From NCBI RefSeq assembly GCF_002591915.1, contig NZ_NIHB01000002.1, positions 504,133-568,132 on the forward strand: DNA of 64,000 nucleotides, written 5' to 3'. Below are positions 1 to 64,000 of the stretch, piece by piece. The notes beneath the pieces were generated by a model. That model made no database searches, was not told the DNA's origin, and saw only the letters and a list, made by a program, of their open reading frames with translations. The translations under genes and the position numbers were made by a program. Source of the DNA: Marinicella litoralis (GTDB lineage Bacteria > Pseudomonadota > Gammaproteobacteria > Xanthomonadales > Marinicellaceae). The number at the start of each line of letters is the position of its first letter. Within the stretch, counting starts at the first letter, position 1.

Positions 1-1
1 A

Positions 2-400
2 GACCGGATTGAAGAAGGTGAACGTTTTTTGGTGTTTCTTAAAGAAAGTAAAAATCAAGGTGAATACCATGGATTCAAGCCCTTTTGTCAATTACAAATA
101 CTGCTGACCGATACCGGCGAATATGCTTTGAGGTATCCGCTGGATGCCAAAATTGATGTGCCATCGGACTTGATAGAAGACATCACATACAACGACCCAC
201 ATGCAGTGATCGATGTAACTGATTGGACCCATATCAGGCGCGAAGAATATCAGCAAGCATTTTCCACAACCTTGACTGAGGACAGTGATTTGTTTCAAAA
301 GTATTTTTATTTGACTTATAACAAAGGCATCATGATTTATAAAGTCAGGAAGCTGATGAACATCAAAGCCGAACCCAGAATCAGCTCAAAACAAATGTAA
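2..400 (+). CDS. C-terminal part of an unrecognised protein (5' truncated by window edge)
   Basis: The reading frame is open from base 2, so the gene begins before the window; the first possible start (TTG at 29) lies inside the continuous frame and is probably not real. About 132 residues are visible. The segment GERFLVFLKE followed by a GEYHGFKPF stretch looks like a small beta-rich module, and the end is basic (RKLMNIKAEPR). No signal peptide or membrane segment can be judged without the N-terminus. I do not recognise the family. The 200 bp after the stop show no clear terminator. Confidence 0.6.
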   Translation, partial: DRIEEGERFLVFLKESKNQGEYHGFKPFCQLQILLTDTGEYALRYPLDAKIDVPSDLIEDITYNDPHAVIDVTDWTHIRREEYQQAFSTTLTEDSDLFQKYFYLTYNKGIMIYKVRKLMNIKAEPRISSKQM

Positions 401-601
401 GCCACAGTAAAATGGTATAGCAAAATAAATCAATTGTTGTCAGCTCCTTTATGTCTGTCTCAGCGTCAATAATTACACAACCACAATCAACCGCATGATT
501 CATTGACGAAACATTGATTTTCCTGTATGTTAATTGTAGTCAACCCCCAGAAAAACATCTGAACTTGTTATTCAGCATTTTAATTTTATAGGGGAAAATC
601 A

Positions 602-1357
602 ATGAATAAATTTTATTCAATTCTATTTACATTACTGCTTATTCCTGCCTTGTGTGTGGCAGAAGACAAACCGCCTCAAGTCATTTCTGATGGCTGGGTT
701 GTGGTACCCAAAGCCGGTCACGGTGAAGAATTCAAAAAGGCATTGAAAGCCCATATGGATTACCGAGTAGAAAAAGGTGATACCCGCCATTGGGACGTAT
801 ACGTGCCAGTGACTGGTAATAAATTAAACCATTACATGGTTCGATCATGTTGTAAACCTTGGGCTGAACAAGACAGTTACAGAGCATGGTCGAATGAACA
901 CATTGGTAATCACTTCAATGAGACCGTACACCCTCATGTTGAGACATATGCTCATAATTTCAGTGAGGTCGATATGGACAACAGCCATTGGGGAGAAGGC
1001 GTCGATGCCAGTTATGTAGGCGTGACTACTTGGGACGTCAAATCAGGCAAAGGTGCCCAAGCCAATACCGCCATTGCTGCCATGAGCACCATGGCCAAAG
1101 ACAACGGCTGGCCCAGACATTGGTCATGGTCATACCCAGTAGGTGGATCAAACCAAGTGATTCTGGCCACACCGTATAAAAACTTTGCGGATATGGCTCC
1201 GATGGAAGAAAACTTTTATCAATTCGCCGTAAAACACCTGAAATCAGAGAAGAAAGCCGATGCGATGTTCAAAGATTTCAACGGCTCATTCAGCGGATCT
1301 CATTACGGCATATACCGCCATGTCAAAGAATTATCAATGAACCATGATGAAGAATAA
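602..1357 (+). CDS. Secreted protein with two dimeric alpha/beta-barrel-like repeats
   Basis: This 251-residue protein starts with a signal peptide (hydrophobic residues 5-17, likely cleavage after CVA at 18-20). A purine-rich Shine-Dalgarno (AGGGGAA) lies just before the ATG. The mature part appears to be an internal duplication: residues 28-115 carry GWVVVPKAGHGEEF ... HWDVYVPVTG, and residues 135-225 carry YVGVTTWDVKSGKG ... HWSWSYPVGG, each with a helix in between. That alternation resembles ABM/NIPSNAP-type (Dabb) folds, but the family is inferred from the pattern. A Cys-Cys pair sits at 83-84. The gene stands alone and ends in a strong terminator. Function unknown. Confidence 0.8.
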   Translation: MNKFYSILFTLLLIPALCVAEDKPPQVISDGWVVVPKAGHGEEFKKALKAHMDYRVEKGDTRHWDVYVPVTGNKLNHYMVRSCCKPWAEQDSYRAWSNEHIGNHFNETVHPHVETYAHNFSEVDMDNSHWGEGVDASYVGVTTWDVKSGKGAQANTAIAAMSTMAKDNGWPRHWSWSYPVGGSNQVILATPYKNFADMAPMEENFYQFAVKHLKSEKKADAMFKDFNGSFSGSHYGIYRHVKELSMNHDEE

Positions 1358-1381
1358 ACATAAATCATAATAGAACCAACC

Positions 1382-1405
1382 AAAGGGGCTGCGGCCCCTT
1401 TTTTT
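1382..1405 (+). terminator. Rho-independent terminator
   Basis: Stem AAAGGGGC / GCCCCTTT with a 4-nt loop (TGCG), running into a T-tract. It sits 24 bp after the stop of the duplicated-domain protein. Confidence 0.85.
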
Positions 1406-1509
1406 AATGCCATTTGATTTATCATTCAGACCAAAAATTTATTAATATTCACATTTTATTAAGCTTGCTTTGTGTACCATGACCATTCCTTAATAACAAA
1501 CAAAACTAT

Positions 1510-2151
1510 ATGATGAAAAAATTATCGATATTTATTCTGAGTCTTTTGGTTTTACAAGCTTGTACCACGGCCGACCCTTATACCGGTGAGGATAAAGTAC
1601 GCAAAAGCGTTAAATACGGTGCTGCTGGAGCCATCGTTTGTGGCTTGATTGGAGCCACCAAGAATTCCAAAAATGCCAGAAATGCTGCTGCAGGTTGTGC
1701 TGCCATCGGCGCAGGTATTGGTGCTTATATGGATCATCAAGAAGCTGAATTGCGACGTGAGTTACAAGGCTCCGGTGTTCAAGTGGTCAGACAAGGCGAT
1801 CAGATTCAATTGATTATGCCCAGTAACATCACTTTCAATACGGCTGAATTCAACATCAAAAGCAGCTTTTATCCGAGCTTAAATTCCGTGGCTAAAGTGC
1901 TGTACAAGTACAAAGACACCGTGCTTGATGTGATTGGCCATACCGATTCTGTTGGCAATGACCAAGACAACCGAGAATTATCTAACAAACGCGCCTATAG
2001 CGTTGCTGATTACCTGGCAGCACAAGGCGTTCCAGGTGAGCGTTTATCTCCATTGGGACTGGGTGAAACCCAACCGATTGCTGATAACAACACCGAGTAC
2101 GGCCGTAGTCAGAACAGACGTGTGGAACTATATATCACTGCTGTACAATAA
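1510..2151 (+). CDS. yiaD: YiaD-like OmpA-family outer-membrane lipoprotein
   Basis: Lipoprotein signal with lipobox LQAC (Cys18), then a glycine/alanine-rich zipper-like segment (about 35-75) ending in YMDHQEAELRREL, then a C-terminal OmpA peptidoglycan-binding domain (about 100-210) with the signature IGHTDSVG ... LSNKRAYSVADYL ... NRRVEL. The order and length (213 aa) match E. coli YiaD, a lipoprotein that tethers the outer membrane to peptidoglycan. Two adjacent ATG codons at 1510 and 1513 are equally usable. Single gene, convergent with rlmJ. The family is clear; orthology to YiaD is likely but not proven. Confidence 0.88.
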   Translation: MMKKLSIFILSLLVLQACTTADPYTGEDKVRKSVKYGAAGAIVCGLIGATKNSKNARNAAAGCAAIGAGIGAYMDHQEAELRRELQGSGVQVVRQGDQIQLIMPSNITFNTAEFNIKSSFYPSLNSVAKVLYKYKDTVLDVIGHTDSVGNDQDNRELSNKRAYSVADYLAAQGVPGERLSPLGLGETQPIADNNTEYGRSQNRRVELYITAVQ

Positions 2152-2159
2152 AATTCAAT

Positions 2160-2189
2160 CCCAACCAGGCCAGTGGCTTGGTTGGGTTT
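2160..2189. terminator. Bidirectional terminator-like hairpin between yiaD and rlmJ
   Basis: Perfect 8-bp stem CCCAACCA / TGGTTGGG with an inner GGCC-AGT-GGCT hairpin, between the two convergent genes. The T-tracts on either side are short, so termination strength is uncertain. Confidence 0.6.
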
Positions 2190-3021
2190 ATTCTGCCACC
2201 AACACTTCACATTGATAAAAAGCAGCTTGTTCTTGTGCCAAACAGGATTTCAATTTAGGTAACACCAGTTGCATTTTATCAAACAATGACCACGGCGGGT
2301 TGATCACCCATATGCCAGTTGCCGTCATGCCATATTCATCAGCATCTGCTTGCACAGCCAGTTCAAATTTTTGAATGTTTTTAATGCCACTTGCTGCCAA
2401 CCTCCTTTCCATTTGTCTGATTCTTGCTCTCTGTACCACCGGATACCAAATGGCATAAGTACCCGTGGCAAATTTTTTATGGGACTTGATGACTGCATCA
2501 ATGACCTGGTTGTATTCATTCTTGATTTCATAAGATGGGTCAATCAACACCACGCCCCTTCTTGAAGGTGGGGGCAACAATGACAACAAGCCTGTATAGC
2601 CATCTCTTTGCTTCACAACAAATCGAGCATCATTGGCAAAGTGCTTGTGCAATGTTTTAAAATCAGCTGGATGCAGTTCATGCAACCAAGCATGGTCTTG
2701 GCTTCTGAGAAAATGTTCAGCAATCACTGGAGACCCAGGATAACGAGTCAGTTGTTTAGCGTTCAAATCATGAATGACTGAAAAATAGCTGGCCAATTCT
2801 GGAAATTGCTGCTCATCAATAAGTGCAATCCCTGTTTTATATTCTTGAACCTTATTCGCAACGGCTGAATCCAATGCATACAAACCTGCACCCGCATGGG
2901 TATCGATATAAGTAAAAGGTTTATCCTTTTTGAGCAGGTGCTGCAAAATTTCCACCAAAACCACATGCTTCAAAACATCAGCGAAATTACCTGCATGGAA
3001 AGAATGTCTGTAACTGAGCAT
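2188..3021 (-). CDS. rlmJ: 23S rRNA (adenine(2030)-N6)-methyltransferase RlmJ
   Basis: 277 residues starting with the family hallmark MLSYRHSFHAGNFADVLKH. The SAM-binding motif I lies in DTHAGAGLY (40-48) and the catalytic DPPY-type motif is DPSYE (161-165), as in N6-adenine methyltransferases. RlmJ methylates A2030 of 23S rRNA using S-adenosylmethionine. Length equals the usual family length. It is followed on the same strand, further upstream, by the DUF2306 gene (65 bp gap), but no functional link is evident. Confidence 0.95.
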   Translation of the reverse strand: MLSYRHSFHAGNFADVLKHVVLVEILQHLLKKDKPFTYIDTHAGAGLYALDSAVANKVQEYKTGIALIDEQQFPELASYFSVIHDLNAKQLTRYPGSPVIAEHFLRSQDHAWLHELHPADFKTLHKHFANDARFVVKQRDGYTGLLSLLPPPSRRGVVLIDPSYEIKNEYNQVIDAVIKSHKKFATGTYAIWYPVVQRARIRQMERRLAASGIKNIQKFELAVQADADEYGMTATGIWVINPPWSLFDKMQLVLPKLKSCLAQEQAAFYQCEVLVAE

Positions 3022-3086
3022 CAGCGCTCCTTCGTGTTATTGTTTACATTTTTCAACATTGTAGCAAATACCTTTGAATATTCAGT

Positions 3087-3881
3087 TTAACTTGGAAACC
3101 ACATCCCGATGGTGGCCATAGCTATGCCAATCACCATCAACAAGGTGACGATGCAAAGCAAAGCAGCCACAAAGGCTTTGAACGAGCCGGACAAACTTGA
3201 CTGGGCTTTGAAATACAACTCAGCAAGCAACAACGGAATGATCCACTGTGCAAAGGCCAAAAAGGTAACAAATGGGCCGGTGAATGTAGCTGGATCCATA
3301 CCCGCCGGTCCTTGATTGATAAAAAACCACAGCATCATGCCAATCCTAAAAAACCAAACTGTGCTCACCACCAAAAACAGTCGGATGGCCCATCGTTTGT
3401 GGATCAAAAACTTTTTGGCTCGCGCATATTTATAGGCTTGAAAACCAAAAACAAGAATCAATAAACCAGATAAACTGAGCCCTACTTTTAAAGTCCAATC
3501 GCCAACGGTACCTGTGGTCCACATCAAATATAAACCGCTGGCAGACATCATCATCGCCACCATCAAATAAACCCGACCATTCCATCGATGGAATTTTGGA
3601 AAGGCATTTCTGATTTGTGGTATCAGCTGTACACAGCCGCTTAGGATGATCAAAGCAGCCAGCAACATGTGTGTGACAGAAGCCAAATTACTGCCCATCA
3701 TTCCAGGCACATAACCATGGGTTAACTGCGTATTCCAGACATTCCATTGTCCTTGTGCAGCTGAAAGGTAGAAGGTTTTGAAGACATAAACCACAAAAAT
3801 CAACTGCCCTATAAAAGTGACAACAAACCAAAAAACCGCGGAAACATTGAGGGTTTTTTGCGCCCAAGTTTTTCGATCCAT
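3087..3881 (-). CDS. DUF2306-type integral membrane protein
   Basis: 264 residues with about seven hydrophobic segments (near 15-35, 65-85, 105-120, 130-150, 165-190, 200-220, 235-258). Two conserved-looking motifs, FHRWNGRVYL (about 97-106) and IHKRWAIR (about 159-166), each a His followed by an Arg/Trp, are typical of the DUF2306 family, whose biochemical role is not established. Paired histidines could bind haem or metal, but that is inference. Same strand as rlmJ, 65 bp away. Confidence 0.8.
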   Translation of the reverse strand: MDRKTWAQKTLNVSAVFWFVVTFIGQLIFVVYVFKTFYLSAAQGQWNVWNTQLTHGYVPGMMGSNLASVTHMLLAALIILSGCVQLIPQIRNAFPKFHRWNGRVYLMVAMMMSASGLYLMWTTGTVGDWTLKVGLSLSGLLILVFGFQAYKYARAKKFLIHKRWAIRLFLVVSTVWFFRIGMMLWFFINQGPAGMDPATFTGPFVTFLAFAQWIIPLLLAELYFKAQSSLSGSFKAFVAALLCIVTLLMVIGIAMATIGMWFPS

Positions 3882-3980
3882 TTTATCCTCTTTAATGTGT
3901 GATGTTTGGCTGATTATATGACACGAAAGCCAAGCCGCTGTGATTTAATTTTAAACTGTTTTAATGAACTCGCCCACAAA

Positions 3981-4010
3981 AAAAGCCAAGTTCAATACTT
4001 GGCTTTTTTC
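3981..4010. terminator. Bidirectional Rho-independent terminator
   Basis: Perfect 10-bp stem AAAAGCCAAG / CTTGGCTTTT with a 7-nt loop, T-rich on both strands. It lies just past the end of the minus-strand IPTL-CTERM-like gene. Confidence 0.8.
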
Positions 4011-4030
4011 TTGTGCAATCAATGCTTGTT

Positions 4031-4891
4031 TTATTGACGAATGAAACGTCGTCCAAATACCAAAGCAATCAGGGCCAATAACAACAAACCGTAAATGCTT
4101 AAACTGGGAACAATCGGTGGAGGCGGCAAAGTACCATACATAACGAATGGAAAGCCTTGTTGTGTCGAAGTTCCACTGTCTAATTGGTCAAGATAGGTCA
4201 CGCCACCATCTGTAGATTGCAAAGCATTGCCTGTAGTGGTCTCTCCATTGATGGTGATCGGAGGCGCCCATGGACCAGACGCACCAGTGCCATCAGACTG
4301 CCAATCTAACCAATAAGTGCCTGGTGACAAGGTGATGCCTACAGACACATTACTCACTGCAATTTGTCGATTGTTGGTGGTTCCTGTGGTCGTATCTGTC
4401 ACCCTCAATATACCTGAATTCCCTGTAGAACTCATAAGATTGGTCGTGGTATCACCAAAAATAACTGTACTGCCTGGATCTCCTGGAATCCCATCCCATA
4501 TTCTTAAATTAACAGCAGTAATGGTTGATGCCACTTCATTGGTTTGGTAGGCGTAGAAATCAATCGATTCAATCTCCCAATCTCCACCTGTCACAACAAA
4601 ATCATCAGCAATCCTGTTGTCAAATGCCACTTGGTGCCCAGATCCTAAAGTATTCATACCAATATTACCTTGCAAGACACTTTCATCTTCGCCACCAATA
4701 CCGGTACCCACACTGTTGACCAATGGACCGTTGTTGTAGATTTCGTTGGCTCCACCACCAAACACAACCACTGGAGCTGAAGCAAGCACGTCGCCGTTGC
4801 TGTTGACTGCATTACCTGTTGTCTCCGCAGTGTTTGCAAAAACGGCTGTACTCATGCCTGCTAAGGCCATTAGGATTAATTTTATTTTCAC
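4031..4891 (-). CDS. Secreted protein with IPTL-CTERM-like sorting tail
   Basis: The best start is a GTG at 4891 preceded by GGGGGAA five bases upstream; a TTG four codons earlier (4903) is possible. An N-terminal signal peptide (MALAGMSTAVFA) leads into an acidic, Gly/Thr/Asn-rich beta protein. The last 30 residues read PPPPIVPSLSIYG, a hydrophobic helix, then RRFIRQ. This is the layout of IPTL-CTERM tails (motif, membrane helix, basic end), which exosortase H-type enzymes process; the motif is a variant (VPSLSIYG instead of IPTLSxWG). The middle part resembles secreted choice-of-anchor domains (FDNRIADDFVV, FYAYQTNE). Role probably surface or extracellular; function unknown. Confidence 0.8.
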   Translation of the reverse strand: MKIKLILMALAGMSTAVFANTAETTGNAVNSNGDVLASAPVVVFGGGANEIYNNGPLVNSVGTGIGGEDESVLQGNIGMNTLGSGHQVAFDNRIADDFVVTGGDWEIESIDFYAYQTNEVASTITAVNLRIWDGIPGDPGSTVIFGDTTTNLMSSTGNSGILRVTDTTTGTTNNRQIAVSNVSVGITLSPGTYWLDWQSDGTGASGPWAPPITINGETTTGNALQSTDGGVTYLDQLDSGTSTQQGFPFVMYGTLPPPPIVPSLSIYGLLLLALIALVFGRRFIRQ

Positions 4892-5061
4892 GAGTTCCCC
4901 CAAAATTGTTAATTAAAGTTAAATATCATTCGCCAAAGATGTTATTTGAACAGTTCCAGATAATCAACAATATATTGATGTAATAATTGAAATTTGCTGC
5001 AAAATGAATGTTTTGAGCAATGATTACATGAATCAGAGGTATTCAAGCGTATTAATTTGAC

Positions 5062-5099
5062 AAAAAAAAGCCAAGCGTTCCTTGTGGGTGCCTGGCTTT
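5062..5099 (-). terminator. Rho-independent terminator of the M16 peptidase gene
   Basis: Read on the minus strand, a stem AAAGCCA / TGGCTTT with a GC-rich loop runs into eight T residues, 20 bp past the peptidase stop codon. Confidence 0.75.
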
Positions 5100-5118
5100 A
5101 ATAGCAAACAGTTATTGA

Positions 5119-7992
5119 TTATTTGAATACTTTTTCTATCTCAATCACTGCAACTTGAGATGGCTTTAAATTCAGTTTGTAGTCTTGAATGATGACATCT
5201 TCAGCCATCAGACTGGCTGGTTTTTCTGAATTATATGTCATCGCAGATGTGGTTTCATTCAACAAACGGTCTTTCATGTCTGCACCGTCTTTGGTGATGA
5301 ACACAAAGTGTATGTTGTCCATTTGTAAATGCTTTTTAATCACCGCATTGACTTGTTCAACCGTCAACGCATCCAAACCATTTTTCACCAAATCTACAAA
5401 TCCTTCCGTGCCATAAAAACCACTGTCCATTTTATAACCCAGTACCCGATCTTGGCCTTTCAACAATAAGCCTGCATATTTTGACAAAAATGCTTTGGTG
5501 GCAGTGAACTGTTCTTCGGTCAAACCGTTGGCAATTAATTTTTCCAACTCATACATCGCTGTTCTGGTGGCAAAATGTGCATCGGTATTGCTGCGCAAGG
5601 GACGCAACCACACTTGGAAAATTTGCTCGCTACGACCCAAATTAGCGGCTGGTTGGGTTCTGTACATGCCACTTGGGAAGTATTCAATGTAGGCATAATC
5701 ACCATAATTCATGCCACGCGCTTCGCGAATTCTTTGGTATAAAAATGAATTAGAGTTGCGGTGTTCACCCAAAAATGAACGAACCAACCACAAGGCCACC
5801 CAATCAGGGTGTGAACGGTTGACTTCGATCGGAAAACCAAATGACACGGCAGTCGGCATGGTCTGTTTTTCTACAATGCTCACATGTCGACCTGATAACT
5901 CAGGTGCTTTTCCAATAGCCACTTTTTCCACACCTTCGGCATTCAATTCATTGGTAATTCGATCCAGCATCATTTGCTTTTGTGCTGACGCCAAGTTTCC
6001 AGTGATGCCTACGTTCAAATTAGCTTGAGTCAATTGTTCATGATAAAAAGTTTTGACGTCATCTAATGTGATGCTGTTTAAATCATCGACATGACCTGCA
6101 TTCAACGACTCATAGGGATGACCAGGATAAAGTTTTTGATACAAAACCTCTTTACCCAATTCTTCATCATTGTTTTGTTTCAAATCAGTTTGCACCGAAT
6201 TGATTTGTTGGGTTTTCAGGCGGTTAAAGTCATCTTCACGAAATCCTGGGTTAAGTAAACTTTCCATCACTAGATCCAGCCACTCACTGGCTTTTTCACG
6301 ATGAACTCGTCCTGACAATGAAATCATTTCCTTATCAACTTGTGAGGCAAAATAGGCCGCCATGGGTAACATGGCTTTCTTGATTTCTTTGATTGATTTG
6401 GTTGCAGAACCCCCTTGTGTGATCATCGATGCGGTCAACGCAGCCAAACCTTTTTTACCTGCAGGGTCTTGCGCGGCCCCGGTGTTGAATAAAAAGTTCA
6501 CGTCAACAATGTCACTGGTATTGGTCATGTCAGTGACTTGGTATTGAGCGATTTTAGGCTCGCTGGCTGTGGCTACCAAAGCCGCCAAATCAAAATCATT
6601 ATTGATGCTGTCGATGCTTTCATCTTGTGCCAATGTAACCATGATCCGGCCATCATCTACCAAATATTTATTGGCAGCCCATTTCACATCTGCTGCAGTG
6701 ATTTGATCCAATTGAGCGTATTGTTGATTGATAAATTCTGGGTCACGATTGTATTGCACCACAGAGGCCAGCATATCAGCAATGGCTTCAGAGTTATCCA
6801 GAGCATTGGCGAAGCCGTAACGTGCTGCCGATTTGATGTCATTCAATTTACTGTTATCAGCCGTTTCTGATCGAGACCTGACAATCGTGTCTAACAAGGC
6901 TTGGTGAACTTCAGGATAATTTTCCTTGTCAGTTAAACGAGCCAATAAATATATCAAACCTGGATCCTTGCTGTCAGGGGTATAAAAATACAAGGCATCA
7001 ACCAATTGTCTGTTGACCACCAAATCTTGATAGATGTCGGAGTTTTGACCAAAGTAAATTTGTCCTAACATGTCAATGGCTGCTTTGTCTTTGACCGTTG
7101 GATCAGCTGATGTACCTCTGAAAACCAAACCCAACATTGGCAAAGTTTCTGATTCCCATTGAATGTGGTGTGATTGGGTTCCCACCGCTGGTGGTTCTAC
7201 TGGAATTTCCACACTGTAGTTGCCACGTTCCCAATCACCAAAATATTTTTCAACCAATGCATGTGATTCTTCTACATCCACATCACCAACAATGATAACG
7301 GCCGCTTTTTCAGGACGGTACCAACGATCGAAAAATTCCAAAGAATAATCCAATTGATTTGGCATGTCTTCAATGTCTTCCAGGAAACCCATGGTGGTGT
7401 GGCGGTAGGTGTGTTGAGTGAAGGCATTTTTACGCACAGTTTCGAACAACTGACTGAAGGGACTGGCACTGTTCTTCAGATACTCGCCTTTAACTGCCAA
7501 CGCTTCTGTCTTGAATTGGGCTTCAGAAAACTTAAGGTTTTTAAAGCGATCTGCTTCCAACATCAACATGCGCTCTAAATCTTCATTGATAAAAGTCACA
7601 TGGTAATTGGTGTAATCATCAGTGGTGTATGCATTTTGGTCAGCCCCCACTTCCTTTAACATCGCACCATATTCTTCCTGACTGTAGTTCTCAGTGCCAC
7701 GAAACATCATGTGTTCAAAGAAATGAGCAAACCCAGATTTACCCGGCTCAACCTCGTTCCTTGAACCCGTTTGAATGGGCATTTGTAATGAAACCACACC
7801 AGGGTAGTCGGTTTTAACCACAATGACTTTCAAACCGTTAGAGAGTTCGCGCATGTCATATGGTTGGGTAAATACCCGTGAATCTGAATGTGCCATCGAC
7901 TTGTTGTCATCATTGGCTGCTGTTTTGACCTGTTTACTTGGTGTACAAGCAAGCAAGGTCAACATTGATATGATTGAAAAAATTGTTCTCAT
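5119..7992 (-). CDS. M16 (pitrilysin/insulinase) family zinc metallopeptidase, lipoprotein
   Basis: 957 residues with a lipoprotein signal (lipobox LLAC, Cys16). Two M16 units follow. The first carries the inverted zinc motif HFFEH (His90, Glu93, His94) in the context GFAHFFEHMMFRGTENY. The second unit (about 480-957) lacks HxxEH and is the non-catalytic partner, as in two-domain M16 enzymes that enclose peptides in a clam-shell chamber. The C-terminal half has the family's RIREARGMNYGDYAY region. It is probably a periplasmic or outer-membrane-anchored oligopeptidase. The gene is monocistronic, divergent from the ubiquinone operon, and ends in its own terminator. Confidence 0.93.
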   Translation of the reverse strand: MRTIFSIISMLTLLACTPSKQVKTAANDDNKSMAHSDSRVFTQPYDMRELSNGLKVIVVKTDYPGVVSLQMPIQTGSRNEVEPGKSGFAHFFEHMMFRGTENYSQEEYGAMLKEVGADQNAYTTDDYTNYHVTFINEDLERMLMLEADRFKNLKFSEAQFKTEALAVKGEYLKNSASPFSQLFETVRKNAFTQHTYRHTTMGFLEDIEDMPNQLDYSLEFFDRWYRPEKAAVIIVGDVDVEESHALVEKYFGDWERGNYSVEIPVEPPAVGTQSHHIQWESETLPMLGLVFRGTSADPTVKDKAAIDMLGQIYFGQNSDIYQDLVVNRQLVDALYFYTPDSKDPGLIYLLARLTDKENYPEVHQALLDTIVRSRSETADNSKLNDIKSAARYGFANALDNSEAIADMLASVVQYNRDPEFINQQYAQLDQITAADVKWAANKYLVDDGRIMVTLAQDESIDSINNDFDLAALVATASEPKIAQYQVTDMTNTSDIVDVNFLFNTGAAQDPAGKKGLAALTASMITQGGSATKSIKEIKKAMLPMAAYFASQVDKEMISLSGRVHREKASEWLDLVMESLLNPGFREDDFNRLKTQQINSVQTDLKQNNDEELGKEVLYQKLYPGHPYESLNAGHVDDLNSITLDDVKTFYHEQLTQANLNVGITGNLASAQKQMMLDRITNELNAEGVEKVAIGKAPELSGRHVSIVEKQTMPTAVSFGFPIEVNRSHPDWVALWLVRSFLGEHRNSNSFLYQRIREARGMNYGDYAYIEYFPSGMYRTQPAANLGRSEQIFQVWLRPLRSNTDAHFATRTAMYELEKLIANGLTEEQFTATKAFLSKYAGLLLKGQDRVLGYKMDSGFYGTEGFVDLVKNGLDALTVEQVNAVIKKHLQMDNIHFVFITKDGADMKDRLLNETTSAMTYNSEKPASLMAEDVIIQDYKLNLKPSQVAVIEIEKVFK

Positions 7993-8226
7993 GTTTCTGT
8001 ACCCATGGTTTTAAATAATAGATGATCCTCTGCATTCAACACGCTCATAAAATGGATGCGGCAAATTCAGAAAGGTTTGGATTTTAACCCAATTCACGCC
8101 TCTTTTGGATAACGTATCGCAAATGAAAAAGTTACTGACCAAGCTTTTATTGTTATTTTGAATGAAACCGATGATTCACAATCGGTTATAATGGCGTTTT
8201 GATAAACATCTCTATAAACACCCATA

Positions 8227-9132
8227 ATGAGCGAATTAAAACTCAACAAAGTTGTTGTCTATGGTTTAGGTGCCATGGGGCGGCCCATAGCAAGAAATTT
8301 AAAAGACCACGGTCTATTGATTGGGGTTAAAAACCGCACAGAAGGCAAATCATTGGCTTTGATGAACGAGTTAGACTTGCCTGAATTTGAAGATGATGAA
8401 GCACTGTTTTCTCAGGCCGACTGTGTTCTGACCTGCGTTTCAGCCGATGACGACCTGAAAGCTGTGGTCGATCATTTTATTGATTATTTGGCACCAGGCT
8501 CTGTGGTACTGGATTGTTCAACCGTCAGTCCAAACACGGCGCGAAGTTTGGCAGATGACTTGGCATCCAAAGGCATCAGCTTTATAGATGCACCCGTATC
8601 AGGCGGGGTTGAAGGTGCTAAAAAAGGCTCATTGTCTATTATGGTCGGCGCAGACCGCGAACAGTACAAACGAGCCTCCGATATTTTCGCCGCCATCGGC
8701 AGTCAAATCACTCACATGGGCCGAGTGGGACAAGGTCAAGCCACCAAAGCCGTCAACCAGGTGATGGTTGCAGGTGTTGCTCAAGCGGTCTGTTCAGCCT
8801 TGGCCATGGCAGAAAATTGTAATTTGGACATGAAAAAAGCCATCGAAGTACTCAGTGCTGGCGCTGCTGGCAATTGGTTTTTAGAAAACCGTGGTCACAC
8901 CATGGTTAACAATGAATTCAATGTCGGGTTTAAATTGTGCTTGTTACACAAAGATTTAAAAATTTGTCAATCAACCATTCAAGAGATGGGCGCCACCATG
9001 CCATTGGTTGAAAGCAGTATTGAAGAATATGCACAATTGATGCAACAAGACCATGGTGATGAAGACATTTCATCATTAATCAGATTAAAACGTGAATTAT
9101 TTCAACCATCAAAAGGTGATACTGATGACTGA
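8227..9132 (+). CDS. Beta-hydroxyacid dehydrogenase family (3-hydroxyisobutyrate dehydrogenase-like)
   Basis: 301 residues with an N-terminal Rossmann motif GLGAMGRPIARNL (about 14-26), the substrate-binding signature FIDAPVSGGVEGAKKG (about 119-134), and the catalytic Lys region GQGQATKAVNQ (Lys near 174). These mark NAD(P)-dependent 3-hydroxyisobutyrate/tartronate-semialdehyde/glyoxylate-succinic-semialdehyde reductases; the substrate cannot be read from sequence. Its 3' end overlaps ubiE by 8 bp, so it is translated with the ubiquinone genes. A TATAAT hexamer lies at 8187-8192, 35 bp before the ATG, without an obvious -35 partner. Confidence 0.85.
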   Translation: MSELKLNKVVVYGLGAMGRPIARNLKDHGLLIGVKNRTEGKSLALMNELDLPEFEDDEALFSQADCVLTCVSADDDLKAVVDHFIDYLAPGSVVLDCSTVSPNTARSLADDLASKGISFIDAPVSGGVEGAKKGSLSIMVGADREQYKRASDIFAAIGSQITHMGRVGQGQATKAVNQVMVAGVAQAVCSALAMAENCNLDMKKAIEVLSAGAAGNWFLENRGHTMVNNEFNVGFKLCLLHKDLKICQSTIQEMGATMPLVESSIEEYAQLMQQDHGDEDISSLIRLKRELFQPSKGDTDD

Positions 9133-9871
9133 AGAAACCACTCATTTTGGCTTTAAAAAAGTGGCCACTGAAGAAAAAGAAGCTTTGGTTGGTGAGGTAT
9201 TTACTGCCGTAGCCGCTAAATATGATTTAATGAATGACATGATGTCCGGTGGTGTTCACCGATTATGGAAAAGACATTTTGTCGCCACCAGTGGCATCCA
9301 CCAAGGTGATTTGGTACTGGATTTGGCAGGTGGTACTGGCGACATTGCGAAATTGCTGATGCCACAGATTGGCAAGCAAGGCAAAGTAATCATCGGCGAC
9401 ATCAATCAAGCCATGTTGGATGTGGGTAACGATCGCATGATTGATGCTGGCTTCATGGGACGATTTGAATGCATCCAGATGAATGCAGAAAAACTGCCCT
9501 TTGAAGACAATTCTATCGACGCCATCACCATGGCATTTGGTTTACGAAATGTCACCAACAAGCAACAAGCATTGAATGAAATGTACCGGGTGTTAAAACC
9601 CAGTGGCAAAGCGATGGTACTGGAGTTTTCTAAGGTCAACAGCAGTGTATTGAAAAAATTGTATCACTTTTATTCTTTCAAAATTTTACCTGAAATTGGG
9701 CATTTCGTTGCCAATGACCGAGACTCCTATCAATACTTAGTAGAATCCATTGAACAACACCCTGATCAAGAAACCTTGAAATCCATGTTTGAACGCGCAG
9801 GTTTGGAAATGTGTGGCTATGAAAATCTATCAGGCGGAATTGTGGCGATTCACCAAGGTTATAAATTATGA
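9125..9871 (+). CDS. ubiE: Ubiquinone/menaquinone C-methyltransferase UbiE
   Basis: The start at 9125 (ATG, overlapping the upstream stop) gives MTEETTHFGFKKVA, which aligns with the E. coli UbiE N-terminus; an in-frame ATG at 9092 would lie deep in the preceding gene. The protein (248 aa) has the family signatures YDLMNDMMSGGVHRLWK and the SAM-binding LDLAGGTGDIA, and ends GGIVAIHQGYKL as expected. UbiE methylates the benzoquinol or naphthoquinol ring with S-adenosylmethionine. It overlaps ubiJ by 4 bp (ATGA), the first step of a translationally coupled ubiE-ubiJ-ubiB set. Confidence 0.97.
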   Translation: MTEETTHFGFKKVATEEKEALVGEVFTAVAAKYDLMNDMMSGGVHRLWKRHFVATSGIHQGDLVLDLAGGTGDIAKLLMPQIGKQGKVIIGDINQAMLDVGNDRMIDAGFMGRFECIQMNAEKLPFEDNSIDAITMAFGLRNVTNKQQALNEMYRVLKPSGKAMVLEFSKVNSSVLKKLYHFYSFKILPEIGHFVANDRDSYQYLVESIEQHPDQETLKSMFERAGLEMCGYENLSGGIVAIHQGYKL

Positions 9872-10476
9872 CGACAAGCAATGACTCCCTTTTGTCACGA
9901 ATCATGACTTCGGCGATTCAAAAGTTGATTCAATACGATCAAACTGCCATTAAAAAATTAAAACCATTGGCTGGCAAAAATGTGAAAATCATTATCCAGC
10001 CGATCAATCAATCCATCGTCTTGATGCTCAAGGAAGACACCATAGCAATCAGCACCAATGACGACATCGAGGTACACACCACCATCACTGGCAAGCCCTC
10101 CTCATTGTTTGCCATGAGCACCAACCAACACATTCCTGGTCTAGACGGCGTCACCATCAATGGCGATGCCACCACTGGGCAGTTTGTGGCAGACTTTCTG
10201 AAACAGCTGAGCCCAGATTGGGAAGAAGCCTGGTGTGACTTATTGGGTGAAGTTCCTGGTTACCACGTTGCCAGCATTTTAAAAGGTTTGACCACTGCTG
10301 GTAAAAGTTTTGCCAACAGCATCAAAAACAGCAGCAAAGAGTATTTGCTGGAAGAAAATCGAGAGCTGGTTTCACCGGCTGAAATGGATGCATTTTTAGA
10401 TCAGGTGGATGACCTCAGTGCAGATGTAACCCATTTAGAAAGAAAAATACGCGAAATTCAAAAACGCAAAGTATGA
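9868..10476 (+). CDS. ubiJ: Ubiquinone biosynthesis accessory factor UbiJ
   Basis: 202 residues with an N-terminal SCP2-like lipid-binding domain (about 15-110; includes GDATTGQFVADFL) and a C-terminal coiled coil (EMDAFLDQVDDLSADVTHLERKI). Position between ubiE and ubiB, with 4-bp overlaps on both sides, matches the classical gammaproteobacterial order. In E. coli UbiJ, with UbiK, organises the soluble Ubi metabolon and presents the hydrophobic intermediates. Sequence conservation of this family is low, so context carries much of the call. Confidence 0.92.
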   Translation: MTTSNDSLLSRIMTSAIQKLIQYDQTAIKKLKPLAGKNVKIIIQPINQSIVLMLKEDTIAISTNDDIEVHTTITGKPSSLFAMSTNQHIPGLDGVTINGDATTGQFVADFLKQLSPDWEEAWCDLLGEVPGYHVASILKGLTTAGKSFANSIKNSSKEYLLEENRELVSPAEMDAFLDQVDDLSADVTHLERKIREIQKRKV

Positions 10477-12107
10477 ATATATTCCGACTGCTTAAAATCA
10501 CCCACACCCTGGCTGCTTATCGGGTCACCAACCTCATTCCTGCCAAAGGGATTCATTTTTTCAGCATGATTAACCTCTTGTCACCATTGGGTAAAAAAGG
10601 GCTGAAGCAGATGACTGATGGCCAAAGGGTGCGAGGTGCACTTGAATCCTTGGGACCCATTTTTATTAAACTGGGCCAAACATTATCCACCCGCCCAGAT
10701 TTAATTCCCGTGGGCATTGCCCAAGCATTGGAAAAATTACAAGACGATGTAGAGCCCATCAGTTGGGAACAAGCCAAAAGTGTGGTTCAAGCTCAATTAC
10801 CCAGGAACCTGTTGGATGACTTTGCTCATGTGGACGAACAGCCTTTGGCTTCAGCATCCATTGCACAAGTACATGCTGCCACTTTAAAAAATGGCGCCGA
10901 CGTGGTGATCAAAGTATTGCGGCCTGGTATCGGCAAAAAAATCAAACGTGACATTGAACTGATGCAAGCTGTGGCCGCTTTGGCCAAAAAACACCTGAAT
11001 CCTGGCGTCCAAGTTGATCCCACTGAAATTGTTGCTGAATTTGAAAAAACCATTTATGACGAACTGGATTTACAACGAGAAGCTGCCAATGCATCGGTCT
11101 TAAGGAAAAATTTCAAAAATTCGAAAGACATCTATATACCAGCCATTCATTGGGACTATTGCAAAGAACAAGTCATGGTTCAAGAACGCATCCATGGCAT
11201 TTCAATCAAAGATTTTGCTGGCCTTAAAGCCGCCAACATCAATTTTGAAAAATTAGCTGAGAAAGGCATCAAGATTTTTTACACCCAGGTCTTCAGGGAT
11301 AATTTTTTCCATGCAGACATGCACCCTGGCAACATTTTCATCAGCAAAGAAAATCCAGAAGACCCACAAATCATGTTATTGGACTTTGGTATCTGTGGCT
11401 CCCTACCCAAAGGTCATCGGGTTGATTTAGCCAATAACTTCATGGCTTTTTTCAACCAAGATTACCGCCGTGTGGCTGAATTACACATTGAGGCTGGTTG
11501 GGTACCTGCTGATACCAACCTGGAAGATTTGGAATCGGCCACAAGAACCATATGCGAGCCATATATGGCCAGACCCATTGAAGAAATTTCTTTCGGCGAG
11601 GTGATGCTTAAAACTTTTCAAATGGCCAAAAGGTTCAAACTCATCATCCAGCCTGAATTGATACTGTTACAGAAAACCCTGTTAAACATAGAAGGCATCG
11701 GTCGGCAGTTGTACCCACAGTTGGATATCTGGCAAATTTCAGAGCCAATATTGCGTGACATCATGAAAGCCCATTATGGCCCAGAACAATCAATCAACAA
11801 AATCAAGGAAAACTTACCCAAATGGATTGAACAAGCCGCTGAAACACCGATGCTGTTACATCAATTATTGAGCCAACAAGTCAAACCATTGCCCAGACAC
11901 TTGAAAATGACCCAACAAGCAGAACAACTGGCCAAATTGAACGAAAGCAAAAAGAACCGCTATACCCTGTTAACAGTAGGCGGCTTAATCACCACTGCCC
12001 TGCTTTACAGTCTTGACGAAACCGGCACTTGGTTCAGCTGGACACCCAACTCTGCATTGATTGCAGCCACTGTAACAAGCTGGTTTTATTGGAAATCAGT
12101 CAGGTAA
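10473..12107 (+). CDS. ubiB: Atypical kinase/ATPase UbiB
   Basis: 544 residues of the ABC1/ADCK/UbiB family. Visible are the KxGQ motif (FIKLGQTLSTRPDLIP), the alanine-rich nucleotide loop (ASASIAQVHAATL), the catalytic HADMHPGNIF, and a DFG-type metal motif (LLDFGICGSLP). Two C-terminal transmembrane segments (about 498-514 and 522-540) anchor it to the inner membrane. UbiB ATPase activity supports ubiquinone assembly, possibly by extracting lipid intermediates. It overlaps ubiJ by 4 bp. No clear terminator follows in the 230 bp before the next convergent gene. Confidence 0.96.
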   Translation: MNIFRLLKITHTLAAYRVTNLIPAKGIHFFSMINLLSPLGKKGLKQMTDGQRVRGALESLGPIFIKLGQTLSTRPDLIPVGIAQALEKLQDDVEPISWEQAKSVVQAQLPRNLLDDFAHVDEQPLASASIAQVHAATLKNGADVVIKVLRPGIGKKIKRDIELMQAVAALAKKHLNPGVQVDPTEIVAEFEKTIYDELDLQREAANASVLRKNFKNSKDIYIPAIHWDYCKEQVMVQERIHGISIKDFAGLKAANINFEKLAEKGIKIFYTQVFRDNFFHADMHPGNIFISKENPEDPQIMLLDFGICGSLPKGHRVDLANNFMAFFNQDYRRVAELHIEAGWVPADTNLEDLESATRTICEPYMARPIEEISFGEVMLKTFQMAKRFKLIIQPELILLQKTLLNIEGIGRQLYPQLDIWQISEPILRDIMKAHYGPEQSINKIKENLPKWIEQAAETPMLLHQLLSQQVKPLPRHLKMTQQAEQLAKLNESKKNRYTLLTVGGLITTALLYSLDETGTWFSWTPNSALIAATVTSWFYWKSVR

Positions 12108-12338
12108 GTTTTTTATTGCGGGTATTACATGACCAGATTTACGGACACAGAGCGAATGACCATGGCATCGAACTGACACGTTTTAACTGTTGGGTACAGT
12201 TCAGTTCCTAGCAACCTCAAATGATTTGAATTACTTTTCAGCCCAAAGTATAAATTAAGCCAAATCAAACCACATAGAAATTTACCGCACTGATCATCAT
12301 CGGATTGTAATTGCGTTGTTGAACACATGAGTTAATTG

Positions 12339-13685
12339 CTATGAACTTTGATGGTTATTCATCCTAACAATCATTTTTCGACAGGCCGCTGCATGCTCGG
12401 CATATTTCGGATACTCATCAAGTGCATCTGCTAACATTGACAAGGCTGGAACCAGGTCTTTAAAATCCGGGTGTTTTTTGTGAATACCATGCAATAATTT
12501 AATCACAGTTTGGTGATCATTTTGGGCGAAACAGGCTTGAGAAATCACCCATTTCAATGGTGCTTCAGTCGCCTCAAACTCAGGCATCCTTAGTTTCAAC
12601 CTTTTGTAGCTGCTACTGATCATATCAGAACGGCCATGTGTTTCTAATAACTCAAAATATTTCGGCAGAAAAGCAGTGATGACATCTTGCTTATTGGTGG
12701 CTAACAGGAATTCAAAAAAACGTGTATTCAATAACAAGTTATCACCGTTGACCTGTAACTGTTCTTGGAACAGTTGAGTGGCTTCAACGAAGTCAGCTTC
12801 TTTGATTAAGGTAGAAATTTTTGCCATCGCAATGGCTTGGCTGCCGCGCCTTTTATTCGAACCATCTTGTAAGCGTGCACTGAATCCCAAGGCACTTTGG
12901 TATTGGAAAACCATATAACCCATCAAGTGATGCAACACAATCAAGTAATAAAATGTCACAGCATACAAAAAGACAGAATCAAGACTCGATGGTACCCATA
13001 ACACCAATTGGTAAAGTACCGCTATGGATCCTGACATGATCAAGATAAACCCTAAGATCAAGCCATAAGGCAGGCCAATTGAGTTTACCAACCTGATGAT
13101 ATTGACTGGATTTAGGGATTCAAACATATTGTCCGAAACTGCATAGTTAATGATGATGGCAGGGAATGACAGTGTCACCAACAACGCCGTCAAACCACCC
13201 ATGGCTGGACCCATATAGGTGTCGGACAAATGAACCAACAAGCCGGTGATAAACAACATCAAGATCAGCACCAACATTTTCTTGAAACCACCTTCATAAG
13301 CTTCGGTGACATCTGGCGGCTTCATGTAGCCATCGGCCGTATGACTTAAACAACTCAAGCAATATTTAAAGACCGTACCGAACAAAGCCAAATAAATCAA
13401 AAGTGGGAAAGGTAGGTAAATGGCCACCGAGCTCAAAATTGATAAGACAGTTATAAATACCAAAGATTGGGTAGCCAATGGGTATCTAAAGCTTTGTTGT
13501 AGCCGCCGCCAAAATGGTTCTATGTTTCCTGGCCCCAGCGTATCAAGCTGTCGATTGCATTGAAAACATCGTGGTACTGGGTTGTACCGAGAGTCATCTA
13601 CGCACTGATCACAACTGTTGGTTTCACAAATGGCACAAAAATAAGTGCCTGGCTCCAATGGATGGTATTTACAGGCCTGTTCCAT
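12339..13685 (-). CDS. Membrane protein with N-terminal zinc-binding (B-box-like) module and C-terminal helical repeats
   Basis: 448 residues. The first 45 hold four paired metal ligands: Cys5/His8, Cys17/Cys20, Cys25/Cys28 and Cys40/Cys43, a cross-brace layout like B-box or DUF-type zinc ribbons. Residues about 65-270 form some six transmembrane helices, resembling DUF4013-like multi-spanning proteins. The C-terminal 160 residues are helical and TPR-like (AISKI-type repeats around 285-440). The start codon overlaps the stop region of the upstream rhomboid gene by one base, so the two are coupled. The C-terminal part resembles the C-terminal part of that rhomboid. Function unknown. Confidence 0.75.
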   Translation of the reverse strand: MEQACKYHPLEPGTYFCAICETNSCDQCVDDSRYNPVPRCFQCNRQLDTLGPGNIEPFWRRLQQSFRYPLATQSLVFITVLSILSSVAIYLPFPLLIYLALFGTVFKYCLSCLSHTADGYMKPPDVTEAYEGGFKKMLVLILMLFITGLLVHLSDTYMGPAMGGLTALLVTLSFPAIIINYAVSDNMFESLNPVNIIRLVNSIGLPYGLILGFILIMSGSIAVLYQLVLWVPSSLDSVFLYAVTFYYLIVLHHLMGYMVFQYQSALGFSARLQDGSNKRRGSQAIAMAKISTLIKEADFVEATQLFQEQLQVNGDNLLLNTRFFEFLLATNKQDVITAFLPKYFELLETHGRSDMISSSYKRLKLRMPEFEATEAPLKWVISQACFAQNDHQTVIKLLHGIHKKHPDFKDLVPALSMLADALDEYPKYAEHAAACRKMIVRMNNHQSS

Positions 13686-15106
13686 CAGCTCAACTCCTTG
13701 GCAAGATTCATGTACTTTTCAGTTTCGAGTCGATTATCAAGTTGTTTGAATACCGATGAAATTTTCTTCGCCAACACATTCAATGAATGGTGCTTGTTTT
13801 CCGCTTGGTACATTTGTTCAAACAAATATATCGCATGTTCTATGTATTCTGGAACTGTGATGAAATGCCATGCCAACTTGTATTGGGCCTCAGTCTCAAG
13901 CTGCTTATCACCCTTAGACAGTCCTTGCCAAACCTTTTCAATTTTCGACACTTGTTGCTTGTTGGGTCGTGAACCATTGATGATTTGATTGAAGTAACTT
14001 TGTGCTTGTTCAGGCTTCACAGCACGCAATAATTTATATTTTAAAATCTTCAAGTTAAAATCTGCACCAAATGCAGCAATGTGTTCGTCCAATTGATTCA
14101 AAGCTGAATCAAATTTAAATTTATCCATGCTTTGATACAATTCTTGTAGACTCAACTGTACTGGTGTGGCCGTTTGATCTTGTTCGATGTATTCATGATT
14201 CAAGGTTTCAGGTTTGCGCCAAACCACCAAGCCAATCAACACAGCACCCGTCACAAAGCCACCGACATGCGCCATAAAAGCCACATTGGCTTCTGGTTGT
14301 GTCCACAGCGATATCAATTCATTACCAATGTAAAAGGGCAAAATAAACAATGCCGGTGCACGAAAATATCCCACAAACACAAAAAACCAATAGAAGAATT
14401 CTATTTTTCTCAACCTAAAGATACCCAAGTACATCGCCATCACACCTGAAACCGCACCCGATGCCCCGATCAATGGGGTGCTGCTGTTCAAGTCCATCAA
14501 AGCTTGCGCCAAACCACCGCCAACACCGGTCAGAAGATAGAACAGTATGAACTTTTTGTGACCCAGACTGGCTTCAACGGCAAAACCACAAATGATCAGA
14601 AAAAACATATTGCCAATCAAGTGCATCGTGCCACCATGGAGAAATTGGTGGGTGATCAGTGAAGTAATTTGGATGTCATTGGCAATCAGGCCGTGTTTTT
14701 TATAACTGACTTCAAACATCAATTCATGCATGTGCTCGCGTTGATACAACCAATACTCGTGGTAGCCTGGTTCGAATAGTTCCTCACCATGTTCCGACAT
14801 GTAGACATAAAAGGGCTCATCTTGCAGGATAAAAGCCGCAGCATATCCGTTGTTTCTCATGCGCTCCATTTCTTTAAACAAAGCTATTTTTTCAGCATCA
14901 CCACCCTGTTCAAGAAAGTCGCGATAATGAGGCAACTCTTTTTGGTAAATGCCCTCACCCACATAGATTCTGAGGGCTTCTTCAAAATGATCAGAGTCAC
15001 CTGTTTGGTAAGCATAAAAGACCAAAACATTGATAATCACAATAACAAACAACGCAAGCGGTGCATTTTGCCAATCAAAACGCTTTTCTGTAGGGACAAT
15101 AATCAT
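13685..15106 (-). CDS. Rhomboid-family intramembrane serine protease with C-terminal TPR-like extension
   Basis: 473 residues. The rhomboid core spans about 145-300: HQFLHGGTMHLIGNMFF (with the HxxxN oxyanion Asn166), the nucleophile motif GASGAVSG (Ser216) and the catalytic His280 in AFMAHVGGF. An unusual hydrophilic domain of about 110 residues (35-145) is inserted between transmembrane helix 1 and the core, acting as a large L1-type region. Residues 310-473 are soluble helices resembling tetratricopeptide repeats. Both catalytic residues are present, so the protein should be active. It heads a two-gene unit with the zinc-ribbon membrane protein. Substrate unknown. Confidence 0.9.
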   Translation of the reverse strand: MIIVPTEKRFDWQNAPLALFVIVIINVLVFYAYQTGDSDHFEEALRIYVGEGIYQKELPHYRDFLEQGGDAEKIALFKEMERMRNNGYAAAFILQDEPFYVYMSEHGEELFEPGYHEYWLYQREHMHELMFEVSYKKHGLIANDIQITSLITHQFLHGGTMHLIGNMFFLIICGFAVEASLGHKKFILFYLLTGVGGGLAQALMDLNSSTPLIGASGAVSGVMAMYLGIFRLRKIEFFYWFFVFVGYFRAPALFILPFYIGNELISLWTQPEANVAFMAHVGGFVTGAVLIGLVVWRKPETLNHEYIEQDQTATPVQLSLQELYQSMDKFKFDSALNQLDEHIAAFGADFNLKILKYKLLRAVKPEQAQSYFNQIINGSRPNKQQVSKIEKVWQGLSKGDKQLETEAQYKLAWHFITVPEYIEHAIYLFEQMYQAENKHHSLNVLAKKISSVFKQLDNRLETEKYMNLAKELS

Positions 15107-15258
15107 GGCTGAATCATGGCTGTAGGCTGAAGTGCCTTAAGTTTAACTGAGACCTTAATCTGATTCAAATGTTTGCGCTTCTGTGCCAAACAATGACACA
15201 TTAACTGATGACACCACTTAAACTCTTGACATCAATCAAGGTCAGCTTGGTTTCTAGT

Positions 15259-15267
15259 TGTTATAAT
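15259..15267 (+). promoter_or_regulatory. Putative extended -10 promoter of the universal stress gene
   Basis: TGTTATAAT (TGn followed by a consensus TATAAT) 29 bp before the ATG at 15296. No -35 at the right distance; the TTGACA at 15226 is too far upstream (30-bp spacer). Confidence 0.45.
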
Positions 15268-15295
15268 AAACGGCATTGAAACTGTGGAATTTATC

Positions 15296-15736
15296 ATGTC
15301 TTTGTACCAAAACACCCTCGTGGCCATCGATCCCTGTGCGGATTCAGATGATTTGATTCGTAAGGCCATTGCGATAACCGATGAAAAGGCCCACATCACC
15401 TTAATTCATGTGATGGAAATCATGTGTGCATTACCCACAGCGCCTTATGCACCCGTTGTGATAGACACCAGTCAAATCGAATCACAAGTCAAAGCAGCCG
15501 CAGTCAACCATTTAAAAGACTTGATTGCAAAACATCAATTGACCGAGGGTTCCTACCAAATTCTTTCGGGCAGTACCGCCGCTGAAATTAAAAAACATGC
15601 CGAAGAACAACAAAGTGATGCCATTGTCATTGGATCGCATGGCCGACATGGGTTCGGTTTGTTATTGGGCTCGACATCAAGCGGTGTCATCCATGGCTGC
15701 GGTTGTGATGTGTTGGTGGTGCGTCTTAAAACATGA
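15296..15736 (+). CDS. Universal stress protein A family
   Basis: 146 residues from the ATG at 15296 (a GTG four codons earlier at 15284 is less likely because it is closer to the promoter). The UspA fold is shown by the start YQNTLVAIDP, the central HITLIHVMEI strand and the C-terminal ATP-binding motif GSHGRHGFGLLLGSTSSGV, close to the G-2x-G-9x-G-(S/T) signature. Such single-domain proteins bind ATP or are dimeric stress-survival factors. Upstream TGTTATAAT box. The gene stands alone. Confidence 0.9.
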   Translation: MSLYQNTLVAIDPCADSDDLIRKAIAITDEKAHITLIHVMEIMCALPTAPYAPVVIDTSQIESQVKAAAVNHLKDLIAKHQLTEGSYQILSGSTAAEIKKHAEEQQSDAIVIGSHGRHGFGLLLGSTSSGVIHGCGCDVLVVRLKT

Positions 15737-15819
15737 TATTTGGCTGAACCATGGCACAGTGGGCATTGGTCATATTTTCAGGTAGAATGTAGCCTCTTTA
15801 ATCAGTAATCCAATCAGCT

Positions 15820-16578
15820 TTGACAGCCATTAAAATTGCCAGTTATAACATCCATCGTGCCATTGGTATAGATCGCAAGTTTGCCCCCAATCGGATTGTT
15901 AAAATCCTTGAAGCTTTGGATGCCGATATTGTGCTCCTACAAGAAGTCGACGAAGGAGTCCCCAGGTCCAATGAACTCAATCTGGCGGAGGTACTGGCCA
16001 CTGAATGTGATTACCCCTATTTCGCCCTCAGTCACAATGTGACTTTGAAAAAAGGCCAATACGGCAATGCCACATTAAGTCGATTCCCCATCATCAAACA
16101 AAGTAACATTGACTTAACCATCGATGGCAAAAAAAAGCGTGGCTGTCAACACACCACCATCCAAATCAGCGAATCCAAAACCGATTACCAATTTTTAGAA
16201 GTGTTTAATTTACATTTAGGACTTTCTGCCAAAGAACGTCAGAAACAAGCAGGCAAATTGTTTAAATCAAAGGAATTCACTAAAATTAACAGTCAGCAGC
16301 CTTGTGTCATTGGTGGTGATTTCAATGACTGGCGCTCCATGTTGCGGGCTTTGTTTATCATTGGCAAAGACTTTCAATGCGCCACCGACAGAACCACTTT
16401 AAGGGGCAATGAAACCGCCCTAAAAACATTCCCTTCGTTTGCGCCTCGCGGCGGCTTGGATCGAATTTATTACCGAGGGAAAATGACTTGTCACCACATC
16501 AGTACGACCAAAATGAACCTGGCCAAGGTGGCCAGTGATCATTTACCTGTATTGGGTTTATTTGAGGTCGAAAAATAA
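15820..16578 (+). CDS. Endonuclease/exonuclease/phosphatase family protein
   Basis: 252 residues starting from TTG at 15820 (no closer ATG exists; the fold begins at once with IKIASYNIHRAIG). Active-site motifs of the EEP superfamily are visible: SYNIHR (Asn), LLQEVDEG (metal-binding Glu), LHLGLS, GGDFNDW (Asp/Asn) and the terminal SDHLPVLG (Asp-His). The closest bacterial relatives are YbhP/YafD-like proteins of unknown substrate; DNA, RNA, phosphoinositide or sphingomyelin-type substrates are all possible. No signal peptide. Stands between uspA-like and msrA genes. Confidence 0.85.
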   Translation: MTAIKIASYNIHRAIGIDRKFAPNRIVKILEALDADIVLLQEVDEGVPRSNELNLAEVLATECDYPYFALSHNVTLKKGQYGNATLSRFPIIKQSNIDLTIDGKKKRGCQHTTIQISESKTDYQFLEVFNLHLGLSAKERQKQAGKLFKSKEFTKINSQQPCVIGGDFNDWRSMLRALFIIGKDFQCATDRTTLRGNETALKTFPSFAPRGGLDRIYYRGKMTCHHISTTKMNLAKVASDHLPVLGLFEVEK

Positions 16579-16612
16579 TCAGTCCGATTGGCATTAATTA
16601 ATCGAATATCAC

Positions 16613-16640
16613 TTTAAATGGTCTTGGCTGACCCTATAAT
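16613..16640 (+). promoter_or_regulatory. Putative promoter of msrA
   Basis: TTTAAA, 16-bp spacer, TATAAT (16635-16640), 34 bp before the ATG chosen for msrA. Its position inside the longest open frame argues against the earlier ATG at 16618. Confidence 0.45.
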
Positions 16641-16674
16641 ACCCTTTATTATTTATCACTGTTGGATGCAATTT

Positions 16675-17175
16675 ATGAGCAAAGAAATCGCAATATTAGC
16701 TGGAGGCTGTTTTTGGGGCATGCAAGACTTGATTCGGAAAATGGGTGGAGTCACATCAACACGCGTTGGATACACCGGTGGTGATGTAGAAAATGCCACT
16801 TATCGCAACCATGGCAGTCATGCCGAAGCGATTGAAATAGAATTTGACAATGAGGTCATAAGTTACCGTGAGATATTGGCTTTTTTCTTCCAAATCCACG
16901 ATCCAACAACGGTAGACAGACAAGGCAATGATTTGGGTGAGTCATATCGTTCTGAAATTTTCTACACCCATGATGCACAAAAAACGATGGCAGAAAAAAC
17001 CATAAAAGACGTTGATGCATCTGGATTATGGCCAGGTAAAGTGGTGACAAAAATTTCCGCGGCTGGCGACTTCTGGGAAGCAGAACCGGAACACCAAGAT
17101 TATTTGGAAAGACTGCCCAATGGTTATACCTGTCATTTTGCCCGACCTGACTGGGTTTTACCCAGTATAGATTGA
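16675..17175 (+). CDS. msrA: Peptide-methionine (S)-S-oxide reductase MsrA
   Basis: 166 residues from ATG 16675. The catalytic motif GGCFWG (nucleophile Cys) appears right after the start, followed by [12 protein letters not shown], the Glu/Tyr-containing [10 protein letters not shown], and the [19 protein letters not shown] segment. MsrA reduces the S-epimer of methionine sulfoxide in free and protein-bound methionine. No recycling Cys pair is seen near the C-terminus (it ends [10 protein letters not shown]), so thiol regeneration likely differs from the three-Cys E. coli enzyme. Precedes truD by 43 bp on the same strand. Confidence 0.95.
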
Positions 17176-17218
17176 TGTCAATGACAGCCCCTAGCCACAT
17201 TCATCAATCACCACAACA

Positions 17219-18259
17219 ATGAACCAGACCTTTGATGCACTGTTTCCAACTTTAAATACTGTATCAGCACACGGTCTTATACGCCAAGCACCTGAAGATT
17301 TTATGGTGTTTGAACACAATGAACTCAATTTCACCGAAAGTGGTGAACATTTATGGTTAAAAGTTGAAAAAGTAAATTGTAATACTGCTTGGGTAGCCAC
17401 ACAAATATCAAGTGCTTGTAAAGTACCAGCCAGACAAGTGGGCTTTGCTGGTCTCAAAGACCGGCATGCCATCACCCAACAATGGTTCAGTGTTCAATTG
17501 CCTAAAATCAGTGATTTGGCTGTCATTCAAGCCAAGTTACCTGCTGAAGTAAAAATCATTGAATGTCATTGGCACAAAAGTAAAATCAAAACCGGATTTC
17601 TGACCTATAATGAATTCAAATTACGTGTCAGAGGAATTTCCTCAGGTCAAAATCAAATAGAAGAAAACATTGAAGCCGTTCAATTGCAGGGTGTTCCCAA
17701 TTATTTTGGGCCACAAAGGTTTGGCCATGACATGAACAACATCGAACAAGCCAAAGATTGGTTTGCAGGGAAAATCAAAGTCAACAATAAAAACCTGCGC
17801 GGCTTGCTCATTTCCACGGCTCGCAGCCACATATTCAACTTGATTGTCGCCCACCGAATTAACAACCAAACTTGGCATCAAGTCATCCCCGGTGATGTCT
17901 TACAATTGAATGCAAGTCATTCTTGGTTTCCAGCACATGAGGCAACCACAGATGAGCTTGCAAGACGCCTGAGTGCTTTTGACCTACACATCACTGCGGC
18001 CATGTGGGGCGAGGATCCTGTACAAAGTACCGACCAGTGTGCCGCTATTGAAAATCAGATTGCCAAAACTCAAGCTGACTATCAAGCGGGATTCACCACC
18101 CACCGAGTCAAACAAGACCGACGTGCCATCCGCATCCACCCCAAGGAAATGACCCATCAATGGGATGGCAATGACCTGCTGATTGGCTTTAAACTTCAAG
18201 CAGGTGCCTATGCCACCAGCATCCTACGAGAAGTACTACAAATAGCACACGATTTTTAA
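17219..18259 (+). CDS. truD: tRNA pseudouridine(13) synthase TruD
   Basis: 346 residues. The N-terminal part shows APEDFMVFE (RNA-binding entry motif) and the catalytic stretch VGFAGLKDRHAITQQWFSV, in which the Asp of KDR is the nucleophile of TruD-type synthases. NYFGPQRFG is the second conserved motif, followed by the TRUD-specific insertion domain and the end LQAGAYATSILREVL. The enzyme converts U13 of tRNA-Glu to pseudouridine. In many gammaproteobacteria truD sits next to surE and ispF; here surE-pcm is 15 kb away. Confidence 0.96.
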   Translation: MNQTFDALFPTLNTVSAHGLIRQAPEDFMVFEHNELNFTESGEHLWLKVEKVNCNTAWVATQISSACKVPARQVGFAGLKDRHAITQQWFSVQLPKISDLAVIQAKLPAEVKIIECHWHKSKIKTGFLTYNEFKLRVRGISSGQNQIEENIEAVQLQGVPNYFGPQRFGHDMNNIEQAKDWFAGKIKVNNKNLRGLLISTARSHIFNLIVAHRINNQTWHQVIPGDVLQLNASHSWFPAHEATTDELARRLSAFDLHITAAMWGEDPVQSTDQCAAIENQIAKTQADYQAGFTTHRVKQDRRAIRIHPKEMTHQWDGNDLLIGFKLQAGAYATSILREVLQIAHDF

Positions 18260-18393
18260 GCCGTAAACGCAAATATAATTGGCTAATTTTTGATTTATAG
18301 GTTACCTTCCGCAATTGATTCATAGCAACATTTTCATGTGCCTTTCACGGGCAGTCTGTTATGGTCAAAACACATTTTTTAGCGGAGAAAAAA

Positions 18394-18768
18394 ATGCAGT
18401 TAAAATTGATTTTACCCTTGGCATTTGCCATGACAACCATCACGCTACCAGCCTTTGCTGACCGTGATGCCAGTAACAAAGCCATCAACCAAGCCAAAGT
18501 CTTGATTGAATCGGCAGAAAGAAACGGTGCTTCTATGCACGCCTCTTTTTTACTTAAATCATCACGTGATAATTTAAATAAAGCGATGATGCAATTGGAT
18601 AAAAGGGATTGGGTCGAAGCAGAAGTTTCTGCCAAGATGGCTCAGCGTGATGCCGAAGTTGCCGATGCCAAATCACAAGCTGCCAAAGCAGAAAAATCTT
18701 ACACTGATTTAAAAGCTTCGGTAGATATTCTGAAAGCAGAATTGGACAGAAAAAGGAGCATGCAATGA
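18394..18768 (+). CDS. Small periplasmic DUF4398-type helical protein
   Basis: 124 residues from ATG 18394, chosen because GGAG lies 8 bp upstream; an in-frame ATG at 18361 lacks such a site. A signal peptide (LILPLAFAMTTITLPAFA) is followed by a helical, Lys/Ala-rich chain with ASNKAINQAKVLIESAERNGA, matching the DUF4398 pattern. The last third is coiled coil. Its stop overlaps the start of the OmpA-type lipoprotein by 4 bp (ATGA), so both are made together and probably act together in the envelope. Biochemical role unknown. Confidence 0.82.
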   Translation: MQLKLILPLAFAMTTITLPAFADRDASNKAINQAKVLIESAERNGASMHASFLLKSSRDNLNKAMMQLDKRDWVEAEVSAKMAQRDAEVADAKSQAAKAEKSYTDLKASVDILKAELDRKRSMQ

Positions 18769-19847
18769 AACATTTAAGCAGAACCGTATCGATTGTGGTC
18801 ATTTGCGTCTTGATGGCAGCCTGTGCCTCTACACCCAAAATGGATCCACGAGTCACAGCATTGGAAAATCAACTCAGTGATTTGATGTCAAACAGTGAAT
18901 TGGCCAGTCGCGGTGGAGATGAATTAAAAAATGCCCAACGAGCCATGAACCAATTAAAAGCCAATTTTGATGACATGGATGACGAAGATTTAACTTACGC
19001 TGTCTATGCCACTGATCGTTTGATTGAATTGGCAAAATACACCGCACAAGCCCGATGGTTTGATGATCGACGTGAAATGTTGGTAGAAGAACAAAGCAAA
19101 TTGGTGTTAGAAGCCAGAACGTTGGAAGCTGACTTAGCCACGGCCAGAGCGATGAAAGCCAATGCCAGTGCCGAAGCCGCGCAAGAGCAGAAAGCCATGG
19201 CATTGAAAGAAGCCGAAGCTGCACGCATGATGCGTGATGAAGCCTTGATGGCTGCACAATTTGCTGAAGAGCAAAAACAATTGGCACTTGATGCACGTGC
19301 AGAAGCCGAGGCACTGAAAGCCCAAGCTGAAGCCGCTGCTACATCAGCGTTAAGTGAAGCTGAAAAAGCCAAGCTAATGGCCGCAGCCGAAGCTGCCAAA
19401 GCCGAAGCAGCGATTGCTGAAGCGGCGGCTGCCAAAGCCGCAATGCAGCAACTTGAAACAGAGTTGACTGAATTGAAAGCCAAGCAAACTGACCGAGGGT
19501 TGGTGATTACCTTGGGCGACGTATTGTTTGAATTTAATCAAGCTGATCTGGTTAACGGCGCAGCAAGAAACCTTGATCCATTGGTTAAAGCTTTGAACAA
19601 AGACATGGATCAAAAAGTAATCGTTGAGGGCCATACTGATAACATCGGTAGTCAAGCCTACAACCTGAGTTTGTCAGAAAAAAGAGCCAACTCAGTCAAA
19701 GCTTACTTGGTCAGTCAAGGCATAGACGGTAACAGAATTTCAACCCAGGGTCTGGGATTTGAATTTCCAGTGGCTAACAACCAAACCAACGAAGGGCGTC
19801 AGCAAAACAGACGCGTTGAGATTATATTGCCGCAAGACGAGCAGTAA
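18765..19847 (+). CDS. OmpA-family lipoprotein with DUF4398-like and long alanine-rich coiled-coil region
   Basis: 360 residues. Lipobox MAAC (Cys20). Residues 25-110 repeat the helical DUF4398 pattern of the upstream partner (ALENQLSDLM ... AVYATDRLIELAKYTAQARW). Residues 115-240 are a very Ala/Glu/Lys-rich coiled coil long enough to span part of the periplasm. Residues 245-357 form an OmpA-C domain (LGDVLFEFNQADL, VEGHTDNIGS, LSEKRANSV, NRRVEI) for peptidoglycan binding. The layout suggests an outer-membrane-anchored strut to the cell wall. Low-complexity Ala/Glu codons create a long false antisense frame. The gene closes the two-gene operon and is followed by a perfect terminator. Confidence 0.9.
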   Translation: MKHLSRTVSIVVICVLMAACASTPKMDPRVTALENQLSDLMSNSELASRGGDELKNAQRAMNQLKANFDDMDDEDLTYAVYATDRLIELAKYTAQARWFDDRREMLVEEQSKLVLEARTLEADLATARAMKANASAEAAQEQKAMALKEAEAARMMRDEALMAAQFAEEQKQLALDARAEAEALKAQAEAAATSALSEAEKAKLMAAAEAAKAEAAIAEAAAAKAAMQQLETELTELKAKQTDRGLVITLGDVLFEFNQADLVNGAARNLDPLVKALNKDMDQKVIVEGHTDNIGSQAYNLSLSEKRANSVKAYLVSQGIDGNRISTQGLGFEFPVANNQTNEGRQQNRRVEIILPQDEQ

Positions 19848-19866
19848 TTCCCTTTTGTAGGCAAAT

Positions 19867-19902
19867 AAAAAGCCGTTGTGGGTTTTCCCACAACGGCTTT
19901 TT
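19867..19902 (+). terminator. Strong Rho-independent terminator
   Basis: Perfect 16-bp stem (AAAAAGCCGTTGTGGG and its complement) with a TTTT loop and T-tail. It would also work on the other strand, but the minus-strand rimK gene ends 52 bp away at 19955. Confidence 0.92.
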
Positions 19903-19954
19903 AAATTTTGTCTTATTGAGTTAACCATCTAAACAACTCAAGTTACAAGCTATA

Positions 19955-20860
19955 TCAGCCTTTTCCCTTAGTTTTGGTGCGATGTGGTTTGGCCGTTTTT
20001 TCAATAAAATCAATGATCATACCAGCCACATCTTTACCCGTGGCTTTCTCAATGCCTTCCAACCCAGGAGAAGAATTGACTTCCATCACCACTGGACCAC
20101 GAGACGACCTTAAAATATCTACACCAGCCACATTGAGGCCCATTATTTGAGCTGCATTAACAGCGGTTTTTCTTTCAGCAGGTGACAACTTAACCAAAGT
20201 GGCTGAACCACCGCGATGTAAATTAGACCTGAACTCTCCCTCTGCCCCTTGACGTTTCATGGCTGCAACCACTTTTCCACCGACCACAAAACACCGAATA
20301 TCAGCACCACCGGCTTCTTTGATAAATTCTTGCACCATGATATTGGCGTTTAAGCCCAAAAAGGCCTCAATCACCGATTCTGCTGCTTTTTTGGTTTCAG
20401 CCAATACCACACCAATCCCTTGTGTTCCCTCTAACAATTTGATGACCAAAGGAGCGCCGCCCACCATTTTGATTAAATCTTGAATATCATCTGGTGAATT
20501 GGCAAACCCAGTGATTGGCATTCCAATGCCTTTGCGAGACAATAATTGTAAAGAACGCAATTTATCTCGTGAACGCGAAATCGCCACACTTTCATTCACT
20601 GGATAAACCCCAATCATTTCTAACTGCCTTAAAACAGCGGTTCCATAGAAGGTAACGGAAGCCCCAATTCGGGGGATAACGGCATCATAAACCGGTAAAT
20701 CTTCACCCCGATAATGCAAAGTGGGGCTGCTCGATGAAATGTTCATATAACAGCGCAAATGATCGAGCACCCTGACTTCATGCCCCCTGCTTTGAGCGGC
20801 TTCAACCAATCGCTTGGTTGAGTACAGTCTAGAGTTTCTTGACAATATGGCTATTTTCAT
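19955..20860 (-). CDS. rimK: RimK-type alpha-L-glutamate ligase
   Basis: 301 residues of the ATP-grasp fold. It starts [18 protein letters not shown] as in E. coli RimK. The ATP-grasp parts include [52 protein letters not shown] and the metal/ATP site [14 protein letters not shown]. RimK adds glutamates to the C-terminus of ribosomal protein S6 and can make poly-glutamate. It overlaps the upstream RimB-like gene by 4 bp, so they form one unit. The C-terminus is a short basic tail ([11 protein letters not shown]). Confidence 0.95.
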
Positions 20861-21309
20861 GATTTTTTATTTCCTTTGGTTTTTGTTGTAAGGTGTGATT
20901 TCTGAGGTACCACAACCATGTCGTGCATGGCTTGACGACCCAGTAACATCCTGAATTTCATTTTACGTCTACAGACCAATGTCAATTCAATATGACGTTT
21001 GATACCACCAATCACCAAAGGCGTTTCAATCACAATGCGTTCTGATTTATGTCCGTTGGAACTGGTAATGGTTCTTTGGTCTTTAACTGGCATTTCACAA
21101 TCAATGGTCGTGTCATCGTCATCTTGATGTGGTGCCAAGGTAAATTTAACCCATTGTTTACGGCCTTTGAGAAATAATTTATTGCTCAAAGTGTGAATGG
21201 CGCTGGTTTTAGCGCCCGTATCTATCTTAACATGGATTCGTTCCACGCCAAGTTCTGGTAAAGCGGCATATTCTTTCCAGCCAACCTTCATTGTATTTTT
21301 ATCTGTCAT
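20857..21309 (-). CDS. RimB-like retropepsin-type protease (Zn_protease family, pfam05618-like)
   Basis: 150 residues. The sequence [14 protein letters not shown] (about 25-38) has the Asp-Thr-Gly active-site triad of retropepsin-like aspartic proteases; [14 protein letters not shown] near the end is the conserved closing strand. The family is annotated as ATP-dependent zinc protease, although the motif is aspartic-type. In Pseudomonas a protein of this family (RimB) is co-transcribed with RimK and modulates its glutamylation activity; no rimA-like gene is seen here. Stop and start overlap with rimK by 4 bp. Confidence 0.85.
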
Positions 21310-21310
21310 A

Positions 21311-22147
21311 TCAATCTAAATTTGTTGAGATACATATTTTTTCCCATATTTCAGCCGGAACTGAGCTTGGAACCTGATGTGCGCCTACAAAAACATCCAG
21401 CCAATAGTTTTTATTTTCAACCCAACCAGCTTGTAAAAAGGCCATCCTGTCATCTTCCGCATATGACAACAACTGATCGCTGTTACCTACAGAGACAAAC
21501 ACTGGTATCGTTCTGTCCGCATTGGCGGGTACATGCCCTTGTCCCGCAGCAAAACCAGCCAATACACCCGCACTGACTGCATAAGCGGCATATCTGTTGG
21601 CATCATCCAGAGCAGTGTCGTGCATCACATGACCTCCGGCTGAAAACCCCCACAAATATATTCTTGTGGTTTCAATGCGATAACTGGCTTCCATGTCTTG
21701 CATGATGGCTGTCAACAGAATTTTATCGTTCGGCAATGACCAACTGCCATTAGGGCTGGTGCCAACTTGCGAAACAATGATAAAGCCATTGGATTCAGCT
21801 GCGCCATCCCACAGGCTTCTCACTGCCTGTGCTTGGTTGTCTGCATTGCCCGCACCAGCGGCTCCATGCCAAAGATACATCACTGGCATCGCAACATTCG
21901 GATCATAACTGCTTGGTATGTAAATATAATACACATAGCCGCCAAAAACCATTCTTTGTGTATTTCCTGGAAAAACACCGCCTGAACCGTTTGATGGTAA
22001 TGAAGCATTTTCAAGACCATCTATAAATATCATGTCAGTACATTGGTTCAAACTGGGCACGCTGGCCGTTGCCAACGCTTGTGTGCTTAAAACAAACAAT
22101 AACCAAGCATAATAGTTATTCAGTCTCAATTTCCACCCGGTCCACAT
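21311..22147 (-). CDS. Secreted alpha/beta-hydrolase (PHB-depolymerase/feruloyl-esterase-like)
   Basis: 278 residues from ATG 22147; the longer open frame to 22246 lies inside parC. The start gives a good signal peptide (basic MWTGWKLRL, hydrophobic AWLLFVL, cleavage near ALATA), and the gene overlaps the end of parC by 32 bp. Visible are the oxyanion region LWHGAAGAG, nucleophile GFSAGGHVM (GxSxG), Asp in GNSDQLL, and His in GAHQVPS. These indicate an active serine esterase or depolymerase. Cys and the segment [12 protein letters not shown] follow the signal peptide. Substrate unknown; poly-hydroxyalkanoate or esterified polysaccharide are possibilities. Confidence 0.82.
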
Positions 22148-24344
22148 TTCTGAAACCTTGCGGCAGCACCGCACCACGTTTGGCTCGATGACCAATGTAA
22201 TTAACCAAGTCTTTCCACTTGAACCTGATGTATCTGGCCCCGGCATGAATCAAAAACGAGTCCTCAGGCGTAATCGCTAAAGTGGCGGCCAACTTCTCTT
22301 CGCCCGCTTTCAATCGTTTGGCTGGAATATTAATCAATTTATTGCCTTTGCCTTTGACCAATTCAGGTAACTCTTCTAATGGGAACACCAACATATAACC
22401 CGCAGTGGTAACACAAACCACATGCGCATCTGGCAGCTTTTCAATCCATGTCGGCTTCATGGCCTTGAAACCTTTGGGCACACTCAAAACATGTTTGCCA
22501 GCTTTCATCTTGCTGTACAAATTTTCCATTACCCCATGATAACCATAACCCGCATCAGAACACATCAACAACCGCGCATTGGGCAATTGACAGGTGACTG
22601 AAATAGGTAAAAAATTGTTTTTGAAAACAAATTTTGTACTCAATGGTTCACCCTGCCCTCGGGCTGATGGCATGGTGTGTGTCGGTAAGCTGAAAGCCCG
22701 TCCATCTGGCGATAAAAAGACTGAAGTCAAATTACTGCGGCCATGGGTGTGATCCAAGTATTCATCACCGGCTTTGTAATTCAACGCCGTGGGATCAATC
22801 TCGTGGCCTTTGGCCGCCCTGACCCAACCTGAGGTTGATAACACAATGGTGCTGGGCTCGCTGGGGACCAATTTGGTTTCATCAAAAACTTGAGCCGCTT
22901 CACGTTCTGCAATTTGGGTTTTGCGTTCATCCCCATACAGTGCCATGTCGTCTTTCAGTTCATTGCGGATCAAAGTTTTCATCCGTGCTCTGGACATCAA
23001 GATGCCTTCAATCTCATCTTTTTCAGCTTGTAATTCAAGTTGCTCGGTGCGGATTTTCATCTCTTCCAAGCGGGCTAAATTACGCAAACGAGTGTCTAGA
23101 ATCGCATCGGCTTGAATTTCAGACAGCTTAAATGCCTTGATCAATTCTTTTTTCGGTTCATCTTCATACCTGATGATACGGATCACTTCATCCAGGTCCA
23201 AATATGCAATCAACAAGCCTTCTAAAATATGTAATCGAGCGTCAACCTTATCCAACCTGTACTGTAACCTTCGACGCACAGTTTCTGTTCGGAACGTCAG
23301 CCAATCTTTAAGAATCATCTTCAAATTCTTAACCTGTGGTCGGCGATCCAAGCCGATCACATTGAAATTGGCCTTATAAGTTTTTTCCATGTCTGTGGTC
23401 GAAAACAAATGCAGCATCAAAGCATCAAAATCAACTCGATTGGAACGGGCCGTGATGACCAAACGCACTGGGTTTTCATGATCTGATTCGTCCCTCAGGT
23501 CACTGACCATGGGTAATTTTTTTGCCCTCATTTGGCTGGCAATTTGTTCTAAAATTTTACTGCCTGAAGCTTGATGAGGTAAAGCAGTCACAATCACATC
23601 GATGCCATCTCGCTCATACACAGCTCGCATGCGTATGCCACCATGGCCCGTTTCATACATCTTCAGGATATCGGCTCTGGGTGTAATGATTTCTGCTTTG
23701 GTGGGATAATCAGGCGCCTGAATAAATTCACACAGGTCCGATATTTCTGCATTGGGATTATCCAACAAATGTAATGTGGCTTGAGCCACCTCAGTCAAGT
23801 TGTGTGGCGGCACATCCGTGGCCATTCCCACAGCAATACCCGAGGCGCCATTGAGCAACACATTAGGTAGGCGTGCGGGTAACCACAAAGGTTCATCCAT
23901 GGTGCCATCAAAGTTTGGCCCCCAATCCACTGTACCATGTGGCAACTCAGACAACAGGGTTTTGGCATATGGGGTCAGTCTTGATTCGGTGTAACGCATG
24001 GCTGCAAATGATTTAGGGTCATCGGGCGAGCCAAAATTACCTTGGCCATCCACCAAAGGATAGCGGTAGGAAAAAGACTGCGCCATCAACACCATGGCCT
24101 CATAACAAGCAGAATCACCATGTGGATGAAACTTACCTATCACGTCACCTATGGTTCGTGCTGATTTTTTGTGCTTGGACTGGTTTGACAGACCCAATTC
24201 ACTCATCGCGTAAACAATACGACGTTGAACCGGTTTCAGTCCATCACCAACAAATGGCAAGGCCCGATCCAATACCACATACATGGAATAATCTAAATAA
24301 GAGCGCTCGGCGTATTCGCCCATTGATATGGTTTCAAAATCCAT
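22116..24344 (-). CDS. parC: DNA topoisomerase IV subunit A (ParC)
   Basis: 742 residues, the usual ParC length. The quinolone-determining region reads [15 protein letters not shown] with Ser78 and Glu82 (E. coli Ser80/Glu84), a wild-type, susceptible-type sequence. The catalytic tyrosine is Tyr118 in [10 protein letters not shown]. The C-terminal pinwheel part lacks the GyrA-box (QRRGGKG), which separates it from GyrA. ParC with ParE decatenates daughter chromosomes. parE is not adjacent. Stand-alone minus-strand gene whose 3' end overlaps the esterase start. Confidence 0.96.
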
Positions 24345-24491
24345 TGAACAGTGTTATTTTAAAAAACTAAATTTTACCACTTACTCATTCTCCCTGCGGC
24401 AAAATATGTGGCTTGATAAAAATATATTCATCGAAAAAAATGTTAACATTTCAATCTTCCTCACAATCACACTGAATTAACCCAACAAAGC

Positions 24492-25877
24492 ATGTTATTT
24501 ACTTCACCCACATTTATATTTGCTTTTTTGCCTTTGGTGTTGATTTTTTACCATTTATCACCGAAAAAACTCAAAAACAATTGCTTGTTGATTTTCAGTT
24601 TGCTGTTTTATGCCTGGGGAGAAGTCACTTATGTGTTGTTGATGATCGCATCTATAGTGGTCAACGCCCTCATCGGTCGCCTGATTCATCAACCCCATGA
24701 CCGCAACAAAGCCATCTTAACACTGGGCATTGTGTTGAACTTATTGCCCCTGGTGTTTTTTAAATATTATGTTTTCTTATTGAACCAAATGGGTTGGCAA
24801 ACCGAAAGCAATATCCACCTGCCCTTGGGTATTTCATTTTTCACCTTTCAAGCCATATCTTACTTGGTTGATGTGTATCGAAAAGAAACTGACTGTGAAC
24901 GAAGCCTGATAAATTTGGGATTATATATCGCTTTGTTTCCACAACTGATAGCCGGTCCTATTGTTCGCTTCAAAACCATCCACCGACAAATCACTGAACG
25001 CATTCATTCCAGCACCTTATTTGTATCAGGGATTGAACGGTTCGTTTTTGGGCTTTCCAAAAAGCTGTTAATTGCCAATCCACTGGGCTATGTAGCTGAT
25101 CAATTGTTCGACTTACCTGCTGATCAATTGAGTGGATCGCTGGCTTGGCTGGGCATCATCAGTTACAGCTTACAAATTTATTTTGATTTTTCAGCTTATT
25201 CAGACATGGCCATCGGTTTGGGCCGTATGTTTGGCTTCAAGATTTTAGAGAATTTCAACTATCCATACATTTCCCAAAGCATTCAAGAGTTTTGGCGTCG
25301 CTGGCACATTTCAATGTCACAATGGTTTCGCGATTACCTGTACATTCCATTGGGCGGAAATCGCAAAAGCCCGGGCAGGATTTACTTTAATTTAATTGTG
25401 GTATTTACCTTGTGTGGTCTGTGGCACGGAGCCAGTTGGAGTTTTGTGGTTTGGGGCCTATATCACGGTTTGTTCTTGGTCATTGAACGCCTGGGTTTGG
25501 CACAATGGCTGCAGCAAACATTCAAACCCCTGCGACACCTATATGTGCTTTTGGTGGTGACTTTTGGCTGGGTGTTTTTTCGGGCAGAAAACCTCACCGA
25601 CGCATTAGCGTTCCAAGCAAAAATGCTGACCTTTTCGACCCCAGACACAGTCATCAATGGATACCCATACTTCATCAGCCCTCAATATATATTGGCCTTG
25701 ATCTTCGCCATCATCCTCAGCACTTCGGTGGCCAAAAAATTCAGTTTGGCTGATTTAGCACCAATGACCGTCAAACAACAAATACCCAGACAATTATGGG
25801 TGTTGTTATTGATGTTGCTGAATTTCACGGTCATTTCAGCCTCAACTTACAACCCTTTCATTTATTTCAGGTTTTGA
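24492..25877 (+). CDS. MBOAT-family O-acyltransferase (AlgI-like)
   Basis: 461 residues with about ten hydrophobic segments. It begins MLFTSPTFIFAFLPLVLIFY and has LFYAWGE, the LPLGISFFTFQ motif and the MBOAT catalytic histidine region LCGLWHGASWSFVVWG. Enzymes of this family pass acetyl (or another acyl) group across the inner membrane to a periplasmic transferase. Alginate AlgI is the prototype; other members act on cell-wall or lipid-linked glycans. It is followed immediately by an AlgX/AlgJ-like gene, the expected periplasmic partner. No glycan polymerisation genes are nearby, so the acceptor is unknown. Confidence 0.93.
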   Translation: MLFTSPTFIFAFLPLVLIFYHLSPKKLKNNCLLIFSLLFYAWGEVTYVLLMIASIVVNALIGRLIHQPHDRNKAILTLGIVLNLLPLVFFKYYVFLLNQMGWQTESNIHLPLGISFFTFQAISYLVDVYRKETDCERSLINLGLYIALFPQLIAGPIVRFKTIHRQITERIHSSTLFVSGIERFVFGLSKKLLIANPLGYVADQLFDLPADQLSGSLAWLGIISYSLQIYFDFSAYSDMAIGLGRMFGFKILENFNYPYISQSIQEFWRRWHISMSQWFRDYLYIPLGGNRKSPGRIYFNLIVVFTLCGLWHGASWSFVVWGLYHGLFLVIERLGLAQWLQQTFKPLRHLYVLLVVTFGWVFFRAENLTDALAFQAKMLTFSTPDTVINGYPYFISPQYILALIFAIILSTSVAKKFSLADLAPMTVKQQIPRQLWVLLLMLLNFTVISASTYNPFIYFRF

Positions 25878-25881
25878 TGTG

Positions 25882-26991
25882 ATGAATAAATCAACTGCCA
25901 ACCTTACTTTCATCGGACTTTTTTTGTTGTGCTTGCTGTTGCCTGGCTTGGTGGCGCTTTACCACAGCCAAGGCCTGGCTTCAAACCAAGAAAAAAGATC
26001 ATTGGCGGCTGCTCCTGATTTCCCAGCCACTTACCCAGCTCTGCAAGCATGGCCTGGTCAGGTTGACGCTTATTACCAAGATAATTTCGGTTTGCGCTCA
26101 ACCTTATTGGCAGGGTATTACAAGCTCAAGTTGTGGCTTAAAGATGCCACCGGGACCGATGTGATTTATGGTTCAAAAGAGGGTTGGCTGTTTTACAACA
26201 ACCCAGTTGAAGACCCCATCGGCGATTTCCGTAACATCAATCAATTCACGGTACAAAACCTGAATGAATTTATCAGTGTTTTAAAAACCAAACAACAATG
26301 GCTGGCACAACAAGGCATTGAATATTTATTCGTCATCACGCCTTCTAAACATTATATTTATCCAGAATATTTGCCCAGTCATCTCAAACCATTGCAACAA
26401 AAGAACATCAAGCAACAATTGGCTGAAGCTTTAATGAACCACCCAGAGATTCATTTTTTAGACTTAACCGACACCCTGCTAGAACACAAGAAAAAGCAAT
26501 TGCTGTATTTCAAAGCAGACACCCATTGGAATTACTATGCAGCGGAAATTGCGCAACGGAAAATCATTCAAACGGTGAACCACATATTGGACCTCAACAC
26601 ACCCATTCGTCACTGGAGTGACGATGAATTTAAATTTCAATTTGACCACGAAGGCGACTTGGCTTTTTTGCTTCATGCAGGCCCACACTTTGCTGAACCA
26701 TTGTTCAAACCAGAGTTTTCAACTTGTGCTCACATAGGATTCGATCAACTGTTAAAACCTCGCAGCCAATATTCAACTGTTTGTGATGCCAATGTTGTCA
26801 ATGTTTTGATTTTCCATGATTCTTTTTTCAATTTACTGCAACCTTTTATATCTACGCATTTCAGTGAGGTCAGTTACCTCAAACAAAAATTTAACTTTAA
26901 ATCAGCAACCCAGGCAATCAGCAACAACAAACCTGGCATCGTGATTGAACAATACATCGATCGAAAACTGCCTCAAATTGACCCGCCCTGA
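25882..26991 (+). CDS. AlgX/AlgJ-like SGNH-type O-acetyltransferase
   Basis: About 369 residues from ATG 25882 (a GTG one codon earlier overlaps the MBOAT stop). An N-terminal signal anchor (LTFIGLFLLCLLLPGLVAL) places it in the periplasm. The SGNH-type active site is visible as DTHWNYYA (Asp-x-His) and IFHDSFF (Ser), matching the DxH and GDS-type motifs of AlgX/AlgJ. KEGWLFYNN and FVITPSKHYIYPEYLP are also family-typical. Spacing to the MBOAT gene is about 4 bp, so it is translationally coupled and should receive the acyl group from it. The GDS glycine is replaced by His. Confidence 0.85.
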   Translation: MNKSTANLTFIGLFLLCLLLPGLVALYHSQGLASNQEKRSLAAAPDFPATYPALQAWPGQVDAYYQDNFGLRSTLLAGYYKLKLWLKDATGTDVIYGSKEGWLFYNNPVEDPIGDFRNINQFTVQNLNEFISVLKTKQQWLAQQGIEYLFVITPSKHYIYPEYLPSHLKPLQQKNIKQQLAEALMNHPEIHFLDLTDTLLEHKKKQLLYFKADTHWNYYAAEIAQRKIIQTVNHILDLNTPIRHWSDDEFKFQFDHEGDLAFLLHAGPHFAEPLFKPEFSTCAHIGFDQLLKPRSQYSTVCDANVVNVLIFHDSFFNLLQPFISTHFSEVSYLKQKFNFKSATQAISNNKPGIVIEQYIDRKLPQIDPP

Positions 26992-27058
26992 GCGCTGCCA
27001 ATTGAATTTACGAAGGATATCGTTTAATATATTTTGATTGCTTTATCTGGAGAATTAG

Positions 27059-28150
27059 ATGATTAAAACATGCTTATTACTGGCCATCATGTTTTCGCAC
27101 ACCTGCCTGGCTGTGATTTATGATGATTATGAAATCAATCGAGAATTGAACAAAGCAGAATTACAACAGACTACGCAACAATTTTTGACTGAGTACTTTA
27201 CGGCCAAAAATCCACAGCAAACAATTGAACAACTCATTCAGGCTGATATGTCTCCGATTGAACGTGAATACATGCTCTATAGTTTGCTGACAGCCATTTC
27301 ACAACACCCGCCCCAAAATTTTCACCAATATGTGGTGGATTTGATGAAAACATTTCCCCCACAGGCCAGCAAACTGCATGAAGAAGGAAACTTATCGGTA
27401 CCCATATTTAACCTATCGAGCAAAGCATACGGCATTGAAAATATCTGGATGGCCTATCGCACTGAACAGCAATTCAATCAACAGTTTGAAAAAGACCGGG
27501 TCGCTGCAGTTGATGCCATCAAATCAGTCATTGCTGGTGGCAGTAGACCCCAATGGCTGGGCATCAAAAACAGTTTGGCTGCACTTAGCAACCAGCAGCA
27601 AAATCAATTGGCCGATTATTTATACCAAAACGTCAACGTCAATTCAGGTTTAGATCGCCTGATCAGTCATGTGGGCTTACTCACCGGAAACTTGCCCTTG
27701 ATTGAAAAAGCCCTGTCTTCTGAACAACAAAACATTCGGGAGTACACTTTAAGAAAAACCATTAACCACCTCCCCAGACAACAAGCCAAAGACTTGTTAT
27801 TACAGTCTGCAAGATATTCTGCTGATCAAAAATTCAGTACCTCATTGCTCAGTCATTTCAGCGATGATGAAGCTGTACAAGCATTGTTAATCAAACAATT
27901 AAGTGATGAAAACCTGGCTGAAAATGCGGCATTTGTGCTCAGTCAATCCACCAATCAGCAGTTACCCTATGTTCTGATGAATCATTTTTTACAAAGCAAA
28001 CAACCACAAGTTAAAAACCATATTTTATTGGCTTTGAAGTTGAATGGTGGGGAGGAAGCCAAGTTGATCTTGAAAGATTTAACACCCCATATAGAGCCCA
28101 GTTCAAAAGGTGGCAAGTGGCTGAAATCATTCAAAGGAGAGCAGCCATGA
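27059..28150 (+). CDS. Secreted HEAT-like repeat protein
   Basis: 363 residues with a signal peptide (CLLLAIMFSHTCLA) and a wholly helical body rich in Gln and Leu. Two- to three-helix units such as FVLSQSTNQQLPYVLMNHFLQS and KNHILLALKLNGGEEAKLIL look like HEAT-type repeats. No catalytic motif is evident. It overlaps the downstream M14 carboxypeptidase by 4 bp (ATGA), suggesting a joint periplasmic or extracellular job such as a chaperone or inhibitor of that enzyme; this is inference. Confidence 0.75.
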   Translation: MIKTCLLLAIMFSHTCLAVIYDDYEINRELNKAELQQTTQQFLTEYFTAKNPQQTIEQLIQADMSPIEREYMLYSLLTAISQHPPQNFHQYVVDLMKTFPPQASKLHEEGNLSVPIFNLSSKAYGIENIWMAYRTEQQFNQQFEKDRVAAVDAIKSVIAGGSRPQWLGIKNSLAALSNQQQNQLADYLYQNVNVNSGLDRLISHVGLLTGNLPLIEKALSSEQQNIREYTLRKTINHLPRQQAKDLLLQSARYSADQKFSTSLLSHFSDDEAVQALLIKQLSDENLAENAAFVLSQSTNQQLPYVLMNHFLQSKQPQVKNHILLALKLNGGEEAKLILKDLTPHIEPSSKGGKWLKSFKGEQP

Positions 28151-30750
28151 AAAAGTTCAATGACTTGATATTACTAAGTGCTTCGGTGTTGTTGACATCA
28201 TTGGCTTCTGCACAAAGCATCATTCCTTGGACTGAACAAAACAGTACTTTGGGGTTGGGCTATCCTGTACCTATACCGGTCAACACACCTGAACCCTTTG
28301 ATGGCTTTCGCACCTATGCGGGTTTGTTTGCTAAGCACCAGTCCATGGCGATGAACAATGATTACATCACTGGTCAGATTGTGGGACAAACTCATTATGA
28401 CCGTGACATTTGGGCCTATATACTCAGTGATGATAACAACACCACCAAGTTCGGAGTGAAGGAAGGAGCGATGATGGTCAATGGTGGTATCCATGCACGT
28501 GAATGGCAAACCCCTGAAACTTTGACCCAAATCATCACAGATTTTCACGGCAACAGCCAAGATCATTCCTTTTATCAATACCTGTTAGAGAATACCACCA
28601 TCATCACCATCCCCAGCAACAACATCGATGGCTTTTTGCAAACCCAACGCTACCCAACTGAAAATTGGTATTCCAACAATTTGGGGCCCAGAGACGGTCG
28701 CATGCGGCGCAAAAACTTATTGAACACGGATGAAGATTTATTCACCCAAAATGATTTTTTAAATGGTGTTGACCTGAACAGAAACAATGAACCCTTTTGG
28801 GCCACAAGTGGCAGTTCATCAGGTGACCCCACTTCGATTGTATACCATGGCCCATTTTCCCAATCCGAACCAGAAACCAGTGCCCGAATCAACGCAGCCA
28901 ATTTGGTTGATGCCGACCAGTTGAGAATTTATACCGATGTCCACTCATTCTCTCAAGTACATTTCTCTGAACTTACTTTCAATCAAAATAGGAATGCACT
29001 ACAAACCAGGGTATTGAGTGATTTTACCAAGCACCACAAAGCCTACACGCTGGCAAAAAACTATGTAGACTTACCCTCTCAAGCTGGGTTTGGTATCGGA
29101 TCGACTGATGAGTATTTTGCAGTCACTTATGAAATCCCATCTTGGACCCTTGAAATTGAACCAAGCAACTTCACCATCAATGGTGTAGACAGGCACCCAA
29201 CCTTGCCAGGCTTTGGCGCTGATTATGGTGGATTTGCCAACAATGGCCATGATGGATTTATCTTACCTGAATCCGAAATCAAACGTGTCCGGGAACAATT
29301 GGCCAAATCCTTTATGGTGGCTTGGTATGGCCAAGCTGGCCCCCCATCAATCACTCAACTAAGAATCATTGATCATTTAAGCCAAGCGATTGTCTTTGAT
29401 GCCGAGTGGGACATCACAGCATCAGGTGAACGCGAACTTTACTCACAATACTACGATGAGTTGATTGCCGGGAATGACTATTCCTTGCTGTTGCGATTTG
29501 ATAAACCCATGCGAGACAGGAACAGTGCGGGTGAAATAGCACCGTTACAAGGTCAATCAACCGCATTGAACCCAGTCATTCAAGGCATCAGTAACGACAA
29601 TGACATTAATCTGAACTTATCAAATCATCGTTGGATCAATCAGAACAACAATGGATGGGAAAGTTATGGTTACTATAAAGACGACACCTACGTGGTTGAT
29701 TTCAACATCGATCCCGCCATCAATGCGGCTGACGATGCTGAGCTGACTTGGCGGATCATAACCACCGACATGATTGGTCAAAGTATTGATGCCAATCCGG
29801 CGACAGTGGTTACCTGGGCAGATGGCCAATGGCAAAATTATGAAGACAGCAATGGCAACCCGTCAATCAATGGTGGTTTTGATAGCACAATTTCAATCCA
29901 AGTCAGCAACCAAGGTGACTTCAATTATGCCAGTGTTCCTGACACTGCCCTGTATTATGATGCGACCCGCAGTGGTGAGGGCTTTACCCTTGAGTTCATT
30001 GATGGGGTGAATGACTTTTTGATTCAGTGGTTTACCTATGATGGATTCGGCAATCAACAATGGTATGTGGATACCGATCAAAAAATCGCGGAAAATGCCT
30101 TATTAGCCAAAGACATACTCACTGCCGAAGGCGGTGTTTTTGGGCCTGACTTTAACAACGACGACATTGAAATATTTGAGTCAGGTGACATAGAAATGAT
30201 TTTTGGCGAGCAGTTCAATAACAGCCGAACTGGACAAATGAAATACACCTTCCCTGATGGTCGTAAATTTCGAACTCAAGTCGACCAACTGACCGCAGCC
30301 AACGGCATCAATTCCAATCCTTCGGTTATACTTCCGGTTGAAACAGGACTCACTGCAGCCGCCATAATTGGCTCATGGTACGACCCATCAAGGAATGGTG
30401 AAGGCTTTCACATTGAACAAATCACCGATGGCTCAGTGGTATTTCTTTGGTACAGTTATGATTTGGATGGCAGCAAGAAATGGTTCATTGGCAGTGGTGG
30501 TGTGGTGACTGAAACAACAGACAATGTCAACATCACTTTTGCTGAAGTTTACATCACCGAAGGTGGGGTGTTTGGACCCGACTTCAATACCAATGATGTG
30601 ATTTCTACTGTCTGGGGTTCTGCTGAATTCAACCTACAATGTACAACGGGCACATTCAGCTACAATGGCTTGGATGCAGCCTATGGACAAGGAACCTACC
30701 AACTAGAACCGATCACCAGACCCATCAATAATATTTATCGCTGCGAATAA
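28147..30750 (+). CDS. Secreted M14 zinc carboxypeptidase with two C-terminal GEGF-type repeats
   Basis: 867 residues from ATG 28147, overlapping the upstream stop. Signal peptide (ILLSASVLLTSLASA). The M14 catalytic domain (about 50-400) shows zinc ligands His116 and Glu119 in GIHAREWQTPE, the DLNRN substrate motif, the third ligand in TDVHSFSQ, and the catalytic Glu in TLEIEPSN. After a beta-rich linker (about 410-585) come two copies of a repeat: YYDATRSGEGFTLEF ... EGGVFGPDFNNDD and WYDPSRNGEGFHIEQ ... EGGVFGPDFNTND. These may serve attachment or substrate binding; role unproven. Ends with a terminator hairpin. Confidence 0.9.
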   Translation: MKKFNDLILLSASVLLTSLASAQSIIPWTEQNSTLGLGYPVPIPVNTPEPFDGFRTYAGLFAKHQSMAMNNDYITGQIVGQTHYDRDIWAYILSDDNNTTKFGVKEGAMMVNGGIHAREWQTPETLTQIITDFHGNSQDHSFYQYLLENTTIITIPSNNIDGFLQTQRYPTENWYSNNLGPRDGRMRRKNLLNTDEDLFTQNDFLNGVDLNRNNEPFWATSGSSSGDPTSIVYHGPFSQSEPETSARINAANLVDADQLRIYTDVHSFSQVHFSELTFNQNRNALQTRVLSDFTKHHKAYTLAKNYVDLPSQAGFGIGSTDEYFAVTYEIPSWTLEIEPSNFTINGVDRHPTLPGFGADYGGFANNGHDGFILPESEIKRVREQLAKSFMVAWYGQAGPPSITQLRIIDHLSQAIVFDAEWDITASGERELYSQYYDELIAGNDYSLLLRFDKPMRDRNSAGEIAPLQGQSTALNPVIQGISNDNDINLNLSNHRWINQNNNGWESYGYYKDDTYVVDFNIDPAINAADDAELTWRIITTDMIGQSIDANPATVVTWADGQWQNYEDSNGNPSINGGFDSTISIQVSNQGDFNYASVPDTALYYDATRSGEGFTLEFIDGVNDFLIQWFTYDGFGNQQWYVDTDQKIAENALLAKDILTAEGGVFGPDFNNDDIEIFESGDIEMIFGEQFNNSRTGQMKYTFPDGRKFRTQVDQLTAANGINSNPSVILPVETGLTAAAIIGSWYDPSRNGEGFHIEQITDGSVVFLWYSYDLDGSKKWFIGSGGVVTETTDNVNITFAEVYITEGGVFGPDFNTNDVISTVWGSAEFNLQCTTGTFSYNGLDAAYGQGTYQLEPITRPINNIYRCE

Positions 30751-30763
30751 TTAAACCGTGATC

Positions 30764-30789
30764 CCAAGAAGTGGATAACCACTTCTTGG
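30764..30789. terminator. Terminator-like hairpin between convergent genes
   Basis: Perfect 11-bp stem CCAAGAAGTGG / CCACTTCTTGG with loop ATAA, between the M14 gene and the aldo/keto reductase. T-tract after it is short on the plus strand. Confidence 0.65.
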
Positions 30790-30800
30790 TAATTTATAAG

Positions 30801-31709
30801 TTATGCCAAAGCTTGTATCTTTTCGATCAACTTTGGCGACAAGGTCAGATCAGACGCTTGCACCAACTCCCTGAGGTGTAAGTGAGAAGTGGTGCCCACC
30901 AAGGTTGAGCTGATTTCCTTGGCCTGGAGCACATATGCCAAAGCAATTTGTATCGCCGAGGCCTGTTGCTGCTGGTTTAAAAAGCCAAATTCTTTGGCTT
31001 TGATCATTTGTTGACGATTGTTTTTAAACGCCCGCAACCAATACCAAAGCTTTTTCATGTTGGTGACGCGATTGAATCCTTGTTGAAACAAACCGCCACC
31101 TAAACCACCAGCCACAATAACATCCATTTTTTTTCCGGTTAAGTGTTTGATGGTTGCCAGCCGATGTTGGGTGAAAATATTGTAATCCAGCATGAGGCAT
31201 TCAAATTGTTCACTCGCGACACTTAAATCTATGATGTGATCATCGAATGTATTAACCCCCACCATGCCAATTTTTCCAGCGGCCTTCAGCTGATCAAGTG
31301 TTTGATAGGTCTCATGATTAAAATTTTCTGGATTGGGCCCATGGAGAAAAAACAGTGGTAAATGGTCCACTTGTAGCTGCTGTAATGACAATTCACATGA
31401 CTGTTTTATCCAGTTGGCTGAAAAATCTTTATAAAGTTTACCCAATCGACCTACTCGAGTGCCCACTTTGCTGCTGATGATCAGATCACGGGTGGCCTGA
31501 TTAGCCAGGGCACGTCCCAGTCTACGCTCTGCATTACCCTCAGAATAACTGTGTCCAGTGTCAAAGTAATTGATGCCAGAAGCAATGGCTTGATGAACCA
31601 CCGCATGGGCTTGTTTTTCTGAAAACTGTTTTTTTCCCCAATAACTGGCACAGCCTAAACCAATTTCTGACAACCTGAAAGTGGCATTGATTAAGCTTTT
31701 GTACTTCAC
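30801..31709 (-). CDS. Aldo/keto reductase family protein
   Basis: 302 residues forming a TIM-barrel AKR. The catalytic tetrad is visible: Asp in [12 protein letters not shown], Tyr in SYSEG, Lys in [10 protein letters not shown], and His in FFLHGPNPE. The C-terminal [20 protein letters not shown] matches the NADP-binding loop. It is the last gene of a three-gene minus-strand unit, overlapping hemF by 4 bp. The substrate is unknown; linkage to haem synthesis may be only transcriptional. Confidence 0.88.
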
Positions 31710-32614
31710 TTGATCCAGTCTTGAGGTTTCAGATATTCCTGTAATTTGGCTTCTTGGGTGCCGAGCTCTGGTTGGTAATTGTAGCGAAAGGAAACTTCGG
31801 GTGGCAGTGACATCAAAATTGATTCTGTGCGGCCACCTGACTGCAAACCAAATAAAGTTCCTCGGTCATACACCAAATTAAACTCAACATAACGTCCTCG
31901 GCGGTATTTCTGAAATTGCTTATGTTCATCATCAAAGACACTGTTTCGGTGTTTTTTAACAATCGGTAAATAGGCTTCACAATACGCGCCACCTATGGCC
32001 TGGATAAAAGCAAAACAGGTATCAAAACCCCACTCATTCAAATCATCAAAGAACAAACCACCTACACCACGAGTTTCTCCTCGGTGCTTGAGGTAAAAAT
32101 AGTCATCACACCATTTTTTATATTTGGCATAAACATCCTGTCCAAACGGCAAACAAACATCATGCGCCACTTGGTGCCAATGCATCACATCTTCATCGAA
32201 AGGATAGTAAGGTGTTAAATCAAACCCACCACCAAACCACCAATGGGCTTTTTCATCACCTTTCGGTAAGGTTCTGAACACCCGAACATTGGCATGAGAG
32301 GTTGGAATAAAAGGGTTGTCAGGATGTACCACTAAGGAAACACCAGAAGCTTCAAATCCCTGGCCTGCCATTTCTGGTCTTTTGGCGGTAGCTGCCGTCG
32401 GTAACTGAGTTCCAATCACATGTGAAAAATTCACCCCAGCTTGTTCGAACACATCGCCACTCAGCACACGTGTACGCCCGCCACCGCCACTGTCATGTTG
32501 CCATGCATCCTGCTTAAATTGACCATGCACTTCGACGCCTTCTAACTGCTGACATATGTCATCCTGCAAGGATTTCAAAAAAGTGACAACCTGTTCAAAC
32601 TGAGCTTGATTCAT
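31706..32614 (-). CDS. hemF: Oxygen-dependent coproporphyrinogen-III oxidase HemF
   Basis: 302 residues. Conserved blocks include [52 protein letters not shown] and [29 protein letters not shown] (split by position about 245-275). HemF converts coproporphyrinogen III to protoporphyrinogen IX using O2, as an aerobic haem step. It overlaps the thioesterase upstream and the aldo/keto reductase downstream by 4 bp each, giving a tightly coupled operon. Confidence 0.97.
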
Positions 32615-33072
32615 GATAATGACGATCTGATAGAAATGTCCTTATTATAACCTTGCACATCTGACAAAAGATTCTTACTTCTGACAAAAATACCATTACC
32701 ACGACCAATTTCCTTACCTGCTGAATTGAACACCACTGATTCGGCGATCATTTGACTGCGATTTTGATTAACCACTTTTCCCACAGCTCGCATTTGCCCC
32801 TTTGAAACCGGTCGTGTTAAGTAGGTGGTAAATGAAGTGGTCAGCATGAAATATTCAGGTTCCAATGAATTGGCAGCAAAATAGGCGGCATCATCCAACA
32901 GTTTAAAATACACCGAACCATGTACTGCTTGGGCTGCATGGTGATAATCTGATTTCAGCTCAATGGATATTTCTGAACTGCCCTGACTGACAATTATGGT
33001 TGGTTGAAATAATTGATTGAAGGGTGCTGACAAATACATCTGCTGTAAATTGCTAAAATGGTTTGTATTCAT
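32611..33072 (-). CDS. PaaI-type hotdog thioesterase
   Basis: 153 residues. A hotdog fold is indicated by the central helix motif [19 protein letters not shown] (about 49-67), with Gly and Asp at the expected active-site positions, followed by beta-strands [15 protein letters not shown]. Members hydrolyse acyl-CoA or acyl-ACP thioesters. It heads the operon and overlaps hemF by 4 bp. The last 20 residues are a family-atypical polar tail. Confidence 0.85.
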
Positions 33073-33093
33073 TCATTTTCTCATATGGGGTGT

Positions 33094-33122
33094 TTCTTTT
33101 TAAGCCAAGTCCTTATTATAAT
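33094..33122 (+). promoter_or_regulatory. Putative promoter of surE-pcm-nlpD
   Basis: TTTCTT, 17-bp spacer, consensus TATAAT (33117-33122), 27 bp before the surE ATG. Confidence 0.5.
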
Positions 33123-33149
33123 GGAGTCTTGTTCAATTGATCGAATCCC

Positions 33150-33914
33150 ATGAAATTTTTAGTCAGCAATGATGATGGCGTGAATGCCAAAGGAATTAAA
33201 ATATTGGCTGAAATGCTTAAAGATTTAGGCGATGTGGTGGTATTTGCTCCCAATCGAGATCGTTCAGGTGCCAGTAATTCATTGACCTTGGACCGACCCA
33301 TTCGAGTCGAAAAAGTCTCAGATGATGTTTTCAGCGTTTATGGCACACCCACAGATTGTGTCCACCTGGCAGTGACAGGGGTGTTGGAAGAGGAACCTGA
33401 CATGGTAATTTCGGGGATTAACAATGCGGCAAATTTAGGCGATGATGTCTTGTATTCAGGCACAGTGGCAGCTGCCATTGAAGGACGTTATCTGGGTTTA
33501 CCAGCCATTGCAGTCTCTATTGTGCTTGACTCAGTCAAAGAGAACCGACGCAAGCGAGACTTTCACACAGTGACTTATTTTTTAAAGAAAATCATTAAAC
33601 ATGTGATCAAGCATCCGTTGCCACAAGACACCATATTGAATGTCAATGTACCAAATTTGCCTATCGATGAGATCAAAGGCATGAAAGTGACCCGCTTGGG
33701 TTATCGACACAAGGCAGAAAACGCCATTCCTATCCGTGACCCCAGAGGTTTTAAAATGTATTGGATTGGACCAGCTGGCCCAGAAGCCGATGCCGGTGAA
33801 GGCACAGACTTTCATGCGGTTAAAAATGGTTTTGTGTCCATTTCGCCCATTCAAACGGACATGACCAAACATGACTTTATCAGCGAACTAGACCAATGGG
33901 CGAAGAACATATGA
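33150..33914 (+). CDS. surE: 5'/3'-nucleotidase SurE
   Basis: 254 residues. The metal site is at the N-terminus (FLVSNDDG, Asp8/Asp9), followed by APNRDRSGASNSLTL (Ser/Asn ligands), the YSGTVAAAIEG motif and the late HAVKNGFVSISPI. SurE is a metal-dependent survival protein that dephosphorylates nucleoside monophosphates. Start is ATG 33150, 27 bp after a TATAAT. It overlaps pcm by 4 bp, the classical surE-pcm arrangement. Confidence 0.96.
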   Translation: MKFLVSNDDGVNAKGIKILAEMLKDLGDVVVFAPNRDRSGASNSLTLDRPIRVEKVSDDVFSVYGTPTDCVHLAVTGVLEEEPDMVISGINNAANLGDDVLYSGTVAAAIEGRYLGLPAIAVSIVLDSVKENRRKRDFHTVTYFLKKIIKHVIKHPLPQDTILNVNVPNLPIDEIKGMKVTRLGYRHKAENAIPIRDPRGFKMYWIGPAGPEADAGEGTDFHAVKNGFVSISPIQTDMTKHDFISELDQWAKNI

Positions 33915-34567
33915 ATTCATTGGGTATTGGCATGACCTCACAAAGAACCCGACAACGGATGATTGATCGATTGCGTGATCGTGGCGTCGGTGATGAACGG
34001 GTGTTGATGGCAATGGCACAAATACCCCGTCATTTATTTGTTGATGAGGCTTTGGCACATCGGGCCTATGAAGACGATGCTTTGCCGATTAAATTTGGTC
34101 AAACCATTTCTCAACCTTATGTGGTCGCTCGCATGACCGAAGAGGTGATCAAGCACCATCACCCAGCTAAAGTCCTCGAATTGGGTACGGGATCAGGTTA
34201 CCAAGCTGCAGTTCTGGGTCAATTGATTGATCAGGTATTCAGCATCGAACGCATTGATAAACTCACCCGCATCGCTCGCCGCAGATTCATCAAATTAGGT
34301 TATCAAAATATCCGTTGTAAAACCGGTGATGGTTTTGCTGGTTGGCCCAGTGAAGCATTGTTTGATGTCATCATCTGTACGGCCGCGCCTGAAAAGGTAC
34401 CCTACAGTTTATTGGATCAACTTGAGGTTGGCGGTAAAATGATTTTGCCAGTTGGTGATAACAAGAAACAAAAACTGGTTGCCATTGTCAAAGAAGAAAA
34501 TGGTTATCATGAGGAAATATTGGGTGATGTGTTTTTTGTTCCCTTGTTGGAAGGTGTGGTCAGGTAA
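33911..34567 (+). CDS. pcm: Protein-L-isoaspartate O-methyltransferase
   Basis: 218 residues from ATG 33911 (overlapping surE stop by ATGA); an ATG at 33896 lies inside surE and is unlikely. Family signatures: QIPRHLFVDEALAHRAYEDDALPI, QTISQPYVVARMTE and the SAM motif VLELGTGSGYQAAVL. The enzyme methylates isoaspartyl residues, starting repair of aged proteins. It ends directly against the nlpD start. Confidence 0.96.
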   Translation: MNSLGIGMTSQRTRQRMIDRLRDRGVGDERVLMAMAQIPRHLFVDEALAHRAYEDDALPIKFGQTISQPYVVARMTEEVIKHHHPAKVLELGTGSGYQAAVLGQLIDQVFSIERIDKLTRIARRRFIKLGYQNIRCKTGDGFAGWPSEALFDVIICTAAPEKVPYSLLDQLEVGGKMILPVGDNKKQKLVAIVKEENGYHEEILGDVFFVPLLEGVVR

Positions 34568-35458
34568 GTGAAAATTTTTTGTCTCATTTTAACCATGATT
34601 GGCCTTGCAGCTTGTACGCCCAGAAAACCTGCACGGGTGGATGAAGTCGGTACCAAACCGCACCGCACACAAACCCAGTCAAATTCCCGACATCCCATCA
34701 GAGATTCAAAGAAAACCACTCACCGTGTTGAAAAAGGCGATTCTCTGTATTCTATTGGTTTTCGTTACCAAGTAGATTACAAAGAATTGGCGGCAATTAA
34801 TAACATCCAAGCACCCTACCGCATCTACCCCAATCAGATACTGAAGTTAAAAGGTGATCCAGAAAAAATAGTTTTTAAACCAACCAGTAACAAGCAAGTA
34901 AAAACCAAGCCTTTGGTAAAAAACACACCCATTACAGCAAAAAGCGAATCCCAAAGCAAAGCAACACCAGCTAACAAACAAACAGCCAAACAAAGCACTC
35001 CAACCAGTAAACCGCCGACGCCGACAGCAAGCAACACAAGCAAACCACCCGCAAAAAAACCCGTGGTGGTGGCCACCCCAACCCATACAAACTTACAATG
35101 GTTATGGCCTACTCAAGGTAAAATCCGCACCACCTTCTTGGCCAGCAACCCAGCCCGTAAAGGCATCTCTATTGGAGGTAAAGAAGGACAACCGGTTAAG
35201 GCCTCAGAAGCTGGCGTGGTTGTTTACAGTGGCAATGGCTTATTGGGTTATGGTGAACTCATCATCATCAAACACAATGAAAGCTACCTCAGTGCTTACG
35301 GACACAATAAATCATTGAAGGTCAAAGAAGGCCAAACTGTTACACGAGGACAAGTGATTGCTGAATTAGGCTCTACCGGCACCAATGTGAATAACCTGCA
35401 TTTTGAAATTCGAAAAAATGGCACCCCTGTCAATCCATTAAGTTATGTAAAACCATAA
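34568..35458 (+). CDS. nlpD: NlpD-like lipoprotein, murein hydrolase activator (LysM + degenerate LytM)
   Basis: 296 residues beginning with GTG immediately after the pcm stop. Lipobox LAAC (Cys16). LysM domain at about 54-96 (VEKGDSLYSIGFRYQ), a Thr/Pro/Lys-rich linker (about 100-165), and a C-terminal LytM/M23 domain (about 172-295). The catalytic zinc residues are absent: the HxxxD motif is replaced by KGISIGG and the final HxH by NLHFE, as in E. coli NlpD, which activates amidase AmiC rather than cutting murein itself. Long context surE-pcm-nlpD is conserved, but rpoS does not follow here. Confidence 0.92.
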   Translation: MKIFCLILTMIGLAACTPRKPARVDEVGTKPHRTQTQSNSRHPIRDSKKTTHRVEKGDSLYSIGFRYQVDYKELAAINNIQAPYRIYPNQILKLKGDPEKIVFKPTSNKQVKTKPLVKNTPITAKSESQSKATPANKQTAKQSTPTSKPPTPTASNTSKPPAKKPVVVATPTHTNLQWLWPTQGKIRTTFLASNPARKGISIGGKEGQPVKASEAGVVVYSGNGLLGYGELIIIKHNESYLSAYGHNKSLKVKEGQTVTRGQVIAELGSTGTNVNNLHFEIRKNGTPVNPLSYVKP

Positions 35459-35492
35459 AGTTTTTGTCGGATTCCATAACAGATTAAACGCG

Positions 35493-35834
35493 TTAAACAA
35501 TTTTTAAATACAGCCAAAAAGCCGTTAAACCACATACCAACAACAGCAATAAGGGCATATAGACGTAGGGCTGGTTGAATTTTTTAATATAAAACCACAC
35601 CATAAACAGCAGACAAATCGCTGTTGCAATGATTTTTATAAAAGCCGCAAATGGCCCCAGATTTGGAAAAACCGCAACAAAGGCAAACAATAAACTACCG
35701 AACACACCCATTAAAGCAATGCGCTTCTCTTGAAACAAAGCCTGAATCAGCAGCACTGCCCAGCTACTCACACCGATGGTAAGCAGCAAGGCAATCAACC
35801 AGCCATACTGTATCAATAACGCCTCTTTGGACAT
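35493..35834 (-). CDS. Small four-helix membrane protein, unrecognised
   Basis: 113 residues with four hydrophobic segments (about 9-32, 36-60, 66-86, 92-111), N-terminus after MSKEALLIQYG. No known motif. It lies 3 bp after the cytosolic-type carboxypeptidase gene on the same strand and is probably co-transcribed with it. Confidence 0.7.
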   Translation of the reverse strand: MSKEALLIQYGWLIALLLTIGVSSWAVLLIQALFQEKRIALMGVFGSLLFAFVAVFPNLGPFAAFIKIIATAICLLFMVWFYIKKFNQPYVYMPLLLLLVCGLTAFWLYLKIV

Positions 35835-35837
35835 CGC

Positions 35838-36992
35838 TTACTTGCTTTTAAGGGCAGCGATGGTGTTATTGATGGCAATGATCACGTCTTCCCCGAACTT
35901 TTTACAACGCTCAGGTGACCAACCATACAACTCATCAGGTAAGTCATGGTTGTCTTTGAATGGCATTTCGACGGTATAAGCCAAAGTATTGAATGTTTGA
36001 CCAACATAATTGGTGGCAATGCGCAAATCACCTTTTCCAGGCTCGTCATCATCGTACTTATGTACGTCTTGAAAATCAGGACTGGCAGCAGCCCAGGCGG
36101 TTTTAAAGGTTTGCTCCAAGTGCTTCAGGCGATCATCATAATTAGGGTTGCCTTCACAACCTGCAACAAAATTATAAGGGATGGCTTCATCACCATGAAT
36201 GTCTAAAAACATATCAACGCCATGTTGGTGCATTTGCTCTCTGACTAAATAAACTTCAGGACTGGTTTTCATTGATGGTTCCAACCATTCACGGTTCAAG
36301 TTGGCTCCTGATGCATTGGTGCGTAAATTACCACGATAAGCCCCATCAGGATTCATGTTGGGTGTGACATAAAACCGACAGTGTTGCAACAACTGACGTG
36401 AGGTTGGGTTGTCTTGGTCCAACAAAGACTCCAAAAAGCCTTCAACAAACCATTCTGCCATGGTTTCACCGGGATGTTGACGTGCAATCATCCAAACATT
36501 GAGCTTTTCTGCCAAATCAACTTCTTCATCTTCGATGACCAACATATCAAAATCACGACCATCAATGGTTTCACCTAAATTTTTCAATGAACTCAAATCA
36601 GACTGTTGGGCAAACGCCAACAGATTCAAATGACGTTCGAAAGAATAAGGGGCAAAGTAAGCAAAGTAAATGTCATCGGTATCGGTATTGAATTCAACTG
36701 TCAGCTGCTTGCCATCAAACTCAGTTGGAATTCGGAACCACTCTTGGCGATCGGTTGAGGCACAGACATCATAGTCCTGCCAGCCTTCGACATAAGAAGT
36801 GTCAGCGGCATTGATGAATTTCAACACACAATCCTGGTTCTTAACGCCTTGCACACGAAAATGAAACCATTGTCTGAATTCTGCATGTGAATCGTGATCT
36901 ATCTTGACTTGAATGTCAGAAAAATCATCGGCTTTGACCACTTCAATGCGACCACCATCAAATTGACTGCTAATTTTCATATTGTTAGGCAT
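35838..36992 (-). CDS. Cytosolic-carboxypeptidase-type M14 metallopeptidase
   Basis: 384 residues without signal peptide. An N-terminal beta-sandwich domain (about 1-125) precedes the M14 catalytic domain, the arrangement of the M14D/CCP (Nna1-like) subfamily. Zinc ligands: His and Glu in ARQHPGETMAEW, the third His in LDIHGDEAIPY; catalytic Glu in YTVEMPFKD. NMNPDGAYRGNLRTN is also typical. Eukaryotic relatives remove glutamates from tubulin; bacterial substrates are not established. It is notable that a poly-glutamate-making RimK occurs in the same window, but distance gives no link. Confidence 0.88.
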   Translation of the reverse strand: MPNNMKISSQFDGGRIEVVKADDFSDIQVKIDHDSHAEFRQWFHFRVQGVKNQDCVLKFINAADTSYVEGWQDYDVCASTDRQEWFRIPTEFDGKQLTVEFNTDTDDIYFAYFAPYSFERHLNLLAFAQQSDLSSLKNLGETIDGRDFDMLVIEDEEVDLAEKLNVWMIARQHPGETMAEWFVEGFLESLLDQDNPTSRQLLQHCRFYVTPNMNPDGAYRGNLRTNASGANLNREWLEPSMKTSPEVYLVREQMHQHGVDMFLDIHGDEAIPYNFVAGCEGNPNYDDRLKHLEQTFKTAWAAASPDFQDVHKYDDDEPGKGDLRIATNYVGQTFNTLAYTVEMPFKDNHDLPDELYGWSPERCKKFGEDVIIAINNTIAALKSK

Positions 36993-37148
36993 TAGTTTTT
37001 AAAGCCTGTATCTTGTCATATATAGCTACAGCAATCAATCCTGTGTTGCACCAGTAAAAGACCAGTCAATCAAATATAAATGAAAAAATATGTAATAGAA
37101 TCCGACCAATCCTATCCTATCTATTCACATTGTAAAGAGAACCATACC

Positions 37149-40432
<3,284 letters not shown>

Positions 40433-40479
40433 TTCATTAATCCATTGATTTTTAAAATCATGTAAGATGGCCTTTTAAC

Positions 40480-41649
40480 TTGAGTCAAGCCATCAAACCC
40501 AATTCAATTCAAAACGACTTAAAGGGCATCAACCAACTGGCGGAAGATGGCATTGTTGGCGTGATTGATTTGGTTGAATCCATGCACCAAAGGATTTTTA
40601 GCTTAGGTGGTCTATTGAATCGAGGTGACTTAAATAAAACCACAGGTTTAACTCGCTTTATTTATCAAACCATTCGAACCACCACTCAATTAAGCATTAA
40701 GGGCATTGATTTGGCATTGTCTCAATTCACCCCTGCCTCAGTAGAATTCAAAAGCAGCCATCAACGCAACCAATGGATTTCAATGCTCAACGGAGTCATT
40801 GGCGACCATTTAACGGCCACCAATAATCCATTGGCCTTGAAGATGAGCTGGCATCATCAAGCAGCCAGTGTCACCCCGCAACAAATGGCAAAAAGATGCA
40901 TTGAACTCGGTGGGCAACCCTTGTTGCTGATTCATGGTTTGTGTATGAATGATCAGTTATGGACGCGCAATGGCCACGATCATGGACATGAATTGGCAAA
41001 AACAAAACACATCATCCCTATCTATGTCCGCTACAACAGTGGTCTGGCTGTGTATCAAAATGGCCAACAATTGGCACAATGGCTGCAACCATTTTTGCAG
41101 GCATTACCAGCAAAAACTACCTGTGATGTGTTGTGCCATTCAATGGGTGGATTGGTGATGCGCAGTGCCATGGATATCGCATCGAAAAACAATCAAACCT
41201 GGCACAATCGAATCAATAAAGTGGTTTTTCTAGGAACGCCGCACCAAGGTGCCGTGTTGGAAAAAACCGGTAACTTGATTGATTACATCACCAGTATCAG
41301 CCCTTACAGCGCGCCTTTCACAAAACTAACCAAAGTCCGCAGTCATGGCATTAAAAATTTACGCCATGGCACGGTGACTGAACAACACCAAACCGTCCAA
41401 TTACCGCCGCATATAGATTGTTATGCCATCGCTGGCAGTACCCAAGAAAATGGCCGAGCAAACCGGGGCACCTTGGACTGGGTTGGGGATGGCTTGGTCA
41501 GTGTTGATTCGGCATTGGGTCAGCACAAAAAACCCAATAAAACAGTGCTGTTCAAAACCCAAAACAAAACTGTGCTTGAAAATGTCTCTCACATGGGATT
41601 GTTGTCTGATCACCAAGTTTTTATTCGCCTTCAGGCAATTTTCAACTGA
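40480..41649 (+). CDS. Lipase-like alpha/beta-hydrolase (PGAP1-like)
   Basis: 389 residues, starting with TTG at 40480. A helical N-terminal region (about 1-140) precedes the hydrolase. The triad can be read: oxyanion LLLIHGLCMND, nucleophile in LCHSMGGLVMRSA (CHSMG instead of GHSMG), Asp in GDGLVSVDSALG, and His in NVSHMGLLSD. This resembles PGAP1/lipase-class hydrolases acting on ester-linked lipids. No signal peptide, so it is probably cytoplasmic or granule/membrane associated. Stand-alone gene convergent with the dienelactone-hydrolase-like gene. Confidence 0.83.
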   Translation: MSQAIKPNSIQNDLKGINQLAEDGIVGVIDLVESMHQRIFSLGGLLNRGDLNKTTGLTRFIYQTIRTTTQLSIKGIDLALSQFTPASVEFKSSHQRNQWISMLNGVIGDHLTATNNPLALKMSWHHQAASVTPQQMAKRCIELGGQPLLLIHGLCMNDQLWTRNGHDHGHELAKTKHIIPIYVRYNSGLAVYQNGQQLAQWLQPFLQALPAKTTCDVLCHSMGGLVMRSAMDIASKNNQTWHNRINKVVFLGTPHQGAVLEKTGNLIDYITSISPYSAPFTKLTKVRSHGIKNLRHGTVTEQHQTVQLPPHIDCYAIAGSTQENGRANRGTLDWVGDGLVSVDSALGQHKKPNKTVLFKTQNKTVLENVSHMGLLSDHQVFIRLQAIFN

Positions 41650-41732
41650 TCCAGACCCAGTTTGCACATAGCAATCAAGGCCTGGCAACCAGTGCTGTTA
41701 ATTGGCAGATTGCAAAAAGTTGAATAAGCCAA

Positions 41733-42632
41733 TTAACTGTGAACCAGATTTTTCTTGAAAAAATCGATGGTTCTTTGCCATGCCAAAGCCGCAGTTTCAG
41801 GATTAAACCGCGGGGTTGAGTCATTGTGAAAGCCATGTTTGCTGTTAGGATAAAAATGGACTTGGTAATCTTTGCCATGTGCTTTCAATGCTTTTTCGTA
41901 ATCGGGCCAGCCGGCATTAACCCGTTCATCATCATCACCGTATTGAATCAACAAGGGCGCTTGGATTGTTGCCACTTCTTCAGCAGTTGGTTGGGTACCA
42001 TAGAACGGCACGGCTGCTTTTAAACCAGAAATTCGTGTGGCCATCATATTAGATACCCAGCCACCAAAACAAAAACCAACCACCCCAATGCATCCATTAC
42101 ACTGAGGGTGATTGTATAAATAGTCATAGGCCGCAATGAATTCATGCAACATGTCATTCTTGTCGCGTTTTCTTTGCATCGTTCTGCCATCATCGTCATT
42201 ACCAGGATAACCGCCCAATGGGCTCAAAGCATCTGGTGCTATCGCAATAAATCCCTCGACACTGGCACGTCGCCCCACATCAGCTATATAGGGGTTTAGT
42301 CCACGATTTTCGTGAACCACCACCACACCTGGTAGCCGGTGCTCTTGGTTGACAGGTGTACTGAGTTGCGCGATGATTTGGGTGTTGCTTTTAGGCGATT
42401 CATACTGCACCATTTCAACTGATACACGAGCATCTGAAATTGGAATCTGGATGGCATGGGCATAATTAGGTGCCAACAAAGCCAGAATACCTTGGGCCGT
42501 TAAACCGGCAATGGCATATTTGCCCACTTTTTGTAGAAATTGACGTCGACTGATTTGGCTGTGGACATATTGATCAAATAACTGATAGACCTGTGGATCT
42601 AATTGTTCCAATGCATTTTCTTGTTTTGACAT
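41733..42632 (-). CDS. Dienelactone-hydrolase family protein with Tat-like N-terminus
   Basis: 299 residues from ATG 42632 (a TTG at 42644 is possible). Residues about 30-60 read QISRRQFLQKVGKYAIAGL followed by a hydrophobic stretch and AHA, a twin-arginine export signal. The catalytic Cys of this family is in GVVGFCFGGWVS, with Asp in QYGDDDERV and His in SKHGFHND. Dienelactone hydrolases open cyclic dienelactones, but this broad family includes carboxylesterases. Periplasmic by signal. Substrate unknown. Confidence 0.88.
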   Translation of the reverse strand: MSKQENALEQLDPQVYQLFDQYVHSQISRRQFLQKVGKYAIAGLTAQGILALLAPNYAHAIQIPISDARVSVEMVQYESPKSNTQIIAQLSTPVNQEHRLPGVVVVHENRGLNPYIADVGRRASVEGFIAIAPDALSPLGGYPGNDDDGRTMQRKRDKNDMLHEFIAAYDYLYNHPQCNGCIGVVGFCFGGWVSNMMATRISGLKAAVPFYGTQPTAEEVATIQAPLLIQYGDDDERVNAGWPDYEKALKAHGKDYQVHFYPNSKHGFHNDSTPRFNPETAALAWQRTIDFFKKNLVHS

Positions 42633-42716
42633 AAGGATTTCCAATGACTTGTAGTCCTAACAATTCTAAATGATTGAGCTGTCTTTGTCGAAAACTTGTA
42701 AACTGGCTTCATTTGA

Positions 42717-42745
42717 TTGAATTTCATGCAAGCCCTCTTTAATAT
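42717..42745 (+). promoter_or_regulatory. Putative promoter of the SDR gene
   Basis: TTGAAT, 17-bp spacer, TAATAT, 21 bp before the first ATG of the SDR gene. Confidence 0.45.
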
Positions 42746-42766
42746 GTACTCACTTCATAAAAAATA

Positions 42767-43501
42767 ATGACCATGACCCATATAACATTCATCGCAGGTG
42801 GTTCAAAAGGCTTGGGAGCCGCCATGGTAGACACTTTTAAAGCTGAAAAACATGTGGTCTATGAATTTTCCCGAACGGGTCGATCAGACACCCACATTGC
42901 CTGTGATTTTACCCAGCCCGAGCTGGCACAAAAAACATTCAATAAGACTTTCAAAACACATGCAAGCAAACAACATGACAGCATAAACCTATTGATCAAC
43001 ACCGCCATCCTGGCTCCATTTGGCTCAATAACACGGGCTGATAACAACACAATAAATGCCCATTTAAACATCAACATTGACAGTACTTTGTTGTTGATTC
43101 AATCTTTTTTAACCGTTTTTCAAAACAACCCAACCAACAAAACCATCACCTACATTTCATCAGGAGCTGCGCGCAGAGCCATTCCTGGTTTGGCCCTGTA
43201 TTCAGCCAGTAAAGCCTTCTTTGAACGATTGATAGATACCCTGGCAACAGAACAAGCTGCAATGACTGATCCAATCAGGTGTATGGTGATCAATCCTGGT
43301 GTGATGAACACCGACATGCAAACCGAAATTCGCGCCCAATCAGCAGAAAATTTCCCAATGGTAGACATGTGGAATGAACTCCACCGAAAAGGCCAACTGG
43401 CTGATCCACATGAAGTGGCAGCCGTTTGTGCCCAATTGGTGATCAAAACAGGCGTTAATGGTGCTTATTACAGCGCACAAGAATTGTTTGATGAAATTTA
43501 G
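42767..43501 (+). CDS. Short-chain dehydrogenase/reductase (SDR) family protein
   Basis: 244 residues. Rossmann motif AGGSKGLGAAM (TGxxxGxG type) near the start and catalytic YSASK (Tyr-x-x-x-Lys) after the Ser in TYISSGAARR. It is a classical SDR fold of sepiapterin-reductase-like length. A second ATG at 42773 is equally possible. Stand-alone gene; substrate unknown. Confidence 0.88.
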   Translation: MTMTHITFIAGGSKGLGAAMVDTFKAEKHVVYEFSRTGRSDTHIACDFTQPELAQKTFNKTFKTHASKQHDSINLLINTAILAPFGSITRADNNTINAHLNINIDSTLLLIQSFLTVFQNNPTNKTITYISSGAARRAIPGLALYSASKAFFERLIDTLATEQAAMTDPIRCMVINPGVMNTDMQTEIRAQSAENFPMVDMWNELHRKGQLADPHEVAAVCAQLVIKTGVNGAYYSAQELFDEI

Positions 43502-43647
43502 CCAGAACAATCAATCGGCATTCATTCTTTTAACCATCACTTAAGCATCAAGTTCTTACTGACAAGGGGATTGATGGTCATTTTGTTAGCAAAATCACAG
43601 TCTTTGTAGTTAAATTAATTTATCATGGTTCAACAGAGGATAATGAT

Positions 43648-46230
43648 ATGAAGACCGCACAACTGTTTTGCTGCTTGCTCAGCATCTATTTTACGCCAGC
43701 ATTGGCGATCAATCACAGCAAGCAAATAGAGGCCATCCAAGGCTTGATTGACAACGAAGACATCACCCATACCGCCATAACAGATGGGTTGTGGTTCGAT
43801 ACCGCTACTTGGGCAGGTGGGGAAATCCCCAATGAAAATGCTTGGGTGTTAATCCCTGCTGGCATAGACATTGAATATGATCAGATCAACACCACTGCAT
43901 TGGCCGCAATTCGAGTTGAAGGTGGGCTGAAATTCTCAACCACACAATCCAGCCGATTGATCGTTGAAACCCTGTTAATTGAATCCACCGGACGACTGAT
44001 CATAGGCAGTAAAAACAAACCCATTTTAGCTGACGTAACAGTTGCTATTGAAATCCGTGATACTGGCGACTTGGATGTGGTTAAAGACCCCACATTGATG
44101 GGTCGCGGCCTATTGGCTCGTGGACCGGTTAATATTCATGGTGCCAAGAAAACACCACACCTGAAAGTCAGCACAGATCCTTTGGCTGGTCACAATCAAC
44201 TGATTTTAGAGCACACGCCGCATAATTGGCAAACTGGCGACACTTTGGTCTTAGCAGGCACCAAATATTCTGGTTGGAAGTGGGACAACGACATCCAAGC
44301 GGTCAGGTACCATGGAACCCAAGATGAAGTGTTAACCATTGCCAACATCGATGCCAATGTAGTGACACTCAATGAATCGTTGCAATATGATCATTTCACC
44401 CCGAGAAGTGACTTAAAGACGTCGGTGGCCAATATGAGTCGTAACGTCACCATAGCCACCCAAGACCCAGACAACACAGCCACTCACAGGCGTGGGCATG
44501 TGATGTTCATGCAAACAGCTGAGGTCGATGTCAGGTATGCATCATTTTGGCAACTGGGTCGAACTGACAAATCATTTTTAACCTTAGAAGCCAGCGATTT
44601 TGATCCCATCACACCAACCAGCAATGTTCGTGGAAGGTATGCTTTCCATTTACATCGCAAAGGCATCACAAATGCCCCAGTGATTGCGATTGGTAATGCC
44701 GTGATGGGTTCGCCAGGTTGGGGTTATGTGCATCATGACAGCAATGCATTTTTCCACAACAATGTCTCATTCGATACATTTGGCGCAGGTTTTGTGGCTG
44801 AAACTGGCAATGAAGTTGGCTCTTGGACTCAGAATTTAGCAATCAAAGCCGAAGGAAACAGCGCTTTCAACCCAAAAAATGGCAACGACCGTGATTTATT
44901 TGACATTGGCAGAACAGGCGATGGTTTTTGGTTCCAAGGTCGCATGGTCAGGAGTGTCAACAACATAGCCGCCAGTGTGAACCATGGATTTGTCTATTTA
45001 CATCGGGGCAGTGGCATGTTGTCATTCCCCGGCTCAGTATTCATGCTACCAGAAGCCTTGCGCAGAGCGGGTAATTCAGCCGTAGATGATGCCCCTATTT
45101 TATCCTTTGAAGGCAATGAAAGTTTTGCCTCCACTGTGGGCTTGTATGTGGTCAAGGCCAACCCAAATCAAGAACATGACGTGCACAGCCATTTCAAAGA
45201 CTTCACCGCTTGGGAAGTCCGGGCAGGTTCAGCGATGGAATATACATCACACTATGTATTAGAAAACTTTGACATCATAGGAAACACCCCTGAACCATTC
45301 AGAACCGCTGCCTTTGGAATTGAATTTGGCACCAATACCAGCGACATGGTAGTCAATGGCGCACACATCGAAGACATGGCGGTGGGAGTGATTTTAAGCA
45401 AAAACTACACTGACCCGGCGCCACCACCTGAAACCAATCAATACGTCTTGATTGACACCACCTACACCAATGTTGGCTTACCCATGGAATTTTACGACCC
45501 CACCATTGACCAAATTTTGACCACTGCAGATTTGGTTGCTGGACAATTTGACATCACAATCAATGCCGGTGTTTATGAATACTTGTCTCCTGCCACCTCT
45601 GCAGGTTCTGGTTTGTTTTGGTTGGGAGAAAAAATCGACAGCATTGGATTCAGTCCGATTCCTGCAGGCACTGACGTCATAGGAGTTCCCGCATTTGACA
45701 TGATTGCCACGCTCGAAGAAGACGGTTATTTCCGCACGGCAGGTGGTACGCCCTATGCAGTGGTAGAAGAATATTTCACCGACCGATCCACTGGAACCAT
45801 TCATAAATTGGGATTAAAAACCTTATTGGGCCCAGCAGTAGACAATGTGTTGGGAGACCCGTTCAGTGCGTGGCGAGATGCATTTCAGGTGGGGATTATT
45901 GATTTAAACAGTTTGCCCCCGGTGACCCAAGATGACAATTTTCAAGTCAGCAGCGAACGCCTAAGTTTGTTGAATCTATTGGTCAATGACAGCGACCCAG
46001 AGAACAATCCATTGAGCATCGATGGCATCGTACAACCCAAACATGGCCGGGTGTTTCCTATGCAAAATGGTGGTTTGAATGGCCACGTCAGCTATGTTTC
46101 AGATTACGATTATATTGGCCCAGATCAATTCAGTTATTGGGCCACTGACCAAAATGGTAATTACACCCCAGCACAAGTGCATATCAATGTGGTTGATGAC
46201 TTAATCTATACCAATGATTTTGCTGAGTAA
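43648..46230 (+). CDS. Secreted G8-domain/parallel-beta-helix protein with C-terminal Ig-like domain
   Basis: 860 residues. Signal peptide (LFCCLLSIYFTPALA), then a G8 domain (about 48-170: ATWAGGEIPNENAWVLIPAG ... RLIIGSKNKP). The middle (about 170-640) is a right-handed beta-helix with HDSNAFFHNN, FVAETGNE and EGNSAFNP-type repeats, as in the CEMIP/TMEM2 class whose animal members degrade hyaluronan. A C-terminal cadherin/Big-type domain (about 745-850: LLVNDSDPENNPLSIDGI, FSYWATDQNGN) follows, ending DDLIYTNDFAE. Extracellular polysaccharide or adhesion role is inference. Stand-alone gene. Confidence 0.85.
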   Translation: MKTAQLFCCLLSIYFTPALAINHSKQIEAIQGLIDNEDITHTAITDGLWFDTATWAGGEIPNENAWVLIPAGIDIEYDQINTTALAAIRVEGGLKFSTTQSSRLIVETLLIESTGRLIIGSKNKPILADVTVAIEIRDTGDLDVVKDPTLMGRGLLARGPVNIHGAKKTPHLKVSTDPLAGHNQLILEHTPHNWQTGDTLVLAGTKYSGWKWDNDIQAVRYHGTQDEVLTIANIDANVVTLNESLQYDHFTPRSDLKTSVANMSRNVTIATQDPDNTATHRRGHVMFMQTAEVDVRYASFWQLGRTDKSFLTLEASDFDPITPTSNVRGRYAFHLHRKGITNAPVIAIGNAVMGSPGWGYVHHDSNAFFHNNVSFDTFGAGFVAETGNEVGSWTQNLAIKAEGNSAFNPKNGNDRDLFDIGRTGDGFWFQGRMVRSVNNIAASVNHGFVYLHRGSGMLSFPGSVFMLPEALRRAGNSAVDDAPILSFEGNESFASTVGLYVVKANPNQEHDVHSHFKDFTAWEVRAGSAMEYTSHYVLENFDIIGNTPEPFRTAAFGIEFGTNTSDMVVNGAHIEDMAVGVILSKNYTDPAPPPETNQYVLIDTTYTNVGLPMEFYDPTIDQILTTADLVAGQFDITINAGVYEYLSPATSAGSGLFWLGEKIDSIGFSPIPAGTDVIGVPAFDMIATLEEDGYFRTAGGTPYAVVEEYFTDRSTGTIHKLGLKTLLGPAVDNVLGDPFSAWRDAFQVGIIDLNSLPPVTQDDNFQVSSERLSLLNLLVNDSDPENNPLSIDGIVQPKHGRVFPMQNGGLNGHVSYVSDYDYIGPDQFSYWATDQNGNYTPAQVHINVVDDLIYTNDFAE

Positions 46231-46239
46231 ACCGAGGTA

Positions 46240-47562
46240 TTAATTGCGTTTGCCTTTTCTGGCATCTTTACCACCGGCCCTGGCCGTGATTTTTTTGACT
46301 TTGCGTTTGGCTTTGGTCGGTTGACCATGGTTGGCCCTGCTTTTTTTGTTATCGGCGCTGTGGCTGGGCTTTTGTACTCGTTTCTTTTTGTTTTCTACCA
46401 CTGGTTTTCTGGCAGGTCTTTCACGTTCTACCGTTTCAAAACCTCTTTTATGTACGCGTTTCACTTGTCCGCCGATCACCCGTTCAATGCGTTCCAGGGT
46501 ATGGGCTTCTTCTGGGCAGACAAACGAAATGGCATGACCTGAATGACCGGCACGCCCTGTTCGTCCAATGCGATGTACATAATCCTCTGGTAAATACGGT
46601 AAATTATAATTCAATACGTAATCCAAACCCTCTATATCCAATCCACGGGCAGCCACTTCTGTGGCCAACAAAACTTGGATCTTGGCTGATTTGAAATCGG
46701 CCAAAGCGCGGCGACGTGAACCTTGGCCCTTGTCTCCGTGACAAATCGCTGATGCAATGCCGGCCTTTTTCAATCGCACAAACAAATGATCAGCCTGTTT
46801 CCGAGTACTGGTAAAAACCAAAATTTGGTACCAATTATGTTCTTCTAATAAAGTCAAAAACAAATCCATCTTACGTGATTCATTGACTGGGTAAACCACA
46901 TGATCAACTGTTTCAGCCGTGATGTTGGCCTTGGTCACTCTGATTTCTTGGTGGCTTTTTAAAATTTTGTGAGCCAGTTCATTCATCGCAGGCGTGGTGG
47001 TCGCTGAGAACAACATGGTTTGCCGATTATTGGCCGTTTGAGCAACCAACTTTTGTGCGTCTTTGATGAACCCCATGTCCAACATGCGATCAGCTTCATC
47101 CAAAACAACGAACTCAACATCAACCAAGCTGATGTGTTCCATTTCTACATGTTCTAAAAGACGCCCAGGGGTTGCAATCAAAATATCCACGCCAGCTTTC
47201 AGCTGATTGGCCTGCCCACCCATTTTCACTCCACCATAAATGGCGGTGATTTTGGTTGGTAAAAATTCTGCATAAGCACCAATGGTCTCTGCCAATTGTT
47301 CAGCCAATTCCCGAGTCGGCGTCAGGATCAATACGCGTGCTTTGCCAGCGACCACATCTTTGGGCTTATCCAACAATTGTTGTAATACAGGTAAGGCAAA
47401 AGCAGCGGTTTTACCGGTTCCGGTTTGTGCATTAACCAACAGGTCTTTGCCACGTCTGGCGGGCACCATCGCTTGCTCTTGGACCGGCGTCATTTCTTGG
47501 TAACCACATTGCTCAATGGCTTGTTGAATTCTGGGGTCTAACCCCAATGCTGCAAATTTCAT
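46240..47562 (-). CDS. DEAD-box ATP-dependent RNA helicase (RhlE-like)
   Basis: 440 residues. All helicase motifs are seen: Q motif with TPVQEQAM, Walker A AQTGTGKTAAF, PTRELAEQ, DEAD (VLDEADRMLDMGF), SAT, VAARGLDIEGL and HRIGRTGRAGHSG. A basic, Lys/Arg-rich tail (about 375-440) resembles those of RhlE/RhlB proteins that help ribosome assembly or RNA decay. An inverted repeat lies about 40 bp upstream of the start. Specific subfamily (RhlE versus related) is probable, not certain. Confidence 0.92.
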   Translation of the reverse strand: MKFAALGLDPRIQQAIEQCGYQEMTPVQEQAMVPARRGKDLLVNAQTGTGKTAAFALPVLQQLLDKPKDVVAGKARVLILTPTRELAEQLAETIGAYAEFLPTKITAIYGGVKMGGQANQLKAGVDILIATPGRLLEHVEMEHISLVDVEFVVLDEADRMLDMGFIKDAQKLVAQTANNRQTMLFSATTTPAMNELAHKILKSHQEIRVTKANITAETVDHVVYPVNESRKMDLFLTLLEEHNWYQILVFTSTRKQADHLFVRLKKAGIASAICHGDKGQGSRRRALADFKSAKIQVLLATEVAARGLDIEGLDYVLNYNLPYLPEDYVHRIGRTGRAGHSGHAISFVCPEEAHTLERIERVIGGQVKRVHKRGFETVERERPARKPVVENKKKRVQKPSHSADNKKSRANHGQPTKAKRKVKKITARAGGKDARKGKRN

Positions 47563-47597
47563 CTGATGTCCTGGTTTACAAGGGCAATTAAAAGTTC

Positions 47598-47620
47598 GCG
47601 CAATATACAGTACATTGCGC
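47598..47620. repeat. Inverted repeat upstream of the DEAD-box helicase gene
   Basis: GCGCAAT, 9-nt centre, ATTGCGC. It is 36-58 bp upstream of the helicase start and overlaps a TATATT-like -10 on the minus strand, so it may be an operator or a leader hairpin. Confidence 0.4.
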
Positions 47621-47787
47621 CTTAAGTGTATTAGATTGATGATTTTAAGCCAATTGATGGCATTTTTTGCAGCTTAGACGTTCAAATCAAGCAGATTGAT
47701 GACATGCAATCACTTTCTGACCACGGCATACTTGCTGTTTCAAGCAGTGTCAGCTATATTTACAAACCTCATTTTACTGCCAATATC

Positions 47788-48204
47788 ATGAAAACCGTCA
47801 CTACCGTCATACTTTTCCTGGCCCTGTCAATCGCCACAGCAGACACACTCAAGCCCTTCAAGTCAGATGGTTGTAGTGCATTTCCAGATGGTACCCTGGC
47901 AGAAAAGGATTTGTGGCTAAGGTGTTGTTACCAACATGACTTGTCTTATTGGCAAGGTGGCACCGCAGTACAACGTAAACAAGCAGATTTTGCCCTTAAA
48001 TATTGTGTAGCCCAAGTTGGAGAACCCATGGTTGCGAACCTGATGCTGGCGGGTGTCAGAGTGGGTGGGTCGCCGTATTGGCCAACTCAATTTCGCTGGG
48101 CTTATGGTTGGCCATATTTCAGAGGGTATAAAGAAATTTCAGCTGAAGAACAAAAGCAAATTGATGCTGAATTGAGTCAAATAAAACCATTGAAAACTGA
48201 TTAA
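47788..48204 (+). CDS. Secreted phospholipase A2-like protein
   Basis: 138 residues from ATG 47788, which starts the signal peptide (VILFLALSIATA); the longer frame from 47704 has none. The mature part reads SDGCSAFPDGT ... WLRCCYQHDLSYWQGGTA, with a CCxxHD pair (His50, Asp51) exactly like the catalytic Cys-Cys-x-x-His-Asp of secreted phospholipases A2, and two further Cys (at about 30 and 71). No Ca-binding loop YGCYC is recognisable, though SDGCSAFPDG could serve. A PLA2-type or DUF-type hydrolase is suggested. Small, probably periplasmic. Confidence 0.7.
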   Translation: MKTVTTVILFLALSIATADTLKPFKSDGCSAFPDGTLAEKDLWLRCCYQHDLSYWQGGTAVQRKQADFALKYCVAQVGEPMVANLMLAGVRVGGSPYWPTQFRWAYGWPYFRGYKEISAEEQKQIDAELSQIKPLKTD

Positions 48205-48304
48205 TTACCATCAAACAGATTAATGCAGAAAATATAAGCCATTTACTGACTGAATCTGTACAATTTCAACCCTCAATCAACCAAACAGAAAAAACCTGAA
48301 TGTT

Positions 48305-49873
48305 ATGAAACAACAAACACTTAATTTAATCAGCATGGTATTGCTGACTTGCACCCCTCTTGTACAGGCTAAAACTCCGACAGAAATCACCCAAATTGAA
48401 CTGAGCAATCAACTACCTACAAATGGCAATTTGGTGCTGGGTGTATATGAAAGTGGTCAATTGGGAGATTACGGCAAAAACATTGATAACAACAGCCAAG
48501 GCGGACTGACTCATGCCATCCAAGCCACAGGCTTTGAAGCCAAAGTGATGCAAAGCAAACTGATTCCAGGACCAATGGGATCAGGTTTTGATCAAATCAT
48601 GTTGGTGGGTTTAGGATTACAGGATGGTGAAAACACCACATTACAATGGCAAGAAATTGGTGGCAATGCGCTCCAAGTGGCCGTTGAAGCATTCAAAACA
48701 GTGCCTGCCATGGCTTTTGACACAGATAGCATAGAGTCTGTTGCTAACTTGGCCTATGGAGCCAAATTGGGAAGTTATTACTTCGATAAATACTACACCG
48801 ATGCCGAACGTCACAAACGTCAAGTTATGATCAATGTAATCACCTCGAAAGTTGCGGCTGTAAAAGCACATTACATGCACCAGTTGGACCCGTTGGCCAA
48901 TGCCATCTGGCACACAAGAAACATGTCCAATGAACCGGCCAATGTCATCTACCCTGAAAGTTTTGTGGCTCAATGGCAAGCTCATTTCAAAGGCATGAAA
49001 AACATCAAGATCCGCGTGTATGACGAACAAGACATGATTAAAAATGGCATGGGCGCGATTTATGGCGTGGGTCGTGGCAGCCAACGACCACCACGTCTGA
49101 TGGTGGTTGAGTACATGGCTGGTGAGCCCAATGATGCACCTGTCGTGGTGGTTGGCAAAGGCATTACATTTGACACCGGTGGCATCAGTTTAAAAAACCC
49201 ACCCAATATGTGGAACATGAAATTTGATATGTCAGGAGCCGCCAGCAGCATCGGCACCCTATATGCTTTGGCCGGCAGACAAGCCAAAGTCAATGCAGTG
49301 GGGATTGCAGCGCTGGCAGAAAACATGCCGGGTGCCAAGGCACAGCGCCCAGGTGATGTGGTCACTTCCATGTCAGGTAAAACCATCCAAATACGATCGA
49401 CCGATGCCGAAGGCCGGTTGGTGCTCGCTGACGGTGTTTATTATGGAGACGTCACCTACGACCCTGCCCTATTGATAGATCTGGCCACTTTAACCGGTTC
49501 AGTGGGTCGTGCTTTAGGGAAAGATTACGCGGGCATTTTCACTCGCCATGATGAACTGATTAAAGACTTTATCGCCACTGGACAACAAACCGGTGAAAAA
49601 CTATGGCAATTACCGCTGAATGACAATCATTTCAAAGCCATTGAAAATAATGTAGCCGATGTCATGAATTCAGGCCCAGATGCTCCTGGTGCCAGTGCCG
49701 GAGCCGCTTTTATTGGAACCTTTGTTCGTGACACCACACCATGGATCCATTTAGATATAGCCGGAGTTGCATGGAATGACAAAACCACAGCGATTAAAGC
49801 CTCACCTGGCTCAACTTCTTTTGGCATTCAATTGTTGAACCAATACATCAAAGATCATTATGAAAAAGATTAA
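48305..49873 (+). CDS. Secreted M17 leucyl aminopeptidase
   Basis: 522 residues with a signal peptide (LISMVLLTCTPLVQA). The metal-binding and catalytic motifs of leucyl aminopeptidase are present: GKGITFDTGGISLKNP, KFDMSGAASSIG, IRSTDAEGRLVLADG (NTDAEGR with Ser instead of Asn) and DLATLTGS. Two-metal aminopeptidase removing N-terminal residues. Most M17 enzymes are cytoplasmic hexamers; this one carries an export signal, pointing to periplasmic peptide use. Stand-alone gene. Confidence 0.93.
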   Translation: MKQQTLNLISMVLLTCTPLVQAKTPTEITQIELSNQLPTNGNLVLGVYESGQLGDYGKNIDNNSQGGLTHAIQATGFEAKVMQSKLIPGPMGSGFDQIMLVGLGLQDGENTTLQWQEIGGNALQVAVEAFKTVPAMAFDTDSIESVANLAYGAKLGSYYFDKYYTDAERHKRQVMINVITSKVAAVKAHYMHQLDPLANAIWHTRNMSNEPANVIYPESFVAQWQAHFKGMKNIKIRVYDEQDMIKNGMGAIYGVGRGSQRPPRLMVVEYMAGEPNDAPVVVVGKGITFDTGGISLKNPPNMWNMKFDMSGAASSIGTLYALAGRQAKVNAVGIAALAENMPGAKAQRPGDVVTSMSGKTIQIRSTDAEGRLVLADGVYYGDVTYDPALLIDLATLTGSVGRALGKDYAGIFTRHDELIKDFIATGQQTGEKLWQLPLNDNHFKAIENNVADVMNSGPDAPGASAGAAFIGTFVRDTTPWIHLDIAGVAWNDKTTAIKASPGSTSFGIQLLNQYIKDHYEKD

Positions 49874-50012
49874 CTTAAAAACAGAAAACATTTAAAGACC
49901 AACATCATAATGGGTTGATCCATTGGATTGATCCATTGATTTTGTTTAGAATACCATTGCTATATGCCCAGCTTGACCCTACCTATTAACCTAACCTACC
50001 TTTGAACTGTTT

Positions 50013-51068
50013 ATGATTTTACTGTTGCTGTATGTATTTGGCGCCCTGTTTTTTTCTTTTTTGTGCTCTATAGCCGAAGCTGTTTTACTGAGTATCACGC
50101 CTTCCTATATTGAAAACCTGAAGTCCACCGAGCCCGAGAAAGCCCAACGCATCAAACGCTTGCGATTTGCGGAAATTGACCGATCACTGGCTGCCATATT
50201 GACCTTAAACACCATTGCCCATACGGTTGGTGCCATTGTTGCCGGCGCCAAGGCCACCCATGTATTTGGTGATGCATGGATTGGACTGTTTTCCGCGGTA
50301 ATCACAGTATTGATACTTTTCTTCTCGGAAATCATTCCAAAAACCATTGGCGCTGTTTACTGGAAATCCCTGGCCAGCCCGATCGCTTATTTGGTTCAAT
50401 TTCTGATTAAAATCTTGTACCCCATTATTTGGCTGTCTGAACAAGTCACCCGCTTAATTTCCAATAAGAAAAGTCACCATGATTTTTCACGTGATGAATT
50501 TGTGGCCATGGCAGGATTAGGACTCCGTACTGGCCACATCGAGGAACATGAATCGCGCATCATCGATAATTTATTCACTTTTAATGTGATCTATGCCAAA
50601 GACATCATGACGCCTCGAACCGTGATGGTTTGTTTTCCTGGTCATATTGATGTTGAAACCGCCTTTGAAACCTTGATTGAATCAACTTTTTCTCGAATAC
50701 CCATCTATTCTGATGATATGGATGACATTTCTTCTTTTGTACTCAAATCAGATATATTGATGGCTCAAGCCAAGGGTGAAAACGCACCACTGATCGAATT
50801 ACAACGTGAATTATTGACAGTCATTGAATCCACCAGCTTGCCCACTTTGTTGGAAATGCTGTTAAACCAACGTCAACACATTGCATTGGTGGTCGATGAA
50901 TATGGCCACACCGCCGGTTTGGTCACTTTAGAAGATGTGGTGGAAACCTTATTGGGTTTAGAAATCATGGATGAAGTGGATCAGGTTCAAGACATGCAGA
51001 AACATGCGCGAAAAAAATGGCGACAAAGGGCCATCGCCAAAGGTTTGGTGGTTGATGAAGACACCTGA
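50013..51068 (+). CDS. CNNM/CBS-domain transporter-like membrane protein
   Basis: 351 residues. A CNNM (DUF21) transmembrane domain of three to four helices (about 1-150: FSFLCSIAEAVLLSI, then IIPKTIGAVYWKSLASP) is followed by a CBS pair (about 190-315; IMTPRTVMVC, SRIPIYSDD, LVVDEYGHTAGLVTLEDVVE). The C-terminal CorC/HlyC domain of longer relatives is missing. Members are linked to magnesium/cobalt efflux. Its cargo here is inferred from family only. Confidence 0.9.
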   Translation: MILLLLYVFGALFFSFLCSIAEAVLLSITPSYIENLKSTEPEKAQRIKRLRFAEIDRSLAAILTLNTIAHTVGAIVAGAKATHVFGDAWIGLFSAVITVLILFFSEIIPKTIGAVYWKSLASPIAYLVQFLIKILYPIIWLSEQVTRLISNKKSHHDFSRDEFVAMAGLGLRTGHIEEHESRIIDNLFTFNVIYAKDIMTPRTVMVCFPGHIDVETAFETLIESTFSRIPIYSDDMDDISSFVLKSDILMAQAKGENAPLIELQRELLTVIESTSLPTLLEMLLNQRQHIALVVDEYGHTAGLVTLEDVVETLLGLEIMDEVDQVQDMQKHARKKWRQRAIAKGLVVDEDT

Positions 51069-51130
51069 ATTGTTACTTAACTGGTGTCTGAATGTGCTAA
51101 CCTTAAAGACCCATAAACAGTCTGAAATCC

Positions 51131-52378
51131 ATGCAAGATAAAATCCATGACGTCGTCATCTTTGGAGCCACCAGTTTTGTTGGCCAACTCATCTGTGAAT
51201 ACATGGTTCATCAATTCTCAGCAAAGGATTTATCTTGGGCATTGGCTGGGCGCAGTGAATCAAAACTAAAAGCACTCAAAAGTCAATTAGGTGCAGCGGC
51301 CAATGACTTGCCATTGATCCTGGCCGACGCCAATGATTTGAAAGCTTTGAAAAACATGTGCCAACAAGCCAAAGTAGTGGTCTCTACGGTTGGGCCTTAT
51401 GATTTATATGGCGAAACTTTGATTCAAGCTTGTGCTGAAACAGGAACCGACTATTGTGACTTGACTGGGGAAGCACATTGGATCAGTAAAATGCTGGAAA
51501 AATATGAATCGACGGCCAAACAATCTGGAGCCCGCATTGTTCATTGTACCGGCTTTGACTCTATCCCATCAGACTTGGGCGTTCATTTCTTACAAGGTGA
51601 AGCAAAAAGCCGGTTTGGCAGTCATTGTAATCAAGTGAAATTACGCATTAAAAATATGCGCGGTGCCGCCTCAGGAGGCACCATAGCCACCGCTTTGAAT
51701 ATTGCCAAACAAATCAAAATGGATCCTCAGGTTAAAAAGGTCATGGTTAATCCATATGCACTTTGCCCTAAAGACCATGGATTCAAAACCAGACAAAAAG
51801 AAATCAAACTGGAATTTGATGCCACTTTCCAAAAATGGACCGGCCCATTTTTTATGTCCTCCATCAACACCCGCATTGTGCATCGCACCAATGCCTTGAG
51901 TAACCAGGCCTATGGCCAAGATTTTCAATACAATGAAGGAATGATGACGGGTAAAGGCATCAAAGGCAAATTGAGAGCACGCAGCATTTATTGGGGCTTG
52001 GATGCTTTCTTTACAGGAATCAGTATTGCCCCAATCAGGGCCTTATTGACCCGCTTTGTATTGCCTAAACCTGGCGAAGGACCCAGTAAAGAAGACCAAG
52101 CAAAAGGATTCTATGATTTCAGGTTCGTCGGCACCACTGAACAGGACGAACAAATCATCACCAAGGTTTATGGTGACATGGATCCAGGTTACGGCTCTAC
52201 AGCAAAAATCATTAGCCAGGCTGCCGTTTGTATGGCATTTGATGTCGCAGATGACGTTCCAGGTGGTTTCTGGACACCAGCGACTCTGATGGGTGATGTG
52301 CTGATTGATCGTTTAAATCAATATGCCGGGCTTACATTTTCTGTAAGCGAGACCAGCCACACAAAAACCGTTGATTGA
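51131..52378 (+). CDS. Saccharopine-dehydrogenase-like / trans-acting enoyl reductase family protein
   Basis: 415 residues. Rossmann motif VIFGATSFVGQLICEYM, then AGRSESKLKALKSQL and VVSTVGPYDLYGETLIQAC, all typical of the NADP-binding saccharopine-dehydrogenase fold; the closest described members are mycobacterial trans-acting enoyl reductases that work with polyketide synthases on cell-wall lipids. CTGFDSIPSDLG is the conserved second block. It lies about 1.1 kb upstream of the fatty acid cluster on the same strand, separated by a minus-strand gene and the long leader. Involvement with that cluster is only a possibility. Confidence 0.82.
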   Translation: MQDKIHDVVIFGATSFVGQLICEYMVHQFSAKDLSWALAGRSESKLKALKSQLGAAANDLPLILADANDLKALKNMCQQAKVVVSTVGPYDLYGETLIQACAETGTDYCDLTGEAHWISKMLEKYESTAKQSGARIVHCTGFDSIPSDLGVHFLQGEAKSRFGSHCNQVKLRIKNMRGAASGGTIATALNIAKQIKMDPQVKKVMVNPYALCPKDHGFKTRQKEIKLEFDATFQKWTGPFFMSSINTRIVHRTNALSNQAYGQDFQYNEGMMTGKGIKGKLRARSIYWGLDAFFTGISIAPIRALLTRFVLPKPGEGPSKEDQAKGFYDFRFVGTTEQDEQIITKVYGDMDPGYGSTAKIISQAAVCMAFDVADDVPGGFWTPATLMGDVLIDRLNQYAGLTFSVSETSHTKTVD

Positions 52379-52412
52379 AAGTTAAATAGACCTAAAAACA
52401 AATAAGCAGTGA

Positions 52413-52820
52413 TTAACCTCTGCAGGTGTTTTCATCTAAAACCACCTCTGCAAATTTCTTGTCGATGGCATTAAAATAAACATAATTAACGGCAACACCA
52501 AGTTCCAAAACTTCTTGTATCTCACGTTTTCCACAATTTTTTCGCTTTAGGTTTTCAAGCAGTCGCTCGTTCATTGCCTTCCGATCAAACGAAATTTGCT
52601 GAAAATCGATCAATTGATAATTGATAACCAGACCACGACTTGACTCATAGGCGCCTTTAAGTAACGTTTCATTGTCGATCATCTGACCTGACATGTTATT
52701 GATTTCTCTGACAGCATACTCCACCAATTGATTACGGTGACTTTTTTCACCCAACACGAAATGGTTAACCAACGCGCCAATGATGGCCAATATGACCACT
52801 GACTTAATCAGACTTCCCAT
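52413..52820 (-). CDS. Small membrane-anchored protein of unknown function
   Basis: 135 residues. An N-terminal transmembrane or signal-anchor helix (IKSVVILAIIGALVNHFVL) is followed by a soluble domain with two Cys residues (about 96 and 133) likely bridging. No family recognised. The gene runs against the saccharopine-type reductase and away from the fatty acid cluster; its 5' side borders the long AT-rich leader. Confidence 0.7.
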   Translation of the reverse strand: MGSLIKSVVILAIIGALVNHFVLGEKSHRNQLVEYAVREINNMSGQMIDNETLLKGAYESSRGLVINYQLIDFQQISFDRKAMNERLLENLKRKNCGKREIQEVLELGVAVNYVYFNAIDKKFAEVVLDENTCRG

Positions 52821-53084
52821 AACCCACTCCTTACTATTTAATATGTTTAAATTGCACGATTTTGCTTGAGGGATATTAGCACATAAAGCAATTCACCATG
52901 GTGATGGACTTGTCATACCTATACCATTCATCATTGTATTATTTTGCATCGGGGTGTTAATGCCGAAATATAACATGAAATAACTACCATTTAACTTAAC
53001 TACACCCAGTCGCATAATCCTTAGAGGCTTTAATTATATTCTCTAGAAAGTCTCATTTAGTAACTTACCTGATTTCAGATTTTT

Positions 53085-53102
53085 GGCGTACATTTGTTCT
53101 CT
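53085..53102. promoter_or_regulatory. FabR/DesT-like operator candidate, site 1
   Basis: GGCGTACA-TT-TGTTCTCT, an imperfect inverted repeat (5 of 8 positions), containing GCGTACATTTGT, which differs at one base from site 2. 365 bp upstream of the malonyl-transferase start. Confidence 0.45.
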
Positions 53103-53279
53103 TAAAACAATCAAATACAATTTGAATAACTGTGTTCCATTTTTTTTAAATAGCTTAATTACTCAAATTATAGGTTTTAAATCACTAAAAGTGATGATAT
53201 TTCAAACGTTTGTTTGATTAAATCGCAAATTACTTACTTGTTATGTATATTTAACATCCTTGTTAAATTTTCATTTTTC

Positions 53280-53297
53280 AGCGTACACTTGTACTAT
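53280..53297. promoter_or_regulatory. FabR/DesT-like operator candidate, site 2
   Basis: AGCGTACA-CT-TGTACTAT, an inverted repeat with 6 of 8 matching half-site positions and a perfect core GTACA-CT-TGTAC. From memory this resembles operators of the TetR-type unsaturated-fatty-acid repressor FabR. 170 bp before the first gene of the fatty acid cluster. Confidence 0.5.
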
Positions 53298-53467
53298 TAT
53301 TTGAATAATAAGTTGCTAATTCATGTGGAATTCATGATAATCCCCAAGTGTTTTAACACAGCATTGATTACCTTAAATGTTAATCAGTTGGTTTTGACTT
53401 CAAGATAAATACAAACAACGGTCTTTGCAAACAAACAAAAGATCTAACAATCAGGAATTATATTTTT

Positions 53468-54403
53468 ATGAGCGAGACAAAATCTAAGTTCAACGCAGTG
53501 GTATTCCCTGGACAAGGCGCACAAAAGTTGGGCATGGCCAAAGACTTTATCGAACAATACCCAGTGGCTGCCAAAGTGTTTGAAACTGCGAACGAAGTGC
53601 TCCCATTTGATATTTATGAAGTGTGTCATGAAAACGCCGACATGTTGAACCAGACCAATTACACCCAGCCTGCTATTTTGGTGGCAGAAATGGCCATGTA
53701 TGAATCTTTAAAAAGTGAATATGGACTCAACCCCAAAGCTTACGCTGGTCATTCTCTTGGAGAGTATTCAGCCTTGACTGCAGCCGGTGTTATTTCTTTT
53801 GAAACCGCACTTCAAATGGTCACCAAGCGCGGTGAACTGATGAACCAAGCCGCATCAGACGGCACCATGACTGCCATTATCATGGATGAAATACCCTATG
53901 CAGAAGTCACTCGCATTGCCAATCAACATCAGGTGGATGTGGCCAATGACAACTCACAACAACAGGTGGTTCTCAGTGGTTTGGAATCAGACATGACCAA
54001 TGCCATTACGGCCTTAACGCATCATTATAATGACGTGGCTTTCAGAGCCGTACCACTGACTGTCAGTTCTGCATTCCATTCAAGGTGGATGCAGTCTGTC
54101 GAACAAGTCTATATGGAATACCTACAACCATTCAAAGCGGATATGAATGTGACGAACTTACCTCAAGTCGCATCCAACTTTTTAGGTGGTTTTTATCCAG
54201 CTGACAAAGAGCAGTTGGTAACCGCTTTGGCCAAACAAATCAGTGGCAGTGTTAAATGGCGCAGCAACATGGCACTTTTACAATCCATGCAAATTCTGGA
54301 ACTTGGGCCCAATCGCCCACTCAGGGGATTCTTCAAAACCATTGGGGTAGACATCACATCAGTGATCAATGTCAAGAGTGCAGCAAAAGCATTCAGCGCA
54401 TGA
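53468..54403 (+). CDS. FabD-like malonyl-CoA:ACP transacylase
   Basis: 311 residues. Family motifs: VVFPGQGAQKLGMAKD, the nucleophile GHSLGEY (Ser96) and the catalytic His204 in SSAFHSRWMQS. Residues after TAAG follow the classical FabD path, though RGELMNQAA keeps the malonate-binding Arg (Arg121 near 120). It loads malonyl groups on ACP for chain extension. First gene of a nine-gene cluster; the next gene starts 46 bp later. Probably not the housekeeping fabD, which normally lies in fabH-fabD-fabG-acpP. Confidence 0.9.
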   Translation: MSETKSKFNAVVFPGQGAQKLGMAKDFIEQYPVAAKVFETANEVLPFDIYEVCHENADMLNQTNYTQPAILVAEMAMYESLKSEYGLNPKAYAGHSLGEYSALTAAGVISFETALQMVTKRGELMNQAASDGTMTAIIMDEIPYAEVTRIANQHQVDVANDNSQQQVVLSGLESDMTNAITALTHHYNDVAFRAVPLTVSSAFHSRWMQSVEQVYMEYLQPFKADMNVTNLPQVASNFLGGFYPADKEQLVTALAKQISGSVKWRSNMALLQSMQILELGPNRPLRGFFKTIGVDITSVINVKSAAKAFSA

Positions 54404-54449
54404 TATCAACATTCGTTTATTTAAGTCATTTTATACAAAGGAGTTCCAA

Positions 54450-55382
54450 GTGAATATATTCAACAAAAACCATTGGGCATTGATACTGGGCGGATCAAGT
54501 GGTTTTGGTTTAGCCAGTGCAAAAAAACTCAGTCAACAAGGGATGAATGTATGTGTGGTTCACCGTGACAGGCGGGGCGCGATGGACAAAATCAACCAAG
54601 AATTTGAAGTCGTTAAATCCAATGGAACTCAGTTCCTCAGCTTCAATGTTGATGCATTAAGCGAAAATGGCATGGACCTAGTATTGACCGAATTGAAGTC
54701 CAAAATGGGGCAATCTGGTCAAGTCCGCGTGCTGTTGCACTCCATTGCATTTGGTAACTTGAAACCCATCGCACCCGTCATCAAAGAACGCAATCAAGGG
54801 GTTGTGGAATTGGCTAAAAAGCTGAACATCGATGAAGCTGCGCTGAACCTTGCCGTGGCTGATTTGCTGGCAGAAAGCACCGATGAATTGTTTCCTTTAG
54901 AATCACCACAATACAGTGACAACCTGATTGAAGACGAAGACATGGCTCGTACCATTTATAGCATGGGAACCAGTTTATTGACTTGGACCCAAAAACTGTC
55001 GATGGCCCAAATGTTTGCTGAGGATGCTCGGGTTTTGGGCTTAACCAGTGAAGGCAATACGGTGGCATGGCGTGGTTATGCAGCCGTTTCAGCGGCCAAA
55101 GTGGCACTGGAATCGGTATCGCGATCAATTGCAGTTGAGTTTGCACCCCAAGGCATTCGATCCAACATCATACAAGCTGGTGTCACAGACACCAAAGCTT
55201 TACAAGCCATACCAGGCAGTGGTCGCATGAAGTCTGTGGCCAAGTTGAAAAATCCATTCAAACGATTAACCACACCTGAGGATGTGGCCGACGTGGTGTC
55301 ACTGTTATCCCGAGACGAGGCCCAGTGGATCAATGGCGCACTGATCAGGGCTGATGGCGGCGAACAAATTGCTTCATTCTAA
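54450..55382 (+). CDS. FabI-like enoyl-ACP reductase with internal insertion
   Basis: 310 residues from GTG 54450, preceded by a strong AAAGGAG; an ATG at 54369 lies inside the previous gene. SDR fold with GGSSGFGLASA and the FabI signature VLLHSIAFGN. The catalytic pair is Tyr210 and Lys217 with six residues between (YAAVSAAK), the FabI-type spacing rather than Tyr-x3-Lys. Compared with the usual 260 residues there are about 45 extra, located around residues 105-185. It reduces the enoyl-ACP intermediate to saturated acyl-ACP. Ends GADGGEQIASF. Confidence 0.85.
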   Translation: MNIFNKNHWALILGGSSGFGLASAKKLSQQGMNVCVVHRDRRGAMDKINQEFEVVKSNGTQFLSFNVDALSENGMDLVLTELKSKMGQSGQVRVLLHSIAFGNLKPIAPVIKERNQGVVELAKKLNIDEAALNLAVADLLAESTDELFPLESPQYSDNLIEDEDMARTIYSMGTSLLTWTQKLSMAQMFAEDARVLGLTSEGNTVAWRGYAAVSAAKVALESVSRSIAVEFAPQGIRSNIIQAGVTDTKALQAIPGSGRMKSVAKLKNPFKRLTTPEDVADVVSLLSRDEAQWINGALIRADGGEQIASF

Positions 55383-55395
55383 GGCGAGATAACTG

Positions 55396-56412
55396 ATGCT
55401 ATATATACATGGTGCAGGTCACTACCACCCATCCAATGTCATTGACAATGCTTTTCTTGAAAGCTTAGACATCGGTACCACCGATGATTGGATTATAGAG
55501 CGAGTGGGTATTCAAAAACGCCATACGGTTATGAATCTTAATGACATCAAAACCACCCACAACCGTTCAGTGGGTGAGTCACAAGTACAAATTAACAGTG
55601 CACAAATGGGTGCCAAAGCGATCACCATGGCCTTAGCACGGGCTGGCATCAGCAAAGATGAAGTTGGCATGGTGTTGGCCGCTTCATGCTCTCCCACCTA
55701 CTCCTTACCGGCCAATGCCTGCGTGATTGCCCAAGCTTGTGAAATCGATGCATTTGCAGTGGACATTTCATCGGCCTGTTCAAGCTTTGCCGCACACATG
55801 CACTTTTTAAACAACATGCAAGCAGCAGCGGTACCCGACTATGTGGTTTGTGTGATCCCAGAAAGTTGGACCACCACCACAGACTACAGCGACCGCCGTA
55901 CGGCCGTGTTGATTGGTGATGGGGCCGCTGCTGTGGTGGTTTCCAAGAAGCACGTTGCAGCCATGAAGATAAAACACACCACCATGACTTCAAACCCTGA
56001 AGCGTGGGAGAAAGTACAAACCAAAACCGGCCATCACTTCTTTCAAGAAGGCTTATCGGTACAAAAATTCGCCATCAAAAAAACCATTGAAACTTTCAAA
56101 TTATTGGCTGAGCAGTCAGCGCTGCCATTGAACCAACATTATTTCATCAGCCACCAAGCCAATTTAACCATGCTGAAATCAGTTTGCAAAAAATTAAAAA
56201 TTGCCGACGAAAAACACCTTTTTAATGTGGACCAATATGGCAACTGCGGCGCAGCCGGCGCACCCAGCGTGTTGTCACAAAACTGGGATCAGTTCAAAGC
56301 AGGCGATCACATTACCTTGGTGGTGGTGGGCGCAGGCCTGACTTGGGGTGGCATGCAAATTTCGGTCGATGAGACCAACCAAACCAGCAGCGGAGCAAAC
56401 CATGCAGCTTAA
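55396..56412 (+). CDS. Beta-ketoacyl-ACP synthase III (FabH-like)
   Basis: 338 residues with the complete KAS III triad: Cys128 in DISSACSSFAAH, His253 in FISHQANLTML and Asn283 in DQYGNCGAAGAPS. The Cys-His-Asn set marks decarboxylating starter condensation. It usually takes acetyl- or longer acyl-CoA and malonyl-ACP. Starter choice cannot be read here, but presence of a dedicated KAS III means the cluster can begin its own chains. It starts 13 bp after the enoyl reductase and overlaps the FabA-like gene by 11 bp. Confidence 0.92.
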   Translation: MLYIHGAGHYHPSNVIDNAFLESLDIGTTDDWIIERVGIQKRHTVMNLNDIKTTHNRSVGESQVQINSAQMGAKAITMALARAGISKDEVGMVLAASCSPTYSLPANACVIAQACEIDAFAVDISSACSSFAAHMHFLNNMQAAAVPDYVVCVIPESWTTTTDYSDRRTAVLIGDGAAAVVVSKKHVAAMKIKHTTMTSNPEAWEKVQTKTGHHFFQEGLSVQKFAIKKTIETFKLLAEQSALPLNQHYFISHQANLTMLKSVCKKLKIADEKHLFNVDQYGNCGAAGAPSVLSQNWDQFKAGDHITLVVVGAGLTWGGMQISVDETNQTSSGANHAA

Positions 56413-56995
56413 GTACCAAGATTTTTTAGCCAGAACTGAATTCAGCAAACAAGAATTACTGGCCTATTCATGGGGAGATTTGGTGGCAGACCCACCGATT
56501 GAAGGCTGTGGTTTATTGCCGTCTCCGCCCATGTTGATGTTTGATCGAATCACCGAAATTTCTCACAAAGGCAAACGAGGTCGCATAGTTGCCGAACAAG
56601 ACATCTCATTGGATGACTGGTTCTTTCAGTGCCACTTTCGCAAAGACCCTGTACAACCAGGTTGTTTGGGCGTTGATGCTGTTTGGCAGTTGATTGGTTT
56701 TTACGCCATCATACGTGGTGGCAAAGGTGCCGGCCGGGCTTTGGGTGCAGGTGAAATTGAGTTTTTTGGCCAAATTCGACCACACAACAAAGTGGTTCGC
56801 TATGAGATTGATATCAAACGCTACTCACACATGGCCGCTCAAGACGCTTCTATAGCCATTGGTTCGGCCAAAGTGTTTGTTGATGATGAGGAAATTTACA
56901 GCATCAAAGACGCCAAAGCAGGTATTTTCAAAGACATTCAATACACCAATTATCCGCATGAAAGTAAACAGGCTGTCGGAGGGACCTTAGGATGA
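56402..56995 (+). CDS. FabA-type 3-hydroxyacyl-ACP dehydratase/isomerase
   Basis: 197 residues from ATG 56402; the open frame begins at 56348 inside the KAS III gene. Alignment with E. coli FabA is clear: LPSPPMLMFDRI, DDWFFQCHFRKDPVQPGCLGVDAVWQLIGFY, GRALGAGEIEFFGQI. Catalytic His78 and Asp92 keep the 14-residue spacing of E. coli His70/Asp84. FabA dehydrates and isomerises to the cis-3 product, so the cluster can make an unsaturated acyl chain. It is about 25 residues longer than E. coli FabA, with a distinct N-terminus and tail. 4-bp overlap with the next gene. Confidence 0.92.
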   Translation: MQLKYQDFLARTEFSKQELLAYSWGDLVADPPIEGCGLLPSPPMLMFDRITEISHKGKRGRIVAEQDISLDDWFFQCHFRKDPVQPGCLGVDAVWQLIGFYAIIRGGKGAGRALGAGEIEFFGQIRPHNKVVRYEIDIKRYSHMAAQDASIAIGSAKVFVDDEEIYSIKDAKAGIFKDIQYTNYPHESKQAVGGTLG

Positions 56996-57456
56996 GTCAA
57001 CAACCACTGAGCTTTACAGAAATTTTGGATTTGGTGCCACAACAAGCCCCATTTCGCTTCATCGATGAAATCATTTCATTGCAGGAAGATGAAATTGTGG
57101 GTAGCTATACTTTCAAAGAAGATGAAAGTTTTTACGCGGGCCATTTTCCAGGAAAACCAGTGACACCAGGTGTTATTTTACTTGAAACCATGGCCCAAAC
57201 TGGGGTGGTGGCGTATGGGCTGTATTTACTGTCCTTGCAAGTCAAACGTGAGGAGTTAGACCAATGGTTGACTTTATTCAGTGATGCCGAAGTTGAATTC
57301 AGCAAACCAGTTTTTCCAGGTGAGAAAGTCACCATAACCGCCAAAAAAGTGTTTTGGCGAAGAATGAAATTAAAAGCCAGTGTCCAAATGCACAATGCCG
57401 CAGGGGAGTTGGTATCCAGTTGTGTTATTTCTGGCATGGGAGTACCGAAACAATGA
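56992..57456 (+). CDS. FabZ-type 3-hydroxyacyl-ACP dehydratase
   Basis: 154 residues of the hotdog fold, with AGHFPGKPVTPGVILLETMAQTG holding the catalytic His51 and Glu65 (14 apart, as His49/Glu63 in FabZ). FabZ dehydrates 3-hydroxyacyl-ACP without isomerisation. A dedicated FabZ-type enzyme beside a FabA-type one suggests alternating cycles that keep or bypass the double bond. It overlaps the neighbours by 4 bp on both sides. Confidence 0.9.
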   Translation: MSQQPLSFTEILDLVPQQAPFRFIDEIISLQEDEIVGSYTFKEDESFYAGHFPGKPVTPGVILLETMAQTGVVAYGLYLLSLQVKREELDQWLTLFSDAEVEFSKPVFPGEKVTITAKKVFWRRMKLKASVQMHNAAGELVSSCVISGMGVPKQ

Positions 57457-58733
57457 ATGAACAAAAAGAAAGGGTCGTAATCACTGGTATGGGTGTCGTC
57501 GCACCCAATGGTCACGGCTTGGCAGCTTATGAACAAGCTTTAAGGAACGGTGTTTCAGGAATCAGACACCAACCGCATTTGGCCGAGCATAAATTTGCGT
57601 GTCAAGTCGGTGGTATTCCACAGGGCATGGAAGAAATCAAACTGCAATACCTGTCAGAAGAATCACTGTTGGCAATGAATGAAGCCATGGTATTTGGTGC
57701 AGTGGCTGCTATTGATTGTTGGCGAGATGCCAAATTACCTGAACCCGGCAGTTGTGGCGATGAAGTGGATTGGGACACCGGCGCGATTATTGGAACAGGC
57801 ATCAGTGGTTTGGATACCATTGGTGAAAAACTGGTTCCTCTGACCGATGCAGGAAAAGTCAGAAGACTGGGATCCACCATGGTTGAACAAGTCATGGCCA
57901 GTTCCAGCAGTGCCAATATCGGCGGCATCTTAGGACTGGGCGGACAAGTCACCACCAATTCCAGTGCCTGTACCACTGGAACAGAAGCCATCGCCAATGG
58001 TTACCACACCATCCAAATGGGTCACAGCAAACGGGTGTTGGTAGGCGGTACAGAAGGTGCGTCTATATACAGCTGGGCAGGGTTTGATGCCATGCGGGTA
58101 CTGTCCAGGTCTTACAACGACAACCCAGAACAAGCTTCACGCCCAATGAGTGCATCGGCTGGTGGTTTTGTTCCTGGTTCAGGTGCTGGCATGCTGATGT
58201 TGGAGTCATTGAGCAGTGCCGAAGCCAGAGGGGCTTACATTTATGCCGAAGTATTGGGTGTCGACGTCAACTGCGGCGGTCAACGCAACGGTGGCAGCAC
58301 CACCTTCCCCAATCCAGTCGGCGTGCAACGTTGTATCCAAACAGCCTTAAAACGTGCCGGCATCAATGGTTCAGAGGTCGACTTAATCAATGGTCATTTA
58401 ACCGCCACCATGGCTGATCCATATGAAGTGAAAAATTGGCAACAAGCACTTAATTGTGAACCACAAGATTTACCGTTGATCAACTCAACCAAATCGATGA
58501 TTGGTCATGCTTTGGGCGCCGCAGGCGGATTAGAGTGTGTGGCTGCGGTGTTACAACTCGACAAAGGGTTTGTTCATGGCTCATTAAATTGTGCAGACAT
58601 ACACCCAGATTTGATGCCATTTGCCAACAGTATTGTACAAAAAACCCAAGCATCTGATGCGCAGGTTTTGGCCAAAGCCAGTTTCGGCTTTGGTGATGTG
58701 AATGCGTGTGTCGTATTCAAAAAATTTAATTAA
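57453..58733 (+). CDS. Beta-ketoacyl-ACP synthase II-like (FabF/FabB family)
   Basis: 426 residues from ATG 57453 (ATGA overlap with the FabZ-like stop). Cys173 in TTNSSACTTGTEAI, His314 in INGHLTATMADPYE and His352 in SMIGHALGAAGG form the Cys-His-His set of elongating KAS. The normal NAHGTST block is changed to NGHLTATMADP, an unusual variant. It condenses malonyl-ACP with growing acyl chains. Divergence suggests non-standard chain length or partner ACP. Precedes the ACP gene by 18 bp. Confidence 0.9.
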   Translation: MNEQKERVVITGMGVVAPNGHGLAAYEQALRNGVSGIRHQPHLAEHKFACQVGGIPQGMEEIKLQYLSEESLLAMNEAMVFGAVAAIDCWRDAKLPEPGSCGDEVDWDTGAIIGTGISGLDTIGEKLVPLTDAGKVRRLGSTMVEQVMASSSSANIGGILGLGGQVTTNSSACTTGTEAIANGYHTIQMGHSKRVLVGGTEGASIYSWAGFDAMRVLSRSYNDNPEQASRPMSASAGGFVPGSGAGMLMLESLSSAEARGAYIYAEVLGVDVNCGGQRNGGSTTFPNPVGVQRCIQTALKRAGINGSEVDLINGHLTATMADPYEVKNWQQALNCEPQDLPLINSTKSMIGHALGAAGGLECVAAVLQLDKGFVHGSLNCADIHPDLMPFANSIVQKTQASDAQVLAKASFGFGDVNACVVFKKFN

Positions 58734-58751
58734 ATTAACCGAGGAATTAAA

Positions 58752-58991
58752 ATGAGTGAAATATTCGAAAAAGTAAAAACAATTGTATCCCCTTACTGTA
58801 AAAACCAAGAAGCCTTGGCAGCTGCCACTGAAGAAACCAGCTTTTTGGATGACTTGTCTGTCAACTCAGCGCGTTTGGTCGACATCGTGATTGATTTCGA
58901 AGATGAGTTTGATATTGAAGTCAGTGACGATGAAGCCGATGCCATCCGCACCATGGGCGACGCAGTCAAAGTCATCAATGCAAAAGTATAA
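58752..58991 (+). CDS. Dedicated acyl carrier protein
   Basis: 79 residues, acidic. The phosphopantetheine site reads DLSVNSARLVDIVIDFEDEF; the modified Ser39 is preceded by Asn instead of the Asp of the common DSL motif, and followed by Ala-Arg-Leu-Val. This divergent pattern separates it from housekeeping AcpP. RBS GAGGAATTAAA is close to the ATG. It should be the carrier for the surrounding enzymes and be activated by the PPTase encoded downstream. Confidence 0.93.
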   Translation: MSEIFEKVKTIVSPYCKNQEALAAATEETSFLDDLSVNSARLVDIVIDFEDEFDIEVSDDEADAIRTMGDAVKVINAKV

Positions 58992-59063
58992 AAGTCATTG
59001 TATGGTTGATTCACTCAGCGTTTTTGTCACATTGATGTATGAAAGCGCGGGTGATTTAACCAG

Positions 59064-59801
59064 ATGAATATTGCCCTTAAACACCGCATACAATTGACCA
59101 TGCAAAAAAGTGTCGCTTTGGTCTGTTTTCCGTTGTTGTTTTCAATGGTCATCATTTGGTTTAAATTTTTCAAGAAATACCAAATCAAAGACATGAAAGC
59201 AGTGCGTCAACAATTCAAACAAATCAAACAAAACAACCCAGATGGCTTATTGGTCTGCCCCAATCACCTGACCTTTATTGATTCAATGATACTTATCTGG
59301 GCTTTTGGCAGTCCATGGTCTTACCTGCGCAGTTTCAGAACCATGTGTTGGAACCTACCCAAAGCCAGCCATGTCAAAGAAAGCAAACTCTATCGCGCTA
59401 TCTGTTACCTGGGCAAATGTATATTGATTGAACCTGATACCAAGGCCTCCAAATTAACCATGGACAAAGCCAGCTATTTATTGAATAAGGGGCAATACGT
59501 TATGGTGTTTCCTGAAGGCACTCGCAGCAACACTGGCCGCATCAATACCGAAAATTTTATTTATGGTGTGGGGAAACTACACATCGACAGTGGCTTAAAA
59601 CAATTACTCTGTGTGTATTTACGTGGAGACGCTCAACAAACAGCCAGCAAAATGCCAAAACAGGCTGAACAATTCACTGTTACATTGAAGCTCATCACCG
59701 CTGAAACCGAACAACATGGTCGCAGAGCGATGAGGGATGTCGCCACTCAGATGATTGATTCATTGGTGGCAATGGAAGCCCAATACCAAGCAGTTCAATA
59801 A
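59064..59801 (+). CDS. PlsC-type acyltransferase
   Basis: 245 residues. An N-terminal hydrophobic helix (about 16-34) may anchor it in the membrane. Motifs of glycerolipid/lysophospholipid acyltransferases: CPNHLTFIDS (His68-x4-Asp73) and VFPEGTRSNTG (Glu151-Gly-Thr-Arg154). It probably transfers the chain made by the cluster from its ACP to a lipid acceptor. It starts 72 bp after the ACP gene and ends 3 bp before the PPTase. Confidence 0.88.
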   Translation: MNIALKHRIQLTMQKSVALVCFPLLFSMVIIWFKFFKKYQIKDMKAVRQQFKQIKQNNPDGLLVCPNHLTFIDSMILIWAFGSPWSYLRSFRTMCWNLPKASHVKESKLYRAICYLGKCILIEPDTKASKLTMDKASYLLNKGQYVMVFPEGTRSNTGRINTENFIYGVGKLHIDSGLKQLLCVYLRGDAQQTASKMPKQAEQFTVTLKLITAETEQHGRRAMRDVATQMIDSLVAMEAQYQAVQ

Positions 59802-59804
59802 GCG

Positions 59805-60476
59805 ATGTTAGGTAATGACGTGGTCGATTTAACCCTTGACTGCGAAAAACATTTAAATCACAGGTTCATCAAACGAATTCTGACTCTCAAGGAACAACAA
59901 CAACTCCAGCTGGCACACGATAAAAACCTGTTTTTATGGAGCCTCTGGTCGATCAAAGAAGCCAGCTATAAAGCCTGTCAAAAACTCAATCACCTGTTGT
60001 TGTTCTCACCCAGTCAATTAGAACTCAACGATTCCAGTTTAAAAAAACTGACTGAACATCATCCACAAACTGCCTTCTTCGGCACCCTCAAACACCAGTC
60101 AACCGAATTGCAACTCAAACTGACATGGTATGCAGAACACAGTGAACACAGCCCAACAATGAAATACACTGCCGTCCACGCCACCGCCTTGCAAGGCACA
60201 GACCCTAAATCATTGGCTGATGTACAGGTGGAAATTTCAAAGATGAATCAACCGTCTAATTATAAAAACCAATCGCTGGCTGTCAGAAAATTAGCAACCA
60301 AGCTGCTTGAATCCAATGCAATCACTGCCAGCATCCAGCGCCCTCCCATAACAATCAAAGATTACAGCAAACCAGGCCCACCCATTTTAGTCAGTGACCA
60401 GCAAACAACCCTGCCCCACGAAATCAGCCTTTCTCATGACAACGATTGGCTCGCTGCAGTGCTGCTCATCAAATGA
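59805..60476 (+). CDS. 4'-phosphopantetheinyl transferase
   Basis: 223 residues. LGNDVVDL at the start (the GxD block) and WSLWSIKEASYKACQK (Trp48, Lys51, Glu52, Lys56) give the two Sfp/AcpT-type motifs with Mg-binding acids. It attaches phosphopantetheine to a carrier protein. A dedicated PPTase at the end of the cluster implies that its ACP is not a substrate of the housekeeping AcpS or needs better activation. Starts 3 bp after the acyltransferase stop. Confidence 0.9.
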   Translation: MLGNDVVDLTLDCEKHLNHRFIKRILTLKEQQQLQLAHDKNLFLWSLWSIKEASYKACQKLNHLLLFSPSQLELNDSSLKKLTEHHPQTAFFGTLKHQSTELQLKLTWYAEHSEHSPTMKYTAVHATALQGTDPKSLADVQVEISKMNQPSNYKNQSLAVRKLATKLLESNAITASIQRPPITIKDYSKPGPPILVSDQQTTLPHEISLSHDNDWLAAVLLIK

Positions 60477-60552
60477 ATCCATAAGGCAAAACAAAGCTAC
60501 ACATGTCAGCATCAACCCACTGAGGCTTTAATAATAAACAGTTAATCCCGAA

Positions 60553-61254
60553 TTATGCCTCAGCCAGTTTTTTAACCAAATAATCACTGCTCAAATGCTT
60601 GGTGATATCCATAGGATCACATTGGGTTTTCCCAGATTCAACTGGAATGGGGCCGATGGTTTTGGCCACCTTGATGGCTGCTTGGTTCAACTTCAAATTC
60701 CTTTTGCCGATGCCCAACAGCGCCCCACCCATCGATAGGTGTACCGATTTATCTTCCTCAGAAAACGTGTGCGCAATGTGCTTTATGTATTTAAGAAAAT
60801 AATCATCCTCTGGTGAACATTTCTTTTTTGATTTAGACAGCTCATAAACGAACCCATAGGCACAACGCCTTCTGACTGAATCTTCATTGTTCACCCAAGC
60901 ATCCGCCACTTCATCAATAAATGCCGTCTTCGCCACCGGCGCGCCACAGGCGGAAAATACATGTGCCATCAAGCCAAAATCAATGTCTTCTACCTGTGCC
61001 TCTATTTGTTCTCTGGTAATCAATTTTGGATCATCGATCAAAATTCCAATCACCTTCATGTCGTAATAATCACTGTCCCATAATTGCAGGGCCAGTGCAT
61101 GATCCTTACCTACCTGTTTAGCCAGTTTGCGCAAGACTGTCAATCCAATGCCAAAGCTTTTGTAAGCACAATCAGCCTCCATTTCAATCCAATTGTTGAT
61201 TCCACGTTCGTTTTTTTGTGCCTGTAATAGATTGAACACTTCTGACTTATTCAC
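60553..61254 (-). CDS. AlkD-like DNA alkylation repair/HEAT protein
   Basis: 233 residues, wholly helical. YKSFGIGLTVLRKLAKQVGKDHALALQLWDSDYYDMKVIGILIDD follows the pattern of AlkD (HEAT-like repeats; alkylpurine glycosylase without base flipping). Trp and Asp residues in LWDSDYYDMK and the later AYGFVYELSK segment fit the family. Convergent with the PPTase, so it marks the end of the fatty acid cluster. Enzyme activity not proven by sequence. Confidence 0.78.
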   Translation of the reverse strand: MNKSEVFNLLQAQKNERGINNWIEMEADCAYKSFGIGLTVLRKLAKQVGKDHALALQLWDSDYYDMKVIGILIDDPKLITREQIEAQVEDIDFGLMAHVFSACGAPVAKTAFIDEVADAWVNNEDSVRRRCAYGFVYELSKSKKKCSPEDDYFLKYIKHIAHTFSEEDKSVHLSMGGALLGIGKRNLKLNQAAIKVAKTIGPIPVESGKTQCDPMDITKHLSSDYLVKKLAEA

Positions 61255-61394
61255 TGATTTGCCCCAACAAAAAATAACTTATTAGCATATACCAACTGAG
61301 TTGATATTTCGATTCAATGCACCTAAATCACCTATTTTAGAAACGAAAACAAAAATTCTGACACGCAAATTCACATTCTCAGGTAGGCACTTAC

Positions 61395-61403
61395 TGCTAT
61401 AAT
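61395..61403 (+). promoter_or_regulatory. Putative extended -10 promoter
   Basis: TGCTATAAT, 39 bp before the acyltransferase ATG at 61442; no well-spaced -35. Confidence 0.45.
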
Positions 61404-61441
61404 GTGCGTCGATTCAAATCACAGAAATAACAGGTTTATTA

Positions 61442-62326
61442 ATGAGTAAAAAGGCATTGGAAATACGTGACAAAACCATTTTTGATGGTTTCATTGTGAA
61501 ATATATTCTGAAACTTATTTTTAAAATCTGGTTTAAGTTGACGGGTTGGCAAGCGATTAAAGCAGATCATGAAGGTGCTGGCATCACCATTGCTGCACCG
61601 CATACTTCTAACTGGGATGTGATTTATGCCATGGGTGCAGCCATCCTACTGGACATTAAAATCTATTTTTCAATCAAAGAAAGCTGGTGCCGAATTCCAT
61701 TGATTGGACGCTTGATGATGTGGATGGGAGCCATACCGATTACTCGAAAGGCGGGTGCTCAGGGACAGATTGATAAGATCAGACGCTTTGTCGATAAGCA
61801 TAAAAATCGCCGTGTGTTCTTTCTGTTTACTCCAGAGGGTACACGAGGCAAAGTCAACAAATGGAAAACTGGATTTTATCATTTAGCCCAAGGTTGTGAT
61901 TTACCTATTTTTCTGGCCAAAGTTGACTTCAGGAACAAAGAGTCAGGCGTCTTCCACACCTTCCACTTAACCGGTGATAAAGATGGGGACATTCGCTCAA
62001 TCCAAGAATCCTACAAAAAGGTCCGGGGCAAATACCCAGACCTACAGTATCCTGAATATACCGGTCCTGTACCTGAATTATCTGATCTTGAAGCCAAGGT
62101 ATTGAAAGCAGTCTATTCTGCCAAAGGCGTGGCCACACAATTAGAAATTGCCGCTAAATTAAAAGCGCAAAAATTATCAATAGCCATGTTGGATTTCTTG
62201 GTCGATAAAGGCGTGCTTGAAAAGAAACCAGCTGACAGTGACCAAATCCACTATCAGCTGACCTTTGCTGGTAGAGGTTGTTTATTACATTTGTTCCCCG
62301 CATTGGATGAAAATTCCCTCGTTTGA
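61442..62326 (+). CDS. PlsC-type acyltransferase fused to a C-terminal winged-helix-like domain
   Basis: 294 residues. The N-terminal two thirds are a lysophospholipid-acyltransferase domain: APHTSNWDV (His54-x4-Asp59), TPEGTRGKVNKWKTGFYH (Glu132-Gly-Thr-Arg135), and an entry helix about 20-34. Residues about 212-285 look like a winged helix-turn-helix: ELSDLEAKVLKAVYSA, ATQLEIAAKLKAQ, AMLDFLVDKGVLEKK and a beta-hairpin with YQLTFAGRG. This fusion is not the usual PlsC architecture. Preceded by TGCTATAAT; stand-alone gene. Confidence 0.85.
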   Translation: MSKKALEIRDKTIFDGFIVKYILKLIFKIWFKLTGWQAIKADHEGAGITIAAPHTSNWDVIYAMGAAILLDIKIYFSIKESWCRIPLIGRLMMWMGAIPITRKAGAQGQIDKIRRFVDKHKNRRVFFLFTPEGTRGKVNKWKTGFYHLAQGCDLPIFLAKVDFRNKESGVFHTFHLTGDKDGDIRSIQESYKKVRGKYPDLQYPEYTGPVPELSDLEAKVLKAVYSAKGVATQLEIAAKLKAQKLSIAMLDFLVDKGVLEKKPADSDQIHYQLTFAGRGCLLHLFPALDENSLV

Positions 62327-62541
62327 ATTATAGTGAATGATAAACACACTTAATATTGACTTGGTGTAATTGCCTTTTTGTGGCATTGAATAGAGGAATG
62401 GGTGATCATAAAAGGCTTTACAGACTGTCCTCTTGTAAAAAATCTAACAGCATGAAACATTTTTGAGTAGCCTGAGTTAATGGACTCTGCCTTCAACTTT
62501 GGTTAAAGTAAGTCATGAATTGTTATTGACAAAATTAAACC

Positions 62542-63354
62542 ATGAGTAATGAAAACAGAGTTGAAGTAAAAATTAAGCACAGCATTGCTTATGTCAGTTT
62601 AGCCAGGCCCGAAAAAATGAATGCTTTGGACATGGCGATGTTTCAGTCAATAGTCAGTACCATCAAAGCCTTAAGAAAAAACCGAGGCATTCGAGCGGTC
62701 ATTGTCTCTGGCCAAGGGGACAATTTTTGCTCAGGCCTGGATGTGAAGTCAATGATGATATCTCCCACTGGTCCGTTAAAATTACTGAAGAAAATAAATC
62801 CCTGGAGTGCCAATATGGCACAAAGGGTTTCTGCTGATTGGCAAAAGGTCAGTGCACCGGTTATTATGGCGATCCATGGCCGATGTTGGGGTGGTGGTTT
62901 GCACATTGCTTTGGGTGGTGATATACGCATTGCTACACCTGATGCTTCATTGTCGATCATGGAGGGTCGTTGGGGCATGATTCCTGATATGGGCGGCCTA
63001 CTGGCTTTGCGCACCCATTGTCGCATTGATGTGGCCAAAGAATTGACCATGACTGCTAAAATAATCACTGGCGAAGAAGCTCAAAAAGCCGGCTTAGTCA
63101 CTCACGTCACTGAAAATCCCATGAAAATGGCACAAGCCCTGGCAGAAGAAATCTGTCAACAATCACCCGATTCAGTGGCTGCAGTGAAAAAACTTTACAA
63201 CAAAAGTTGGATTGGCGGGAGAGGTACTGCTTTGATGCGAGAAACACTGTATCAATTGCGTGTCATTTTGGGTAAAAACAGCAAAATCAAAATCCACAAC
63301 CAAACCCATGATGAAGATAAACAGAGACATTTTTTGCCACGAAAAAAGTGGTGA
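62542..63354 (+). CDS. Crotonase/enoyl-CoA hydratase family protein
   Basis: 270 residues. The oxyanion-hole segments NFCSGLDVKSM (Gly65) and RCWGGGLHIALGGD are present. Of the two catalytic glutamates of enoyl-CoA hydratase, the first position is His121 (GGGLHIAL instead of GGxCELA), and the second is retained as Glu141 in SIMEGRWGMIPDMGG. One-Glu members include isomerases and other crotonases, so water addition is doubtful. The chain continues into a basic C-terminus. No closely coupled partner. Confidence 0.87.
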   Translation: MSNENRVEVKIKHSIAYVSLARPEKMNALDMAMFQSIVSTIKALRKNRGIRAVIVSGQGDNFCSGLDVKSMMISPTGPLKLLKKINPWSANMAQRVSADWQKVSAPVIMAIHGRCWGGGLHIALGGDIRIATPDASLSIMEGRWGMIPDMGGLLALRTHCRIDVAKELTMTAKIITGEEAQKAGLVTHVTENPMKMAQALAEEICQQSPDSVAAVKKLYNKSWIGGRGTALMRETLYQLRVILGKNSKIKIHNQTHDEDKQRHFLPRKKW

Positions 63355-63433
63355 TAATCTGGCCTATAAAATGCTTTTTGAACCTTTGCCTTTGATTGGG
63401 CTCAAAACACCTACAAACCCAAACAAAAATAAT

Positions 63434-63886
63434 ATGCCAACCATCAACCGTATTTTTATAAGCACTGTGATGTTAGTCACTGCTTCATTGGCACTGGCTG
63501 CACCCAGCCAAGAGCTGATTCAGTCCTTCGTTACCGCCATTTCAGCGGCCAATCAACCGACAACCACTGAAGATGACTTGAAACATTACTTTACTTTCAT
63601 GACTGATGATGTCACCGATTTCCATGCGGCCTACGGGGTCACCATGTCAGGCAAAGAAGGACCAATGAAAAACATGTTGAAAAACGTCGCCAACAAACGT
63701 TCATTCAAAGTCAATTTATCGGATGTCATCCTTGGTTCAGACACCGCTGTGATGGTGCTCAATGAAGAATCTGTCTATCTAAAAAATGGCCAAACTAAAA
63801 ACTTCAAAGGCCGTACCCTATGGGTACTTGAATTTAATGAGCATGATAAAATCAAACACATCAGAAGATACTTGGATTGGTATTAA
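63434..63886 (+). CDS. Secreted NTF2/SnoaL-like protein
   Basis: 150 residues from ATG 63434, which begins a signal peptide (ISTVMLVTASLALAAP). The upstream open part overlaps the crotonase frame and has no leader. The body reads as a single NTF2-type cone: helix ELIQSFVTAISAANQ, then ...HYFTFMTDDVTDFHAAYGV..., strands NEESVYLKNGQTKNFKGRTLWVLEF and IKHIRRYLDWY. Such domains bind small ligands or act as isomerases/hydrolases. Function unknown. Confidence 0.78.
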   Translation: MPTINRIFISTVMLVTASLALAAPSQELIQSFVTAISAANQPTTTEDDLKHYFTFMTDDVTDFHAAYGVTMSGKEGPMKNMLKNVANKRSFKVNLSDVILGSDTAVMVLNEESVYLKNGQTKNFKGRTLWVLEFNEHDKIKHIRRYLDWY

Positions 63887-63979
63887 TCACAATCACAAAC
63901 TTTACAGCAACAATGGGATTAAAGCTTTGGTGTTAAATCAACCCAGTAATCAGGCCCAATGCCACCACAACCAGTAACA

Positions 63980-64000
63980 ATGAAACTAAAAAATGTATTA
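63980..64000 (+). CDS. Possible start of the next gene (cut by window end)
   Basis: ATG at 63980 opens MKLKNVL at the end of the window, which looks like a signal-peptide start (Lys then hydrophobic). No ribosome-binding site is obvious, and only seven codons are visible. Confidence 0.25.

Follow-up and report, generated by a model that had tools for sequence, protein, structure and literature searches.

The window analyzed here, 64,000 nucleotides of the Marinicella litoralis genome (contig NZ_NIHB01000002.1), carries at positions 53468-60476 a run of genes for type II fatty acid synthesis (FAS II), and the question it raises is whether these are the housekeeping genes of the organism or a second synthase with a product of its own. 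The original prediction favored a dedicated, self-contained system with a private acyl carrier protein (ACP), 4'-phosphopantetheinyl transferase (PPTase) and acyltransferase.

Gene content of the cluster and its relation to the housekeeping genes

All nine predicted reading frames could be confirmed on the forward strand, and Pfam and NCBIfam agree with the enzyme classes proposed for them. The first gene (53468..54403) encodes a FabD-type malonyl-CoA:ACP transacylase (PF00698; 252.2 bits against TIGR00128, cut-off 260.9) in which GHSLGE, the Arg of KRGELM and the His of SAFHS are all present, and which is 36% identical to E. coli FabD and 35% to the organism's own housekeeping FabD. It is followed by an enoyl-ACP reductase (ENR)-like SDR of the FabI/FabL type (54450..55382; motifs HSIAF and Y-x6-K), with a GTG start at 54450 behind AGGAG, and by a FabH-type KAS III (55396..56412; PF08541, PF08545) that keeps the catalytic C/H/N in the motifs ACSSF, HQAN and GNCGAAG. 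Two dehydratases come next, a FabA-type 3-hydroxyacyl-ACP dehydratase/isomerase (56402..56995) and a FabZ-type enzyme (56992..57456; PF07977; GHFPG, LLE), the latter 33% identical to the other FabZ of the genome. The elongating KAS (57453..58733) belongs to a distinct clade and has C173, H315 and H352, the gate FGFGDVN, the motif HLTAT and a loop 2 reading NCGGQRNGGS. The ACP (58752..58991), in which NSAR replaces DSLD at the phosphopantetheine serine, precedes a PlsC-type acyltransferase (59064..59801; NHLTFID, FPEGTRS) and a PPTase (59805..60476; PF01648; NDVVDL, WSIKEASYK). FabA alone passes the cut-off of a curated NCBIfam model (NF003509), and the eight other proteins, which score below theirs, are thus divergent members of their families.

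The intergenic spacings are, in order, 46, 13, -11, -4, -4, 18, 72 and 3 bp; only three overlaps (11, 4 and 4 bp) occur, within the 4-11 bp reported earlier, for which "many" was a generous word. A scan for promoters and terminators returned fewer sites than in its shuffled controls. The FAS II enzymes (MAT, KAS III, KAS, dehydratase, ENR and ACP) are all dissociated, with one catalytic domain in each cluster protein as judged by Pfam, and their catalytic residues are present, the ENR function being putative. As predicted, fabG is the sole gene of the cycle absent from the cluster; self-containment accordingly holds for the ACP, PPTase and acyltransferase and not for the ketoreductase, which in Marinicella must come from outside.

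The prediction of a non-housekeeping synthase hinged on a standard fab cluster elsewhere in the genome, and on other contigs we find plsX-fabH-fabD-fabG-acpP-fabF, another fabZ and another PPTase gene. The genome has three PF07977 matches, namely the cluster FabA, which is its only FabA, the cluster FabZ and the other fabZ, and two PF01648 matches, one of which is the cluster PPTase. The cluster and the housekeeping synthase share their chemistry, enzyme classes and dissociated enzymes; the cluster differs in being a second copy with another gene order and without fabG, in adding FabA, ENR, PlsC and PPTase, in sequence, being 29-35% identical to those five counterparts of the same genome with which it was compared, and in its NSAR ACP and GFGD KAS. 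A housekeeping copy would be a core gene set present in relatives, but the cluster KAS is found in 8 of the 18 Marinicella genomes and has no match in the other 10. Among eight Marinicella genomes tested, the five carriers have two PPTase and three to four FabA/FabZ matches, and the three non-carriers have one of each. We therefore give very little credence to the cluster being the plain housekeeping copy or a duplicate in decay: its gene content does overlap that of FAS II, but this reading is refuted by the separate fab set, and the reading frames are intact and the catalytic residues retained.

Signatures of the KAS and ACP and spread of the gene set

The canonical gate of elongating KAS enzymes consists of GFGG in loop 1 and Asp265, where loop 2 begins (PMC7138838). 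In the clade of the cluster KAS, aligned over 79 loci and the window (80 rows; locus L080, with a stop inside its tblastn range, was dropped), GFGG is GFGD in 80/80 rows, loop 2 is longer by four residues in 80/80 and contains an Arg in 79/80, while the catalytic C-H-H is kept. The residue aligned with Asp265 is Asp in 25 rows, including all 20 of the Elusimicrobia type, and another residue in the remaining 55, being Asn in the window KAS. One might guess that Asp415 of loop 1 contacts Arg278 of loop 2. The cluster KAS is 33% identical to FabB and 34% to FabF and forms its own branch (SH-aLRT 100); a Foldseek search with it returned FabB and FabF matches mixed. Similarly, the DSL site of the ACP reads NSAR in 57 of the 59 ACPs counted, which come from loci other than the 20 of the Elusimicrobia type.

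Comparison of neighborhoods across genomes, a check suggested with the original prediction, reveals that the set recurs in many phyla together with these signatures, which could not be seen from the letters of the window. The gene order is the same in 6/6 Marinicella-type loci, and the set lies in several different flanks within the genus. Outside the genus it turns up in about a dozen phyla, where KAS identity is 46-68%. Of the 54 loci that belong neither to Marinicella nor to the Elusimicrobia-type group, 52 keep the order of the genes found, an agreement that, with that in Marinicella, goes beyond chance, and 31 have all genes from ENR to plsC, many of the others being cut by contig ends; in one locus (L105) fabH and plsC are on the opposite strand. 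The KAS tree, from which 22 further loci, mostly near-duplicates, were omitted, rejects a single clade for Pseudomonadota and likewise for Myxococcota, pointing to horizontal spread of the cluster. In Mantel tests on loci L070-L128 and the window, eight cluster genes each co-vary with the KAS, with none of 200 permutations as high, the distances of PlsC and PPTase following it least (rho 0.45 and 0.39). The gene sets used for these tests and for the motif counts exclude matches that cover less than 55% of the gene, lie more than 7 kb from the KAS or on the other strand, or contain a stop.

The copies also vary in content. An own SDR with Y-x3-K accompanies the set in 14 loci outside the Elusimicrobia-type group, PlsC is fused to the PPTase in the Elusimicrobia-type copies, and an MMPL transporter lies beside the set in one locus (L127). 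Clustering of flanking ORFs (80 loci; coverage 60%, E 1e-15), with Pfam searches on chosen neighbors, identified as recurring genes a fused acyl-CoA carboxylase, which adjoins the cluster in six loci, and genes common to near relatives; beyond these, no head-group, glycosyltransferase or export gene was seen to recur in the flanks so searched.

Proposed function of the cluster

On this evidence, we consider it more likely than not that the cluster encodes an orthogonal second FAS II, in which a FabA-dependent, probably unsaturated chain would be built on the private ACP and put on a lipid by PlsC. Such a synthase would be mobile and separate from its housekeeping counterpart. The cluster PPTase would activate the private ACP at its NSAR site, FabD would load malonate onto it, FabH would prime from acyl-CoA and the re-gated KAS would elongate. 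Ketoreduction would be borrowed, probably from the housekeeping FabG, while copies elsewhere may supply it by their own SDR. FabZ and FabA would both dehydrate, and FabA may in addition isomerise trans-2 to cis-3, which would let a double bond be retained, the cluster KAS standing in for FabB. The FabL-like ENR would saturate the remaining cycles, and PlsC would finally take the chain off the private ACP and attach it to the lipid.

The cluster FabA has 46% identity to E. coli FabA, the motifs CHF..DPV and VDAVWQ that hold the active-site His and Asp, and a score of 209.6 bits on the bifunctional equivalog NF003509 (cut-off 124), though it scores 171.7 on TIGR01749, under the cut-off of 238.15. 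The presence of FabA does not by itself prove unsaturation. The FabA-FabB anaerobic unsaturated pathway likewise pairs FabA with a KAS, whereas here the KAS lies in a separate clade, not being FabB-type, and the ACP is private, which sets the cluster apart from the canonical pathway. It is also conceivable, though unlikely, that a second FAS II is specialised by starter or chain length, making a branched or very long saturated chain with FabA as a dehydratase only. Its own KAS III and ENR-like SDR would suit such a synthase, the rebuilt gate could alter chain length, and the desaturases found in 6/6 Marinicella genomes, with or without the cluster, make FabA-type unsaturation unnecessary there; but with FabZ already in place an added FabA-type dehydratase needs a reason, and the FabA, besides exceeding the bifunctional cut-off, is present in 47 of the 54 loci left once the Marinicella and Elusimicrobia-type copies are set aside. 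AcpXL systems make very long saturated chains for lipid A and comprise an AcpXL-type ACP, two KAS and LpxXL; against this content the window cluster has one KAS and an acyltransferase matching PF01553.

The ENR-like protein is nearest to FabL among NCBIfam models (111 bits, cut-off 328), and a profile search of the PDB places FabL (PDB identifier 3oic) first with 105.9 bits, the next match scoring 87.5. In a single-sequence search of the PDB, 3oic is fifth and other SDRs lead; they also lead in a Foldseek search with the AlphaFold model (pLDDT 92.3), which did not tell ENR from other SDRs, and the protein is closer to E. coli FabG (31% identity) than to FabI (26%). The ENR assignment is thus putative, which leaves some room for a polyene or polyketide-like pathway akin to that of aryl polyenes (APE), in which an incompletely reduced chain would end on an outer-membrane lipid; we regard this as quite improbable. 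According to the part of PMC8253772 available, with its Table 1, APE clusters share with ours the KAS, dehydratases, ACP and lysophospholipid acyltransferase on one strand and have an RND transporter, which the MMPL gene of L127 recalls in a single locus. The genes listed for them include a KAS and a CLF-type KAS, acyl-ACP synthetase and thioesterase, and no ENR, whereas our cluster has an ENR-type SDR besides the separate Y-x3-K SDRs of other copies, has one KAS, and lacks acyl-ACP synthetase, aryl ligase, thioesterase and Lol-type genes, including a carrier. On these features the cluster is not counted among the aryl polyene clusters. The cluster KAS scores 199.7 bits on PRK09116 and 124.8 on PRK09185 (cut-offs 470 and 407), models which we take to cover APE synthases.

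As regards the acceptor, the general PF01553 domain is the sole Pfam match of the cluster PlsC, which would also suit an N- or O-acyltransferase acting on an aminolipid, glycolipid or sphingolipid-like molecule, and sphingolipid-specialised ACPs are known (excerpt of PMC9386255). Such a non-phospholipid acceptor, compatible with the proposed pathway except at its last step, appears to us unlikely, given that no head-group gene recurs when the ORFs flanking the 80 loci are clustered.

Comparison with known lipid synthases and implications

Pfa-type secondary lipid synthases, as described in the part of Shulse and Allen 2011 (PMC3098273) available, also act besides FAS II, often with an adjacent PPTase and a horizontal scatter over phyla resembling that of the cluster; those are type I multidomain proteins, whereas the cluster enzymes are single-domain type II proteins, and the cluster is no Pfa system. 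In the AcpXL/AcpR systems, according to an excerpt of PMC9386255, a private ACP likewise directs acyl chains to one lipid; here the ACP, the PPTase and almost the entire elongation cycle lie in one cluster. We tentatively suggest, with less than even confidence, that the cluster encodes a type II "secondary lipid" synthase not described before, which has spread horizontally over about a dozen phyla, is kept orthogonal by its non-DSL ACP, own PPTase and rebuilt-gate KAS, and makes one specific chain, and hence a lipid not yet assigned. Among the matches listed in open-licence PMC literature, none describes this gene set.

If this holds, type I secondary lipid synthases would have in the cluster a type II equivalent, a near-complete and transferable acyl-chain factory beside the essential one. 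It would bear on how one cell separates two FAS II pathways, on the evolution of KAS gating, given that a GFGG loop considered typical of elongating synthases in general is altered here, and on the unassigned lipids of uncultured phyla. All nine genes are present in M. gelatinilytica S6413 and M. pacifica CGMCC 1.12181, and with these carriers the question is testable in culture.

A second fatty acid synthase gene set

The same-strand set of nine genes put forward in the original prediction is present at 53468-60476 of the window, where fabD, the FabI/FabL-like SDR presumed to be an enoyl-ACP reductase (ENR), fabH, fabA, fabZ, a fabF-like ketoacyl-ACP synthase (KAS) gene, acp, plsC and a 4'-phosphopantetheinyl transferase (PPTase) gene all lie on the + strand, with intergenic spacings in gene order of 46, 13, -11, -4, -4, 18, 72 and 3 bp. 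All nine reading frames are unbroken, and the expected catalytic motifs are retained in seven products; these we take to be GHSLGE with Arg and His in FabD, Cys-His-Asn in KAS III, His with Asp or Glu in FabA and FabZ, Cys173-His315-His352 in the KAS, HX4D and FPEG in PlsC, and ND and KEA in the PPTase.

The view that these are not the housekeeping genes is borne out by a search of the same genome (3.35 Mb, 99.66% complete) for a second fab set. PF02801 identifies two KAS, the cluster copy and the fabF of a separate fab cluster on another contig, in which fabH, fabD, acp and fabF were matched by BLAST and which we read as plsX-fabH-fabD-fabG-acpP-fabF, plsX and fabG being named by reading alone. 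The genome also has a further fabZ, whose neighbours are presumably lpxD and lpxA, and a further PPTase on contig C1. Five cluster proteins compared with their own housekeeping counterparts share 29-35% identity. At least one further KAS occurs in 4/4 carrier genomes tested, and among eight genomes of the genus the five carriers have two PPTase and three to four FabA/FabZ matches, the three non-carriers one of each. The cluster is very probably a dedicated second synthase. We consider the gene set a variant of the known type II kind, of which no description was found in the open-licence literature (subscription literature lay outside the search).

Such an orthogonal type II synthase would build one extra acyl chain, which PlsC would transfer to a lipid; that the acceptor is a glycerolipid we judge about evenly balanced. 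The cluster copy is the only FabA in the genome, and PF02801 revealed no third KAS there that could be FabB. Dependence of unsaturation on this FabA is a reading with an even chance of being right. Desaturases (PF00487) are present in 6/6 Marinicella genomes tested, two of these cluster-free, so the cluster is dispensable for unsaturation as such. PF00487 gave five matches in the window's genome, four above the cut-off; two desaturase matches lie about 6 kb apart on contig C12 (712346-719518).

Mobility within Marinicella and spread across phyla

The cluster KAS (at least 80% identity) is found in 8 of 18 genus genomes, named matches being M. gelatinilytica and M. pacifica; the remaining ten include incomplete assemblies, with completeness as low as 81%. 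Apart from the window's genome there are seven carriers; all nine genes are present in unchanged order in six, and the seventh is ended by a contig edge. Judged by neighbouring proteins, the flanks of L054, L058 and L060 are alike on both sides and L057 shares one side; in L055, L056, L059 and the window, the flanking genes are different in each case. The window genes at 51131-52378 (saccharopine-dehydrogenase-like) and 62542-63354 (enoyl-CoA hydratase) are 10.2 kb apart, and their counterparts lie 618 bp apart in a cluster-free genome (G016) and 2.1 kb apart in another genome of the genus (G003). Besides the cluster, the extra block contains a small ORF and, downstream at 60553-62326, genes for a DNA-alkylation-type protein and for a second protein of PlsC type, and therefore its ends are not those of the cluster. 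The cluster is a movable unit within the genus.

With the E cut-off set to 1e-70, 3/369 genomes of the class and 9/398 of the order have the KAS, own genome counted. A wider scan, in which a single genome represented each species (84,980), using two KAS peptide patterns placed outside the gate and HLT-T motifs, gave 85 relatives, a lower bound since the patterns were exact, of which 80 were kept. Record titles and origins assign them to Spirochaetota, Pseudomonadota, Bdellovibrionota, Myxococcota, Thermodesulfobacteriota, Gemmatimonadota, Acidobacteriota, Omnitrophota, KSB1, Bipolaricaulota, Elusimicrobiota and Bacteroidota (one), though individual placements may be wrong as nearly all are metagenome bins. 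The proposed comparison of neighbourhoods found that the gene order recurs around the KAS in Marinicella and in other phyla: the order of detected genes is kept in 6/6 Marinicella-type, 20/20 Elusimicrobia-type and 52/54 other loci, the exceptions being L105 (fabH and plsC on the opposite strand) and L121 (fabH placed behind). Among the 34 other loci uncut near the KAS, the full set of eight genes from ENR to PPTase is present in 23, and seven or more of the eight in 29; FabD is upstream in 11/54. The window's ACP and PPTase as queries found no match in the Elusimicrobia-type loci. A Francisellaceae bin (L068, identical to L091; 29% GC) has fabD-fabH-fabA-fabZ-fabF-acp-plsC; alongside these genes, neither ENR nor PPTase gave a match.

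For every one of the eight other cluster genes, distances track those of the KAS (Spearman 0.39-0.67, n 18-59; permutations as high, 0/200), in statistics that ignore shared ancestry of hosts. In a KAS tree made by a quick method (58 family rows), the family forms one branch separate from FabB and FabF (SH-aLRT 100, length 1.88). AU tests, on groups that follow record taxonomy but run after the tree had been inspected, reject a single clade for Pseudomonadota (p 4e-7, L109 excluded) and Myxococcota (1.5e-4), and weakly for Spirochaetota (0.033).

Signatures of the reductase, ACP and KAS

The ENR carries FabI-type HSI-A-F and Y-x6-K motifs in 61/63 family rows, and its top PDB profile match is FabL. 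Against this assignment, its identity to FabG exceeds that to FabI, and FabL is only fifth in a single-sequence PDB search; Foldseek was not decisive. A separate SDR with Y-x3-K is present in 14 loci outside the Elusimicrobia-type group, in 12 of them between fabA and fabZ, and its presence beside the ENR argues for a division of steps between the two reductases.

The ACP phosphopantetheine site reads NSAR in 57/59 (NSAH in L146, SSSR in L096), whereas E. coli AcpP and the genome's own housekeeping AcpP have DSLD. Non-DSL ACPs can resist common PPTases (PMC12391972), which would explain the private PPTase; against that explanation, other ACPs of specialised function are described as charged by an AcpS or labelled when in E. 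coli (PMC9386255).

In the KAS, the gate loop is GFGDVN and HLT-T replaces HGTST in 80/80 family rows; elongating synthases are described as having a highly conserved GFGG loop and a conserved Asp265 (PMC7138838). The residue aligned with Asp265 is Asp in 25/80, including all 20 Elusimicrobia-type rows, and Asn in the window. Loop 2 has 16 residues in all 80 rows against 12 in four reference KAS (+4), with an Arg in 79/80, and our guess is that the new gate Asp pairs with this Arg. The AlphaFold model has a pLDDT of 92.8 overall and about 72-75 in loop 2. The best PDB profile matches are synthases of the FabB and FabF type, for which the Foldseek list gives 28-33% identity, so no solved member of the clade was seen among them.

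Partner genes and fusions

A protein of 1821-2010 aa lies downstream of the set in six loci, recorded as Deltaproteobacteria (L099, L107, L108, L117, L126) and Proteobacteria (L109). Pfam identifies biotin carboxylase, biotinyl and carboxyltransferase domains in two of the six, the other four joining L109 by BLAST clustering, as in a single-chain acyl-CoA carboxylase (L109, 12974-18580; L108, 12475-17940). The Elusimicrobia-type clusters encode a 469 aa PlsC-PPTase fusion, at 10939-12348 in L133 and in 14 further ORFs like it; Pfam shows both domains in the one of these 15 to which it was applied. The carboxylase neighbour and the fusion link the supply of malonyl units, the activation of the ACP and the transfer of the acyl chain as steps of a single pathway.

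At the ACP position of Elusimicrobia-type loci is a 300-residue protein (L133, 10035-10937; L141, 11342-12241) that has no Pfam match, weakly matches the cluster ACP profile and may be an enlarged carrier protein. L141 also encodes a single 376-residue protein with two FabA-domain stretches (7646-8776). In L127, an MMPL-family transporter (4546-6942) adjoins the gene set SDR-fabZ-fabF-acp-plsC-ppt, and a 307-residue protein follows.
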